From assembly GCA_027604705.1 (NCBI GenBank), contig JADHYV010000015.1, positions 62,001-126,000 on the forward strand: 64,000 nt of DNA, in the 5' to 3' direction. Positions 1 to 64,000 of the stretch are shown here, piece by piece. A program made the translations under genes and the position numbers. How positions within the stretch are numbered: the first letter of the stretch is position 1; every line of letters begins with the position of its first letter. The notes under the pieces are model-generated. The model was not told the origin of the DNA and ran no database searches. It was given only the letters and a program-made list of their open reading frames with translations. Source of the DNA: Allomyces arbusculus (taxonomy: Eukaryota; Blastocladiomycota; Blastocladiomycetes; Blastocladiales; Blastocladiaceae).

Positions 1-1
1 C

Positions 2-190
2 GCGAGCCGCGGCTCGTCCGACGCGACGGCCAGCGGTGTCAAAGGCACGAGCATTGGTCCGGAGCCGCTGCCCGTGCTGGTGGCGCCGCCCGAAGTCCCG
101 CTCGGCGGCGCGCTCGGCATGCAGCGAGCCGGCACCAGCAGCAGCGCAGCGCGGGCCGGTGCTGCTGATGAAGATGCGTGGCGGCGGTGA
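2..190 (+). CDS. Possible C-terminal end of an unidentified gene (5' truncated by the window edge)
   Basis: Reading from base 2, the frame stays open for 62 codons and stops at 188-190. Its third positions are mostly G or C, as in the real genes of this window, and the peptide contains a plausible non-repetitive stretch (TSIGPEPLPVLVAPPEVPLG) followed by an Ala/Ser-rich, acidic tail. The other two + frames give arginine-rich text typical of shadow frames. I recognise no family and cannot see any upstream part. In such GC-rich DNA a 62-codon open frame can also occur by chance, so this is a weak call. Confidence 0.35.
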   Translation, partial: ASRGSSDATASGVKGTSIGPEPLPVLVAPPEVPLGGALGMQRAGTSSSAARAGAADEDAWRR

Positions 191-1093
191 GCATGCGAAC
201 GACGCGGCCATGGCGCCCAGAGCCACTGCGGAGGGCGCTTGAACGAATGGCAAGGGCAGGGCCGTGGCACAGCTGTTCACGTGATAAAGCACATGGTTGG
301 CGGAATGGCAGGGACACGTGGCGCGCGCGTGACACCAGGGGCCGTGCGCCGTGCGCGAGGGTTACGGCACAGCGATCACCTTGGAGAAACACCGGAGACG
401 CTGACGGCGGTCTGACACATGCAATGTCACGGCGGCGACCGAGCGGGGTGCGACGGGCGGCGGGCGGCAACGGCGACGGCGACGGCGACGGCCCGGCCGT
501 GCTCGCCGACGAGGCCGCCGCCTGTGACGGGCGACGGTGGCGGCCGTGACACGACGCCGCGCAGACGGCCCTCGCGAACGGTCACAGGTCCAACGATGAG
601 CAGGCCGCGGTGCGACGTGCGGCAACGCTCTCTCCACCATCGGAGCCGGTGAGCGCTACCTTCGGCCCTTGGCCGCGCACAACCACGTCTGCCAAACCGG
701 CCCACGCTGCCTGCAAGTAGCCGCACTCGACTCGCGTGTATCGGCGCGTCAAGCTGGTCGCGCTCATTGTCGGAAGCCGCCACGCCCGCCGCGATCGCCG
801 GTCGCCACCAGGCTGCCACGCACACGACGTTCCGTATCTTCCTTGCCCGCCGACCATCGCGCGATCGTACCGACCACCGGCCGTGCCCATCGCGCCCCTG
901 CCGCCGCGGACGCGGCGCTGAACCTTGAGTGCGTTGCAAGCGTCGCTGCGCGCGACCTCCAGCCCGAGCCTGCAAGCGAGCGGCGCGCCGTTGTTGGTCG
1001 CCAGTGACCGACAGCCGCCACCACTGCGCACGACCGAAATCGACGACTCTCGTCGCCGCACCCGATCGGCAAGTTTGCCCGTTGACACCACCC
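191..1093. other. Intergenic, upstream of the WC-1-like gene
   Basis: About 900 bases without a supported gene. It contains a short GGCGAC-type repeat run near 467-500, and long open frames on the minus strand that look like low-complexity Arg/Gly text from GC-rich DNA. It presumably holds the promoter and 5' UTR of the gene starting at 1094. I see no clear TATA box. Confidence 0.5.
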
Positions 1094-4000
1094 ATGTTCC
1101 GCCCGCCCTCGTCGTCGTCGTCGTCCTCGGCCCAACCGCCCGGCGCGGGCCCGCCGCCGTCAGCACCGCCCGCCGCCTCGGCACCGCACGCGGGCGGCAA
1201 CAATGTCTTTGCGCGCGAGCGCGCCCTCGCCGGCGCCGCGGCCGCCGGATACAACCCGGCGACCGCTGCTGCGAATGCCGCCGCCGCTGCTGCTGCTTAC
1301 GACCCGACCGCTGCTGCCGCTGCCGCTGCTGCTGCATTTGCCGCTGCCGACCCGAACCTGCTCGCGGGCCTGATGGCCGCCAATGCCAATCCGACCGCTG
1401 CTGCCGCGGCTGCTGCCGCTGCGTTCTCCCCATTCAACATGGCCGCGGCCGCAGCCATGCTTGCCGCGACGGCCGGTGGACCTCGCACGCCCAATCTCGG
1501 TCTTCTCGCGGCAGCAGGATTGTTACCGCCCGCGGGCGTCATGGGGCTCGACGCGGCCGCGATGCAGGCGTTTACCGACATGCACCAGGCGCCGTTACCG
1601 CCGCAACCGCCTCCACCGCCCCCGGCCCAGCCGCAACCGCCTTCCCAGCCGCCGACAACGCACGCGCACCACCACGATCTCGCGGCGGACCTCGACGCGT
1701 TCGCACGCGGCGGCGCCGGCGGCGATCCCGTCGTCGACTACGCGGCGATGCCCGAAATTGGCACGGCCCCAACCTACTCGCTGCCCGCCATGGACGCGGC
1801 TACCGCCGCGGCCCTGCGGACCCCACCAACGGCCGCTGCTGCCGCTGCTGCAGCGCGAGCCGCATCACGTCGCGCGTCCGGCGCGCAACCGCCGCCGTCG
1901 TTCCAGGACTTTACTGTCCCCGCTACGGCAACCGACCCGATGGCGCTAGCGGCCTCGTCGTCGTCGCTCGGAAACACGGGCTACTCGCCGTACGGTACCT
2001 CCGGGTACGACGCGAATGGCGCGCTGATTTCGCCGACCGACCCATTCATGGCGGTCGCGCCGCCCCCGCCGCCGCCGCCCCCGCCTCCTCCGGCCTCTGC
2101 GTACCCGATGCGGCCCACGCCGAGTCCCGGATTGTCAGCGCCGCCACCGCCGCGCGCACCGCTGTGCCCGCGGACGTCAGTGCCAGGGTTGTACTCGTCG
2201 ACGGGGTTCGATATGATTGGGGTCTTGTCGAAGGTGGCGTCGCGGCCGAACCCGCAAGTGTCGATTGGGCCGGTCGATATGAGCTGTTCGTTTGTGGTCT
2301 CGGACGCGCGCAAACCGGATATGCCGATTGTGTATGTCTCGGATACGTTTGAGCGGCTCACGGGGTACTCGGCGGGGGAGTGTGTCGGCAAGAATTGCCG
2401 GTTCTTGCAGAGTCCTGGTACGCTTGGTTTTTTTTTTNNNNNNNNNNTGCTGGAAGTCGTTTGGATGAGACCTTGACGAACTAACTCGCTTTCTGCCACC
2501 CCACTTAGACGGTCTCGTCAACGAAGGCTCGCACCGGCGGTACACCGACAACGCGTCCGTCTATTCGATGAAGCAGTCAATCATGTCGCAGCGCGAGTGC
2601 CAGTACACGCTCATCAACTACCGCAAGGGCGGCGAGCCCTTTATCAACCTGATCACAATCATCCCGATCGCTTGGGGCTCCGACGACGACACCGACATTG
2701 CCTACTTTGTTGGCTTCCAAGTGGACCTCGTCGAACAGCCCAACGCCATCATGAACCGCATGAAGGACGGCACCTACGTTGTGAATTACCAAATCGCCGA
2801 CGCGCCCGTCGCCGTGCCGCGCGTGCTGCGCCCGCCACAGGAAGCCCTGCCGACGGTCCCCGCTGCCCTGGCCTATGCGCGACCCTCGCAGCAGCACCAA
2901 CAGCTCCCGCACCAGCCGCACCCGATGCTCACGCATCCGACGACCGCGTCACTCGTGCTGTCAGCGAACACGACCCCGTTGGCGGCCGGGGGGAACGACA
3001 TGGACGTGGATCTCGCCCCGCTCGAAGACGCGCCACCGCCCGGGCCGGGGGAATCGGTCCCGCCGCGCCCCGCGCGGCTCGTGGTCCCGGACCCGCGTGC
3101 CGGGTGGCGTGTGGGCGGCGGGATCACGAGTACCGCGACTTCGACGACCACGACGCCGGCGACGCCCGCGCCAACGCCCGGCGTGAACAGTGGTGGCAGT
3201 GGCGGCAGTGGCGTCGGCCACGCGCCAGGCCATTTCGCCATGGACGTGACCGATTTGGTCGGTGTCCGGCACGCCGGTGAAGCGGCGGACCTGTTCTACC
3301 GCGCGCTGGTCGACCAAGTGGATTTCGTGCACGTACTGTCGCTCAAGGGCGTGTTCCTCTACGTCTCCCGCGACTGCCAGCGCGTGCTCGAGTACGATGA
3401 GACCGAGTTGATTGGGAAGCCCTTGTCGCAGTTTTGTCACCCGGGCGATCTGGTCTCGGTCATGCGCGAACTCAAGGACTCATCGACGGGTCTGTCGGCG
3501 GTGCACATCGTCTACCGCATCCGCCGGAAACGGTCGGGGTACATGTGGATGGAAGTGGCCGGTCGGTGCACGCAGGGCGAGAAATCAAAGGGCAAGAAGT
3601 TTGTCGTCTTGACGGGCCGCGAGAAGCCCGTCGTGCGCGTGCACCGCGCGGATATTGCCCGCGTCGGTGGGATTCGCGACGCGTCACCGGATACGACTTC
3701 GGGGCCCGTCACGGTAGCCGGGACCCCGTTGGCGGCCACGTCGGCAGCAGCGGCGGCAGCGCGGTTGGTCGTGGGGGACCCGATGGCACCGCTGCCAACG
3801 CACGGAGGTGCCGACCTGTGGGCGAAACTCGCGCTCGAGGGTTTGTTCCTGCACGTCTCGGCCGAGGCTCCTGGGTTACTCGGTTTCACGCCCGCGGAAC
3901 TGGTCGGCAAGTCGTTGCTCGATTTGGTGCACATTGACGACTTACCAGCGCTCCGACGGGCGCTCGCGCTCGTGCGTGCCGCGCACGTTGTCGCATTACC

Positions 4001-4430
4001 GCACCGGATCAAGAACAAGAAGGGCGAGTACCTGTCCGTCACGTCGGCGCTCATCCCAGGCAATTCCGCGCGCCCCGGTGGGGTTCGGTTCGCGCTGCAC
4101 CGGTGTTCCGCCGCGACCGGGGACGACGCAATGCCCGTGATCCCGGGGGCCCCACCGCTCATCCCGATGGGCGGGAACGGGTGGGGAATTCGTGCCGCTC
4201 CTGCGCTGGCCGTGGTTGAGGACGCGGATGATTTGTTTGATGTGCTGAGTCCCGTGCGGTGCACGTCATGGCAGTACGAGCTGCACCAGTTGCGGTTGCA
4301 GAACCGCAGGTTGCGCGCGGAATTGGACGAAGTCGATACGGCGACGCGGTCCAAGAAGAGACAGAATACGGGTAACGGCACGGGAGGTGTGTTTGGGTCG
4401 AGTAGCGGCGGGAGCAGAGGAGGAGGATGA
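1094..4430 (+). CDS. wc1: White Collar-1-like blue-light receptor (LOV plus two PAS domains, no GATA finger)
   Basis: Two exons, 1094-2417 and 2509-4430, give about 1,081 aa. The intron starts GTACGC, has CTAAC at 2481-2485 and ends TAG; joining it restores one continuous LOV domain. Residues 1-360 are low complexity (poly-Ala, poly-Pro, Gln). The LOV domain (about 363-515) opens with a WC-1-like block ([14 protein letters not shown]) and has the flavin-adduct motif [11 protein letters not shown] with Cys435, then [15 protein letters not shown] second PAS lies at about 701-810 and a third at about 876-975; both resemble the PAS-B/PAS-C of Neurospora WC-1. A short charged helix (about 1029-1052) ends the protein. 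WC-1 proteins are flavin-binding nuclear transcriptional regulators that act with WC-2. The C-terminal GATA zinc finger of Neurospora WC-1 is absent, as in basidiomycete WC-1. The family call is secure; photochemistry is inferred from the intact cysteine motif. Confidence 0.93.
2438..2447. other. Assembly gap of 10 Ns
   Basis: Ten ambiguous bases follow a run of about 10 Ts inside the WC-1 intron. The gap is intronic and does not interrupt coding sequence, but the true intron length is unknown. Confidence 0.99.
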
Positions 4431-4777
4431 CGGCCGGTTTGGCGTGAGCGTGCGAGCATGCGTGCGGCGGACGATCGCCGCAGAGACAGGCAGGCGCGCG
4501 TGGGTTGGATATACATATATATTTGTGACAATAATCTGGGTGCGTGGTGCGTTCCGTGAGACTCGTGAAGGTGACGGGAGCTGCTTTGTTTCTTGTGTCG
4601 CAAGCGCAGCTGCATCGCTGAATGACGTGGACCGGCCATGCACGACCATGTACGACCACAGTTGCCAACTTGTCATTGGCCGGTTCAGTCTGTCCGCGCA
4701 CTTCTCGTCTCTCTCGTCTTTCGATCCAGGACCAGCAGGACCGGCAGCAGCAGCAATTGCAGCAGCAAGTCGCGACC
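4431..4777. other. Intergenic between wc1 and cdk7
   Basis: About 350 bases. An AT-rich patch near 4506-4528 (GGATATACATATATATTTGT) stands out in the GC-rich background and is likely part of the wc1 3' end. The rest would hold the cdk7 promoter and leader. No gene is visible. Confidence 0.5.
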
Positions 4778-6210
4778 ATGACATCCAGCCAACCGCCGCC
4801 GCCGGCGGCCAGGACGCCAGGTCCGGCACCAACAACCGCGGACGCGACAACTGCCGACAGCGAACCCCCGGCCACGGCAAGACCGCGCGCCATGACCGCC
4901 GAGGAGCGCAGCAAGCGGTACCGGCAAGAGGAGGAGGTCGGCCGCGGTGGATACGCCATTGTCTACAAGGGTATTACCGCACCTTGTCCCTAGTGCCTCG
5001 TCCCTGGTCAATAGGGATCTGACCCCGCGTCATCCACGTAGGCCGCGACACGTCGACCAACCGCGTCGTCGCCATCAAGAAAATCAAGATGGGTCTGTTC
5101 ATGCAGTCGAGCGAAATGGGCATGGACCTCTCGGCGATTCGCGAGCTCAAGGCGCTGCAAGAGCTGCACCATCCGAACGTCGTCGAGCTGATCGACGTGT
5201 TCCGTAAAGGGCCGAACCTGCACTTGGTGCTCGAGTTTCTCGACACGGATCTCGACCGGCTCATCAAGGACAAGTCGCTCGTCTTTCAGGCAGGCGATAT
5301 CAAGGCGTGGATGCTCATGATGATGCGCGGGCTCGCGTGGTGCCATAAGAATTGGATCTTGCATCGAGTACGTTTGCGGCTGCCATGCAGTTCCTCTCTC
5401 GTGCGCGTTGTAGAACTGACTATTGTCGGTTGCGTCTAGGATTTGAAACCCAACAACTTGCTCATTTCCAGCACGGGCCAGCTGAAACTTGCCGATTTCG
5501 GTCTTGCGCGCGACTTTGGCCAGGACCCCGTCATGGGCCGCCCAATGACACCGCAAGTCATCACCATGTCCGTTCTTTTCTCTTCACGATCCACACCGGC
5601 ACCGCGTTGCTGACCCCTCTCCACTTTCCATAGCTTCTACCGCCCACCCGAACTGCTTCTCGGCGCTAAATACTACTCGTACGCCGTCGACATCTGGTCG
5701 GCGGCGTGCATCTTTGCCGAACTCATGCTGCGCGTGCCCTTTCTCGCTGGCGAAAAAGAAACGGACCTGGCCCAACTCACCGCCATCTTCCAAGCGCTCG
5801 GCACGCCCACCACCGACGACTGGCCCGCCTTACCGGCCTTGGCGCCCGTGTCCTGGCACGTTTACCCGAAAAAGCCACTTGCCGGGTACTTTGGCGGTGC
5901 GGCCAACGACGCACTCGCATTGCTCGAACGCATGTTCACGTATAACCCGGTGCTGAGGCCCGCAGCAGAAGATGTCCTGGACGATCCGTATTTCACGAAT
6001 TTGCCGCGGCCGACACGCGCGGACCGGTTGCCGAGGCCGGCACCGCCGCCGCCAAGGCAGGTCGCGGCCAGGCGCGTGCTGGGGGATCCGGCGAGGGCGA
6101 GGGAGGGGTTGGCCGCAGGGACGCGGCGTGCAAGGCCGCCGCCGCCGGCAGGAGGTGTGGGGGGTGCACCGTTGGGGGAGAAGCCGCGCAAGATGCAGCG
6201 CGTAGCGTGA
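4778..6210 (+). CDS. cdk7: Cyclin-dependent kinase 7 (Kin28/CDK7, TFIIH kinase)
   Basis: Four exons, 4778-4970, 5042-5367, 5440-5567 and 5634-6210, give 407 aa. An in-frame ATG at 4892 (Met39) would give 369 aa, closer to usual CDK7 length. Visible features: glycine loop [12 protein letters not shown] (54-65), VAIKK with Lys77, a CDK7-type C-helix ([14 protein letters not shown]), HRDLKPNN with Asp174, DFG at 192-194, and an activation-loop Thr210 in MTPQV, matching Thr170 of human CDK7. The C-lobe ([20 protein letters not shown]) is also CDK7-like. CDK7 with cyclin H and MAT1 phosphorylates the RNA polymerase II tail and activates other CDKs. Oddity: the residues after the loop read [12 protein letters not shown] where the family has V(V/I)TRWYRAPELL. 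They lie exactly on the third intron junction (donor GTCCGT), so the junction or the sequence deserves checking. Confidence 0.93.
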
Positions 6211-6810
6211 GGATGAGGGCGGGGAAGGGAGGGAGGGATATAAATCGCGTGATCTGAATCGGAGATTGAGGAGCCGGGCTTGGTCTGGTTTCGTGTCCAG
6301 CTCTTGGTCGCCCGTGGTCGTGGCAACAGGTATCGACCGCGGCAATCGTAGCGCCGGGCGCGGGGAGCGGGTGCTGACGCGCGTTGGTTCGGCCTGTGCG
6401 CGCGTTTAATGTGAACCGCGTCGCGGCCGGTCTCGGCCGCAAGCGTGCGAGCGCCAGCATTGATGGCGAAAGCCGGGCATAAAATGCTCAGGGTACGGTC
6501 GCAGACAGTCTACTCAGGTCGCCAAGGTCGCCTCCACCACCGGCCGTCGATCGCTGGACCCCACTATGCCTCGTAAGAGCACCTCCTGAGCGAGAGCCGC
6601 ACCATGCCTCTCTTCCCTTTGACTGGCATGTGGGCTCGTCCCGCAGTTCTGAATCTCGACGTAGCGATGATAATATGCGCTCGGGACCGTTCCGCCCAAC
6701 CACGACACCCGTTCAAAAGCTAGACTTCGTTCAAGACGACCACGAACATTCATTCCTAGATGCAATTACCCAGTCCCTCCCCTCCCTCCTCCCAAGTCCG
6801 TGTCCCATCC
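6211..6810. other. Convergent intergenic region
   Basis: 600 bases between two converging genes. An AT-rich site (GGGATATAAATCGCG, about 6233-6247) follows the cdk7 stop. The region probably holds the two 3' UTRs. No coding signal. Confidence 0.5.
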
Positions 6811-7607
6811 TCACCCCCGATCGGCCTCCTTGGCCAACCGCTCCATCTGGCTCACGCGCAAATTGATCTCTGTCTGAATCTGCTGCCGGTACTGGCCCGC
6901 CTGCCCGAGCTCCTCCATCGCTGCGAGCCACTCGGCGCGCTCCTCAATCTCGCCAAGCAACTGCGCCATCGGGTCTGCCTCCTTTGACTTCTCAACCGCC
7001 GCAGTAGGCCCGCGCGGCACGGGCGGTGCCGCGACCTCCGTTGGCTCACCGCTCATCTTGGCCTGGAGCGCGGCAATGTCCTTTTGCCGGTCGCCTACAC
7101 AATGGACCGAATCGCGGTCGTCAGTCGTCATCGAGTCGCTGCCGATGCACACCAAGACGTGATCATAAATACGCGTCGGCGAGGGGCGAAACGGTTCTAC
7201 CGCAAACGCCGCCGGATCCCGGGCAATCTCGGCCTTCGTACGTCGCCCGGGCCGGTGCGGGCCCTGCTCCATCCGGTAGACCACCTTGGGCCCGGCGATC
7301 GCGGGCGGTGGGGCAGCGGCAGCGGCTGCGCGCCGTGGGGCCGGGAGTGCGCCCGTCGCGGCTAACAGTCGTTTGCGCGTCGTGAGATGTCGGTCTGGCA
7401 CGTTCGTTTGGCCATTGCACGGTTCGGCGTACATTGCTGCAATTGCGCGAGCAAGTCGGCCTGTGCGCGTCGCGACAGGTTCGACTTGGCGAGCATCGAG
7501 TGGAGCAGGTTTTGCGTCGCGGTGCTGAGTTGGCCTGGGCTGTTGGCGGTCGCGAGGCCCGCGGCGGCGCCGCGTGAGCTGCGGGTCGAGGGCGACGACG
7601 AGTTCAT
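6811..7607 (-). CDS. UPF0193 / EVG1 (C22orf23) family protein
   Basis: Three exons on the minus strand, 7433-7607, 7173-7361 and 6811-7094, give 215 aa, close to the human C22orf23 protein (about 217 aa). Introns are 71 and 78 nt. The N-terminal block TATQNLLHSMLAKSNLS, the middle PSPTRDRQKDIAALQ (formed across intron 2) and the C-terminal EIEERAEWLAAMEELGQAGQ all align by eye with UPF0193 (human: [20 protein letters not shown]). The C-terminal third is predicted helical and charged. Molecular function is not established. The family's presence here fits an organism with a motile flagellum, which is inference. The second intron is a multiple of three with no stop, so unspliced translation would insert 26 residues. 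Confidence 0.85.
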
Positions 7608-7958
7608 GGTGACGCGGCGAGCGGGGCGGAACGAGTGCGGGCAGTCGGTGCGTTGGCTTGCAGGAGGTGGTTGGCAGGAATTGAAGTATGAGGGCTTTTC
7701 GATTGCGACGAGATCAGAAAGTGAAAGGAGAGAGGAAGAGAGGCGAGTTGGTCATTGGTTTTCGAGGTGCGACCTGCTCAATCCAAGGATTCGAGTCAAG
7801 TCGCGCAAGAAACGGCTCGTTCTGGGCTCGTCCTCGTGCCGCCCGCGGCCATGACAATTCGTGTCCACCAGGAAAACTGTAATGAAACATCGCTCATATC
7901 GCTAAGGTCCGAATGGTATGTGGACCCGGCCCCCTCCCTGCCTCGCTCGCGCTCCGCC
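7608..7958. other. Intergenic between UPF0193 gene and RING gene
   Basis: About 350 bases between two minus-strand genes. It is AT-richer between 7680 and 7920 (AGAAAGTGAAAGGAGAGAGG and ATCGCTCATATCGCTAAGG are visible). It would hold the promoter of the UPF0193 gene and the 3' UTR of the RING gene. No gene recognised. Confidence 0.5.
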
Positions 7959-9410
7959 CTAGTCGACCGGGTCGATATCGGGCACCCACGACCCGGGCAC
8001 GTCCGGTGGAACACTTGCCGACGCCGAGCTCGAGCCCGCGCCGCCGCCACTGTTCCCGCCCCGACTGCTGCTGCCACCGTCCTGCGGCGACTTGGGGTTG
8101 TTCTCGGCCCACTCCTTGACGACGTCGGCACGGCACGTCGGGCACGTCACGTTGCGCTCCATCCAGGGCACAATACAGTCTTTGTGAAACAAGTGGTCGC
8201 ATGGCAGCTTGGTCACGGTCTCACCGAGCGTGAATTTGTCCTGGCAGACGACGCAGTCTAGTGCTTTTTCTGTTCGCATAGAGGGGGAGCAGTGAGTTGA
8301 TGATCGCAGTACGGAAAAGGGTAAAATCGATGGTCGCACCAACTTGCGCCTCGACGATTTCGACTTGCGGCAGCTGCTCAATGAATTTGGGTGGCGCGCG
8401 ATGCGGCTGCGTGCTGTTGGATGGTGGAGAAGAGAGGGTCAGCGCGCACGTCACGACCAGAATAGATAACATCGTGTCGGTCATCTACGTACTTGGTCTG
8501 GTCCATGAGCTGCGTCGCAATCCGGTCAAACTGCTCCTGACCAAACACGAAATCGCCGAGACTGAACGTTCCTGGACCCGCTCCTGCCGAGCTGCCGGCG
8601 AATCTGGTGGGTGGACAAGCCGCATCAGTCATAATTCGTTGCGCTCGTCGTCAGGAACCGGCAAATATGTACCCAGAGAACAAGAGGTCCATGAGCGGTA
8701 TCCCGGGCACAGCAAACGGGTTCGGGCTCGTGGTGCCAGACGCGCGTCCGGTCGCGCCTAGCAGATTCGCACCGTGGCCGGTCAATCCCACATTACTTCC
8801 TTCACGAAAACCAGCGCGTGCGGACATACCCATGACCACATCAATTAGCGCCGATATCGGGTCGAGCGGCGTCGGGCCGGTCTGCTGCTGCTCCTGCTGC
8901 GGGCGCGACGACCGGCGGTTCGATGATCCAGATCCAGACCTGGTTGGGCGCGAAGACGACGACGACGTCGCGCCGCCCGGCCCGAACGTGCCCGACGAGG
9001 ACCTGATCCCATCGGGCCCAATCGTGCCCGTGTAATAGGCAAACTGCACGCCCGGTCCACTGCTGCTTCCGCCACCACCACCACCCATGCCGAGCAGCGA
9101 CGCAAGCGGGTTCCCTGCCCACGGATTGTTATCATGGTCGTGGTCGTCGTGGTCGCTGTTGGCGGCGGCGTCATCGGTGCTGCTGTGGTCGTCGGGCAGC
9201 TACGGGATAAACGGTCAGAGTCGTTGCTCGACCGCGTCATGGCGGCCATCGGATGGTGGATTAACAGACCTCTTCGAGGAAATCACTTGCACAGGTCGGG
9301 CACCGCAAGTCGGCACCCGAGCGCAGACGGCCCACGTCCTCCTGGCACGCGTGGCACCAGAAGCGCGGGCCGGACGCGGGGGATCCGGGGCTGTCGGTAG
9401 GTTGTGACAT
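7959..9410 (-). CDS. RNF126/BCA2-type RING-H2 E3 ubiquitin ligase
   Basis: Five exons, 9270-9410, 8673-9199, 8493-8603, 8340-8413 and 7959-8269, give 387 aa. All four introns are 69-79 nt, and each junction restores a conserved block. An N-terminal zinc ribbon (residues 17-47: WCHACQ... RCPTC... FLEEL) matches the BCA2 zinc finger of RNF126/RNF115, which binds ubiquitin or ubiquitinated cargo. A Gly/Ser/Asp-rich linker follows, then the family block before the RING (FGQEQFDRIATQLMDQ, NTQPHRAPPKFIEQLP). The C-terminal RING-H2 (CVVCQDKF...CDHLFHKDCIVPWM...CPTCR) has all eight zinc ligands in C3H2C3 order and recruits E2 enzymes. Proteins of this class act in protein quality control and endosomal sorting. 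The start ATG has a CACC-ATG context. Confidence 0.93.
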
Positions 9411-10180
9411 GGTGCAGTCGAGATTGGCTTGAGCTGGGCGGGCTCAAGGCGCGGGTGCAGCAGGTGCTTGCGGTTGTGTAGGCCGGATAGCTGGGCGTCG
9501 CTGATGTCGTTGACTTGCAGGTCGTGCGGCGTCGAGGAGTTGGTCGCGGCAGACGCAGGGCGGACACAGTCGGGCGCGGCGGTGGAGAATGCCCGGAAAG
9601 CCCGAGGGGAGTGAGCGCGTGTTCGACCATGTCTGCCGACCCACCAGCAGGAAAGGCATGGCACGACCCCGTGATTTCCGCGTGAGGGTAATGCAATGAA
9701 AGAGCAAACTTGTGTCTCGCACGTCACGCGCCACCACGCGACACTCACGCGGGTCACGGCGACCGCAGGCGCATCCGGCGGAAACGCCTCCGCCCAGACG
9801 CGGAACGTGCCGGTTTCGCGCGTCTGGAAGGTGCCTGCTCCCGCTGATGGTGCGCGCCAGCCATCGCCATCGACGAAGAGAACAACGGAGGCGACCATTC
9901 GTTGTGTCGCACCGCTCACTGCTGGCAAAACGCGGGCTCACCGACCGTGCCGCCGCGGCCATGGTTGGCGGTGGCACGGCACGCACCAGCGACGCGCGCG
10001 CGACACGGCGCCCGAGGCAAATCGGCGGGCGCGCGTCGTGGATCCTCCTCCTCTCCGCACTGCGCAACACACGACCCTCCAGTCATTCACATCCGTCCCC
10101 GCACGAGACCCCCGCCCGCCCTTCGCGCCCGACATCCCGCCAACCATTCGTACCGGCACGCCACACGCGCGACTGACACC
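9411..10180. other. Divergent intergenic region (RING gene and first tandem paralog)
   Basis: 770 bases between the starts of two divergent genes, so it likely contains both promoters. The sequence is GC-rich with scattered CACGCG/GCGCGC runs. I saw no TATA box or conserved motif. The open frames here extend from the downstream gene or are arginine-rich shadows. Confidence 0.5.
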
Positions 10181-12310
10181 ATGCAGGATCACCACCACCA
10201 CCGCGCGCGTCGCTTGGCCGACGACCCGGCGGCCACCGGCCCACCGGCACCTCATCACGGCACCCCGCAGCCGACCTCGTCACGCGCGCACTATCCCGGC
10301 GACCCACATCAGCAGCACCAGCAGCGACCGCACCGCATGCCGCCCGGTCCGCACTCGCGTGAGCGCGATCCGGCCGCGCGCACGCCGTGGTGGGCCGCGG
10401 CAGCCCCACCCTGCGACGAGCTGGACGTGTATTGGCCAGCGGGCATGCACCCGGCGTTCGAGGCGGCGCTGGCCACGGCACCGTCCGCCAACTCCAACCC
10501 AACAGCGACCACTGCGGCCCCTGCCGCCTCCACCCCTCAATCTGGCGAACCGCCCGCCCACGCTCATCCGCACGCCCATGCGCCGACCGCGACGCATCCA
10601 CTGCCCCCGCCGGCGCTGCCGCAGGCGCCGCATCATCCGCACGTGGCGCGTCCCCCGCACCAGGCACCTGACCGGCGCCGGTGGCCGGGTCCGCCGTCTG
10701 ACGTTGGCACGCATCACTCCCATCGCCACCACCACCATGCCGCTGGATCCGGCTGGACCGCGGCCAATGCGACGCTCCCACCGCCGCCCGGCCCGCCGTC
10801 GACGCGGTACGACCACCGGTACCCGCACCCCGCGCACGCGAATTTCCCGCCCCTGCCGCCGCCGCCCACGAGCACCAATTGGCCCGACCACCAGCCTCCA
10901 GCGTATCCGCAATGGACCCCGGCCACCGACACGTACGACGAGTACTCGCGCGTCCCGCCCGCGCATCACCCGCACCACCACCACCGCCACCACCTCCATG
11001 CATCGTGGTGGCCGCCGGCGACACCTGCGTCCGCGCCCCCAACCGCGCCGCCATCCGCGTGGGATCACGCTCAGGGTTGGTACTCCACGGACGAGCCGAG
11101 CGCGCAGCTGCAACCAGCGCGCAAGCGCGCGCGTGCCGCGCACGGCGACGAGAATGACGAGGGGCCCGCAGATCCGCGGGCCGCCGGTGCGGCCGAGGTG
11201 GCGGTCTCGGCGGCGGCGACAGCGAAACGAGCGCGGCAGGACGCGCGGCCGGAGCTGGGGGTGTTGGTGTTGCCGATGCCTGCGGCCACGACGGTGGCGG
11301 CGGCGACGGCGCAGGTCGAGGCGGCGCGGGGCACCGCGCCTGCACCGTTCCCCGGACCGGCGGACGAGGATGAGGGGGATGACGACGTGGACGAGGAGAA
11401 TGTGGCCGAGGCGGACGGCGAAGGTGGGGTTGCAAGCAAGTCGCGCGTACGTGCTCTCTCCACCCGACATCCAAGGACCACGACTGTGGTGTGACTCACG
11501 GCTGGCGATCTGGGTTCATGTAGCGCTCCTACCACGTCTTCACGCGCAAGACCTACGAACTGATGGTTGCGACGCTGCTCATTGCCAACCGGCACGCGCC
11601 CGCCGCCAGCGGCACGTCTGCCGTCGACCGCGCCGTTTCTGCCCTGGTCACCGCTAAGCACCCGGCCGTTTATTCCGAGACGCCGTTGCCGACCATGGCG
11701 CAGGCCGAGTGGCTGCTCAACGACCCGACGACTCCCGCCGCGCACCAGGTGGCGGGTATGACGCGTAAAAAGTGGAATCGGCTCAAGTCGAACTTGCAGC
11801 TGCACGTTGCGCGTGGCCAGTACCGGTGTTTAAGTTGGGTCAAGTGCGCGCGCGTGATTGTTCCGCAAGAGGACTGGCCGCTCGTGATTCGCGCCGTGCA
11901 TGTGGCCGCGAATGCGAAATCGGGCGATATCGAGCATCGGTCGCTCAAGCAGACATATTTGGCGGTACGTGCGACGCTGCTGGGGAAGGGAGTGTGATCG
12001 AGGGAGTGATTGAACAAGGACGGCCCGACTGATCAATTCACTTTGAATCTGTCGACAATAGCTGAAAAACACGCACCAGGCGCGGCGGTCGCGGTGCGGG
12101 ATCAGCTACGAGGACTGCGAGCAGTACTGCCAAGGGTGCGTCTGCTACGGCGCGCTCGACTCGCGGTTCTTCCAGCACTTGCAGGCCGAGACGAACGCTG
12201 CTGCGGACCGGGACGGGGCGGCTGGCGCTGACGCGACAGGCGGCGCCGAGAGTGCGGTAGATCACGCAGGCAACCAGGCCGCGGCCACCATGGATCGCGT
12301 TGGTGCGTGA
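10181..12310 (+). CDS. Tandem family member A: disordered N-terminus plus novel HHCC zinc-binding-like domain
   Basis: Three exons, 10181-11446, 11524-11964 and 12062-12310, give about 651 aa. Residues 1-420 are His/Pro/Ala-rich and probably disordered. They end with a basic patch (RKRARAAHGDEN) and an acidic patch (DEDEGDDDVDEEN). The C-terminal domain (423-600) starts RSYHVFTRKTYELMVATL, passes through GMTRKKWNRLKSNL and YRCLSWV, and ends with His548, His560, Cys592, Cys595 and Cys597 in a pattern invariant among the three paralogs (H-x11-H-x31-C-x2-C-x-C). The spacing recalls the HHCC zinc module of retroelement integrases, but no catalytic core is present. I know of no described family; a nuclear DNA- or protein-binding role is only a guess. 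It is the most divergent of the three, with extra intron 2 (97 nt) absent from B and C. Confidence 0.8.
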
Positions 12311-12941
12311 AGAGCAGCAAGCTGGAGACGGGCGCGCGAGGGCGGCGGTGCAGAGACCCGGCGCGCGCGCGTTCAGCACGGCGGGCGGCAGTATTGATTA
12401 TCCATGAGCAGTGGCCGCTGTGGCATTGTGATACATCCGCATCACCGGCATCACCGTTCAGAAGTTCTGGCACGGCTGGGTCGCTTCTGAGACCTGGGAA
12501 ACTAAGACAGTTCCCCTAGTGAGACCGCCCCCTCTCACTCTCCGTTCTCGTTTTTCGATGCAAATGCAACCCCAAGTTTCGCCGGGCCTGGATCGATCGG
12601 CACGTGATATGAGCGCGTGGTCCCTGCCCACGTTGGCCCACGGGGTCGGCGTCGTTCGCGCTCTCTGGGCACAGCCGTGGCCCACCAACGCTTCGCTCGT
12701 CGCCCCGTTGGTTCGACGCAAACGCTGCTGATGCCCTCTTCCTCCTCTCCGTTGCTGCCTGCTCCCTCCGTTGCGCTCGCCGTCTCGCCGTCGAAACGCA
12801 CACCGGCTCGCGCGCATCACCGCATCAAGATCCAACGGCCACGCAACTCTGTTGTGCCGGCCTTGACCGCTTCTGCTCTCCACGACCAACTCGACAACCC
12901 CAACCGCACGGACTCTCCCAGCACTCCCAACACCCAGCACC
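12311..12941. other. Intergenic between paralogs A and B
   Basis: About 630 bases with no supported gene. It becomes pyrimidine-rich from about 12730 (CTCTTCCTCCTCTCCGTTGC) toward the start at 12942, as is common in fungal promoters. No shared motif with the upstream regions of A or C was obvious by eye. Confidence 0.5.
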
Positions 12942-15278
12942 ATGAACCACGCCGAGACACACATGCTGCCCCCAAACACCGGCCCTGGCCCCGACCCCGG
13001 CCCCGCCACTGATGCAGCCTATAGCGCGCCCGCACCGCCTCCGCCGTCGTCCTGGCCCGTGGGTGCGCCCAGCATCTACGATTCCACCGCATGGCACACG
13101 ACATCAACGCGCGCCCCCCACCACGCCGCGTTGGCATCCGCGACCATACCCCCCGATCACGCATCTCTAGCGCGCCACACCGCGGGGCGCACGCGACGTG
13201 CCAACGCGCCAGACGGCCCGCTGCCCCCGCCGTGGCCCCCCGGCCATCCGCGCGGCAGCAGCAGCAGCAGCGTCAGGGACCCATGCGACGGTTACTACCA
13301 CCACTACTGTCCCGCTCCACATGCGCCTACGCACGCCGGCCGCGATCGGGACTACCCGGCCTACGCCGCGCCGCGGCCCCCGGCCCACTCTGCTGCCGAG
13401 CTTGCCGCAGCCGCACGCCGATTCGACGGCAGTGCCGGCCGGACCGCGGTGCGCGGTGCCGATTCATCCGCCGCGTACGCCTCGCCGCCCCTGCTGGCCA
13501 CACAACCGCCGACACGTGGCAGTGTCCCCCACGCCCAACCCGACGGCCCGTCGGCGGTGGACTCGCCCCATCCGTGGCCACGCACCGCAACCGACGGGCT
13601 CGTTCGTGCGTACTTGCCGTACGACCCGGCTCCGATGCGCGGCGCATCGGCTTTGGCAGCGGGTGCGGCGGCCGCGCTCACCATGCCTGGTGGACGTCGA
13701 GCCGCGGATGAGGCGGCAGCAAACGTGAGTTACGCGCCGCCGCCGCCGCCATTACCGCCGCCCTTGACGCGGCCGGGGTGGGGGGCGCAAGAGGGCGAGT
13801 GGTATGCCGCAACCGCACCTGGGACCGCGCCGATGTACGGTCATGGTGCAGCAGGATCGAATCCCGCGGGACCGTATGCTGGTCCGCCATATCCACCGGC
13901 GTACGCCCACGCGCCTGGACCGTATTACGACGGGTGGGGTGCGCCAGCGCCGCCGGCCGGTTGCCGCGGGTCGTATCCCGATCCTGCATCGACGCTGCGG
14001 TACGGCGAGGTGTCGGATCGTGACGCGTGGGGACCGCGGCCAACAACACAAGATGCGTGCGTGCCCTCCCAGTATGCAGCGGTGCTTTACTCGGGCCAGC
14101 AGTACGCGGACCCGCGGTACCCGGCCTCGAATTACGCGTCCGCGGCCTACCCGGGCTCGGATTACGTGCCCGCCGCGCCTTACCCAACCTTCGATCACGT
14201 TCGCGCGCCGATCGTGGACGCGCGGTACCCGCCCGCGCAGTACGCTTACCCGTCCGCGTACGCGCACGACGCGTTCCCGCACGACGCGGCACCGCGACCT
14301 GCGACGGCTGATGTTGATTATCCACCAGTTCCGGTGGTACCCGAGGCGGCCGATCCGATTCCGGCCGTGCCGTTACCGTTGGCGACCCCGCCGAAAGCGA
14401 CCGTGTGCACCAACCACGACGAGGGCGAGGACGACGACCGTGGCTCAGATGCCGACGTCGAGGTGACAGGCACGGCCGCCAAGCGCGCCGGGTCCGACGG
14501 CGACGGCGATGGCGATGGCGGCAAGGCACGCGTACGTCATTCAGTCCTGCCCTCCTGTCCACTGCTAATCAGCCCACTCAACTCACGCCTTTCTCACCCA
14601 TGATAGCGGCACTACACCGAGTTCACCAAATTCACCTACGAACTGATGGTGGCCTCGCTCGTTGCCGGCCCGCGCGGCGGCCGGTGGGGTGTCGCGCGCA
14701 AGCACACGACGCCGATCGACGTCGTGCGGTCGGCCCTCCATGCGGCTTTACGGCACCCGCCGGGCGCCGACCCGACCACGATTGCGTCGGCCCCGCACGA
14801 CCCGACCGGCCCGCTGCGCATCTTCACGCTCGAAGAAGCACTGCGCCTGGCCGCCGCGACGCGCGCACCGCCGCACGAGCTCGCCGGAATTTCGCGCAAG
14901 AAGTGGGCACGGCTCAAGGCGTGTCTGCGCATCGTGCCCGGCCGCCCGCTCTACCGGTGTCTAGCGTGGGTGGGCGGTGGGGACGCGATCTTGGCCCCGC
15001 GCGAGGACTGGGACATGATTGTGCGCGACGCGCACTTGCATCTGAATGAGGCCACGGGTATGGTCGAGCACCGCAGCTTGAAGCAGACGTTCTTGGCGGT
15101 CAAGGAGCAGTATCAGACACGCAGGTCACGGTCCGGGATCGGGTACGAGGCATGCGAGCAGTTTTGCCAGGCGTGTGTCTGTTACGGCGCGCTCGACCGG
15201 ACGGCGGAGGCGGGGGCGGCAAGTACGGGTGGTGGGGTGGGGGCGGATGTGGACGCGGGGGCGGTGCCGGCCGATTGA
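12942..15278 (+). CDS. Tandem family member B: disordered N-terminus plus novel HHCC zinc-binding-like domain
   Basis: Two exons, 12942-14531 and 14607-15278, give about 753 aa. The 75-nt intron starts GTACGT and ends TAG, and sits at the same place and phase (0) as intron 1 of A and C, just before R-x-Y at the domain start. The 530-residue N-terminus is Pro/Ala/Tyr-rich, with repeated Tyr-Pro spaced segments around 14100-14260, and ends in an acidic Asp/Gly/Glu stretch followed by KAR. The domain (531-735) contains YELMVASLVAGPRGGRWG, HELAGISRKKW, YRCLAWV and EHRSLKQTFLAVK, and has His673, His685, Cys717, Cys720 and Cys722 with spacing identical to A and C. It is much closer to C than to A. 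Function unknown; the invariant His/Cys set suggests a bound zinc. Confidence 0.8.
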
Positions 15279-16408
15279 AGCGAAGTGGATGGATGACGGG
15301 CCACGGTCACTTGCTGCCGAAGGCCGTGCACCATGTTGCGCACGGTCGCGCGGGCTGGCGCAGGCGGCCACGGGTGCGGTGCACCGCAACCGGCCGCGTT
15401 CAGGATGACGGAGGTGGACGGGCGCGCGAGGGCCACGACACGTGTTGGAGGAGCTCTTGAATGCACATGCCGCGCGAGGAGCGCGATTTTTTGTTGTAGA
15501 AATGACATGATTAGGGTTGCTCGGGGCGGTGAAGCGGCCGGAGTTGCCGTGGCGGTTTTGAGGGCCCAAAAGCCATGAAGGGGGCAACCGCGGCCGTCTC
15601 GACGGCGGACCACCGCACTGAGCTGGTGGGTTCACCGCCAAATCACGGCGCAGCCAGGCAAGTGTCGGCAGGGACGCATCGCGGACGCAACCCCACCGAA
15701 ACGCGGCGTGGGTTCACATGATGCGATGCGCCACGCCGCCAACGGTGCGCGCGGCGCGGGCGAGGTCCGGTCGCGCAGCTGGCGGGGCGGGCCAAGCACC
15801 GGCCACGCGCCCTCTGGCCGCAGCACCTTCGCGCGCCGTTCCGTTCATTCCTCTTCAAAGGCACCGCATCGCCCTCCCCCTGCCCTCCTCTCCGCGCGCG
15901 CAAGCTCGTCCTCCCTCTCTGCCCAGCCCCGCTCTCCCTCGGATCCACCCGCGTCGCCGTCGTCCTCGTCAGCCGCCCGCTCTGTCGGCCTCCCGCCCCG
16001 TCGTCGCTGTATCGCGCCCGCCAGCACCTCGCACCTTGGCGCGTGCTCCGCCACGCGCGACAGTACGTGTCCCCTCCCCCACGCCCTGCGCGACTCGTGC
16101 TCCACCTGCTCGGTTGTTGTTGCTGTTGTTGTTGGTGCGCATCGCCCCTCTGTGTGTCTCGCACCGCGTCGCCGACGGCATGCCACGTTGAGCACGACGT
16201 GGCTGCCCTCGTTGCCCTTTCTGTGACTGATGGTGGCCCGTTGGTGCCCGTAGACCCCTCGTGTGTCCCTCGCTGTGCTTGGTGTCCCACGTCACGGTTC
16301 ATCCACCGCACGCACGCGCGCATTCAACGGACGCGCCACCCCCGCCGATCCAACCACCCCCCCGTCGCCCATCCTGTCTCTCCATCTCTCCACCACCACC
16401 AACCCACC
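15279..16408. other. Intergenic between paralogs B and C
   Basis: 1,130 bases without a supported gene. From about 15850 to 16400 the + strand is pyrimidine-rich, with many CTC/CCT runs and a GTTGTTG-type repeat near 16112-16136. This is likely the promoter and leader of paralog C. The open frame that covers the second half simply extends the paralog C frame upstream. Confidence 0.5.
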
Positions 16409-18406
16409 ATGCCGCCACACGCCGTGCCGCCCAGCGACGCCGACACTGGCAATGTCGCGGACCGGTCGCCGCCAATGCACCCCAATGCCGGCCCCGGCCC
16501 CTACGACCCGTACGACTACGCGCGCGACCGCGACCACGCACACCGCGACCGCGACCGCGCGCACCGCGACCGACCCTTCGCGCATTCGCACGCGCACGCG
16601 CCGCAGCTGCCGTCCAACACGACCCCTGCCCCCGCCAACGCCGCCTCGCCCTATGCCGGGCCGCGGTACTACGCCGACGACACTGCGCGCGTCCCGGCTG
16701 CCAATGCGCGTGCTGCTCCACCGCCGCGGCCGGACTGGCGCACTGACCCGCGCGCCGGCCCGCCTCCATACTGGGCCGCACCCGACCCTTACTACTACCG
16801 CGGCCAGCCGCACGCGAGTTACCCGTACCCGCCGCCGCCGCCGCCGCCACATGCCTACGCACACCATGCGCGTGGGCCTTACCCGCCTCCTCCGCATCCC
16901 GGGTACCCGCCGCACCCCGCGCACGCGCCGCGGTACGACCACGCGCCCGGTGGAGACCGTCGCGCGAGCCCGGCAGCCGAGCGCGGACCCGACGTGGACG
17001 TGAACCGCCAACGCGATGCTGGAAATGGCAACCGTGACGTGGCCGCCGCGTCCCTGCCCATGACGTTGCCCGTTGGAACGGCTGCTCCAACGCCCGCGTC
17101 GCCCCCGCGTGCCCGGCCCGACGCGCCGCCCAGCTACGCACACCGCCCGCCGCCGCCGCACGCGCACGCGGGGTACTACCCTCCGCCCCCGCCGCCCGAG
17201 CACGACCCGCACGCCACGGCCTACGCGTACGGGCCCGGGTACGGCGGCCATCACCCGTCGCCGTACGGGTACCCGCCGCAGTATCCGCCGTATGGGCACT
17301 ACCCGCCGCATCCGCACGCGCACATGGGCCCGCCGCCGCACGCCTACGCGCCGCCCCCGCCGCCACCGACGGCCGCTGGGCCGTTGCCGCACCCGCGCCC
17401 ACAAGCCGCTGCAGCGGGCGCGGGGATGGATGTGGATGGTGATCGGCCCCCGGCTGGACCGTCGCCCACGGCGGTCCCAATCAAGCGCGAGGTGGTCAGC
17501 ACGCCGCCCATGCCCGCGGCGGCGCGGACGCCGCCCACACGCTCGGTTGCAGGCCCGGCGCCGGCACCACCCGCACCTGTGCCCGCACCGGTCCCGATCC
17601 CGACGCCGGCGGCGGATGGCGTAGATGCGGACGCGCGCGACGACGAGGATTTGGGGAGCGATGGAGATAAGCCCAAGGTGCGCGCATTCGACGCATGGAC
17701 GCTGTTCGCTCCACCTGGTTTTCCCCCCTAACTGACTCTGTTCGTCTCGTCTCGTCTTTAGCGGCAATACTACATCTTCAACAAACTCACCTACGAACTC
17801 ATGGTCGCGTCCCTCGTCGCCGGCCCGCGCGGCGCCCGGTGGGGTACCGCGCGTCCGGAAGCCAGCCCGCCACTCGATGCGATCCGTGCCGCGTTACACG
17901 CGGCCGTCCGCCGTCCCCCCACCACCCCGGGCGCGCCCGCCTCGATGCGTGTCTTCACCATGGAAGAAGCCCTGCGGTACGCCGCAGCGACTTCCACTCC
18001 GCCGCACGAGCTCGCCGGCATCTCGCGCAAAAAATGGGGCCGGCTCAAGGCGTCCCTGCACCTCGTGCCCGGCCGCGACCTGTACCGGTGCCTCGCCTGG
18101 GCGGGTGGGGACCTGATGGTCGCGCCGCGCGAGGACTGGCACGATATCATTCGCGACGCGCACTTGACACGGGATCCGGACCGCGGGCATGTCGAGCACC
18201 GCAGCTTGAAGCAGACGTTCCTCGCGGTCAAGGCGCGGTTCCAGACACGGAGGTCGAGGGGCGGGATCAATTACGACGAGTGTGAATTGTATTGCCAGAG
18301 CTGTGTCTGCTACGGCGCGCTCGACAGGGCGGTCATGGAGGCAAGGGTGCACGAGGATCCGGCGCAGCCCGTGGGGACGGTCGCTGGGGAGACCGTGGTG
18401 GCGTGA
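16409..18406 (+). CDS. Tandem family member C: disordered N-terminus plus novel HHCC zinc-binding-like domain
   Basis: Two exons, 16409-17677 and 17762-18406, give about 637 aa. The start ATG has a CCACC-ATG context. The 84-nt intron (GTGCGC...TTTAG, with CTAACTGAC) lies at the position conserved in A and B. The N-terminus has an Arg/Asp/His segment (RDRDHAHRDRDRAHRDR) and then long Pro/Tyr/His runs, closing with an acidic DDEDLGSDGDK patch. The C-terminal domain (424-620) is collinear with B: YELMVASLVAGPRGARWG, HELAGISRKKWGRLKASL, YRCLAWAGG, EHRSLKQTFLAVK. Putative metal ligands are His557, His569, Cys601, Cys604 and Cys606. Same strand, same architecture and close spacing point to local duplication. 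Function unknown. Confidence 0.8.
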
Positions 18407-18733
18407 TGGGGTTAAAGGGAGGAGGAAGAGGAGGGGGACTGTGGAGTGTCCCTGGATTCACGGGAGAGATATTTATACACGCATCCATTTTTGTGCTGAT
18501 CATTGTCGTGGAGATTGAGTCATGAGCCAGTTGTGGTGGTGCGCAGGTGAGGGAGGACTTGACTGCAAAGACTGTCAAGCGAGTATTGCCAAGCAGGTTC
18601 ACCGTTGTGTCGTCATCAAGCTGTGCATGGGCATCGCGACAATTGATCTCACGCCATCCCGCTTGGACGTGTCAGGTGCATTGTGGCCAAGAAAATACAT
18701 CCACTGCATGGACGGATTTCAGTCCAAATGCCC

Positions 18734-18751
18734 CACACACACACACACACA
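18734..18751. repeat. (CA)n microsatellite
   Basis: About nine CA units in a row, followed by a looser CA-rich tail. Seen directly. Confidence 0.9.
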
Positions 18752-19727
18752 TGCACACCCTGCCTGCAAATTGGCCCCACAAGCTGTCAAGTCAAGCAGG
18801 TTCAACAACACTTGCAGCAAGAACTGATCCTTCTCCACCAACACCACTGTCAACAGGAGCTGAGTTACTGGACTGAGATGGCAAACCATGAGAGTGCAGC
18901 TCAGCCACAGCTGCAAGAGCTGGGACATTGAGACAGGATTGGAGCATGATCTGTGTGACCTGCCAGCATCACAGCAGACAAGGTTGAAGGGACTGTGTGG
19001 CATGCCACAACAGCAGTGGCATTCGACTGGGTGGAAGAAGTCAAGCTAGATGTGGCAGCAGCATGCAGCTGGGAAAAAGTAACCATGCCAGTACCAGTCA
19101 AGCCACCTTGGCCCCCCAGCAATGCCAACTGTGTCCACAGCAGGTGCACCACACACGCAGGACCATTTGACAAGACACATGGAGGGCCATTGGGGACAGC
19201 CACAATCTCCTTCCACCATTCACAGCCATGGCTGCATGGTGGCCAGTTGTACCAGATTTGAAGACAGTGCCATGATAAATCGTAAGGGAATCGTTCTGGG
19301 ATCATGTCAAAGAAGGGCAAGAAGGGTGCAAGACTGACTTGCAGAGAGCTGTAGGACATGGTGGTGGAAATGGTTGATGACAACAAGCAAGATATGAGAG
19401 CAGGGAGTTGATACAGAAAACATGGGCAACCATTGAGGGACACAAATGGCTTCAGGGGCAGTATGCCAACACAAAACAAGCATAGGAGAAGGGCGGGGGA
19501 AGCCCAGGCTCAGCAAGAGGCACAGGTGATTGTAAGTGTCCTGTTTTGCCACAAAGCTAGCAGTGCACAAATGGCCTGGAGGCAGGAGCGAACCGAAAAG
19601 GAATGCCACGGATAGCTCGAAAAAGTGTCTCCACCCGTCAAACTCTCCTGCAAATCGTTCCTGAGCGCACTGGTGGTGCAGAACGATGTGGTCCGTCTTG
19701 CCCGCTTCGCACAAAGGTGTGCACATT

Positions 19728-19966
19728 GTGGTCGTACTTCAAACGCTGTGCCAACAGAAAGAGAAAACGGGGCCCGCATACACCCATTGCCAGAGAGGAC
19801 AGCCGTTTCGCGCGTGGGACCTGGGCGGGTGGCACTTGTTGCACGCTCAAAACCCAGACAAAATGTGCGCATTGACGTTGGCTGTGACAAAACTCTGAGC
19901 GACAGGGACGAAATACGTCAGCGGGCAGTTCTCTTTCAGTGGGGCAGGGCAGGCGTGTGCAAAGGA
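19728..19966 (+). repeat. Diverged direct repeat, copy 1
   Basis: Starts GTGGTCGTACTTCAAACGCT and runs to the GGGGCAGGGCAGGCGTGTGC segment. It aligns by eye over about 240 bases with 20371-20610 in the same orientation, with many substitutions and a few small indels. Shared landmarks in order: GGTCGTACTT.AAACG, GCCAACAG, GCCTGGGCGG-like, ACAGGGAC.AAA, ACGTCAGC, CAGTGGGGCAGGGCAGGC. No coding capacity recognised; probably an old interspersed repeat. Confidence 0.65.
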
Positions 19967-20199
19967 CGGCTCCCATTGTCGCGGCCAGGCGCAGCGAGGC
20001 GGCAGAGAATGGTAATGAGGACGGAAAGGTGGAGGCGTGGCAACGTTGTGTGTTGGTGACAGCAGTCCTGATGAAGAGAGGACTGGAGGCGGTCATGACA
20101 GGCCGCAACAGCAGCCCGAGGTCGTGGCATATTTACGCGGGCAGAAGCGCGGCAGGAGGTGTGTAAGAAAATGAAAGGAAAAGGGTCATGCCCGCCAGG

Positions 20200-20317
20200 G
20201 AGTGAACTGCGGGTGTGAGCAAGGTCAGGTTTGAACTGGCGACCTCAACTCAGTGGCCGGGAGTCAGTGATCAGCCCTGGTCGTGCTAACCGCCACTGCC
20301 CAGATCTGAATCCTGCT
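20200..20317 (-). repeat. tRNA-like segment, possible SINE remnant
   Basis: On the minus strand the sequence contains a box A-like stretch (TTAGCACGACCAGGGC) and, about 40 bases on, a box B-like stretch (CCAGTTCAAACCTGA). These are the two internal RNA polymerase III promoter elements. The T-arm pairs at four of five positions, but no acceptor stem forms, so it is not a working tRNA gene. A tRNA-derived SINE head or a decayed tRNA is the best reading. Confidence 0.35.
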
Positions 20318-20370
20318 GCCTAGCACCGACAGGACCGTTGAGGGCGCTGTCTGACGGTGGTACTACGACA

Positions 20371-20610
20371 GCGGTCGTACTTTAAACGTCACGCCAACAG
20401 GAGGAGAAAGCGAGGCCCACACTTACCTGTGAACAGAGTGGATAGCCGCCATTACATGTGTGAGGCCTGGGCGGATGGGACTCATTGCGCGTCCTTGAAA
20501 CCGGTCAAAACGTACGTGTCAACAATGGCTATGACGTTACTCTGATCGACAGGGACAAAACACGTCAGCAGGCGGTTCTCTTCCAGTGGGGCAGGGCAGG
20601 CAGGTGCAAT
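20371..20610 (+). repeat. Diverged direct repeat, copy 2
   Basis: Starts GCGGTCGTACTTTAAACGTC and ends near CAGTGGGGCAGGGCAGGCAG; the partner of the copy at 19728-19966. The two copies are separated by about 400 bases that include the tRNA-like segment. Divergence is high enough that the duplication or insertions are old. Confidence 0.65.
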
Positions 20611-22636
20611 GAGCACCCAACCTGCAGGCCACCAGCCCTTTTGAACCTGCTCCACGACTAGTTCACCGTCGCCCAGGGGACACAACAAAGAAAGCAGAGA
20701 GACCTTGGCCCACAGCAGCACGCGCATCGGCGATGGTGGCGGCCACAAACCGTTTCTGCGCGCCAACCCCTGTGTGCACAACAGCATTGTTGGGTGCATG
20801 AGCCGCCACTGACTGTGCTGATGGGGCGGAAAACGAGCAAAGGGAAAACAGCAAGAACAACATGGCCGGCATCAGTGGCCACCATCGGTTCGGCCCAAAG
20901 AGAAGGGGGAGGGGAGGGAGAAGAAGCCAGTGACAGCGACCACTGATTGGTAGGCTCCTGCACAACTGCGTCGTGCGTGCAGACAGTGGCCTGCCGTGCT
21001 GGACCTGGCATGGCACCAAGACAAGGCGTGCCGGCTGTGGCAACGCCACGGTTCAGCGGGCGTGATCGACCAGCGCGGAGGAAGGGACGGCCCATGTTGC
21101 CATGGCTGGACGTGGTGGGATGGTAAAGAACCGCGGTTGGGGAAGGCGAGCGCGCGCAACATTGCGCGTTGGTGATGGCAGGAAACATTTGGGTAAAAGT
21201 TAAAAAATCCGATGACAACCAACATGACAAAACATGACAGTGCAAGGCACAAGCAAGCTTGACAGTATTAGTGGCAAACATGCATTGTCTGGAGAGAAAG
21301 AAAGCCCAAAGCGCTTTGCCCTGTGGATCAAAGAATGGGGTGTCAGCAAACATGCCACAGATTGCTGCCACATTTCAGTTTGAAGCACAACCTGCTTTTG
21401 CTAGGAGCAACAAGAACACAAACTTGCTGCTGTGGCCATGAAGAAGCAGATGGGATTGTGCTACATGGGAGAGGGCATCATGACACAATCCAATGGTCAT
21501 ACAATCAAGTCAGAGATCACAAGAATGGCACCCACAAGGAAAACAGAAAATGGCGCATGCAGCAAACGTTGAAACAAAACGCAATCCTTCAGATATAGGG
21601 ACCAAGGCACATGGCACAAGCAAACATGGCAAACAGACACTGCAAGCACAGCAAATGGTGAACAATGTAACAGGAGACATCAGCCACAAGATGGGACCAA
21701 TGATATTGTAACCCGTTTTGAAGGAACATAAGAGATGTGCAAACACAACATGATTGGACAATCTGCACACAATTGAATAGAAGAGGGGCATCTTGGCAAT
21801 CAGGATGTGCATCATTAGTGGGCCATATTCAGGCACATGTGCATGTCAATCCACTGGGGTGGTGAAGGTGGTGAGAAGTGAGCATGTTGAATTGCTCAAC
21901 TGCATGTGTTAGTGTGTCAAGGATGGTGTCAAGTTTCTCAACCTGGTTGCTGCTGGCCAAGGATTCTTGTCTTGGACAAGTTGTTAGCATGCTTTTGCTC
22001 AATTTATGTGTATATGCTGAACCCACTCTTCTCTTCTATTTAATCAAAATGGCAGTGGACTCGGGCGATGTGATGGGCAGTGAAAATGAATAGGTAAGTA
22101 ACACAAGCAACTCAATTTGAAACACGCTGCATGTTCAGTTTGGTGCCATTGTTGCCATGCTTGTGGCAAAGTTCATGGGTCAAGTCAATGCTGATCAAGG
22201 CGTGTGTCTCAGTTGTGCACACACTCAGGCTTGAGGCGATGCTAACCACCTGCACAAGTTGGAGGTGCAACATGGTAAGGTAAATGGCCAGCTGTAGCTG
22301 GCGTGCAACATGGCAGGTGAGCATGAGAGTGGGCGTGTGCTGTGATTGGTTAATTGCACACTTTTTGCTTGGCGTTTGTTGTGACCCCTATCCCCATCTC
22401 CATCCCCATCGTTTCAGGATATGCCCTCATATTTCTTGTGTGTTGAGGGGCAGGGTACACCTGTCCGGACCACATTGTGCGATCTCATCTCATATGTTGA
22501 TGCATTGGTCTTGGCGCAACCTCACCATGCCAGCATCACGACCAAACCGTCCATTGTGACAAAGGAAGAACCCAGCGGCTGTATCGTGTATACTCCACTG
22601 AAAACCGATCCACAAACAAATTAAAAAAACACATCC

Positions 22637-25600
22637 TCACGACACGGCAAACCGCCACGCGCGACCCATTTCCCAAATATCCTCAGCGTCCGCCCTTCCT
22701 CCTGCAGCGCCAACAGCCCCATCCCCAGCCCACAAATGCTCCACCTCCTGCCGCCACCGCGCGCGGTGCGGCGCGTCGCCGCGCGACACTGGCCGCTCCT
22801 CTTTCCCATCCACTGGTGGCGGGGGCGGAACCGGCACCGCCGTCCCGGCGACCCGTACCCCCGTCGCCGCATCAAACTCGAGCGCCGGGAACTCCCACGC
22901 GGGCAACTGGTCCCGGACCGCCCCCCTCAATGCCGCCAAGTCCGGGTGCGCGGCCAGTTGCGCGCGCACGACCAGGAGCAACACGGCGACCGCGGCGAGG
23001 CGCACGAAAATGGCGGAGAAGGGGTGCCCCGCAAATTGCTCGAGTTTGGCATGGATGTGCAGGCCCGTCAGGGATGCGCCGGGCGGACGGATTCGACGCT
23101 GGAACGCCGCACGCGCTTCGTCCATGGCCTCGCGCGCTTTCGCGCGCCACGGGTCGATGCCGGTGAGCGGTGGTGACGGCGGCGGGGTGATGGCCTTGAC
23201 TTTGAACGGCGGTGGCGGTGGGGACGCGGACCGCACGACGGCAGAAGCGTCGACGCCGCCAAAGACGTACGGCGCTGGCCGGTGTCGAAGCGTCGGTGGG
23301 TCGACCTTGGGCGCAACTGGTGCGGGGCGTGGGACGACGTGCATTGGCGGCGGCAGTGCGACCACGGCGGTTTCCGCATCCGCTCCGGTTGGCTCGACCG
23401 CATTTGCGAGCAGCAGCGCCGCGCCTGCGGGCCACCGCACGAGCTGCGCGACATCGAGCGCGGTCATCCGGCACTTGTCGCGCGCGTGTCGGTCGACTTG
23501 CGCGACGTGCACGAGCCACGCGACGAGCCGCGGCATGCGCAGACGCGCCGCAAGGTGCAGGAGCGATTGGCCCGTGATGGGGTGCCGAGTGGCTCCGAGT
23601 TGGGCGGTCAACTCGACCGGGATCGTGGCGCGACTGCTACCGCCGCGAGTCTGGGAAATTGCAACGAGCACGGCCATGGCGCGCATCATGCGGTCCTCGA
23701 GCGGCTCGGACGAGACGAGGCCGAGTCGCTGCGCGAGGTTGGCCATGTCGATCCGAGGCGACGAAGCGGTGTGCATCGTGCCCGACGAGGACGAGGTGCC
23801 GGCGGCGGCACTGGCCGTGACGTTGGGTGCAAACGACGAGTAGGTCGCGACGATTCGCGACGCGATCGAGTGCGGGTTGTCGACGTTCCCGTTGAGGTTG
23901 AGCCCGATTAGGGTCAGCGCGAGCTCGAGCAGGGCACGGTCGGATTCTACAATCTAGGGGCGTCAGCGGTTGTTCGCTGTATTCGAGCAGCCGGCCCAAA
24001 AAAAAAAAATGAGACGAACCGTCGCGGTACGTGAACGTGACCGTCTCCTGGCCCGTCGAGAGCCCGAGATCGTGCACCTGCTTGATGGTCACGGGCACGG
24101 TCCCCGGCTGCGCGGCCGGCGGCAAGACGCACACGAGCGTGTTGGGCGACCAGTACGTAGTCGACGTCGCGAGCGCGTCGCCAAACTGGACCGTCAGCGA
24201 CTCTATTGATCCAGAAGGTGTTAGTCTTTCTTCGCGCACGACAGAACGTGAACACGTGCAAACGCACCATTGAACCCGGACCCGAGCACAGTCACCTCAA
24301 TCCCGCCATGCACCGGGCCCTCGGCCGGAATCACTCGATCAATCTTGGGCAACTGCGCGACGAGCGGCGTGCCCGCGACCCCCTTGCCCAAACTCAGCAT
24401 GTGAGTCGCCGGTCCCGGCGACTTGACCGCGGCCGGCGCCGGCTGGCGCTGCTGCTGCTGTTGTTGTTGTTGCTGCTGCTGCGCGGCCGCGAGCTGGAGC
24501 AGCGTCGCCGCATCCATTCCACTGCCATTCGGCGCAAAAATTCTCGCCCCACCCAACAACCCCGCAATCAAATCGTTCCCCAGCGGCTGTTGCGCCGCCG
24601 GGGCGGAAACCGCGGGCATCGTAGTCACTGGCGGCTGTGGCGGGGGCGGGGACGTCGCAGGTCCCGCATTCGGCGCGAGCGAGTGCACCGCGAGCGTCGG
24701 CGGCGTCCCGAACGAGAACACCTGCGCGGGCGGCGACGCGACGGCCGCGGCGGCCATCGACGTGGGCGTCATCGGCACGTCCTGGACCATCGGCGACGGG
24801 TGCGCGCTCTCGGTCCGCGGCCGCTTGCGCACCGGGTCGTCCCCCAACGCCGGTGGCGGAGGTGGAGAAGCCGACGCGTTCAGGTGCTGCAAAATCGACG
24901 CGTCGAACAGCGGCATCGCGTTCATGCCGAGCCCGAGGTGCGCGAGCGGGTCCGCCATACCGGCCGGCGAAGCGGCGGTGGTCGATGGAGCGTTTCCCGC
25001 GACGTCCAGGAAGGAACTCATCCCGAGCGGGTTCACGGCAGCGGGCGCGGAAGTGGTCGGAGGCTGCGTCGTGGTCGCGCCGAGGTACATGGCGTTGCCG
25101 AGCAGGGACGCTTCGATCATGACCGAATCATCAACTTGGTCGCGGTCGCGTTTGAGCGACGTTGGTGCCGTTGGAGCCGCGAGTGGCGGCGGCATCAACG
25201 GCATCGTCCCGGCCGTCGTCGTCGGCGGCATCCCCGGCGCACCGAGCGGCATGACCCCCGCCGCGGCGGCGGCCGCAGCCGCAGCCGCCGCAAAATTGAA
25301 GAAGTTCATTTGCGCAAGCTGCGGGTTCTGCAACTGAGCAAGGAACATTTCCGCCATCCCGGACCCACCACTCGCGGCGGCCGCATGCTGGTGCAGCAAC
25401 TGGTGGTGGAACTGCTGCTGCTGCTGCATTTCCTGGCGCCGCGCGAGTTCCTGCTGCCGCTTCGCCTTGTTCACCGACTTGTGGTCGTCAGTGATATTGA
25501 TGGGCGGCGTCTGCGCACACGCGAGCCGAGCGCCGTTGGTGTCGCGGATCTCAAACTTTACAATGAACCCGACTTTTTCCTTGTGGTGCCGGCAGTAGCA

Positions 25601-26692
25601 CGGGATCCGGATCGGGAGCGCCACGTCGCCGGTGGACACGTCCAGGTCGGGCGGCGCGTTGACGAGTAGGATCTTGCGCTCCGACATCATCAGGTCCGCC
25701 GAAGGGGTGGGCGAGTCGTCGGTGAGCGGCGGGACCGATGGGGTCGCCGCGAGCCCGCGCGGACTGCCGCCGACGGATGGCGGCGGGCTGGGCGGGGCAG
25801 TGGGTCCTGTGGGGGGTGCAGCCGCGGGCGTCGTCTTTTTGCGTTGCATGCGCTTGGTCTGCAGGACACCATGGGCGAGTGAGGAGTGAGTAAGTGCTCG
25901 CCCCACCACGGGCCCATGAAACCAGGCAGTGACGAAACATGTGCCACCTCCTCCTCCGCGGAAAAAAAGGAGCACGACGCTCGCACATACCTCGCGCTTG
26001 ACACACCCAGCGCACGCCGTAACGACCGCAGTTGGGTCAGACCCACGGACAACTGTGCCATGCAGCACGACCACTGCCTCCGGGTCGACCGTCGCGTCCA
26101 TTGCATCCGTATCGTCGTCGGGCTTATTCGCGACGCGCAACCACCGGTCCGACGCAATCAGGGCGTCGGGCACGCGCAGTGTGCGAAACCGCGTCACGAG
26201 CGCGTCCGAGTCGCGGTGCACGAGCTGTATGACCAACTTGATTTGCGTCTCCACGCGTGACTTGGCGCCGTGCGCGGCGACGCCGAGAATGCGCAAGCGG
26301 TACGGGAGGCTCGGGTCGTCGCCGAGTATCGCGGCGGCCGGCGTGGTGGACGACGACATGGAGACGTCGTCCCCGTCACCGCCGCCGCAGGCACCGGGTT
26401 CGGGTGACGCTGTGGGGGACGCGGCGGGTGGAGGGGTCGCGGCGTCGGCCGCGGGGGAGGTCGGGGACGTGGGCGTCGTCGGGACGGTCGCTGCCGGTGC
26501 TGATGCCGCGGCGGGCCGTTTCGGTTGCAGCGTGAACCCGGCGCTCACGCCCGTTGTCACGGCGGCCGCCGCGGCCGCAGCCATGGCGGTCGGGCCCATA
26601 CGCAGCGGCGCAGCAGCAGCCACAGACATGGGTGCGGACGACGTGGACGGCACGGAGCCGGGCGTGCGCGTCAGCAGAAAGGCCTCGTTCAT
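22637..26692 (-). CDS. spt23: Mga2/Spt23-like membrane-anchored transcription factor (IPT/TIG, ankyrin, C-terminal TM)
   Basis: Four exons, 25991-26692, 24268-25858, 24020-24202 and 22637-23946, give about 1,261 aa; introns are 132, 65 and 73 nt. In order: a conserved N-terminal region (LPYRLRILGVAAHGAKSRVE, residues about 120-235); a basic start of exon 2; a conserved CYCRHHKEKVGF core at 321; TPPINITDDHKS; a long Gln/Ala/Pro linker with a poly-Gln tract; an IPT/TIG fold (about 738-830); an ankyrin pair (about 947-1007); and one hydrophobic helix (about 1135-1156, VRLAAVAVLLLVVRAQL) before a ~105-residue tail. This matches yeast Mga2/Spt23, which sit in the ER membrane, sense lipid saturation, and are processed by the proteasome to release a factor that induces the OLE1 desaturase. 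The first ATG of the frame is at 26692; the open frame upstream of it has no ATG. ER anchoring here is inferred from the helix. Confidence 0.88.
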
Positions 26693-27568
26693 CGGGCGAT
26701 AGGGAGGAATGTGCCCAGGTGCGATCGACGGCTGGTAAGAGAGCGCGAGCGCAATCGTGGGCGAGCGCGGGGAGAAGGTTGCGGGCACGGCGCAGGGTTC
26801 AAACACGACAGACAGCCGGCGGAATGGCCGTGTGGGTGAGGCTCGCTTTCACTTTGCGCTGGAACGAGGCCGACCGCGCGCAATCCCGCAGGGACCGACG
26901 ATGGCGTGCGACACCGTGCTGGCAGAGCGGGAAACGTTGCCGTGCCACGCTGGCAGCCGTCTGGATCGTCGAGTGCGCGGTGGACTTGGTTCCCGTGGAC
27001 GGTGCTCGTGCGGTAATTCACTGGCGTTTGCGACCACCGCCGGCGGCCTGGATCGCAGTGGAGTGTTGTCGTGCGAGACTCGATTGCCGTAAGTGCGGGT
27101 GTGGTGGTGTGCGGCGGTCGAGGCCAGCAGCGATGCCGAAGGTAACGTGGGAGGAGTTGGATGTTGGCCGTGGTGTTTCTGTGGGCCCCAGTTGGCAGCG
27201 GCTTGGTGCTTTGGGGCGCACCAGCGACCGCGCCAACATCATCGCGACGATTTGACTGATTTTGTTCAACATGATACGGCCATCTCCCTCCTCTTCCTCC
27301 TCCTTCGCAAATCACGCCCGGCATCGAGCGCACGGGACCAGCGGACGCGGACGTGCACGACCACATGCACCGCGCGGTTAAGCCTACCCGCGACAGACCT
27401 GGCGCGACGAACACGACCTTGCAAAACAGATCTCAACTTGTCGAGCCAGCCAGCCAGCAGTCCGATGCAATCGTCCCCCACCCAGTCGTCGATTCGTAGG
27501 CAGCGTATCCGGCGCCGTACGGTGCCCATGGGACGCGGCACGTGCGACAGGCTCGCGCGCACCGCTTC
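26693..27568. other. Intergenic, upstream of the Mga2/Spt23-like gene
   Basis: About 880 bases between two minus-strand genes. It contains the probable promoter of the Mga2/Spt23-like gene and the 3' UTR of the syntaxin gene. A TCCTCCTC tract lies near 27280-27305. No gene recognised. Confidence 0.5.
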
Positions 27569-28676
27569 TTACACGAGCACGAGGAAAATGAGCACGACCA
27601 GCACCACCGACAGCACGACAATGCACCACGTCGCCTTGGTATCTGGTGGACAAGGTCGGCGCCGGTGAATTTGCGGCACTCTTGCGCTATCGAATGCAGA
27701 GCAGCCGTACCATTGTTGGCACGTAAAATGCCCTCCATGCGCCGCATCGCGCCCTTGAGCTTGCTAGACGTCTGGTCGGTTTCCTCTTCCATGACGTGCA
27801 GCAGGCTAATACGAGGCGGAACGGTCAGTCGAAAACCAGTGGAGAGGGTCACGTAAGATTGCTGCGTACCCGACTTGATCGTCAATCTCGTCGCCCATGG
27901 TAATTGCCACCTCCTTGAGCGTCGAGACCGTGTTGAGGACGGCGTCGAGCTGCTGGTCCTGTTGCTGCATCATGACCTGGAGAGTGCACGGCAAGTCAGC
28001 CCGGCGCGCCGTGCCGACGACGTGCGAGCAATGGAATGTACCAGTTGCCGTCCCGTCTCGTCGGCAATAAATTGATCGTTGCCCTTGTTCCCAGGCGTCT
28101 TGGACGGTCCTGCTGCTGCCGTTGCGCCCACCTTGGCCGACCTGGCGCTTGATCCCAACAGCGCCTACACACAAGCCATGCGCGTCAGCCTGGTCCACCG
28201 TTCACGCAAGCGCAACCGATCAACGAGACGCACCGAGCGCTGCTCCACCTGCAACTTGGTCTGATGCGCCGCCATCCGGTCTTGCAATTCCTACCCACCA
28301 CAATCATCCCGTCAGCATCCTCTCTCGCTACATTCCGTGTTGCTCACACAACGCACACCTTGACCGCCCCCCTTGCATTCGCAACAAACGCCCTGCGCGC
28401 CGCCACCTCGCTCTTATCGATCCCAAACCGGGCCGGATTCGACTCGACGACTGCCACCGACTCAGCCAGGTCCTGCACGTCCGCGTCGGTCGCAATCAGC
28501 AACGCGCGCAGATCACGCACGGCGCTGGGCGCGTCGAGCGAGGAAGCGAGCGTTCGTGCGCGGTCGAGCGACTGCACGACCGAACTAGGAGAACGGTGGG
28601 GTCAGGCACGCGGACGGCGACGGTCTGGCGAGATCGACGGCGGCACGCACGCCTTGACTTCGTAGAATGGATCCAT
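27569..28676 (-). CDS. tlg1: Syntaxin 6 / Tlg1 family Qc-SNARE
   Basis: Seven short exons, 28651-28676, 28359-28584, 28234-28290, 28042-28164, 27870-27976, 27711-27805 and 27569-27642, give 235 aa (human syntaxin 6 has 255). Six introns of 64-69 nt. The 26-nt first exon encodes MDPFYEVKA, matching the syntaxin 6 start (EDPFFVVKG). The N-terminal helical domain contains VESNPARFGIDKSEVAARRAF, like [22 protein letters not shown]. The SNARE motif (about 148-208) starts QQQDQQLDAVLNTVSTLKEV with the central Gln at about 178. A C-terminal membrane anchor (TWCIVVLSVVLVVLIFLVLV) ends the protein. Syntaxin 6/Tlg1 drives fusion of endosome-derived vesicles with the trans-Golgi network. The many introns make this gene easy to miss. 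Confidence 0.92.
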
Positions 28677-29603
28677 GGTGGTCTAGTGTTGGATCGGCGA
28701 GGAAGGGGTGATGGGCAGGTTGTCGGCTGGAAATTGGGCTTGGTTCGTGTCGGCGTCGCGTAGCGCTGGAGTTCACGAGCAGCGAATTGGATCGGCTTGG
28801 AAACGGATGAAAAGAGAGATGCCGCGAAATGCAGCCAGTGGAGATCGAGTGCGAGGAGTTGGTGGGGATGTAGTCGTGCTTGGGGTCGACGTCGGCCGGT
28901 TCCAAATTCACGTCGACTTGAACGTGGACAAGTGGAGGGGGGTTAGCAGCACGTGCCATTGAGCCAAACGATAAAACGACGATTACATCCGACACGTCTC
29001 GCACCGCCCGGGAGACTCGCTTACTCACATCTCTGCTCAACCTGCCCGCCGAGCCCGCGGCATCCAAGCCAAACGATTTCGACAACCACTCGACCACCGA
29101 TCAGGTTGTCAGAAGCAACAAAAGCGTGCGAGTATTTGCGACGCGGGCGTTCCCACCGCTCGAACGCTCACCCACCCTCACCCCGCGCCGACGTGGTCGT
29201 GCACGCGCTCTGAGCCGAACCGGGCGGCGGCGTGCACTCCTGCAGGGCTGTTCAGGTTATGTGGATGACGTGAGCCTGGAAAATCGGGTGCCTTGATGAG
29301 AAGGGGCGCGGCGCACGCCTTGAGTTCACATGTAGCAATCCCCGCCGCGGTGCGCACAGACTTCGACGTAAATCACAAAAAAACAAGCGATGCAGCTCCC
29401 AAAGGAGCAGGCCGATATGGGTATTTGTACACGATAAACACCCAGAAAACTGGCGCTCAATCCAAACCAAAGAACCAATTGGCCGCGGGTCTATCCCCAG
29501 ATACGGCCTCAGCATGCCCCAGATCGACCTCAATCAACGCTGCACCTGCGCCGTTTCCGGGCGGAACTGCGACGCGTTCTAATTCCAATCACGCCCGCAA
29601 CAG
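28677..29603. other. Intergenic with a possible unresolved minus-strand exon
   Basis: About 930 bases. On the minus strand between roughly 28,770 and 29,110 the text looks partly coding: VEWLSKSFGLDAAGSAGRLS upstream of a strong donor-like GTGAGTAAG at about 29,028, and NLEPADVDPKHDYIPTNS after an AG near 28,915. I could not join these into a convincing gene or assign a family. The remainder toward 29,603 shows nothing. Confidence 0.35.
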
Positions 29604-30575
29604 TCAGTACTCGCGGTCATGACCACTCCCCATTTCCACACGTTGATGCGCAACGCGTACCTCATGGAAAAACTCGTCGAGTGTCTCAGCCTTATCCTGG
29701 ACCACATCCAACAGCTTCTGCAAGTCCGTCGAGACCTTGTTGTGGTACCCGTCCACCATATCCTGGTACATGAGCATCGCCAAATCGACTTCGGTCTCCG
29801 TGATTCCCGGCAACGTGTGCAAGATCTGGCGCATCGCGCTCGGTTTGATTTCCATGTAGACAAACTCGACGCCGTACTGGCGCGTGAGCAGCCGCGCCAT
29901 GGCCTCGCCCGTGAGCAGCTGCGGGCCCGTCAAGTCGTACGTCGCAAACGCATGCGGCTTGCGCTGCGTGAGCACGGCACGGACGGCCTGGCCCACGTCC
30001 TTGAGATTGATGGGCGCGACCGTGGCCCCGGGAGGCGCGCCGAGCGGCAACGCAATCGCCGCCTGCGACCGGACCACTTCGGCGAGGTAGACGAGGTTCT
30101 GCTGCACGTAGCCGACGCGCAGCACGACAAAATCCTTGTCCCCGGGCCGCGGGTCCTGGCCCTTGGGCGGACGCGGGAACATTTCCGAGACCTTGGCCTC
30201 GACCGCGTCCAAGGTCGCATAGGGCTCGGGTGCGTCGTACCCGCGGTCGGCTCGGTAGACCGACAGGACAACGACGCGGCGCAGGTTCTCGGCTTTCGAG
30301 AGCGCGTTCACCCAGGTGAGGGCGTCGTCGCGAGCGCGCTGCGTGGGCGCAATGACGAGCACCGCGTCGTAGACGCCGCGCAGGAGATTGTCCAGATCGT
30401 CTTGCGTCGGCGGCGAGTGCGCGAGCTCGGCGAATTCGGCACCCGCACGGATGAGGTCCTCGACTGATTCCTTGCGGCGCGCCGCGACGCGCACCTTGAA
30501 CCCGGGATCGGCGACGAGCGCGCGCGCGGCATACCCGCCCGTGTAGGTGTCGGCGTGGATGACGAGCGTGTTCAT
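29604..30575 (-). CDS. NmrA-like NAD(P)-binding Rossmann protein
   Basis: Single exon, 323 aa, ATG at 30575 (CACC-ATG context). The N-terminus MNTLVIHADTYTGGYAARAL is a first beta strand and a degenerate dinucleotide loop; the usual first Gly of the NmrA GATGxxG motif is His/Ala here. It continues with VRVAARRKESVEDL, DAVLVIAPTQRARDDALTWV (NmrA-type second half of the fold), RVVVLSVYRA and a C-terminal region with TYDLTGPQLLTGEAMARLL, a typical NmrA/SDR-like substrate-side segment. Members range from regulatory NAD(P)-sensing proteins to reductases; the specific role cannot be told. The open frame runs 45 codons upstream without another ATG. Confidence 0.8.
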   Translation of the reverse strand: MNTLVIHADTYTGGYAARALVADPGFKVRVAARRKESVEDLIRAGAEFAELAHSPPTQDDLDNLLRGVYDAVLVIAPTQRARDDALTWVNALSKAENLRRVVVLSVYRADRGYDAPEPYATLDAVEAKVSEMFPRPPKGQDPRPGDKDFVVLRVGYVQQNLVYLAEVVRSQAAIALPLGAPPGATVAPINLKDVGQAVRAVLTQRKPHAFATYDLTGPQLLTGEAMARLLTRQYGVEFVYMEIKPSAMRQILHTLPGITETEVDLAMLMYQDMVDGYHNKVSTDLQKLLDVVQDKAETLDEFFHEVRVAHQRVEMGSGHDREY

Positions 30576-31241
30576 GGTGGTCGAGCTGGTGATGGAGGTC
30601 GAGAGCAGACATGCAGGCAGGCGGACGCGCGCCGGTTTTGATGGTCGCAGTGGGTCCACGACGTGACGGAGAGCACCATCCCGGCTGCATGTTGCCGCAG
30701 GGAGAACCACGCTTGAGGATCGACGCGTGCGCTGGAGCTATGGCGAGCACGCACGGAACATTTGAGCCTGCGCGGAATGGGAGCTATGGCCAACGCTAGC
30801 TGTGCGGAACGCGTCTCGAGCAGACTGAGCTGCGGGGCATCGGTTTCGCTCACATGTCGCAGAGAAGCAACTGCAGGCTGCGTCGGCTCGCCGCCAGCGT
30901 GCACGGTGCGCTCCGCGACCGACAAGTCCAAGTGGCGACAGCGACGACAAGTGACAACGACTGGAAGAGCTGCGTGTGACGTGGACAGACCGATTGGGGG
31001 CAAATGACAGGCGAATAACAAAATAGACCTGGTCATGAAATGGAATGAATGTGCACGTTGCGCCTGTTTTCGCGCGCTTCTCGTCGTTCTCTTGGCGCCA
31101 ACCTACCAAACCGTCGCCACTGTCGGGTCACTCCTGTCGGGTCACCACCGCCGCCGCCACCACCATCGCATCGCATCGTTTGCCGTGGCCGCGCGCCCCG
31201 CCCCGCTCGACCTGCACGACGCGCTCGACGCGTCCCGCACC
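30576..31241. other. Divergent intergenic region
   Basis: About 670 bases between divergent starts. An in-frame ATG at 31035 would extend the TMCO4-like protein by 69 residues that include a hydrophobic CFRALLVVLLAPT segment, so part of this region may be coding. Otherwise promoter DNA for both genes; no clear motif. Confidence 0.45.
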
Positions 31242-34200
31242 ATGTCCTCGCCGTCGCTGTCTCCTCAACAAGCAGCGGCACCGGCCCCGCGCGCCGCCAG
31301 CCCGCCGCCCACCTCCAACCCGTGGGCCGTGGACGCGGCCGACGACCCCTTCTCCGCGCTCCCGCCGAGTCCCGTGCGCGCTCCTTCCTCAGCGCGCCTG
31401 CCGCTGCCCGCCGACAGCGCCAGCCTGTCCCTCCCCGCAGCTGCGCTGTGGGGCGACGATCCGGCCGCGTGGCACGACGCATTGGGCGGCGCCACAACCA
31501 GCAGCAGCTCAGGCGCTGAGCCCGACCGCGAGTACCATCACGATCACAACGACGAAGAAGACGCTGATCTGGGCGTCCTTCCGGCCGCACCAGTCCCGCG
31601 CGCGCCGCGTGTTCTGCCGTCCCTGGCACAGGCCGAGGCCGCCGTGATTGGCGCGGCCGCCGCTGACGCGGCCACCAAAATCTACCTGGCCAACCATCCG
31701 CCGCCGCTCGACTTAGCACTGCTCGGGCACGCCGCTTGGCAGGGGCCGCTTGACGCGGCTGCGCCGTGGACGAACGACGCGCACGCAGCTGCCGACGGGA
31801 GCCACCACAACGCGAGCGACTCGGACGACTCGGACGACTCGGACGACTCGGACATCTCGGACGAGGACTCGGACCAAGACATGGTTTCGGCGGCGGCGTC
31901 GGCGCCGACTGCGGCTGCGGACCGCGACCAGGCGCGCCCCAGCGGTACGCCGGGCAAGGGGGCGTCCGCGTGCGACACCTTGCGAGACGCGACGCTGCGC
32001 GCGTCGGTGCCAAGTCCCACATCCAAACCCACGACGACGATCGACTCGCGGCTCTGGTCGGCCGCGACAGCGTCGTCGTCCGCTTCATCTTCCCCGGCAC
32101 CGTCGACCCCGCGACTGGCAAGTGCGCTCTTCTCGCCGCGCGTCTCCTCTCTCTCCTCCTCTGCTCGTCCCGCAACCCCACACGACGACGCCGACACGAT
32201 GGCCGACGAGTCCTCGCTCAACCCCAAGGCGCTCTTTACCGACCCGCAAAAGCTGGCCTACGCGGCGCTCGTCTACCTGGCCGTGCAGCAAGGGTACGAC
32301 CACTTTGACGCGATCCAGTTCAAGTCGGTACACGTCGCGCTGCAGTCGTACGGCGTTTGGGCGACCAAGTTGCTCGCTCGGCTGCACGCGCACCTGCACA
32401 TCGCGCCGCAGGAGCAGCGCATGATCGAGAACCTCGTCAAGCACGGGATCGAGCCGTTCGACGTGGCTGCGGCCTTGATCCCGAACGACGTGCTCGACCA
32501 GTGGAAACTCGACCGCAAGCGCGAGCGCGAAGAGGCGTTGCGCAAGCAGGACGAGGAGGAACGGCGCGCCCAGCGCGAGTTGGAAATGGAGGCCAGGCGG
32601 AAACGCAAGAGCGATCGGAAGAAGAAGAAGGCTGCGCGGAAACTGGCCTCGCCGAGGCCAGGAACGGCGTCGACGGATCAGACCGACCAGAGCGCGGCCC
32701 AGCGGCCGGAGACGGCCGATTCGGATGACGACGTGGTGCCGCTGCCCGAATACGCGGCGTTGCCGGGCGATAACTATTTCCCAAACCAGCCGCAGGAACA
32801 GCCAGCGCCATCAGATTCCGATTCTGACGACGACGATGACGGGTCGGATGGGCGCACGACCTCGCACTCGCCGTCTCGACCACGTGCCGCGTCCTCGGCC
32901 GCGGCGCACCGGTCGCCATCAGCGAAACGGTCCCCGTCGCGCCCGCGCGCGTCATCGGACGCAGGCAGCGCGCGCAGCGCAACGCCTACTGCCGTCCCAC
33001 CACCTACTACCACAGCCGCGCCACGCGCCATGCCCGCCGTGAGCCTGTCGCGCTCGGATGTGCGGCACGCGGCACTCGCAGACCTGGTCGTCGTATGTGT
33101 CGGTGCGGGCCACCACCACTATGACGCGCGGTCGCGCGTGCTCGTCCACTCGATTGGCGCGTGGCTGCTCGTTCCGCCGCTGGAAGTCGTCAGTGTCGAG
33201 TGCTCTTTTGCGCAACAACTCGGATTGCTAGATGGTGTTGCTAGTGCTGCTGGGCGCGACTTTGATCGAGATTACAAGGCACGCAGCAAGCGCGATCGCG
33301 GGAAACGCATTGCCGCCATGGCGGCAGCAGCGGTCGGTGGCGGGCTCGTGCTGGGTTTGTCGGCGGGACTCGCGGCGCCCTTGATTGGTGCCGGACTCGG
33401 CGCGGCATTTACCGGTGTCGGGCTTACAGGGACCACGTCGTTCCTGTCGGGTACCGGCGGGGTCGCGCTGATCACGACGGGTGCTACGTTGACGGGGTCG
33501 CGTATGTACTTTGATCACTTTTCTTTTTACCTACCTCATCCTACTTGCGGTGGTAGAAGGCGCGGAGAGTACGCGAGGAGGGACTGCTGCTCTTTTTATG
33601 GACGTCGCGAGTTTTGTTGGCTCTGCTCCCTTGCTTCTTCCCGCATCACATGTGTGAAACGATTGACCCACCAACGCAACCAACGGTTCTTGTTCGTTCT
33701 AGGCGTGGCCCAGACCAAAATGGCCAAGCGCACGCGCGGCATTTCCGACTTCACCTTCTTACCCGTGCACGAAGGGCGGCACATGAACGTGGTCATCACC
33801 ATGGGCGGGTGGCTCGCCAAGACCGACGAAAAGAACGAGGACATTGCGCTGCCCTTCTCGCTGCTCGACACGGCGCACGGCGACCACTACTCAATCCTGT
33901 GGGAACCCGACGAGTTGCGCGAGCTCGGGTCTGCGCTGAAAATGATTGCCGGCGAAGTGATTTCCACGGCCGTGCAGCAGGCGCTCATGGTCACGATGCT
34001 GCACTCACTCCTCGCCGCGCTCGCGTGGCCGCTGGCCCTGCTCAAGATCGGTTACCTGATCGATAACCCCTGGCAGAACGCGCTCGCGCGGTCCAAGAAG
34101 GCCGGTCAGTTGCTTGCTGACTTGCTCATGCAACAGGTCCAGGAGGGCCGGCCCGTCACGCTCGTCGGGTACTCACTCGGCGCGCGTGCGTTGCTTTACT

Positions 34201-34955
34201 GTCTGCTTGAACTCGCCGCGAATCACGGGCACGGACTCGTGCAGGACGTCTACCTGTTTGGCTGCCCGGCGACTCCCTCGCGCGAGCAATGGGCGCTTGC
34301 GCGTTCGGTCGTTGCCGGCAAATTCGTCAACGGCTACGTGAAAAACGACTGGATCCTGGGATTTTTGTTCCGTGCGTCGGCCGGTTTTGGCGCGGTCGCG
34401 GGACTCGCACCGACGTCTGCGCACGGCGTCGAGGACCTCGACTTGACCGGCTTAGTCAACGGGCACCTCGCGTACCGCGTCACGATGCCGCGTATTCTCG
34501 AACGCGTCGGGCTGGCCGGGGCCGACGCGGGGGCCGTTGCCGTGACCGACGGCGCGCACGGCGTGCAGGGCAACGCCGTCGATCTCGACTTTATGGTGCG
34601 CAAGGATCGCGAGACCGAGCACAAGCAGGAGGAGCAGTCGCGGATTGCCCGCGAGCGGTCGGAGCTCGAGGCCGCGGCCAAGCGACGCACGGGCAAAGAC
34701 GATGTGTTGCTCCATTTGCAGCTCGCGACGGGTGGGGATTCGCTGTCGGTCATGTCGCGCGTGAATCACGATGCTGCGGATTTAGTCCCGCTTGCGCACC
34801 TGCAGGCCGGGATGCAGCCGCATGTCGCTGCGGGGTTGGCGGCGTACGTGCCGCTCACGCCGGTGCCAGCGACGGGGGTGCAGGGGCAGCAGCAGCAAAT
34901 GGCGTCGAGACCTACGGTGGGGCAGCAACAGCAGCAGCAGAAGGAGTCAGTATAA
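31242..34955 (+). CDS. TMCO4 / DUF726 alpha/beta-hydrolase-like membrane protein
   Basis: Two exons, 31242-33501 and 33703-34955, give about 1,170 aa, or about 1,239 if the ATG at 31035 is used. Residues 1-320 are low complexity with an SDD repeat (near 31,815-31,860). A conserved helical block follows (AYAALVYLAVQQGYDHFDAI ... RMIENLVKHGIEPFDVAAAL). A charged coiled segment comes next, then a Gly/Ala-rich double membrane segment (about 33,310-33,490), then a hydrolase domain with VTLVGYSLGARALLY. The nucleophile is Ser911 in GYSLG; Asp969 (KNDW) and His1008 (NGHLAYR) are placed to complete a triad. This is the DUF726/TMCO4 family, with fungal members of poorly known function. The 201-nt intron (GTATGT...TTCTAG) is unusually long here and has no stop in frame. 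Confidence 0.87.
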   Translation: MSSPSLSPQQAAAPAPRAASPPPTSNPWAVDAADDPFSALPPSPVRAPSSARLPLPADSASLSLPAAALWGDDPAAWHDALGGATTSSSSGAEPDREYHHDHNDEEDADLGVLPAAPVPRAPRVLPSLAQAEAAVIGAAAADAATKIYLANHPPPLDLALLGHAAWQGPLDAAAPWTNDAHAAADGSHHNASDSDDSDDSDDSDISDEDSDQDMVSAAASAPTAAADRDQARPSGTPGKGASACDTLRDATLRASVPSPTSKPTTTIDSRLWSAATASSSASSSPAPSTPRLASALFSPRVSSLSSSARPATPHDDADTMADESSLNPKALFTDPQKLAYAALVYLAVQQGYDHFDAIQFKSVHVALQSYGVWATKLLARLHAHLHIAPQEQRMIENLVKHGIEPFDVAAALIPNDVLDQWKLDRKREREEALRKQDEEERRAQRELEMEARRKRKSDRKKKKAARKLASPRPGTASTDQTDQSAAQRPETADSDDDVVPLPEYAALPGDNYFPNQPQEQPAPSDSDSDDDDDGSDGRTTSHSPSRPRAASSAAAHRSPSAKRSPSRPRASSDAGSARSATPTAVPPPTTTAAPRAMPAVSLSRSDVRHAALADLVVVCVGAGHHHYDARSRVLVHSIGAWLLVPPLEVVSVECSFAQQLGLLDGVASAAGRDFDRDYKARSKRDRGKRIAAMAAAAVGGGLVLGLSAGLAAPLIGAGLGAAFTGVGLTGTTSFLSGTGGVALITTGATLTGSRMYFDHFSFYLPHPTCGGRRRGEYARRDCCSFYGRREFCWLCSLASSRITCVKRLTHQRNQRFLFVLGVAQTKMAKRTRGISDFTFLPVHEGRHMNVVITMGGWLAKTDEKNEDIALPFSLLDTAHGDHYSILWEPDELRELGSALKMIAGEVISTAVQQALMVTMLHSLLAALAWPLALLKIGYLIDNPWQNALARSKKAGQLLADLLMQQVQEGRPVTLVGYSLGARALLYCLLELAANHGHGLVQDVYLFGCPATPSREQWALARSVVAGKFVNGYVKNDWILGFLFRASAGFGAVAGLAPTSAHGVEDLDLTGLVNGHLAYRVTMPRILERVGLAGADAGAVAVTDGAHGVQGNAVDLDFMVRKDRETEHKQEEQSRIARERSELEAAAKRRTGKDDVLLHLQLATGGDSLSVMSRVNHDAADLVPLAHLQAGMQPHVAAGLAAYVPLTPVPATGVQGQQQQMASRPTVGQQQQQQKESV

Positions 34956-34975
34956 TCGACTCGCGTGAGTCGATT
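34954..34975. terminator. Perfect 9-bp hairpin directly after a stop codon
   Basis: AATCGACTC-GCGT-GAGTCGATT forms a 9-bp stem with a 4-base loop. It begins inside the TAA stop of the TMCO4-like gene, so it lies at the very start of the 3' UTR. A role in mRNA stability or 3' processing is possible but unproven; a bacterial-type terminator is not expected in this eukaryote. Confidence 0.4.
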
Positions 34976-37440
34976 CGGGTGGGCATGTGCGTGCTGTGCG
35001 CTCGCGATCGCCAGCGGGCAGGACCTGCGGTGGTCGAGCGAGCGGTCGCTCTAAAAATCTGGACCGGGCGTTGGACGACGGCGTCTGGACCTCGAATGGA
35101 AAGGGGAGCCACGGTGAAGGTGACTCGTAATGCCATGTTCTCATCGAAAATAGACAGTTGGTGGACGCTGGTTGTCATACACGTGTATCTTATTGCATGA
35201 GCTGGCTGCTTTCACGTCTATCGCTGGCTGTCTTTTTCTGTCGAAATCATCATCGACCGCACATGCTCACCCGCCTTCAAGCACACCTCAGCCACCAAGT
35301 CACTTCCAACATCATGTTTACGCTGTCGTCATCCGTGCCATGACTTGGTTTGGGATCAAGGGCGCTCACGACCGCCCCTGCTTGTGCGTAACAAAAGCCG
35401 GTCTGCGCTGCATCCTCAAAAATGGCCCTGGGACATTGAGCGAGCATTTGACGGGGATTGACTGTACTCTCCACCTCCTCCTCGCTCTGCTCCCATCTCG
35501 TTGTTGAGCAAACCATCGTTCATTGTTTGAGTTCAATGTCTTCGCGCATCGTGACCATTCTTGAAAGTATACCTCATGCGCCATTTGATCATTTCGCTGA
35601 GGATCGGATGTCCAGATGAGGCATTTTCGGTCTGGCGCACTTGACAGATTACAAACGTAAATATTTGCCGGCCGCTCGAGTTGGAGCGCGAACAGATGAG
35701 CAAACCTGGGTGGAGGACTGTCAAAGCGATATTGAACGTCGATGGCACTATCTCGCACACCATACAAAAGTATTGCCGTAAAACCGCTTGAGACTTGAAG
35801 ACTGCGTCTCACACTTTTGCCAGAAAAGCGCAAAGACGGGCAATTTTGCACTCGGCTCTCCATCGCACGCGAATTCGTTAACCTCAACCAAGCAAAACAC
35901 GAGGCAAAGTTGTCCATGGCCAGCTCCCCCAGCCGCTTACTAAAATATCAGCAATAATGTCAGCGGCGTCCTTTCATGGTGCGCCCGTTCGAGGTGCTTT
36001 TAACAGATTCTAATGAGCGAAAACACTGAAAAGAACAAAGGGAAATAGCCGAAAAGAGCTGCAAGGTGCGATAGGACAAGTGACGTGGAAAAGAATGAAT
36101 TTGAAAAGGGTTTGGCGCCCAACCTGAGGGCTTGTAGCTGTCATAGTGGCGATCCCTCACCCCACGGCACTCTCGATGCGCGTGAATATGACTATTAACG
36201 ATTGTTCGTGGCACGATATGAGCGAGGACGACGTGCCAACTGAAGCACTAGGCTCAATGGGTTACTGTTGTGCGTTCCATGCCACACCACTTGCTTGCAC
36301 TGGATTTCAAACTTTCCAATGTTGACGACTGGGTCGATTGGGTCGACTACATTAATCATGGTCTGGTCACTTGCAGAGCATCGTTAAGGCGCTCCCTGCG
36401 GTTACTGAGGCGTTAACTGTACAGTTGCCAGTGTACCAGCAGATGATCAACAAACTCATTGTCCCTTTGGTGGCAAGCCTCCGCTATTTTTTCTGAGCTT
36501 GGGGCACGATGAGCGTGCGATGTTGGACGATGAAAAACCGCCCGTCATTGTGGAACGCCTTGCGAATTTGCTGGTCACTCTGAAAACTTTGGAGCTGAAT
36601 ACTGGCACATACCATGTCCACAATGAGTACATGAGCTCTACCAGGTCAATGGCATGGTTTAGGCGACTCAAGAGCAACTTGGCGACACAAATACTTGACA
36701 ACATCGGGCAACGCTTCTATAATTAATGGTGGGAACTTGGTAACGGTTGTGCTGGTGCTAGCACAGGACAACATGGCCTGTTGAGCTCTTTGGTCTGGAT
36801 GGGAGGAGAAGGCCACCTGTCGAATTTTGTATGGGAAGCAAGGAGCGGTTTAGTTGCGTTGGACTACATTGGTAAAAGGTTTGACTGAGAGGACGGAAGC
36901 AATTGTTGTTGGTACACGTCGCTGTGGGAACTCTTCCATGAACTGTCTGCTTGAGCTGTGGAAAACCTGCTTGCACTGCCAACGTGGTCACTCCATCAAA
37001 GAAGTGAATTACGCTCTCCCTTGAAGGTGCAAAGGGTCCAGTATTATATTTACTCGCTGTTTGGGAATGGGGCCACGCATCGGTATTCCGTTACGTAAAT
37101 TCTGCCCCAGGCGGATAATGGCCTCACACTTGACTCATCTACTGCACTCCTGCGACGATTGTTTTCCTTGCCAAGTCGAAGCTACCAGCGCGACACTAGC
37201 GCCATGAAGCGGGACCGCGCAAACGGTGTGTGAGATTGTGACCTTTTGTTTTGTTTTGGGCATTCCATAAATACAGAGCGACGGCAAAGCGCCCGCGTGC
37301 TCGTGTGTCAACATACGTAACACAAAGTCTGATTCTCCCACTCTTCTGCTCATTCAGAAGAACTCTGCAGGCAAGAAGAGGTGGTGAGTACCGTCCAGGA
37401 CACAACATCAATGGCTCTTCCTATTTGATCACAACATTCT
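34976..37440. other. Gene-poor, AT-richer intergenic region
   Basis: About 2.5 kb between the TMCO4-like gene and the convergent COG5 gene. It is clearly less GC-rich than the genes. A 183-codon minus-strand open frame (35,369-35,917, starting with ATG) gives a mixed-composition peptide that I cannot assign. A possible transposase remnant lies at 36,373-36,726. The rest shows nothing. Confidence 0.5.
36373..36726 (+). mobile_element. Possible hAT-like transposase remnant
   Basis: Two adjacent open pieces in different frames (36,373-36,495 and 36,499-36,726). The first reads IVKALPAVTEALTVQLPVYQ then INKLIVPLVASL, resembling the hAT segment where a helix with 'F...T..LS....PT' leads to a 'hPL' block. 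The second ends FRRLKSNLATQILDNIGQRF, resembling the following hAT helix. No terminal repeats, catalytic residues or zinc finger were found. Resemblance is by eye only; chance is possible. Confidence 0.25.
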
Positions 37441-39868
37441 TCAACTCCTTGGTCCGGCGACTTCCAACGCAACGAGCCGCTGAACCACCTCGCCAACCAC
37501 CGGATCGTCGCGCAAGATCACAACCATCGCCTCCACCGCCTGCCCCTCCGGATCCGTCGCCCACGTCACCGCATCCCGCACGCTCACTCCACGCCGCTCC
37601 GCCATCGTCTTGCCCGACACCACCGCCAAATGCAACAGCGTCACGACAGGCGACAACTCCCACGCCGCGCGGGCCACCCGCATCACTTCCTCCCCACCCA
37701 ACATATTCGTATCCGCAGGCCACACCGTACTCACCACCCGCCGCCACGCGCGTAAATGCGCATACGTCGGCAAGTCTTTAACCGACGGTGGCCCGGGGGC
37801 CATGAGCTGTGCGAGCCACCCATCGATGTTCGCCATGTCCGACACGAGCCGCGACCGCGCGCGGCCTTCGGTCGTCGCCGCGGGGGTGCACGACGCGGCG
37901 TGCGCAGCAACCAGCTCCACAACCGCCTGGACCGCAAGCGCGCGCCACGCGGCACCATCATCACCCCACGCGGCCATTCGGCGAAACACGTCCCGCGCGA
38001 TCCGCAACCGCGCAGCCACTTCGTCGAGCCATGCCGTCGGGTGCGTGTGCAGGCGCGCGACCGCCGCATGGGTCGCAGCGACCACGGCCTGCAGGACGCG
38101 GTCGGCCACGTGCGCGACGACACCGTGCGCCGCGTCGAGCGCTGCCGCCAGGCGCGGGTCGTCCAAGTCGTCGACGGCGTCAGCGAGTGCCGCGTAAAGC
38201 GCGTACAGCGCCCCTGCGAGCCCGAGGATCGCCGTCTGGACGGGCGTCAGCTGGTGCGGCGACATGGCCAGGACCGCGTCCGAGTCGACGCCCGAGTGCA
38301 CGAGCGCCTGCGTGATACGCGACCGCGCCGTGTCAATCCCGCGCGCGACGAGCGGAATCACCGCCTGCGTGTCGGGCCGCGCCTGATCGATTTGCGCGAG
38401 CAGAGCGTGCGCGAGCTGCGCCATCGTGGACGCCGATGGCGGGGCCGCAGCGAGGTGCGCTGGCGGGAAGGGGACCGCGGCGACGACAGCGTCGGTGATG
38501 GCCGCGTCGACGCGCGCTGTGTACTGCGGTTCCAGGAACGTGACGGTTGCGAGCAAGGGGGCCGTGGTGCTGGCCGGAGTGTCAGCGCGGGACGCGGCAG
38601 AGCGCACCATCCGCACGAGCCGCGGGTATGACTGTGCGAGGATCTGGTTGTACGCGCGCGACGTGGTTGCTGCGTGCTGAAGTGACTTGCCGAGGAGCGA
38701 CGCGACACCCTTCCAAAACTGCGCGGGCAGGGACTCGTCGCTTGGAAGCGACGTGTGCAGCAGTTGCACGTGCGAGGCCTCGGCGTCGACAATGTCCATT
38801 GCCGACTCGAGACGCGTCATGGTGTCGCTCAAAAAGGCTCCAGGGTGGAGAAGCTCGTCAGGGAATGCAGGATGCAGATCACTTTCAAAGAGGAGGCGCG
38901 CACCTTTCTGGTCGCGCACTGCGCGGTCCGTATCTAGTGCTTCCTTAAGCTCACGCTCGATCCGGCCCATGACCTTGGTAAGCCGGCGCGCGTGCCACTC
39001 GCCGAGCACGCCGAGCTGCTGCAAGGCCAACAGCGCACCGCGCACACCCTGAATGTCGCGTGCCGGAACAGCCTGGGCAATGAGCTGGTTGAGCCGCGCG
39101 AGCAAAGCCGACCGCTTCTTTACGACCAGCGCATGCCGGTCGTCAAACTCACGGATTCCCGAGAGGTCCATTTTGGCAAGTAGCACGTCGACCTGGGCCA
39201 GATCCGAAGCCAGAGGGCCAATCAGAGCAAGCGTATCGGCTGGGTCGGTGAACCCAGACGTTGGGTCGGGCGCAGCAATGATCGCGTCGGCAAGCGGCAA
39301 GTACTGGCGGAGGGCCTTGGCGAGAACGAGCACGTCACGGTGGTCCTGCACGTCGACGAGACGCTGCACCATTTGGTCGCGCGGTTCGGTGATGGTCGCC
39401 TTCCATCTAGTCGAAACGAGATCAGAAAGGTACGCGAACCGCAGGCAACATCGGTCCGGGATCAACGCACTGAGTAACTGACGTGTGAAGCTGCTCAAGC
39501 TCGCTCTGGAGCCACGCAACGTCGTCCTCGGCGCCGCGAAACTCGGTCACGACGCGGACCAGGTCGTGGTGGTGGTCCATGACCTAACCATCATACGTCA
39601 GATCATACGAAAAGGGACTCCAACGGTTTTTGGCCATAAATCTGACATAGTCTTCAATCTGCCGTGTCAAGTTGCTCGCGAGAAAAGCGAGGTTCGAAAG
39701 GTGCAGTTCAGCGTCGGTGCCGCCAGCACATGCCTCTGACTCGGTCAAGATCCGAGCGGCATAGGCGACAGGGTCAAAGTCGGGTCCGTCGAGACCAGCA
39801 AGCGCAGCAAGCGACGCGTCGTGGCTCGACACACGCGCCGGTGTGGCGGCGTCAGTCGCAGCAGTCAT
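37441..39868 (-). CDS. cog5: Conserved oligomeric Golgi complex subunit 5 (COG5)
   Basis: Three exons, 39647-39868, 39483-39583 and 37441-39406, give 762 aa; introns are 63 and 76 nt. After splicing, the N-terminus reads FDPVAYAARIL ... LASNLTRQIEDYVMDHHHDL, matching the COG5 pattern (start of the coiled region, then V..H.DLL). Further matches to human COG5: ITEPRDQMVQRLVDVQ (human VEPYNKIVARTAQLAR), DLSGIREFDD (DLSGIEVIEN), SLPAQFWKGVASLLGKSLQ, and ILAQSYPRLVRM (FEGEYPKLLRL). COG5 is in lobe B of the COG tether, which holds retrograde vesicles at the Golgi. The C-terminal half is Ala-rich alpha-helical and diverged. It converges with the gene-poor region and shares a divergent promoter region with the RasGEF gene. 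Confidence 0.88.
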
Positions 39869-40823
39869 GGGGTCGTGGTTGCGAGTGGGTGCGGACGAAA
39901 AGCGGGGGCGAAGACCGAGTATCGCGTGGCGCGGTCCAAGTGCGGGGAGTTGTCAGCGCGGTCGGCGCGTGGTGCAGGCCGTAGGGTCGACTTCTTTCTG
40001 TTGCTCGTCGTTGTGACCAAAAAACCAGCGCGTGCGCATGTTTTGATGCCGTGGAATGGAAGAGGGCGCGCAGGGACCCAGAAACGCCAGGCAGTTGCAC
40101 GAGTCAGGTGATGTGCAACAAATGCGACGGGTGGCGCAGCCACAAGGTGGGCTTGGGCGCACCATCCGCGGGCCTGCCAGCCAGTTGACGGGGCGTTTGC
40201 GGGTGCCACATCGGGCGCACTCCAGCCGGGCCCCAGCCTGCCGTTGCGTCTGATGACCGCCCGCGAAAGGTTTCGCGGGGCGCTGCGTTGCACTAGACGG
40301 ACGACACCACCCGATACCCTGCGCAACAGCACCCGTCCCATCGATCATGACTGACGAGCGGAAAATGATCCCAAACAACACGGCCACGCGCGCGAGGTCG
40401 TGTGCGCGCCGCGCAGCGTGATTGAGAGCTTGGTCGACTCGCCGGGAACCCATCTCCGCAGTACCAGTCAAAGGTCAGCTTGCATAGGCTGACGTTGGCA
40501 CTTCGAGGCCGACGCTCTTCATTCTCTCTCGCCTCAAGTACTTCTTGCACCTCCCCACCGACGGACGGCCAACCGTCCTTGCCCACTCGCCGCACGAGCT
40601 CGCGCTGGTCGCCCCAAGCTCGTTGCTGGCCTTTGCCTGCTCGCAAGGGCATTTTTGCAAGTACCGCCCTCGCAGCAACTTCATCAGCTTCCGAGCTCTC
40701 TGCACGCCCGTACCCGTGTCCGCACGACAGTCGGCGCAATTGCTTGGCCTTCTCTCGCTCCGCCCGATATTGCTCGTCGACCGACCCGCCGCGACCACCA
40801 ACCGCCCAACCGATATTTCCACG
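39869..40823. other. Divergent intergenic region (COG5 and RasGEF)
   Basis: 955 bases between two divergent start codons. A pyrimidine-rich stretch lies at 40,480-40,800, near the RasGEF start. The open frame through it is a chance extension of the RasGEF frame with no ATG before 40,824 that fits the SH3 start. No gene or clear motif. Confidence 0.5.
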
Positions 40824-43800
40824 ATGGTGCTCGTCGTCAAGGCCCAATTCGAGTACACGGCGACAGACCCAAACCACCTGTCGTTCCGCGCCAACGACCT
40901 CATCCAGGTCATGACGCAGGACCCGTCCGGTTGGTGGGACGGGTTTCTCGGCACGCGTCGCGGCTGGTTCCCGTCCAACTATGTTGTGCCCGTCAACTTG
41001 CGTTCCCGCGCCGAGGCCGACGCCTGGGTGCACCGCGAAGCCTCGTCGGGCCGCAAGTCCTACTGGGTGAATGACCTGACGGGCGAGGCGACCTGGGAGC
41101 ACCCAACGACTGAAGAGAATCTCATCGTTTTGCCGGACGGATGGTGTGTCCAGGAAACTGAGGACGGGTCGGGCGCATTCTTTTTGCACGAGCCGACTGG
41201 CACCGAACATGCCGTCTTGCCGCCGCAAGTCTGGGAACAGCTCGCGGCCGCGGCCACCGTGCAGCCGACGGGCCTCACGCCGACGCTCCACGCGGCCGAC
41301 CTCGGTGCGTCCTCGTCGGACGGCGATGCCGCGAGCCGGTACCAGTCAACGTCCGATGCTGCAAGCACGGTGCGCCGCCGGTCGTCCGACGCCGATACGC
41401 TGCCCGGCACGCTACACCGGACTCGGCATTCGGCGAGCACCGCCGACGACGAAGAGGACGTGCCCGTGACCGTCGCACCTATCCGCCTCCCGACCGACGA
41501 CGACGAGACCGACACCGACAGCGCTGCGCGTGCCGCCGAAGGCGAATCGAGCACGGCCCCGTCGTCGCCCGCCGCCGTCCCGCCGCCGCGTCGTGGGTCG
41601 CTGTCCTACACGCTGCAATCGGGCTCGTCGCCGCGCCAGTCGACGTCGACCGGGTCGGACGACGAACCGACGCGGCCCGGCAGTATGGCGACGGTCCACG
41701 AAGACGACGAGGCGCCGCAGGAGGTGCCGGTGCCGAACGTCGGCGCTGAGCGGCAGATGCAGGCGTGGTCGCTGCTCACGCAGGACATTTTCGCCGCGAT
41801 TCAAGTCTTGCTGCGCGCGGCCAAGAGCAACAGCAAAGAGGCGTATATTCCGACGCTCAAGCAGATTGTCGACTCGACGCGTAATTTGCTGACGGCTGCG
41901 GGTGCCGTCGACAAGGAGTGCGCAACCAGTACGTGGCTTCGAATCGAATCTTGTGGGTGGAAAAATCCAGCACTGACCGTTCGTTCTTCTCTCCACCAGT
42001 CAAGGACAATGTCACGGTCCGCAACCAGCAACGCACCCTGCTTACCGTCCTGCGCAAAATCGCCCTGTCCGCCAAGGTCGCGAGCGGGGTGTGGCCACCG
42101 CCCGACGCCGTGACCAAGATGGTCAGCGACGCGTCGGAACTGCTCGTGGCGGTGCGCGGGTTCGTCGAGGCGTGCCGCGAGTGCAAGGTGGAGGTGCAGA
42201 CCGACATTATCGAAAAGAAGGCCGGCACCAGCCACGGGGGCAGCCCCGTGGTCCGTGCCACGACACCGGCACCCACTGCACCGTCTACGCCGTCCCCTGC
42301 CACTGCTGAAACCGCACCCGTTCCAACCGAGCCCGTGCGGCTCACTGCGCAGTCGATTCGCACACTCGAGCAGCATTCGCGCGCACTGCTCGATACGCTC
42401 GCGCAAATGCACGTTGAGGTGCAGGCCGTGCGCGCGACGGCGGTCCTGCCGCTCGCGCAGCAACTGCTCAAGCAGGCGACGCCGTTCATGCAGTTTCTCG
42501 ACCAGGTGCACATGGACGACCCGGCCAGTTCGCCGCTCGTGCACGAGTACATGGTCCAGAAGAAGGCACTGTACCCGCCGATTCGCGCGCTGATCATGGA
42601 CACGCAAGCGGCGCTCCAGTCGAGCTCGCCCACGACGCAGGCGATTCAACAGCTCGATGCGTCGATTGGGGTCGTTGAGCAGGCTGTCAAGAATTTGATG
42701 GCCGCGGTGCAGCAAGTGCTCGACTCGCAATTTCGTCGCGAACACCGGCGGTCGTCGTTTTACCTCGGCACGACGCCGACGCGGCCGACGTTCGAGCACC
42801 GCCCGATGCCGCTCAACACAGAACTCGCGAATGCCGTGGCCGGTCCGTTCCCGGCGCGCGCCGCGTCGGTGACCCCCAGCAGCAGCGGCCCGCGCACGGC
42901 TTCGTCGACGCGGTCGATGAACCTGCAGCGCGGGACGGTCACGTCGTTTGGGACCACGTCGCCGCCAGCCACGCCCTACTCGTCGAACAAGCTGCGCAAG
43001 TTTTTCGGCGACGACGTGGCCGCGACCAACTTGCCGTCTCCCGGCCTCCCGCCCGTGCCGGCGCGCGCCGATACGCCGTGGTACCTGGACGTGTCGTATG
43101 GTCCACACGACTTGATTTTCAACATGGACGGTCACGTCAAGGCTGGGACCGTGCCAGCGCTGATTGAGCGGCTGACGCTGCCCACGGGCGCGTTTGATGC
43201 GACCTATGTCGCCGCGTTTTTGTGCACGTACCGCACGTTCATGTCGTCGCGCGACCTGGTCCGCGCTTTGGCCGACCGGTTCTCGATCCACCCGCCAGAC
43301 TCGCTCGACGAGCCCGAACTCGACCTGTGGGTTGAGAAGAAGATGCAGCCCGTGCGCTTACGCGTTGTGAACGTATTGAAACTGTGGGTCGAAATGTGGT
43401 GCCTGACGTACATGCCCGACGACGTCGCGGCATTGCAGGACCTGCAGTCGTTTGCCGCGACAGTCATCAAGCCCGTGATGCCGACGGCCGCGGCGCACCT
43501 GCTAAAACTGATTGACCGCCGGTTCGCGCACGAGGCAAAACAGTTGCCGCTGCGGTCGCCCGTCACGCCGAAGTCGGGCACGCCCAAGCTCGCGGGCGCG
43601 CCAAGCCCGGTTCTCCCGCGCGGGTCGTGGTCGTCGGTGCGGCTCACGGACCTGGACCCGATTGAAGTCGCGCGGCAACTGACTTTGCTCGAATTCACGG
43701 CGTTCTCGCGCATCATCTACACGGAGTTGCTCAACAAGGCGTGGTCCGTGAAAACGCCAGCGAATGCGACGCCCGAAATGCTCGCGCAGGCCGTGGCCGA

Positions 43801-44515
43801 TGCGCAGTCCCACGCGCCCAACCTGCGCGGGTTCATTGAAATCTCGACCCGGATCACGGGTTGGGTCGCGGCCACGATTGTCGGGGAAGAAGACACCAAG
43901 AAGCGCGCGGGTTTGATCAAGTACTTTGTGCAAGTCGCCGACCGGTGCCGGTCGATGCACAACTACAACACGACGTTTGCGATTGTCGCGGCATTGCAGT
44001 CGGCGCCCGTCTTCCGGCTGCAGCGCACGTGGGAGGCCGTGTCCGCCAAACACAAGGCGGTCCTGGCCTCGCTGCGCGCTCTCGTCGACCCGGCCCGCAA
44101 TTTCGCGGCCTACCGCGACGCTGTCCGCTCTGTGCCCGCGCACGCGCCGAGCCTCCCGTTCCTCGGGCGCGCGCTGTCGGACCTGACGTTCCTCGAGGAC
44201 GGGAACCCGAACACGATCCAGGCGCCGGGGAAAGCGGATGTCGAGTTGGTGAATTTCACCAAGCGCGCGCGCACGGCCGAGATCCTGCGCGACTTGCAGC
44301 AGTGCCAGGTGACGCCGTACGTGCTGCGCGTCGTGCCGGAACTGCACGACTGGTTGCTGGCGCGGCTCGCGACGGCGCCGGTGCCCGAGGACGCGGTGCA
44401 GCTCGGCGGGGGTGTGGCCGACCCGCTGTATGAAATGTCGCTGCTGCGCGAACCGCGTCGCGAGCGCGAGGACCAGAAGCTCGTGCGGCTGCTCGCGGAG
44501 TCAGGGCTGCTGTGA
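40824..44515 (+). CDS. Cdc25-type Ras guanine nucleotide exchange factor (SH3, WW-like, RasGEF-N, RasGEF)
   Basis: Two exons, 40824-41928 and 42000-44515, give 1,206 aa. The SH3 domain is at the very start (residues 2-58: VVKAQFEYTATDPNHLSFRA ... GWWDGFLGTRRGWFPSNYV). A WW-like segment follows (about 67-95: KSYWVNDLTGEATWEHP). A Ser/Thr/Pro-rich region and a helical region occupy the middle. RasGEF-N begins near 739 (VKAGTVPALIERLTLP ... FLCTYRTFMSS), and the catalytic Cdc25 domain spans about 915-1170 (DPIEVARQLTLLEFTAFSRI, RGFIEISTRITGWVA, LPFLGRALSDLTFLEDG). Yeast Cdc25 also carries an SH3 domain. The protein should load GTP on Ras; the SH3 and WW parts would set location. The intron is 71 nt (GTACGT...CAG). 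Confidence 0.94.
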
Positions 44516-45133
44516 AGGATGAAAGCGGGTGGGGAGGCGGCGCGTGAGGATGTGGGGCGCGCTGTGTACATAAGGGCGGGTATTGCTGGTTGGGATGTTT
44601 TGTGTTTGTCGTTTTGGCGCGTGTCCTGTATTATATTCAGCCAGATTGTCTTGTTCGCCGCCCCCACTTGGTTTGGCCTGATGGAGGGCAAAGGCCGCGT
44701 GCGCAGCGCCGCAACGACAGCACGCCGAGGTGGAGGCGCGAGACAGGGCGCGATGTGCACAACGCGTCTCGCACGCGTCCGATGCGCTCGTGCTGCGCCG
44801 CACCGGCCGCCTGCGGACAGAAGGCCAAGCGCCGGCCAAGCGTTGGCCAAGCACCGCCAAGGAGGAGCGACCGAGCGACCGAGCGACCGAGCGGCGCGAC
44901 CACCGCCTCGCTGCCCGGCCGGCCCCGGCGCTCCCTTCATCGTCTGCGTCTGCTCGCCTCGCCCTTCCCATTCGACCTCCCCGACTTGGCGCACTGCGCT
45001 TCCGACGCCGCGCCTGGGCCCAGCCGAGAGCACGGACGCGCACCGGCCGCTAACGACGGCAACTGCACCGCCAACCGGCGCTCTCTCCCCGCCGCTGCAC
45101 CCAACTGCCTGCCAACGACGACAAACCGCCACC
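44516..45133. other. Intergenic with two short tandem 8-mer repeats
   Basis: About 620 bases between two co-directed genes. AT-rich bits near 44,570-44,640 (GTGTACATAAGGGCGG, TGTATTATATTCAGCC) likely belong to the RasGEF 3' end. The remainder is GC-rich promoter DNA of the F-box gene, including the tandem repeats at 44,822-44,894. Confidence 0.5.
44822..44894 (+). repeat. Adjacent tandem repeats of GGCCAAGC-like and GAGCGACC units
   Basis: Roughly four imperfect GGCCAAGC units (44,822-44,860) are followed directly by about four GAGCGACC units (44,864-44,894). Seen directly. They lie about 240 bases upstream of the F-box gene start. Confidence 0.75.
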
Positions 45134-46618
45134 ATGACCTCGACCGTGCCCGACGCCGCGCCAACGGTCCCGCCAGCGCCTGCCGCTCCGACGCTCCTTG
45201 GGCTGCCGCCCGAAGTCGTGTGGAACGTGTTCGATGTGAGTCGCGTCGGCTTCATCGTGGCCAATTGCGCCGCGAACAGACGCTCCATGTGCTGGCTCCT
45301 CACCACTGAACGGTGCTAGTACCTCGACGACGCTGACCTGCGCCCGCTCGCCGACATCCCGCCCTTCGCGACCTTCCTGTCCACGCGCGCGTTCGTCAAC
45401 TCGCGCCGTATCCGGCTGCACCGCCTTGTGCAATCGCTCCTCACGCCTGCACCCATCGAGCCCCCTCCCACCTTGCCGATTGACGGTCTCCCCGTGCACC
45501 TGGCCCTCCCCAAACCCGCGCGCGCCGATGCGGGCTTCCCGCCCGCCCACGGGCCCCGCACTTCGACCGTGCGCCGTCTGACCGTGCCCGACCTGGTCCA
45601 CCGGCGACTCATTCCAGGCGGCGCCGTGGCGCTCAACGTCCTCTCGAACGGCGGATACCTGCTGGGTCCCGAACACGCGCAACGCGTGCGCATGGCCGCA
45701 GCGCTGTCGCATTTCTTTGTACGCCGCAAACTCGCGCGCCGGCTCGACCCGGCCGTGCGTCCAGCCGCCGAGGGACTCGTCGCGACCAACATCCTCCCAG
45801 CGCGCACCGTCCTCCCCCTCCCACCTCCCACGACCAAGTCGGCGACGGTCCTCCCCGCCATGTCCACCGCGCAACGGCTCGCCAGCTCCACGGTACCTCG
45901 CACCGTGCGCAAACCCGTCCTCGCGCGCGCCCTGGCTGCCCCACTCGTGGCGCTGCACAGAGCGCAGGTGCGCGACGCCCTGGCCCGGAAACTCGCGGCC
46001 CGGCCCGCGTGGGACGTGGTCAAGGCGCGCGGCGTCGTGCCTGTGCACACGCTCGCCGCCCCGTGCGCCGCGTACCTGTCCTTACTCCCGCGCCAAGTTT
46101 CGCTGGCTGCGCATTTCGCGCGCGGGAAACTCGCGGGCCATTTATCGGCGCGCCCGCGGACGCCGCCGGCGGTCGTGACGACGCGGCGTGCGTCAGTTTC
46201 GCTACCGGCGGTGCCGGCGGTGATGGTCCCGCTCCCACCGTCGCCGACGCGGGCGGCCGTGGGGATGATGGATGAGGATCTGGATGCGTTCTTGCGGAAA
46301 CGGGTCCCGCCGAGTACGTTGGTCGCGCGGAACGTGTTGACGGACCGCGATGTCGCGGCGTTGCTTGCGCCGAGTGTTCAGGGCAGGATTCGGTTCTTTG
46401 AGTCGCTCGCGGCGGCCGACGAGGAAGTAGCTACCGGGTGCGATCTGCACCCTTGCCGCGGTACGACGGGTGTGGCTGTTGCAGCGGGCTCATCGTCGTC
46501 ATCGTCGGCCGCGTCGTCGCCAGCGCGCACGCCGCGCAGAGGCACAGCGGCATCGGGCACAGTCGCGTCGACGATTCAGCTGTTTAGCGAGATGATTTCG
46601 GCTAGCAGCGGGCAGTAG
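45134..46618 (+). CDS. F-box protein with RPEL-like repeats
   Basis: Two exons, 45134-45235 and 45320-46618, give 466 aa. The intron (GTGAGT...GCTAG, 84 nt) splits the F-box; joined it reads LLGLPPEVVWNVFDYLDDAD (residues 20-40), a good F-box core, so the protein should join an SCF ubiquitin ligase through Skp1. The remainder holds four segments that resemble the RPEL consensus (RPxxxELxxRxIL): RRLTVPDLVHRRLIP (119-133), VRPAAEGLVATNILP (180-194), ARPAWDVVKARGVVP (262-275) and RVPPSTLVARNVLT (362-375). Several are preceded by the expected basic helix (HFFVRRKLARRL, RDALARKLAA). RPEL motifs bind G-actin in MRTF and Phactr proteins. Actin binding here is inference; the repeats are degenerate. 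The tail is Ser/Ala-rich. Confidence 0.75.
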
Positions 46619-46892
46619 GCCCAAGAGTCCCCCGCCCGCGCAGCTCGTCGGTGTGGACGGCGAGTCAATTATAGGAGACGAAGAGGTGTTCATTTGTAGA
46701 TACGCATTAGTTCACTTTGCTCAATTTTCTCTTTGCCTTCTTGATTCGATCGCGCGGACCATATTCTCTTGGCTTTGTTCCCTTTTTGTTCTGCCTTGGC
46801 TTCACCGAAATTCGACCATCGATACAGGCCAATTTTGCCCTTGCCTACTCAAATACTATGTACAACATTCTTGTCTCTTCACCTCCTCCCCC

Positions 46893-49011
46893 TCAATCCT
46901 CACTCTTCGCGCTCTCCTGCATTCTCCCCACTGTTGTCGACATCACCTCAAAGCAATTTAGCGGCACCGCGCCCTGCGCGATCACCTCCCCCACCGGATC
47001 CAACCGCACCCCATGTCCCCAGCCATCATCAAACTCGACTTCCACCACAACCATGTCCCCAATCTGCAACGCCATTTCGTCGTCGCGCTGTGGGATAAAC
47101 GCGTAGAGCGCGACGCGCGACCGCGCGAGCCGCTGCATCCCCAAATCCATGCCCAGATCGAGCGGGGACGACGCGGTCCATCGGTGCGCGTCGAAAGATG
47201 ACGCGGTCACGATGGACGAGACGCGGGCCGTCGTGACGATGGGTGGTGGAGGTGCGGCGGTGGGGAGGCCGAGCGAAGTCATTGACGCGGGGCGCGGCGG
47301 GCGCACGCCGGGGCCCACGGCAGGTGGTGAGGATGCGGGGACGGCGGCGGGGACCGGCCAGTTGTCACCCGGTTTCGCAGGGGTCGGCGGCGGGCTCGGG
47401 ACCGCGGGTAACGGCCAATCGCCCGACTTCTTGGGTGTCGGCGGCGGGCTCGGGACCGCGGGGAGTGGCCAGTCGCCCAAGTCGGGCGCGGCACGGCGCG
47501 ACAGCGGCGGTTGAGGACCGAGTTTCGGAATGGCGATATCGGGCGCGATCGTGACGCGCATAGGCTTCCCGCCAAGCGGGCCCGCGAACTGGCTCGTTCT
47601 TGCGGCACCCAAAAGTCGGCGTCGGCGTCGGCGGGCGCGAACGAACATGCCAATGCCCACGGCGGAGAGGAGGAGAACGAGGACGGACAGCACGATGAGG
47701 CCAGACTTGGCGGAGATGCTGAGTCCGGACGAGGCGGAGCCGGTCCGCGCGGTGGACGCATCGTTGGAGCGCGGTGATGGGGTAGAGGTGGGTGATGGCG
47801 GAGATATCGTAGTGCCTTGGAACGTGACGAGCTTGACGTCTTTCAGGACGGTCGCGCAGTTCGGGACCTCGGTGCAGTTGTTCAGGCACGCTAGCCGGTG
47901 GAGAAGCTCCAGTATCAGCTATTGCCCATCAATCCTCGCGCGAATCAGCACGACAAAAAACACGACGTACCCATCGTCGGCGTCAAGAACCCACACATCC
48001 TCCTGGCCCCCTCATTCCGCTCCCTCGAGATACACGCCACCGACGTGTCATTCCGATTCGTGACCCCCGCCGACCGCCGCCGATACTCGTCCAACCGCGC
48101 ATCCCGCTCCTTTCTCACCGCCGGATCACAACTCGGATCCACCTCAAATAAATCCACCGCCGACTTCAGCATCTCCTCCGTCGCCGCCCCACACAGTCCA
48201 GGTGGGACCGGCAACGCCGGCCCATTTCGCGGACTCGCCGTACCGTTCGCGGCCACGACGCGTCCGGGCACTGCTGACACGCTCTTCACCGTACACGTTT
48301 CCTGAAACCATACGTTTCCCGCAGGCCGTAGGAAACCGTAGTTGACGAGCCACTGGCACGCGTAGGTGATGAATCCGCGCAGGCCGTGGTTCGCGTAGGT
48401 GCATGCGGTCCATCGCGAGGCGATGTGCGGCGCGTTCACAATGGCGACGGATTCAAAGGCGGCGTCAAAGTCGGCGGCAGAGGTCAGGTTCGCGAACCCG
48501 GCGGCGATCAGGGGGGACGCGTCAGCGGCGCTGTTTTCGGGCTTGTTGAGCAGGAACAAAAGGCCGGGGACGATGTTGGTGGGGCCGAGGAAGACGGACG
48601 CAAAGCCTACATGTGCGCGACGGGCGTCAGAGGTTTTTGTGAAGCACGATACGAGTGTATGGAGAACATGGACGGACCTGGGCAATATCGGCTCTCAGCG
48701 AGTGAGTACCCAAGGCACGGCCGACCTTCCACCCCAAACGCCCATCCTTGCTCGAACCGAGCAGGTTGGCTTGGGCGCGTGCCGTTGACTGGTGGATTCG
48801 GGAGCGGCAGCGTCGGTACCCCTGGTGGGCTCAATCGCAGCGGGGATGAGCCAGCGAGCGATGCTGGCGCCGACACTGCGTCGGAATCAGCTGCAGCGAG
48901 CGTCAGGGCAGCCCGAGCGTCGAGCACGAGAAGGACCACGAGCAGCCATGCGGTCACGGTGGTTCGTCGTGGTCGTGGGAGGGTCGGTACGCGCATCATC
49001 ATCGTCGTCAT
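46893..49011 (-). CDS. Single-pass membrane protein with Cys-containing ectodomain and cytosolic SH3
   Basis: Three exons, 48678-49011, 48034-48606 and 46893-47890, give 634 aa; introns are 71 and 143 nt. The N-terminus has a basic stretch and hydrophobic core (TVTAWLLVVLLVLDARAALT), a likely signal peptide. The ectodomain (about 40-360) has several Cys, including CLNNCTEVPNC at the exon 2/3 joint, and sequons (NGT, NDT, NLT). The transmembrane helix is at about 365-387 (LIVLSVLVLLLSAVGIGMFV), followed by RARRRRRR. The cytosolic part has three tandem proline units (GDWPLPAVPSPPPTP twice, then a variant) and a C-terminal SH3 (about 562-617: VALYAFIPQRDDEMALQIGD ... GWGHGVRL). Membrane proteins of this plan are seen in zoosporic fungi, but I know no assigned function. 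A surface receptor or adhesion link to actin is a guess. Confidence 0.8.
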
Positions 49012-49552
49012 TTCAAGGTCAGCGTCTCGGCAAGCGATTCCTGCTGGCCAGTGGAGAAGAACATGGGCAATGTTCACAACTGCAGGGTTCGCCACGGCCG
49101 TCGGACGCGCGTACGCGCCGGGTTCGCGACTGGGTCAACAAAGTCGTAATTTTGCTGGTCTGGCTGGCTTCACTTGGAACGATTCTGGTCGCCCTTGATG
49201 TGATCCGCACTGTGCATTGCGAGTAGTTTGGGAGCTCATGGTTGTTGCGAGACGAAAAATGGGTTGGTGGCCGGCTGATTGCGCAGTGATCATGAACGAG
49301 AAAATGATCATGACTTGGCCCAACAACTCGTGGCTCCTTTGTTGCGCGCTCGGTCACGGCCTTCACCAGCAAAACAGCAATACACGAGGGAACGGCCCGG
49401 AAAATCGGTGGAGAAGGGAAAGATATTGCGCAAGATAATATTTATCGAGTCTTCGAGACCACATCTTTCCAATCGACCTGGGCAGCTTGCAGATGCAAAA
49501 CGACGATTTATGGGACAAGAGACAACCAAAACGCAGCACCACGCCACTTCCT
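49012..49552. other. Intergenic between Nox and the SH3 membrane protein gene
   Basis: About 540 bases, AT-richer from 49,230 to 49,500 (CGAGAAAATGATCATGAC, GCAAGATAATATTTATCGAG). It likely holds the promoter of the SH3 membrane protein gene and the Nox 3' UTR. No gene seen. Confidence 0.5.
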
Positions 49553-51250
49553 TCAAAAGTGCTCCTTGAAGAAATCCAGGTCGACCTGGCCGTTCGACAA
49601 AACAATGCACGCGTCGCGCAACGCCCTCGCGACCGGTGCCGGCCCGCAAAAGAAACATGCGATCCTCAATTTGCGCTTGACCCCGACATTTGCCGCCAAT
49701 ACCCGGTCGCGAATCTTGGCCAGCTCGTGCTCCCAATCCGGCCTTCCAAACTGCAACTGTGCGCGCAATTGCGTGATAGGATCAAAGTCGGCGCCCGCCG
49801 CATTCAAGCAGTAATTATGAATCGCATCGAGCCCGAGTTTCTCCGTCAAGTGGAGATGGTACTGGAGCAGATGCGACGGCAGCATCGACTCGAGACTGCG
49901 CAGTTCCGCCTGGAACCACTCGAACGCCTGCTTATCGCGATTCACCCAAAAGAAATCGACCTTGCGCAAAATCAAGTCCGGGTCGGTCCGGGCGCGGAAC
50001 CCGAGCGATTTGAGCACCGAAGCAAACGGCGTAACGCCAATGCCGGCGGCCACGCAAATCACGTTATCGTAATCGAACGCGCGGTCGGCGGGCGCCGCGT
50101 ACGGCCCGTCGACGCGCAACGTCACGGACCGTGGGTCGCGCGTGGACTTCTCGTCCATGCACCCGAGCACACGCGCGGCGTTTTTGGTCCAGTCGCCGAC
50201 GAGCCGGATGTGCACCGACGCGTACCGTTCTTCGGGACAGGACGTGAGCGTGAACGGGTGCCATTGCAACGGCGCGACTTCGGGTATGTTGATGAAGACC
50301 CATTGGCCGGGCGCGTAGGCCATGGACGGCTTGTTGAATTGGATTTCCATGGCGTTGCCCGGGTGCATGATGACGCGCTCGATCGTCGTCGGTTGCTGGC
50401 CGCGGTAGATGCGCAAGAGACGCTCGAAGACGTAGATCGTGCACACGAACAGCGCGTAGGACCACGAGTAGTAGGGGCGGCAGTGGCCGTCGGCCGTCTT
50501 GACTATGGACATGAAAACCGAGGAAAATCGGGTCAGTGTGACAAAAATTTTTTTTTGAGCGGTAGGAATCCGGTGGAGAGCGTCACCACCGTACGTACCA
50601 AAGCACCCGTAACCGTGGAAAAAGAACCCGAGGTAAAACACGATGGCGAGATGGTGCGTGAACCAAAATGCCTCAAAACTCTGCTGCCTCATGCGCATCG
50701 CCGCCGCCGTATACATGAAAAACATGGCGACGGCCATGACGTGGCCCGTGGCCCCACCCCACGTCGTGTAGTGAATCTGCCACGCCTTGAGCTTGAGCGC
50801 CGGCAGTTTGAGCTGCACGTTGAAAAAGTTGACATAGTGCGCCGTCGTGTGGATGACCGTGAAGAACAGGACCGTGTAGGCGCACACCTTATGGAAGAAA
50901 ATGCCCTCGTCAAACGGGATAATGCGGCCGAGCGGCGTGCGACGCAGCAGGCCCATGGTGTTGCGGCACATGGGGACCATGAGCAAGGCCGACGTGACAG
51001 CGAGGTTGAGCCCGGCGCCGCGGCTCGTCCACACCGACCACTGTAGCCTGTTCAGCGTCTGAACAATGCGTCAACTGCAAGTCAGACACTAGGATCCACA
51101 ATTCGACGAGCGATTCGAGCACGGAGACTGGCACCACCGTACCGCAAGTCCTGGGTCCATCTTTTGCTTGAAAAAACCGGCCCAAAACAGACCGATTTGG
51201 AACACGATCCAGAACACCCAAAACACGATCGTGCGCTTGAGGACAGCCAT
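49553..51250 (-). CDS. nox: NADPH oxidase (gp91phox/NoxA-like)
   Basis: Three exons, 51143-51250, 50599-51058 and 49553-50502, give 505 aa (fungal NoxA is about 550). The first TM helix lies in exon 1 (KRTIVFWVFWIVFQIGLFWA). VWTSRGAGLNLAV and PMCRNTMGLLRRTP follow. The heme-ligand pairs are His92/His106 (FFHKV, VIHTT) and His171/His184 (FTHHLAI, FFFHGYG) with the family spacing of 13-14. The FAD site is WHPFTLTS, the NADPH site VAAGIGVTPFASVL, and the protein ends in FFKEHF, the Nox-type C-terminal Phe. There is no EF-hand, so it is not a Nox5/NoxC form. It should pass electrons from NADPH to oxygen across the membrane, giving superoxide used in fungal development; partners (NoxR, Rac) are not in this window. 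The second intron (96 nt) has no stop in frame. Confidence 0.93.
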
Positions 51251-52112
51251 GGCGACGAGGTAGGCGAAAAGTTGGCGGAGGGACGAGCGAATCGGCGAAC
51301 CAGGTGCAGTCCGGGTAACGAGCAGCGACCAGCGCTGGCGGGTGGAGAGCGACCGCAAGGAAGGAGGAAATGGATGGCCGAGAGCGCCCGGCTCGTCGGG
51401 TCGGCAGTGAGCGGGCCGCTGGACAGGGTGGACAAGATAGGAGCGCGCCCGGAGGGAGGGTGGAGCTTTTGTCCAGAGCTCGGGACATGCGTCGTCGTTC
51501 AGAGCTGTCGCGACAGGCCATGACGAAGGTTGATGTTGTGACGGACGATTGCTGCAGCAATTGCACGCCGCCGGGTCATTAGCAAGCTTCACGCCGTTGA
51601 AGTTCTGTTGTGCCTCCTGAAGCTCGTTGATCGCCATTTCAATTCAGAAAATCGCAGCAAGTCGGTGCGAGAGGGCAGCAATGAAATGGAGTCGCCGCGG
51701 TTCATGATCAAGTCACCAGCAGTTCATGAAGCGTTTGGAACGACCCACGTGAGTGGCGAGCATCCCTGCCCATTCACTTCTCGGCAACGTCCTCCCACCC
51801 GACGAACCGGAGTGCTCAACAACTGGTGGACAAGAATGGGGAAGAGGGACGGAAAGTCATATATGACGCGACGATTGCAATGGATGACCCACGAAACAAC
51901 GGTGGACGACCAGACGGCCCCGTCACGAATGCCCACAAACCGACTCCGTTCTTGCGCTGCACCAGATCCCAAACAATCACGAACCAAGGAAATAAACCAA
52001 ACCAGAAACATGATGGTGAGCCGAACAGCGACCGCAACGCACGGTGAGACACCAAACCCGCGCACGTAGAGCAAACCAACCCGTATCCGTCGCCCACCAA
52101 GCAGGTGCCGCT
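51251..52112. other. Intergenic between ceramide synthase and Nox
   Basis: About 860 bases between two minus-strand genes, probably the Nox promoter plus the ceramide synthase 3' UTR. The open frames (for example + 51,608-52,069) look like chance text. No gene or clear motif. Confidence 0.5.
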
Positions 52113-53550
52113 CTAGTCCTCGTCGTCGGACCGGTTGTCCTCGGCCTTGTTGCCGCTGACGACCTTGATCACTACGCGCACGATCAGGTAGAGCCAATAA
52201 ATAAGCAATACCTGCAGGACGGCAAACAGGACCAAGAAGTAGTTGAGCGAGTTGACCGACGCGTAGTGGTCGTTCTCTGGGTCCCACTTGAGCTCGACGA
52301 CCCGGTAGGCGTCGGTCCAGATCGACCGCACAATGTAGTAGAAGACGTAGTGCCGCGAAAACAACCACACGCCGACAAACGCGACAAAGGTCGTGTCGCA
52401 CAGGTTGCGCCACTTGACGTAGTTGAAGCACTTGGCCGAGCACAGGAAAATGTCGGCCACGTCCATGGTCACGAGCACGGCGTTGCCAATGCGCGTAAAG
52501 TTGCCGAGGTACGACGAGACGAGCAGCGCGCACGTCACGAGATGGTGCACAATGTACTGCGCGTAGTCCTTGCGCGGCTTCTCAATGTGGACGACAAAGA
52601 GCTGCTGAATCCAGAACGCGAGCTGCAGCAGGTAGTAGGTCTTGAACCAGCCCGTCACGTACTTGTGCGGGTAGTCTAGTTTCGACAGAGGCGGTGCCGT
52701 GTGTCAGTCGACCCTGCCCCAATCAGATGAACGACTTCCAGGCACGTGGGCTCAGCGAGTGCGGTACGGACCAATCCAGAACTGCTCCGTGTTGAGCCAG
52801 TACGAGCTGTTATAGATGATGTTCTGTTCACGCAAAACAGCATTAAGGTCAATCAAAGAAACAATCATTCGCACCATCAATCGCCACATACGGCCCACCG
52901 GTTCCCGAGCAAACTGAGCCGAAAGGTGGGCACACGCATGGACACGTACGAATCCGACGCTAAACGCGAGCGTGTAGTAAACGACGAGCCAACCTTGCTC
53001 GCCAAACCGGTCCCATAACCGTTTTGGCGCGCCACATGCCTGCGCGAGCGGCTTGATAAAGTAGTCGATGACCGTGGCGCGCGCAAACGTCCAAAACACG
53101 ACATAGTAGCCGACAAACGCCAGATCCCACCAGCCCTTGTCGTAGAGCGGCTCTTGTCCGGGCTCTGTCACCGGCAGCTCGTAGGACGGGTAGGCGAATT
53201 TGGAAAAGACCGACGTTGGACTCATGGTCGCACCGGCGTAGCACAGGAGCAGGATTGCGAGCGGTACGTCTAGCGTAAGCGCGCGGCAGCGATGCGAAGC
53301 GGGTCAGCTGCAATGGGCTCATCGGAAAAAGACACCACTGCTCATTCCCCATCCGTGCGAGTGCGAAGAGGCAAAATGTACCGATCTGGTGATCGCGGTA
53401 CACGCGCATCGCCGGGTGCGGCTTCCAGTCGTCATGCGGGATGCCCTTGGCGGCCGCCGCATCGGCGAGCGCAAGGTCGTGCTTGGCCTCGTAAGCCTGG
53501 CGCCGTGCACGCAGCTCGCTCGCTGCCGAGCGCGACAGCTTGCGTGCCAT
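52113..53550 (-). CDS. lag1: Ceramide synthase, Lag1/Lac1 type (TLC domain)
   Basis: Four exons, 53382-53550, 52950-53269, 52772-52823 and 52113-52675, give 367 aa; introns are 112, 126 and 96 nt. The short third exon (52 nt) encodes NIIYNSSYWLNTEQFWI. The N-terminus is basic and cytosolic (MARKLSRSAASELRARRQ), then a TM (VPLAILLLCYAGATM). The Lag1 motif is in exon 4: YYLLQLAFWIQQLFVVHIEK, then RKDYAQYIVHHLVTCALLVS with the paired His essential in the family, and LVTMDVADIFLCSAKCFNYV with conserved Asp residues. The tail is acidic (NRSDDED). The enzyme joins acyl-CoA to a sphingoid base in the ER. Every splice junction recreates conserved family sequence, which supports the model. Confidence 0.93.
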
Positions 53551-54949
53551 GATGGCAAATGAGTTGGAAGCAGGGAATGAGGCGACGCGAGCGGGCGTGC
53601 GGGTCGCAAAGGAACAATAGACGTCGGGCTCGACTTTCCGGCGGCAGTGAGCGAGCGGGTTGAGGAGGCACCGACAAGTATCCCGCGGCCAGTAGTCACG
53701 CAGGGCAGGACCGGCACGAGAATACGCCAACGGGACGCTGCGTTACGTTGGTCAATCGCGAGGGATCAAGCGTCGCGAATTGCTGCTGGTCCGGGTAGAG
53801 ACAGTCGGCTCGTCGGGGGTGCAGTTGCAGCTGCTGATCCAGAACGGCTCGGGGTCGGTGGTGCCGGGGGTGGGGAGACGCGCGGAGCGGGGGCAGACAG
53901 TGAGAACGAGGGATGCTCGCGGGCAGCGCGGGAACAAGCTGTGCAGTGGGCAGTCGGTCAAGGCAGCTTGTGGTAGCGACGACGTTGCCGTGCACTCCAC
54001 CAGTGGCAAATCAAGGAGTCGAGAGACGGATGGGAGAGAGTTGCTGGATGTAATTATCTGGCGAGTGCACCGGCGGGCGTCGGCTGCTCTTGTTCGTCGA
54101 GAGAGTCGCTGAAGCTGAAGAGAAGTGGGTTGGATTTTGGCGGTGGTTGGCGGCCAATCCCGTGGCGAAGGCGAGGTGGGGGCGCCCTGGCGCCGCAAAC
54201 GTCGCAGCGCGTTTCCAACGCCCGGGCCGACTTTTGGCAAGCGAAGCGAGCGGATGAACGCTTTCCCTCGAATTTTGGCTCGCAGTGGCAATTCGAGGGC
54301 GAGGGAGGGGGGGTTCAATTTCAGTCAAATCACCACCAGAACAGGTCAAACCAGGTCCAAAACTCTCGAATTAGACTCTTGCTGCAGCCATCCGGACCCT
54401 GCATCCCCAAACTGAACATCTGCGATCTGCGACTTTCATTCAGACGCGCAAAAGGCGCTGAACACAACCGCGTGGCAAAACGCGAGCGGCAAACGCCGCG
54501 CAACTCGATGGACCCGCTTGTGCAAATCCTCCGCCTGCGCTTCACCTTGAATAGCCCCCGTCACGTGCCACCACTGCCAGACCGGTCAAGACGCGACGCG
54601 GGCTGCCAACCACAAGCACGTTAGCGATTGCACGACAACGTCGTCTGGGCCTCCGGCAGCCCCCGGCCGGCCTTGCGTGCTCTGGCAGCTAGGTGCTGCG
54701 GGGCGAGATCTCATGGCAGGTCTGGTGGACAACATTGGGCACGCTGCACGCGGGCCGTGCTAAACGTGCTGACCAGCCAGCAATGGAAGAGACAGCCAGC
54801 AAACTAGACACATTTGCTGCAAAAAGTAAATCATGCCCAACAATTAGCTCCGCGCGACTCACCGCGAGCCGCTTCTAAATCTTGCCTATTGATCGTCGAC
54901 CCACACCCACTTACACGCCCAAACCCACGCTCGGCAAAACGACGCGGCC
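53551..54949. other. Intergenic between 5'-nucleotidase and ceramide synthase genes
   Basis: 1.4 kb without a supported gene, GC content lower than in genes. Open frames on both strands (for example - 53,752-54,318 and + 54,130-54,624) give Arg/Ser-rich text with no domain. It presumably contains the ceramide synthase promoter and the 5'-nucleotidase 3' UTR. Confidence 0.5.
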
Positions 54950-57142
54950 TTACTGCAGACGCGCGTCATTGAACGTCGGCAGCTTGCCGTCCGGGAACGT
55001 CTTGATGTAGTCGAGCACCGCGTCCGACAGGAGTGCGCCCGTGGGCGCCGTGAAGGGCGTCGGCACAATGTTGTCGCCGCCAGTCGCGACAAAGTCGATG
55101 GTCACAAACACATATTGCTTCTTCAAGTCGAACGGCTCCTGCTTGACGGTGCCGTCGGCGGCCTTGACGTCGACCGTGATGTTGGTCGCCTTCGACCCAG
55201 CCGGCTGCTTGCGGTCAAACACGGCGCGCACGCCCGAGACCTGGCCAAACGAGATCAGGGCTTTGTTCTGCTTGGCGTTCTGCATCGACGCCAGGTTCTC
55301 GAGCAGGTCCTTGATGTACTGGCCGTCGACGACATTGTCAACGACAAAGTTCTGGAACGGCAGCACCGTCAGGATCGTGCCGAGGTTAATGGGGCCGGCT
55401 TGGATGCCCGCGCGCAGACCGCCCGAGTTGACGAGCGCGATCCGCGGCAAGTCGGTGCGCTTGCCCGTGTAGGCGCGCGCAATCGCGTCGGCGACCATGT
55501 TACCAAGCGGGCACGACTGGCCCGTGCAGCCCGAGTTGAGCAAGTCGGCAGTCGCCGTGCCAACGACCTGCTGCGCAATCGCATCAAAGGGCTTACGCCA
55601 CTCCTGGACCATGGCGTCAAACTTAGGCTCCTTGGCAATATCGGTCGTGAGCCGGATCGGGTCACCGTTCACGGCAATCAGGTTCGAGTTCTTGTCCCAG
55701 GCGAGATCGAGCGTGCCGACCCACTCGCCAAACTTCTTCGCCTGCACAATGTAGGTCGACTTGCCGTCCAAGTTCTTGACGTCGGTCGGGTACGGGCCCT
55801 GGACCTCGGCCATTGACGTGTTCTTGTTGAGCAGCGTGTGCGAGTGACCACCCACAATCAGCGAGACGCCGCGCGTGTTGGCTGCGACGCGCTTGTCGTC
55901 CTGGTACCCGTTGTGCGACACGCAAATGATGCGCTTGATGCCCTTGCCGTGCAGCTCGTCGACGGCACGCTGCACCGCGACCACCGGGTCCTCGACCTTG
56001 ATCTTGGACGCGAGCGGCGCGATGTCGTTGAGCGTCGACGTCATGAACCCGATCACACCCAAGCGCGAGCCATACTTTGTCAAGACCGTGTAGGGCGCGA
56101 CCAGGCCCTTGAGCACCGGTTCACCTGACACGTCCATGTTACTGCAGACTGTTGGGAAGCGTAGCCGGCGGATAAACTGCGCGAGGACGGAAGATCCATC
56201 ATCAAATTCATGATTGCCGACCGTCGTCACGTCGTACTCGATAGCGTTCATGTAGTCGGCCGAGACGTTGCCCTTGTAGTAGGTGTAAAAGAGCGTGCCC
56301 TGTATCGATCGAAGCATGTGGTGAGAAACAGGGTGAAGAAGATTTAGGAGGCGGCAAATAGAGCAGCCAACGAACCTGGAAGTTGTCGCCGCCGTCGAGC
56401 AAGTAAGTGTGGTTGTGCGCGGCACGGAGCTTGTCGACGACCGTCTTGATGCGCGCAATACCGCCGTAGCACTTGCCGTCGGCAATGTTTTTGGCCGTGC
56501 AGTCGGCACCGCCCGAGTTGAACTGGTCGAGGTGCGCGTGGATGTCGTTGGTGCTAATTCGCCGTATAAACCGTCAGTTTGATGTCGTTCACGGGAGGAA
56601 TTCGCGCACGGGAGCTGGAACAAACAATCTCGTACTGCACGATCGTGATGTTCCACGGCTTGTTGTCGTTGGGCAGCGGCTTCGTGATGTCGATGCCGCC
56701 AGGCACCGTCGTGTTGCCGCCCGGAACCGTCGTATTCGTGTTGCCGTTACCGTTGCCATGGCACGGGCAATAGGGCTGGCCGGGCTTGATCGGCGTGCAC
56801 GGCTTCCACGGCTCCTTGCCAGACGGCGGCGTGTACGGGCTCGGGTGGCCGGGAATCACGCCAGGCTGCTCCGGATGCTCCCTATTTAGCGGGCGAATCA
56901 AAATAGTATCAGCGCACGGGGTTCGTTGTCGCTGATTGTCTCCACCGTGTCGGCTATCGGATCATGCAAACGCACCAAGGGTACGACGGACGGTCCGGCT
57001 GGTAGTTCGGGTTGCCGACGACGATGCCGCCATTGTGCACGGGGCGCGTGCCCTTCGGGCGGCACTTCTTCTTGTCGACAGGCCGCGCGTCGGCCGTGAG
57101 CACGGCGACGGCGACGAGGAGGGTCAGGAGCTGGATCTTCAT
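54950..57142 (-). CDS. Secreted 5'-nucleotidase (calcineurin-like phosphoesterase, UshA/CD73 family)
   Basis: Four exons, 56976-57142, 56636-56881, 56376-56553 and 54950-56299, give 646 aa; introns are 94, 82 and 76 nt. A signal peptide is visible (MKIQLLTLLVAVAVLTADA). It is followed by an unusual ~100-residue spacer rich in Pro, Cys and Gly with repeated glycosylation sites (NTTVPGGNTTVPGG). The metallophosphatase domain has ITIVHTNDIHAHLD (formed across intron 2), LLDGGDNFQG, VGNHEFDDG, ICVSHNGYQ and VGGHSHT. The C-terminal nucleotide-binding domain has SCPLGNMVADAI, LVNSGGLRAGIQAG, LPFQNFVV and FVATGGDNI. No GPI signal or late TM is seen, so it is probably secreted or in the periplasm-like space, freeing phosphate and nucleosides from nucleotides. 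Confidence 0.93.
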
Positions 57143-57916
57143 AGTGATCCGTCGATATCGACCCCGGGATCGGGTCGAGCGAGATAAATTGGTGGACTTG
57201 ACGGCGGTGAGGCAGAGCGAGCGCGGGGGCGCGGGGCCGGTCTGGCTTTTATATCGCGGCGGCCATGGGGTCGTGCGCGCTCGCATAAGACCGACCAGAC
57301 CAGAGAGGATCGTGTCGGCCAGCTTGGACGACTTTTTTGAGAAGATAACGTCGATGGCCGGAACATGCGTTTTGAAACCAACGTCTGCCGGCACGCCGCC
57401 GCGTCAACACGCCGCCCGGCCCGTGTTACAAAATTGCGCACACGTTTCTTCAAGAGGTTTTGGCAACGTTTTTTTGAGTTGTGTTCTTTGCACGACCGAT
57501 CGATTTCATGATGACAACGTTCTGTTTCAAGCTTGTTTGATCCGGGTTTGTGGCGCTTGATCCACAATTTGTTTGCGCATTTGCCTTGAGGTTCGTTTTG
57601 CACTTTGCATTGTTCGAGTGCTTGTGGCTCAGCCACCAGGCATGGACTGATCCTGAACGTGATCGTGAGGAGACGCCTTTCCGAACCACTGCTGCCTCGG
57701 CGAGTGCTGCTGGCCGGTGCTGCCGACAGCGATGCCGCATGCCGCCAATCAACAAGCCCTCCCGCGTCGATCATTGCAGCGGCACTCATGTACTGACCGT
57801 TCCTTCGATTCCATCATTGCCAGTCCCAGTCCCTCGGCCCCCATCCTCCACCCCGCAACACAACCGCGCGTGAACGCGCAGAGTCGTCCCAACTCCATGC
57901 TCTCACAACCAGCATC
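57143..57916. other. Intergenic between beta-adaptin and 5'-nucleotidase genes
   Basis: About 770 bases. A TATA-like stretch (GCTTTTATATCGCGGC, about 57,245-57,260) lies about 110 bases upstream of the 5'-nucleotidase ATG on the minus strand side. A TTTTTTGAG-type AT-rich patch lies near 57,465-57,610. No gene recognised. Confidence 0.5.
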
Positions 57917-60900
57917 CTACGCCAGCGACTCGACAAACTCCATGATTCCGGCATCCAAGTTCGGGATTGCTGCCGCAGCCTTGATTTGCACGGGGCCCGT
58001 CGCGCTCGCCGTGGCCTCAGGTGCCGCGAGCTGCACGGCAAACTTTTGCCCGCCCAGCAGGCACCCCGAGACAACGACCCACTTGGTCTACAAACATCAA
58101 CCAGTCAGCTTCAATTATTCTCCATCGGACCAACACGTGAATAGACAATGAGTGCCGTACCCCATTCACGTTGGTCGGCGGCGCGACCGTGACGCGCAGC
58201 GTTTTCAACCGCGCCACGATCCGGTCCATGTTGGCGCTCGCGAGCGTCTTGACCTGCACTTGGCCCGACCCCTGGAGCATCGCGTACGCCTCGGGGTCCG
58301 TGACCACCTCGCCCGACACCATTTCCTGCACGGGCGCTGGAATCAAGAAAAACTCGGTACCCGTCGGAGTCCGAATCGCGGCCTGCACTGTGAGCGGCTT
58401 GGACTTCGCAATCTCGGGCCAACTCGCGTATGGTGGGACGGGACCCGCAACGAGCGGGACCGTCACGGGCACGGGTACCGAACCAGGGCGCACGATCGGC
58501 AGCTTGGCCGTCATGTCGAGCTGCAAGCCGAACGGGTTCACGTTGAGCCGGATCATGAGCCCGTCCATGGGTGCAATCCCGGCATTCGACATCTTCATGG
58601 ACAGACACAGCCGGTGCGTGCCGGCGGGCGCGTAGGGGTCGCGCCGCATCGCGCCTTGGATCTCGAGACACTTGCCATTCTCGCGGGCGAGCAGGAGCGT
58701 GTCGGCCACGACAACGGGCGACGCGAGCGACATGCCGGCCAGGTCGGCAGCGAGACCGCCAAGCGCGGAGGGGGCGCTGATTCCACCGGCACCGAAACCG
58801 CTTGAAGGGCCGCCGAAGCCGCTGGTGGCGGCACCGAAACCGCTCGTAGGCCCGCCGAAACCACTGGCCGCACCAACAAGACCACTTGATGCACCACCGA
58901 GGGCCCCGGTAGCACCACCAAAACCACTCGCTGCCCCGCCAAACCCGTTCGTACCAGCGGAGGGGGCCGTCGACGCTGCCCCGCCAAACATCTGACTCAT
59001 CCCGGGCGCGGCCCCGAATGCGGCCGGCTGCGCAGGGGCCATCGGGGCAGGCCCGTCCAGAAGCCCGCTAGGTTCCTCGGGTACCACCGACGGCCGGTGG
59101 TACGGCGACCCCGTCGCGCTCCCGCCCATCCCGGCAATCCCCTGCGTCGGCGAAATCGCGCGGATGCTCGACGACTGCGACATAGACCCAGCGGCCACCG
59201 ACGGGACCGCACCGGCCAGACTCGACAGTTGCTGCTGGTACGACATTGACGAGGCCACATTGTCAGTCGCCAACGAGACCGTGCCGGGCGACGCGGGGCG
59301 ATAACCGCCCATCTGGGTCGGGGACGGCCCGACAGCGGCCGGTTCGTCCATGTCAAGCAGGTTCATGGCCCTCGCGCCCGCCCCGCCGGCGGACGGCGAC
59401 TGCTGCTGCTGTTGCGTGACGCTCTGATCGGCAGTGTCCGCGTACCCGCCGCCCATGGCGTTGTTGTCGCCGTCGGCCTGGCCCGGGAGGACTGTCTTGA
59501 CGGCAGCCGCGCCGAGGAACGTGGCCGCGGGCCGGTGCAGGATCGACGCGAGCGACCCGAGTTCCAGGAGCAATTCGTGCACGAGGTGGGGTGGGACCCC
59601 GTCCGACTCGAGTGAGATGGTAGGTTTCGGCGCCGCGAGCACGCGCTGAATCACGGCCGGGTGCTGCTTGAACAAGCGGCCGTACATGATCGCACGATCG
59701 CGCACGTCCGGGTTATCGACATTGTCGGTCAAGTGCGCGACGATCTCGTCGAGCAGCGAGTCAGACCCGGTCGCCTGGGCAATGCGCGTCTTGACGGCCG
59801 CGTTCAGGAGCGCCAGCTGCACATTGGCCGGATCAAGCAAAATGTCGGCGAGGAACATGCGCAGCGCGTCGCACGCGCCGGCAATGTTGCCCGCATAGTG
59901 CCCAAGAATCCAAATGTAGGCGGCTTTCGCGTCGGGCTCGTCAATCGCCTCGAGCTGTTCGGTCAGCGCGCCGAGCAACTGCTCGTACCGGTTCGGGTAC
60001 CGGCGGAAAATGTCCTTGAGCACAACGACGGCCTCTTGCAGCACGTAGGACACGCGCGTTTCAATCAAGTCCATGAGCACGCGAATGCACGCGTCAGCCA
60101 TGGGCTCGATCTGGATCGCGCACCGGCCAATGCACTTGACGGCCTTGCGCACAAACTCGACGTCAGCCTCGGACGCGTACTCTTTCAACTCGAGCAGCAC
60201 CTGCGGGCAGTTTTTTTCGTTGACCAGTCTGATCAAGACTTCGAGCTTGGCCATTTTCACGTAGATCGGGTCGTTGTACTTGCAGAAGAAGGCCTTGACC
60301 TCGCTGGCGAGCACTTGCGGCCGCTTGTCGAGGATCAAGACAATGTTGCGCAGCGCCGTGTACTGAATCTCGGCACTGCGCGACATGAGCGTGATGAGCG
60401 GCGGCGTCAGCTTGCTGCACATGCTTGCGACCGCGTCGTCGTTGGGCACGTAGTCGAGCAGGTGCAGAATCACCTTGAGCGCCGTCATGCTCACGGCCGA
60501 GTTGGCGTGCTGCAGCCGGTTGGTGATGCGGTCACAGACGAGCAGCGCGTCGTCGGGCGTCGCCGGCACAAACTGCATCAAAGCATCTAGTACGTAGACT
60601 TGGTACCACCTGGTCAAGGAAATGGAGAGGTCAGTCAAAGTTACGAGCGTTCTCGGGGTGGAGTGAAGGTCTCGTACTCGCTGCACTCGTCCAGCGCGGT
60701 AATGAGCTTGCTGGCCTTCGTCAGGTCCAGTTGCAGCGTCACGGACGGCGCGTGCGGCGCGATCTCCTTGAGCACGGCCAGCGCCGACGCCATGACCTAC
60801 GACAAACGATACAGGTCACCCAACAGCCCCACCACTCGGTGTTTCCGCGACGACGTACCGCGCCGTTGGCGTCGTAGACCATCTCCGACAGCGTCTCGAG

Positions 60901-61560
60901 GAAGCCTTCACGCTGACACATGTCGGCACTGTTGATGAACAGCTTGGAGATGCCGACGACTGCTGTCTTGCGCACAAAAGGATCGTCGTCTTTGGTCGCG
61001 GCGCGTAGGGCGTCGCACATACTGTCGAGCATTTCGGGCGTTGTGATGTAGCCCATGGTCCGCAGCGCCTGCGCGCGCGTAAGCGGGTTTGGGTCGCGCG
61101 TGTCCTAATCGTGAGGCAAATCGCACCGTAAGCCCAAAAAAAAATAAAACGGGATACAAGTGAACGCGATCGCGGTAGAGTACCTTGAGCAGCAGATTGA
61201 CGGCGAGCGTGCAGAGGTCAGGTACCTGCTTGGCGTAGTTGATCAGGTAGAGGTAGATCATCTTCTTCACGTCGATGCCGGGCAAGGCGGCGCACTGGAT
61301 GACCTGGTGGAACAGCGAGCTCATGTCGGTGCCCATGGTCATGTTGGCAATCACGCGCTTTAGGATCTCCTTCTTTTTCGCGCCCTTGCCGGCCTTGTCG
61401 GCAAGCCGAAACTCGGCATCGAGCTCGGTCGCCTTCCCTAGAACAAAGAGAGAGAGAGAGAGAGAGAGCGGGTGAGCGACATAATCCACAAAACAATTAT
61501 CGGATGGTGCGGTTTGAATTGATCGGGAGTACCCTTAGAGAAATACTTGGCGTCCGCCAT
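57917..61560 (-). CDS. Beta-adaptin of AP-1/AP-2 clathrin adaptor
   Basis: Six exons, 61533-61560, 61184-61437, 60859-61104, 60678-60796, 58161-60609 and 57917-58087, give 1,088 aa (typical AP1B/AP2B about 940). The 28-nt first exon encodes MADAKYFSKG, as in human AP2B1 (MTDSKYF). The trunk is strongly conserved: KRVIANMTMGTDMSSLFHQV, KKMIYLYLINYAKQ, DPNPLTRAQALRTMGYI, DDDPFVRKTAVVGISKL, ECSEWYQVYVLDALMQF, KAAYIWILGHYAG. A hinge of Gly/Phe/Ala repeats (GFGGAASGFGG type, near 58,790-58,990) is longer than usual and could bind clathrin or accessory proteins. A C-terminal ear follows and ends at the short last exon (TKWVVVSGCLLGGQKFAVQL). It helps form clathrin coats at the Golgi/endosome or plasma membrane; AP-1 versus AP-2 cannot be separated by eye. 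An (AG)n tract lies in intron 1. Confidence 0.92.
61448..61468. repeat. (AG)n microsatellite in intron 1 of the beta-adaptin gene
   Basis: About ten GA units in a row, read as CT on the coding strand. It lies just upstream of the acceptor, where it acts as the polypyrimidine tract. Confidence 0.9.
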
Positions 61561-62161
61561 GATGCCAAGAATGAAATGGTCGGCACGCTGATCGGCCTCT
61601 GGTGCCGCAAAATTTCAATTAAGATTGATGCCGTGGAAACTAATCTGCGCCAATAAACCAAATGAGCAAGCTGGATCGTCGAAAAAGGCTGGATTGGCCG
61701 TTGGTCGCGCGGAGAAATGGCATGGAGAACGTCGGACGCGTGACGAACCCGCGGGACACTGATCTCGTGCGTTGGAGCCCGCAATGCGCCGGGTCTCTTG
61801 GCCTGGAGGAGGTGGTTGGTGCAGGAATCCGTGTTGGTGTTCGCGAATTGCTGGCAGGTGGACGAGCGGAGCGGGAACGACCCGCCTTGACGCGGTCCCG
61901 TGATGCCGTTGAGTTGGAGTGCTGATCACTGTCGAAGGTGGAGCCCAGCCAGCATTGCACCGCATCCGGTAGCACGGCCCCCTCGCACTCAGTCATCCAA
62001 CTCACTGCAGAATACAATTGGAACAAGATTGGATTCGGCCGACAGCAACCAGTTTGACGCCGAGCGCCCGCTGCGACGTTCCAGCTACGACCCCAAAGCG
62101 CACCGACGCATCCAGTGAACAGCCCTCGTCAGCTTTCCCAACCCACGATTTCCTCAAAACA
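61561..62161. other. Divergent intergenic region (beta-adaptin and RPGRIP1L-like)
   Basis: About 600 bases between two divergent starts, holding both promoters. It is less GC-rich than the genes. No motif stands out and no gene is visible. Confidence 0.5.
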
Positions 62162-64000
62162 ATGTCGTTTCTACGGGCCGGTTCGTTGGTGCACATGAAG
62201 TCCACCCGACCAGCACACGGCACCTCACCTCGATCACCCGCTGCGTGACGTTTGCAACAGATTTGCGCGATGACGACGTGCAGGCCGTCCGCGACGAGAA
62301 CCTCGATCTCAAGCGGCGGCTTAATATCCAAATGGACCTGACCAAGCGGTAGGTTAGTCCGTCGTGACGCTCGGTGGGCATGCGCCCACGACCACGGCAC
62401 CATCTCACTAGTCTCACCCTCGGGTCAACGTTTAGTCTGACCACGCGGGTCCAGAAAATGTCCGACGACATGAACAAGCTCAAGCTCCGCGGCCCGGTGG
62501 GCCCGGTGCCGGTGACCAAGCTCCACGGTCCGTTCTCGCGTCGCTGTCTGCCGTTTGGGTGGATGGAGCCTGACGGCCAACGCGAATCCTGACAACAGAG
62601 CACACACCGACCAGCGCGTCCGGCATCCCCGCGCCCGTCATTGCGACGCGCGCGGTGTTCCACAAGCGGCACCCTTCGCTCGAGGCACTCGTCGACGACT
62701 TGCGGCTTCAGGTTCGCGACTTGGCCAAGGACAATAGCCTGCTCAAGAGCAAGGTGCAACACTACAAGGCGATGCACGAGTCGAACCTGCGCAAGAAGGG
62801 CATGTGGGATAGCATCGGGCCACGAAAAGTACGAGGTTGGCCCATTCCTCGAGGCCTCACAACCCTCTGTCACTGACCTTATTATCTCGATGCAGGGTGC
62901 GCGCAAATCACCCGTGAAAAAGGAGCAGGTCTCGCTGCAGAGAATTGCGGACCCGGAGCCGCCACCGGTCGTCGTGTATGTCGTGTTATCCCAGCTGCGT
63001 CGTGCAACTCGGAACTGTCATTGACTGCTTGGCCGGTTGTATAGTCCACCGTCGTTTCACGACTCGGAAGAGTATCACCAAATGTACGTACCGTTTTGTC
63101 GACGCCATGTTGAGCCCGCTTGCGCAATCTCATCTCTCTATCTGTTTAGGTCCGAGACCGTCCACATGCTGCAGGGCGAGCTCGACGCCAAGAACGACGA
63201 GCTGACCGAGCTCCGCAACGTCGTCGAGGAGCTGCAAAAGAAGCAGCCGACTCCACCACCGGCAGCGACTGTCGACATGACCGAGCACTTGCAGCTCAAG
63301 CAGACCGTGTCGGTATCCCCCGGCTTCCCAAATCATCGCGACGCTTTTCGTCATCCGCGCACTGACCGCGATCGTATTCTATTGTAGAGCAGTCTTGGAG
63401 GCGCGCCAAAAGTCGCTGACGCTCGAGCTCACCAACAAGACGCGCATGATCGAGGACTTGCTCCAGCAGTCAGGCGCCATGGAGGAGAAAGAGGTCGAGA
63501 CGCGGCAGCGCAATGCCGAGCTGACACAGGAAATGGAGCACCATTCGGTTCAGCTGCAAGAGGCACGCGACAAAGTGGTGGAGCTCGAGACGCAGCTTGT
63601 GCATGCGCAAGTCGACTTGCAGCACGTTGACCATGTTCGTACTGTTTCACTCGATGACGACGACGACGACGACGACGACGACGATGGTGACGACATGATA
63701 GCTTCTTATGACGCGTGAACATGACCTTGTTTTGCTGCCCCTCTTTGAACTTATTTAGCTGCAAAAAGTCAACGCCGACATCAAGGCAGAGCTCGATCGC
63801 GCACACGAAGAAAACGCCCGGCTCGTGGAACAGGCGCTCGTGGCAGAAAAGACGCAGCGTGCACGATTTGATGCCGCAGCGCAGGACCTGGCCCACCAGC
63901 TCGCGCACCTCGAGTCTAGCAACAAGCAGCTCCTCCTCGACAACAAGCGGCTCCTCGACGACCTCGACCTGGCCAAGGCGCAGGCGGCGACGATGACGGC
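62162..64000 (+). CDS. RPGRIP1L-like coiled-coil protein, 5' part (runs off the right edge)
   Basis: Nine exons are visible: 62162-62180, 62261-62348, 62436-62496, 62601-62828, 62896-62975, 63045-63083, 63150-63308, 63388-63634 and 63759 to the edge. The first exon is only 19 nt (MSFLRA plus one base). The acceptor at 62600 (CAGAG) and the donor at 63308 are less certain. Nearly the whole product is coiled coil: VQAVRDENLDLKRRLNIQMD and TTRVQKMSDDMNKLK resemble the RPGRIP1/RPGRIP1L start ([21 protein letters not shown]). Next come HPSLEALVDDLRLQVRDLAK (like [20 protein letters not shown]) and SETVHMLQGELDAKNDELTE. RPGRIP1L sits at the ciliary transition zone; its C2 domains would lie beyond the window. 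Other long coiled-coil proteins remain possible. Confidence 0.6.
63656..63684. repeat. (GAC)n microsatellite in an intron
   Basis: About nine GAC units in the 124-nt intron between exons 8 and 9 of the RPGRIP1L-like gene. It would encode poly-Asp if translated, but it is flanked by a GTTCGT donor and a TTTAG acceptor. Confidence 0.85.

Follow-up and report, generated by a model that had tools for sequence, protein, structure and literature searches.

Three tandem genes of Allomyces arbusculus share a C-terminal His/Cys domain with a weak likeness to the integrase HHCC zinc domain

Three adjacent genes in a window of 64,000 nucleotides from Allomyces arbusculus (contig JADHYV010000015.1; positions below count from the first letter of the window) raise the question of what their common C-terminal domain is and where it came from. 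Genes A, B, and C were tandem, spliced, and all on the + strand, encoding proteins of 651, 753, and 637 amino acids (aa), respectively. The gene models were based on splice sites and homology, and the splice choice in gene A was made by homology. Gene A (10181-12310) contained three exons (10181-11446, 11524-11964, and 12062-12310), while gene B (12942-15278; exons 12942-14531 and 14607-15278) and gene C (16409-18406; exons 16409-17677 and 17762-18406) contained two each. GT..AG borders were found in all four introns. The surroundings of the trio were ordinary chromosomal genes.

A phase-0 intron lay directly before the shared domain in all three genes, at the same position relative to the domain: intron A1 (11447-11523; GTACGT..ATGTAG), intron B1 (14532-14606; GTACGT..TGATAG), and intron C1 (17678-17761; GTGCGC..CTTTAG). 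The domain occupied a single exon in gene B (14607-15203) and gene C (17762-18328). Gene A alone had an intron within the domain (A2, 11965-12061; GTACGT..CAATAG), separating the first domain exon (11524-11964; RSYHVF...TYELMVA to EHRSLKQTYLA) from the final part (12062-12163), which held CVCYGALD and the domain's terminal cysteine cluster, C-x3-C-x2-C-x-C.

The first-pass annotation had described a C-terminal domain of ~190 residues common to three adjacent same-strand genes, and BLASTP bore this out with domain identities of 43% for A-B (2e-54), 43% for A-C (2e-52), and 65.5% for B-C (4e-92). No fourth copy of the domain was found in the window by tblastn and profile search. The H-x11-H-x31-C-x2-C-x-C signature reported for all three copies was likewise correct in its identical spacing and in every residue number: H548, H560, C592, C595, and C597 in A; H673, H685, C717, C720, and C722 in B; and H557, H569, C601, C604, and C606 in C. 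A six-frame scan of the whole window for the contiguous motif returned two matches, in gene B (15033-15182) and gene C (18161-18310); the copy in gene A is split by the intron. The three paralogues evolve under coding constraint, with dN/dS (NG86) of ~0.36 for B-C, and of ~0.49 for A-B and ~0.39 for A-C, the latter two values being rough because dS for A was ~1 or more.

Across the three domains, 76 of 175 gap-free alignment columns were invariant. These included three His (A496, A548, and A560) and five Cys (A524, A588, A592, A595, and A597), so that the HHCC set is only a subset of the conserved residues. A quite improbable explanation is that this conservation is structural or incidental, that no metal is bound, and that the HHCC likeness described below arose by chance. 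Only three paralogues were compared, 12 of the 15 columns holding a His in any copy were not invariant (three were), and the HHCC statistics are modest, all of which would fit such an explanation. Against it, A has diverged from B and C at roughly half of its positions, yet five of the eight columns holding a Cys, together with both HHCC His, were kept.

The domains found no significant match in Pfam, NCBIfam, PHROGs, or PDB sequences. The Pfam H2C2 models (Integrase_H2C2 and zf-H2C2) gave no match at E<=10 for domain A, B, or C; as a positive control, an H2C2 family consensus scored 2.6e-31 in the same search. Several low-scoring candidates were rejected. Metallothionein (Pfam, 0.019; not common to two paralogues) and DUF1258 (Pfam, 0.082, or 0.037 with a shorter piece) were matched by A only and fell below the cut-off, as did fvmX7 (Pfam, 0.0074) and WDR47_COR (Pfam), which were matched by B only. 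The match to phrog_32834 (0.13) came from a single member of the query alignment, and all PDB sequence matches had E of at least 0.96. Among viral contigs, the domain query returned 45 pattern matches and a second query alignment returned 40, none of which was confirmed; in prokaryotic genome contigs, none of 60 pattern matches was confirmed as a homolog, and tblastn with domain C found no homolog in phages. Because the collections covered by these homolog searches are of viruses and prokaryotes, the negative outcome is uninformative on fungi.

The first-pass annotation knew of no described family with this layout. With respect to the curated libraries this held, but the layout itself resembles that seen in the HHCC (H2C2) zinc domain of integrases, for which PMC5384227 gives the pattern HX3-7H(X23-32)CX2C. 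Compared with HX11HX31CX2C in the trio, the order H, H, C, C is alike, as are two of the three spacings. In Integrase_H2C2 (PF17921) and zf-H2C2 (PF09337), representing the N-terminal domain of Ty3/gypsy and retroviral integrases, the second His and the Cys pair are spaced as H-x23-32-C-x2-C, and the x31 and x2 of the trio fall within this range, whereas the His-His loop was x11 in all three proteins, outside 3-7. A Pro before helix 1, H-x5-T, and a predicted helix running into the Cys pair were also common to the trio and Integrase_H2C2. Unlike Integrase_H2C2, the trio had no W-P block, no Pfam score, and no DDE core, and it carried extra invariant Cys.

The profile-profile comparison that the first-pass annotation had suggested gave a divided answer. 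Few real HHCC domains were recovered (L105 and L106, both from viral contigs), and the comparison profile consequently had four rows: Ty3, PFV, L105, and L106. A search for related loci with an H2C2 consensus found no further integrase HHCC domains, and one with another query returned only the contig of L105 (L107); L108-L110 proved to be noise on inspection, and the motif was absent in each of L111-L113. When the last ~104 aa of the trio were aligned to this profile with hhalign, the Pro, both His, and the Thr were paired with a score of 22.7 and a P-value of 0.0017. This score was reached by only 1 of 300 and 2 of 1000 column shuffles, but hhalign's own probability was only 15.5%, and 8.7% with the whole domain as input. 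Adding the H2C2 consensus to the comparison profile gave much the same hhalign result. A weak global alignment additionally paired both Cys, and its score was reached by 14 of 300 shuffles.

Single sequences were also ranked against the four-row profile. B ranked 7th, A 15th, and C 171st of 1231, with a common starting profile column; the decoy choice for this ranking was unseeded, making it not exactly repeatable. For comparison, single real HHCC domains ranked 13th (PFV), 23rd (L106), 274th (L105), and 436th (Ty3) of 966, with the H2C2 consensus 16th, and three of the four real domains were in the right register according to alignment coordinates read by hand. Decoys in both rankings included loci L002-L104, noise from the pattern search. 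Taken as sequence evidence, the profile likeness to integrase HHCC domains stands above shuffles, though it is weak by hhalign's own probability.

A zinc domain unrelated to integrases, perhaps lineage-specific and with ligands beyond the HHCC set and perhaps two metals, is possible if somewhat doubtful. It would account for the absence of a significant library match, for a first spacing that deviates from the pattern published in PMC5384227, and for a C-x3-C-x2-C-x-C cluster richer than the integrase Cys pair, with five of eight Cys columns invariant. The pairing of Pro, His, His, and Thr with the integrase HHCC profile, which beats nearly every shuffle, argues against it. The more specific proposal of tandem regulators that pair Pro/Ala-rich disordered arms with a new, integrase-unrelated zinc fold, its candidate ligands being three His and five Cys, is unlikely.

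An AlphaFold model was made of the last 104 residues of gene C, using four rows (C, B, and A in two pieces) from the three paralogues, and reached a pLDDT of 66.7. In the model, H557 ends a helix, H569 lies three residues ahead of the next helix, and C597 and C601 fall within a later helix with C604 adjoining. This helix order, at low confidence, is compatible with that of integrase HHCC domains. The Foldseek search also suggested by the first-pass annotation gave no significant match with this model among the best 50 of 77 PDB rows and the best 50 of 305 viral rows. Among the best 50 PDB rows, chains of type V-K CRISPR-transposon complexes had the top TMq (0.42-0.44; only 8aa5 was named TnsB among them) and PFV integrase had a TMq of 0.38, with rmsd of the integrase-like matches up to 9.9 (PFV) and 12.5 (8aa5); FoxP3, at 0.41, was on a par with the integrase-like matches. 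Foamy-virus Pol had the top Foldseek probability, 0.28, in the best 50 viral rows. A whole-domain model (pLDDT 56) was too poor, and its 43 Foldseek rows, none of them significant, were set aside.

The reading we favor, at somewhat better than even confidence, sees in the trio a diverged HHCC domain of integrase-like type that was probably co-opted by nuclear regulators; these would have arisen by tandem duplication and be comparable with ZBTB11 and Spt10. This reading applies to the last ~105 residues of the domain; the first ~85 fall outside. A helix would end in the first His and be followed by a lengthened loop; the second His (H-x5-T) would stand immediately ahead of another helix, after which a third one would run into the Cys pair, with the His pair and Cys pair predicted to hold one zinc. 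Most likely the domain was co-opted and duplicated in tandem; it has no integrase catalytic core behind it. Since this would be an integrase-like zinc domain without the DNA-cutting part, the trio may be regulators derived from a borrowed part, and the role proposed in the first-pass annotation, that of nucleic-acid- or protein-binding regulators, would be narrowed by this reading. For the trio proteins we infer zinc binding, this fold, integrase descent, a nuclear role, and DNA binding, with either DNA or a chromatin partner as the expected target of the C-terminal domain. If true, the trio would add a tandemly duplicated example to the host proteins known to carry an integrase-type zinc finger, one whose longer His-His loop and additional cysteines escape current domain models. 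Diverged co-opted transposon parts of this kind could escape Pfam-based screens such as that of PMC10799480, whose species tree, as given in the excerpted text, is without Blastocladiomycota.

Cellular proteins with integrase-type fingers offer partial parallels, and two of them, ZBTB11 and Spt10, are precedents for a regulatory role. ZBTB11, a repressor of vertebrates whose HHCC finger resembles that of integrases (HX6HX29CX2C; PMC5384227), shares with the trio an HHCC likeness within a cellular protein, and the excerpted text describes no catalytic core for it; it carries BTB and C2H2 fingers, whereas the remainder of the trio proteins had no Pfam match. Yeast Spt10, whose DNA-binding domain contains a finger described as homologous to foamy virus integrase, is like the trio a fungal cellular protein with an integrase-like finger. 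Spt10 has been termed a putative acetyltransferase and acts on histone-gene elements; unlike Spt10, the trio had no acetyltransferase match in the domains and N-terminal exons. Published sources further report GIN1, GIN2, and NYNRIN as integrase-related host genes with an HHCC motif (PMC3424704, PMC5384227), and Imagin as an integrase-related host gene (PMC12863088). GIN1 and GIN2 are described as keeping an integrase-like domain, whereas the trio has the HHCC-like part only.

The N-terminal parts measured 420 (A), 528 (B), and 421 (C) aa and differed from one another as first annotated, with no mutual BLAST similarity at E<=1 (low-complexity filtering on). Scans of the N-terminal exons gave no Pfam match at E<=0.1. 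These long, Pro/Ala-rich arms are probably disordered, and in all three proteins the most acidic 30-residue stretch lay shortly upstream of the domain. Such an acidic arm might recruit the transcription machinery.

HHCC domains are typical for Ginger-like and LTR elements, but that the trio represents parts of such a mobile element rather than host genes is very improbable indeed. Past the last Cys of the motif, A continues for 54 residues and B and C for 31 each, and with only 31-54 residues behind the CVC motif there is no space for a DDE core. No RT or integrase match was found in the domains and N-terminal exons, and no terminal repeats around the genes were found among repeats of >=24 nt in 9000-20000. 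Repeats of that length in this interval were confined to the domain copies and stretches within genes, and the sole inverted repeat pair fell in exons of A and C.

Genes A (10181-12310 +), B (12942-15278 +) and C (16409-18406 +) encoded proteins of 651, 753 and 637 aa, respectively, after removal of GT..AG introns, and the His and Cys positions numbered in the first-pass annotation all matched the spliced products. In each of the three genes a phase 0 intron lay at an equivalent position immediately upstream of the shared C-terminal domain, which began right after it with R-x-Y-x-x-F. Gene A contained a second intron, within the domain, where B and C had none. This intron (11965-12061 +) separated T-Y-L-A from the Cys cluster; its read-through translation met a stop codon, so its retention would delete the Cys ligands.

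Across ~190 aligned residues the three domains were 43%, 43% and 65.5% identical (E-values 2e-52 to 4e-92), a likeness far beyond chance, and 76 of the 175 gap-free columns were invariant. No fourth copy was found in the window using all three domains as queries. NG86 dN/dS values among the genes were ~0.49, 0.39 and 0.36, with high dS for gene A, as expected for real proteins.

Searches of the domains against Pfam, PHROGs, NCBIfam and PDB sequences returned scattered weak matches only, none common to the paralogues. A hand-written consensus of the integrase HHCC zinc domain, used as a positive control, matched Integrase_H2C2 in Pfam at 2.6e-31, indicating that a typical member would be detected. 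No family of this description was found among the matches listed from the open literature (titles and abstract beginnings). The libraries were silent. The first-pass annotation knew of no described family with this layout, but the block P-x-E-D-W ... H-x11-H-R-S-L-K-Q-T ... G-I-x-Y-x-x-C-E-x-x-C-x2-C resembles the integrase HHCC domain. PMC5384227 gives the integrase pattern as HX3-7H(X23-32)CX2C and places the motif in the vertebrate repressor ZBTB11, GIN1 and NYNRIN. The second and third spacings of the A/B/C domain fell within this pattern, whereas the first (x11) fell outside x3-7.

A comparison profile was built from four real HHCC stretches: Ty3 and PFV (PDB sequences) and two from viral contigs. 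In hhalign, the Pro, the Thr and both His of the domain profile aligned with those of this profile (P-value 0.0017, score 22.7); the probability was only 15.5%, and 8.7% with the entire domain as query. Column-shuffled domain profiles scored as high in 1 of 300 and 2 of 1000 cases, and the reversed profile scored 15.5 versus 22.7. Global alignment additionally brought the two Cys into register (C601 and C604 in gene C numbering), at a total score that 14 of 300 shuffles matched. As single sequences, B, A and C ranked 7, 15 and 171 of 1231 against the four-HHCC profile. In the reverse direction the hand-written consensus ranked 16 of 966, and the four real HHCC domains took ranks 13, 23, 274 and 436; the register, with coordinates read by hand, was correct in three of the four and wrong in L105, a viral-contig stretch. 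The profile-profile comparison proposed earlier gave a likeness above shuffles at low probability, which does not prove descent. The domain was not assigned to Integrase_H2C2, since neither its profile score nor its first spacing fits that family.

Three His and five Cys were invariant in all three domains, which shared a C-x3-C-x2-C-x-C end and an additional Cys within the YRCL block; 12 of the 15 columns holding His in at least one copy varied, which cautions against over-reading His conservation. The domain would work like an Integrase_H2C2 domain and may be a diverged relative; the main alternative is a novel zinc domain whose ligands outnumber those of HHCC.

The AlphaFold input comprised four rows of window translations, one of the three proteins being supplied as two pieces. 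The full-domain model was poor (pLDDT 56), and a model limited to the C-terminal 104 residues of gene C was middling (pLDDT 66.7). In the gene C model H557 ended a helix, a loop followed, and H569 stood three residues ahead of the next helix; C597 and C601 lay within a later helix and C604 adjoined it. Helices are expected in this order in an HHCC domain. Foldseek, also suggested in the first-pass annotation, returned no significant match with the domain models. Among the best 50 of 77 PDB matches, three type V-K CRISPR-transposon chains, one named TnsB, were highest (0.42-0.44, rmsd up to 12.5); FoxP3 (0.41) stood near the integrase-like matches, and PFV integrase reached 0.38 (rmsd up to 9.9). 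Foamy-virus Pol had the highest probability (0.28) among the best 50 of 305 viral matches. These models are compatible with an integrase-like fold and do not by themselves support it.

The A, B and C proteins stop 31 to 54 residues past the CVC motif, so no DDE catalytic core can follow the domain. Since terminal repeats of at least 24 nt were likewise not found around the genes, they are not transposons in their present form.

The N-terminal arms showed no BLAST similarity to one another and no Pfam match. All three were rich in Pro and Ala, and the most acidic 30-residue stretch of each lay slightly upstream of the domain (net charge -13, -8 and -8). Tyr content was 6.7% in arm C (16409-17677 +), 6.2% in arm B (12942-14531 +) and only 1.9% in arm A. 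The Tyr residues of arms B and C stood in Pro-rich context, and such arms may form condensates or serve as activation regions. Gene C also carried the string IKRE, a SUMO-site-like motif.

Integrase-like HHCC domains work within cellular regulators. According to PMC5384227, altering any one of the four ligands of ZBTB11 abolished rescue, although deleting its entire N terminus did not. Yeast Spt10 is reported to contact histone-gene elements via a domain with a finger called homologous to foamy virus integrase. By analogy with ZBTB11 and Spt10, the putative zinc domain of A, B and C would recognise either DNA or a partner in chromatin, with the acidic arm as the putative effector part.

The gene content of the window marked it as eukaryotic and probably fungal: Pfam matches were present in 9 of the 10 large window ORFs scanned. 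These included SPT23_MGA2_DBD (24221-26806 -, 6.4e-32), of a fungal family and so a hint at a fungal source, and a RasGEF gene (41918-44515 +) with DUF7783 (6.9e-22) N-terminal to RasGEF (8.5e-57), along with COG5, ferric reductase, 5'-nucleotidase, adaptin and PAS. The PAS-domain gene (929-4430 +; PAS_3 7e-22 in 2568-4430) may encode a white-collar type blue-light receptor; its upstream ORF was broken by an N run at ~2438-2449.
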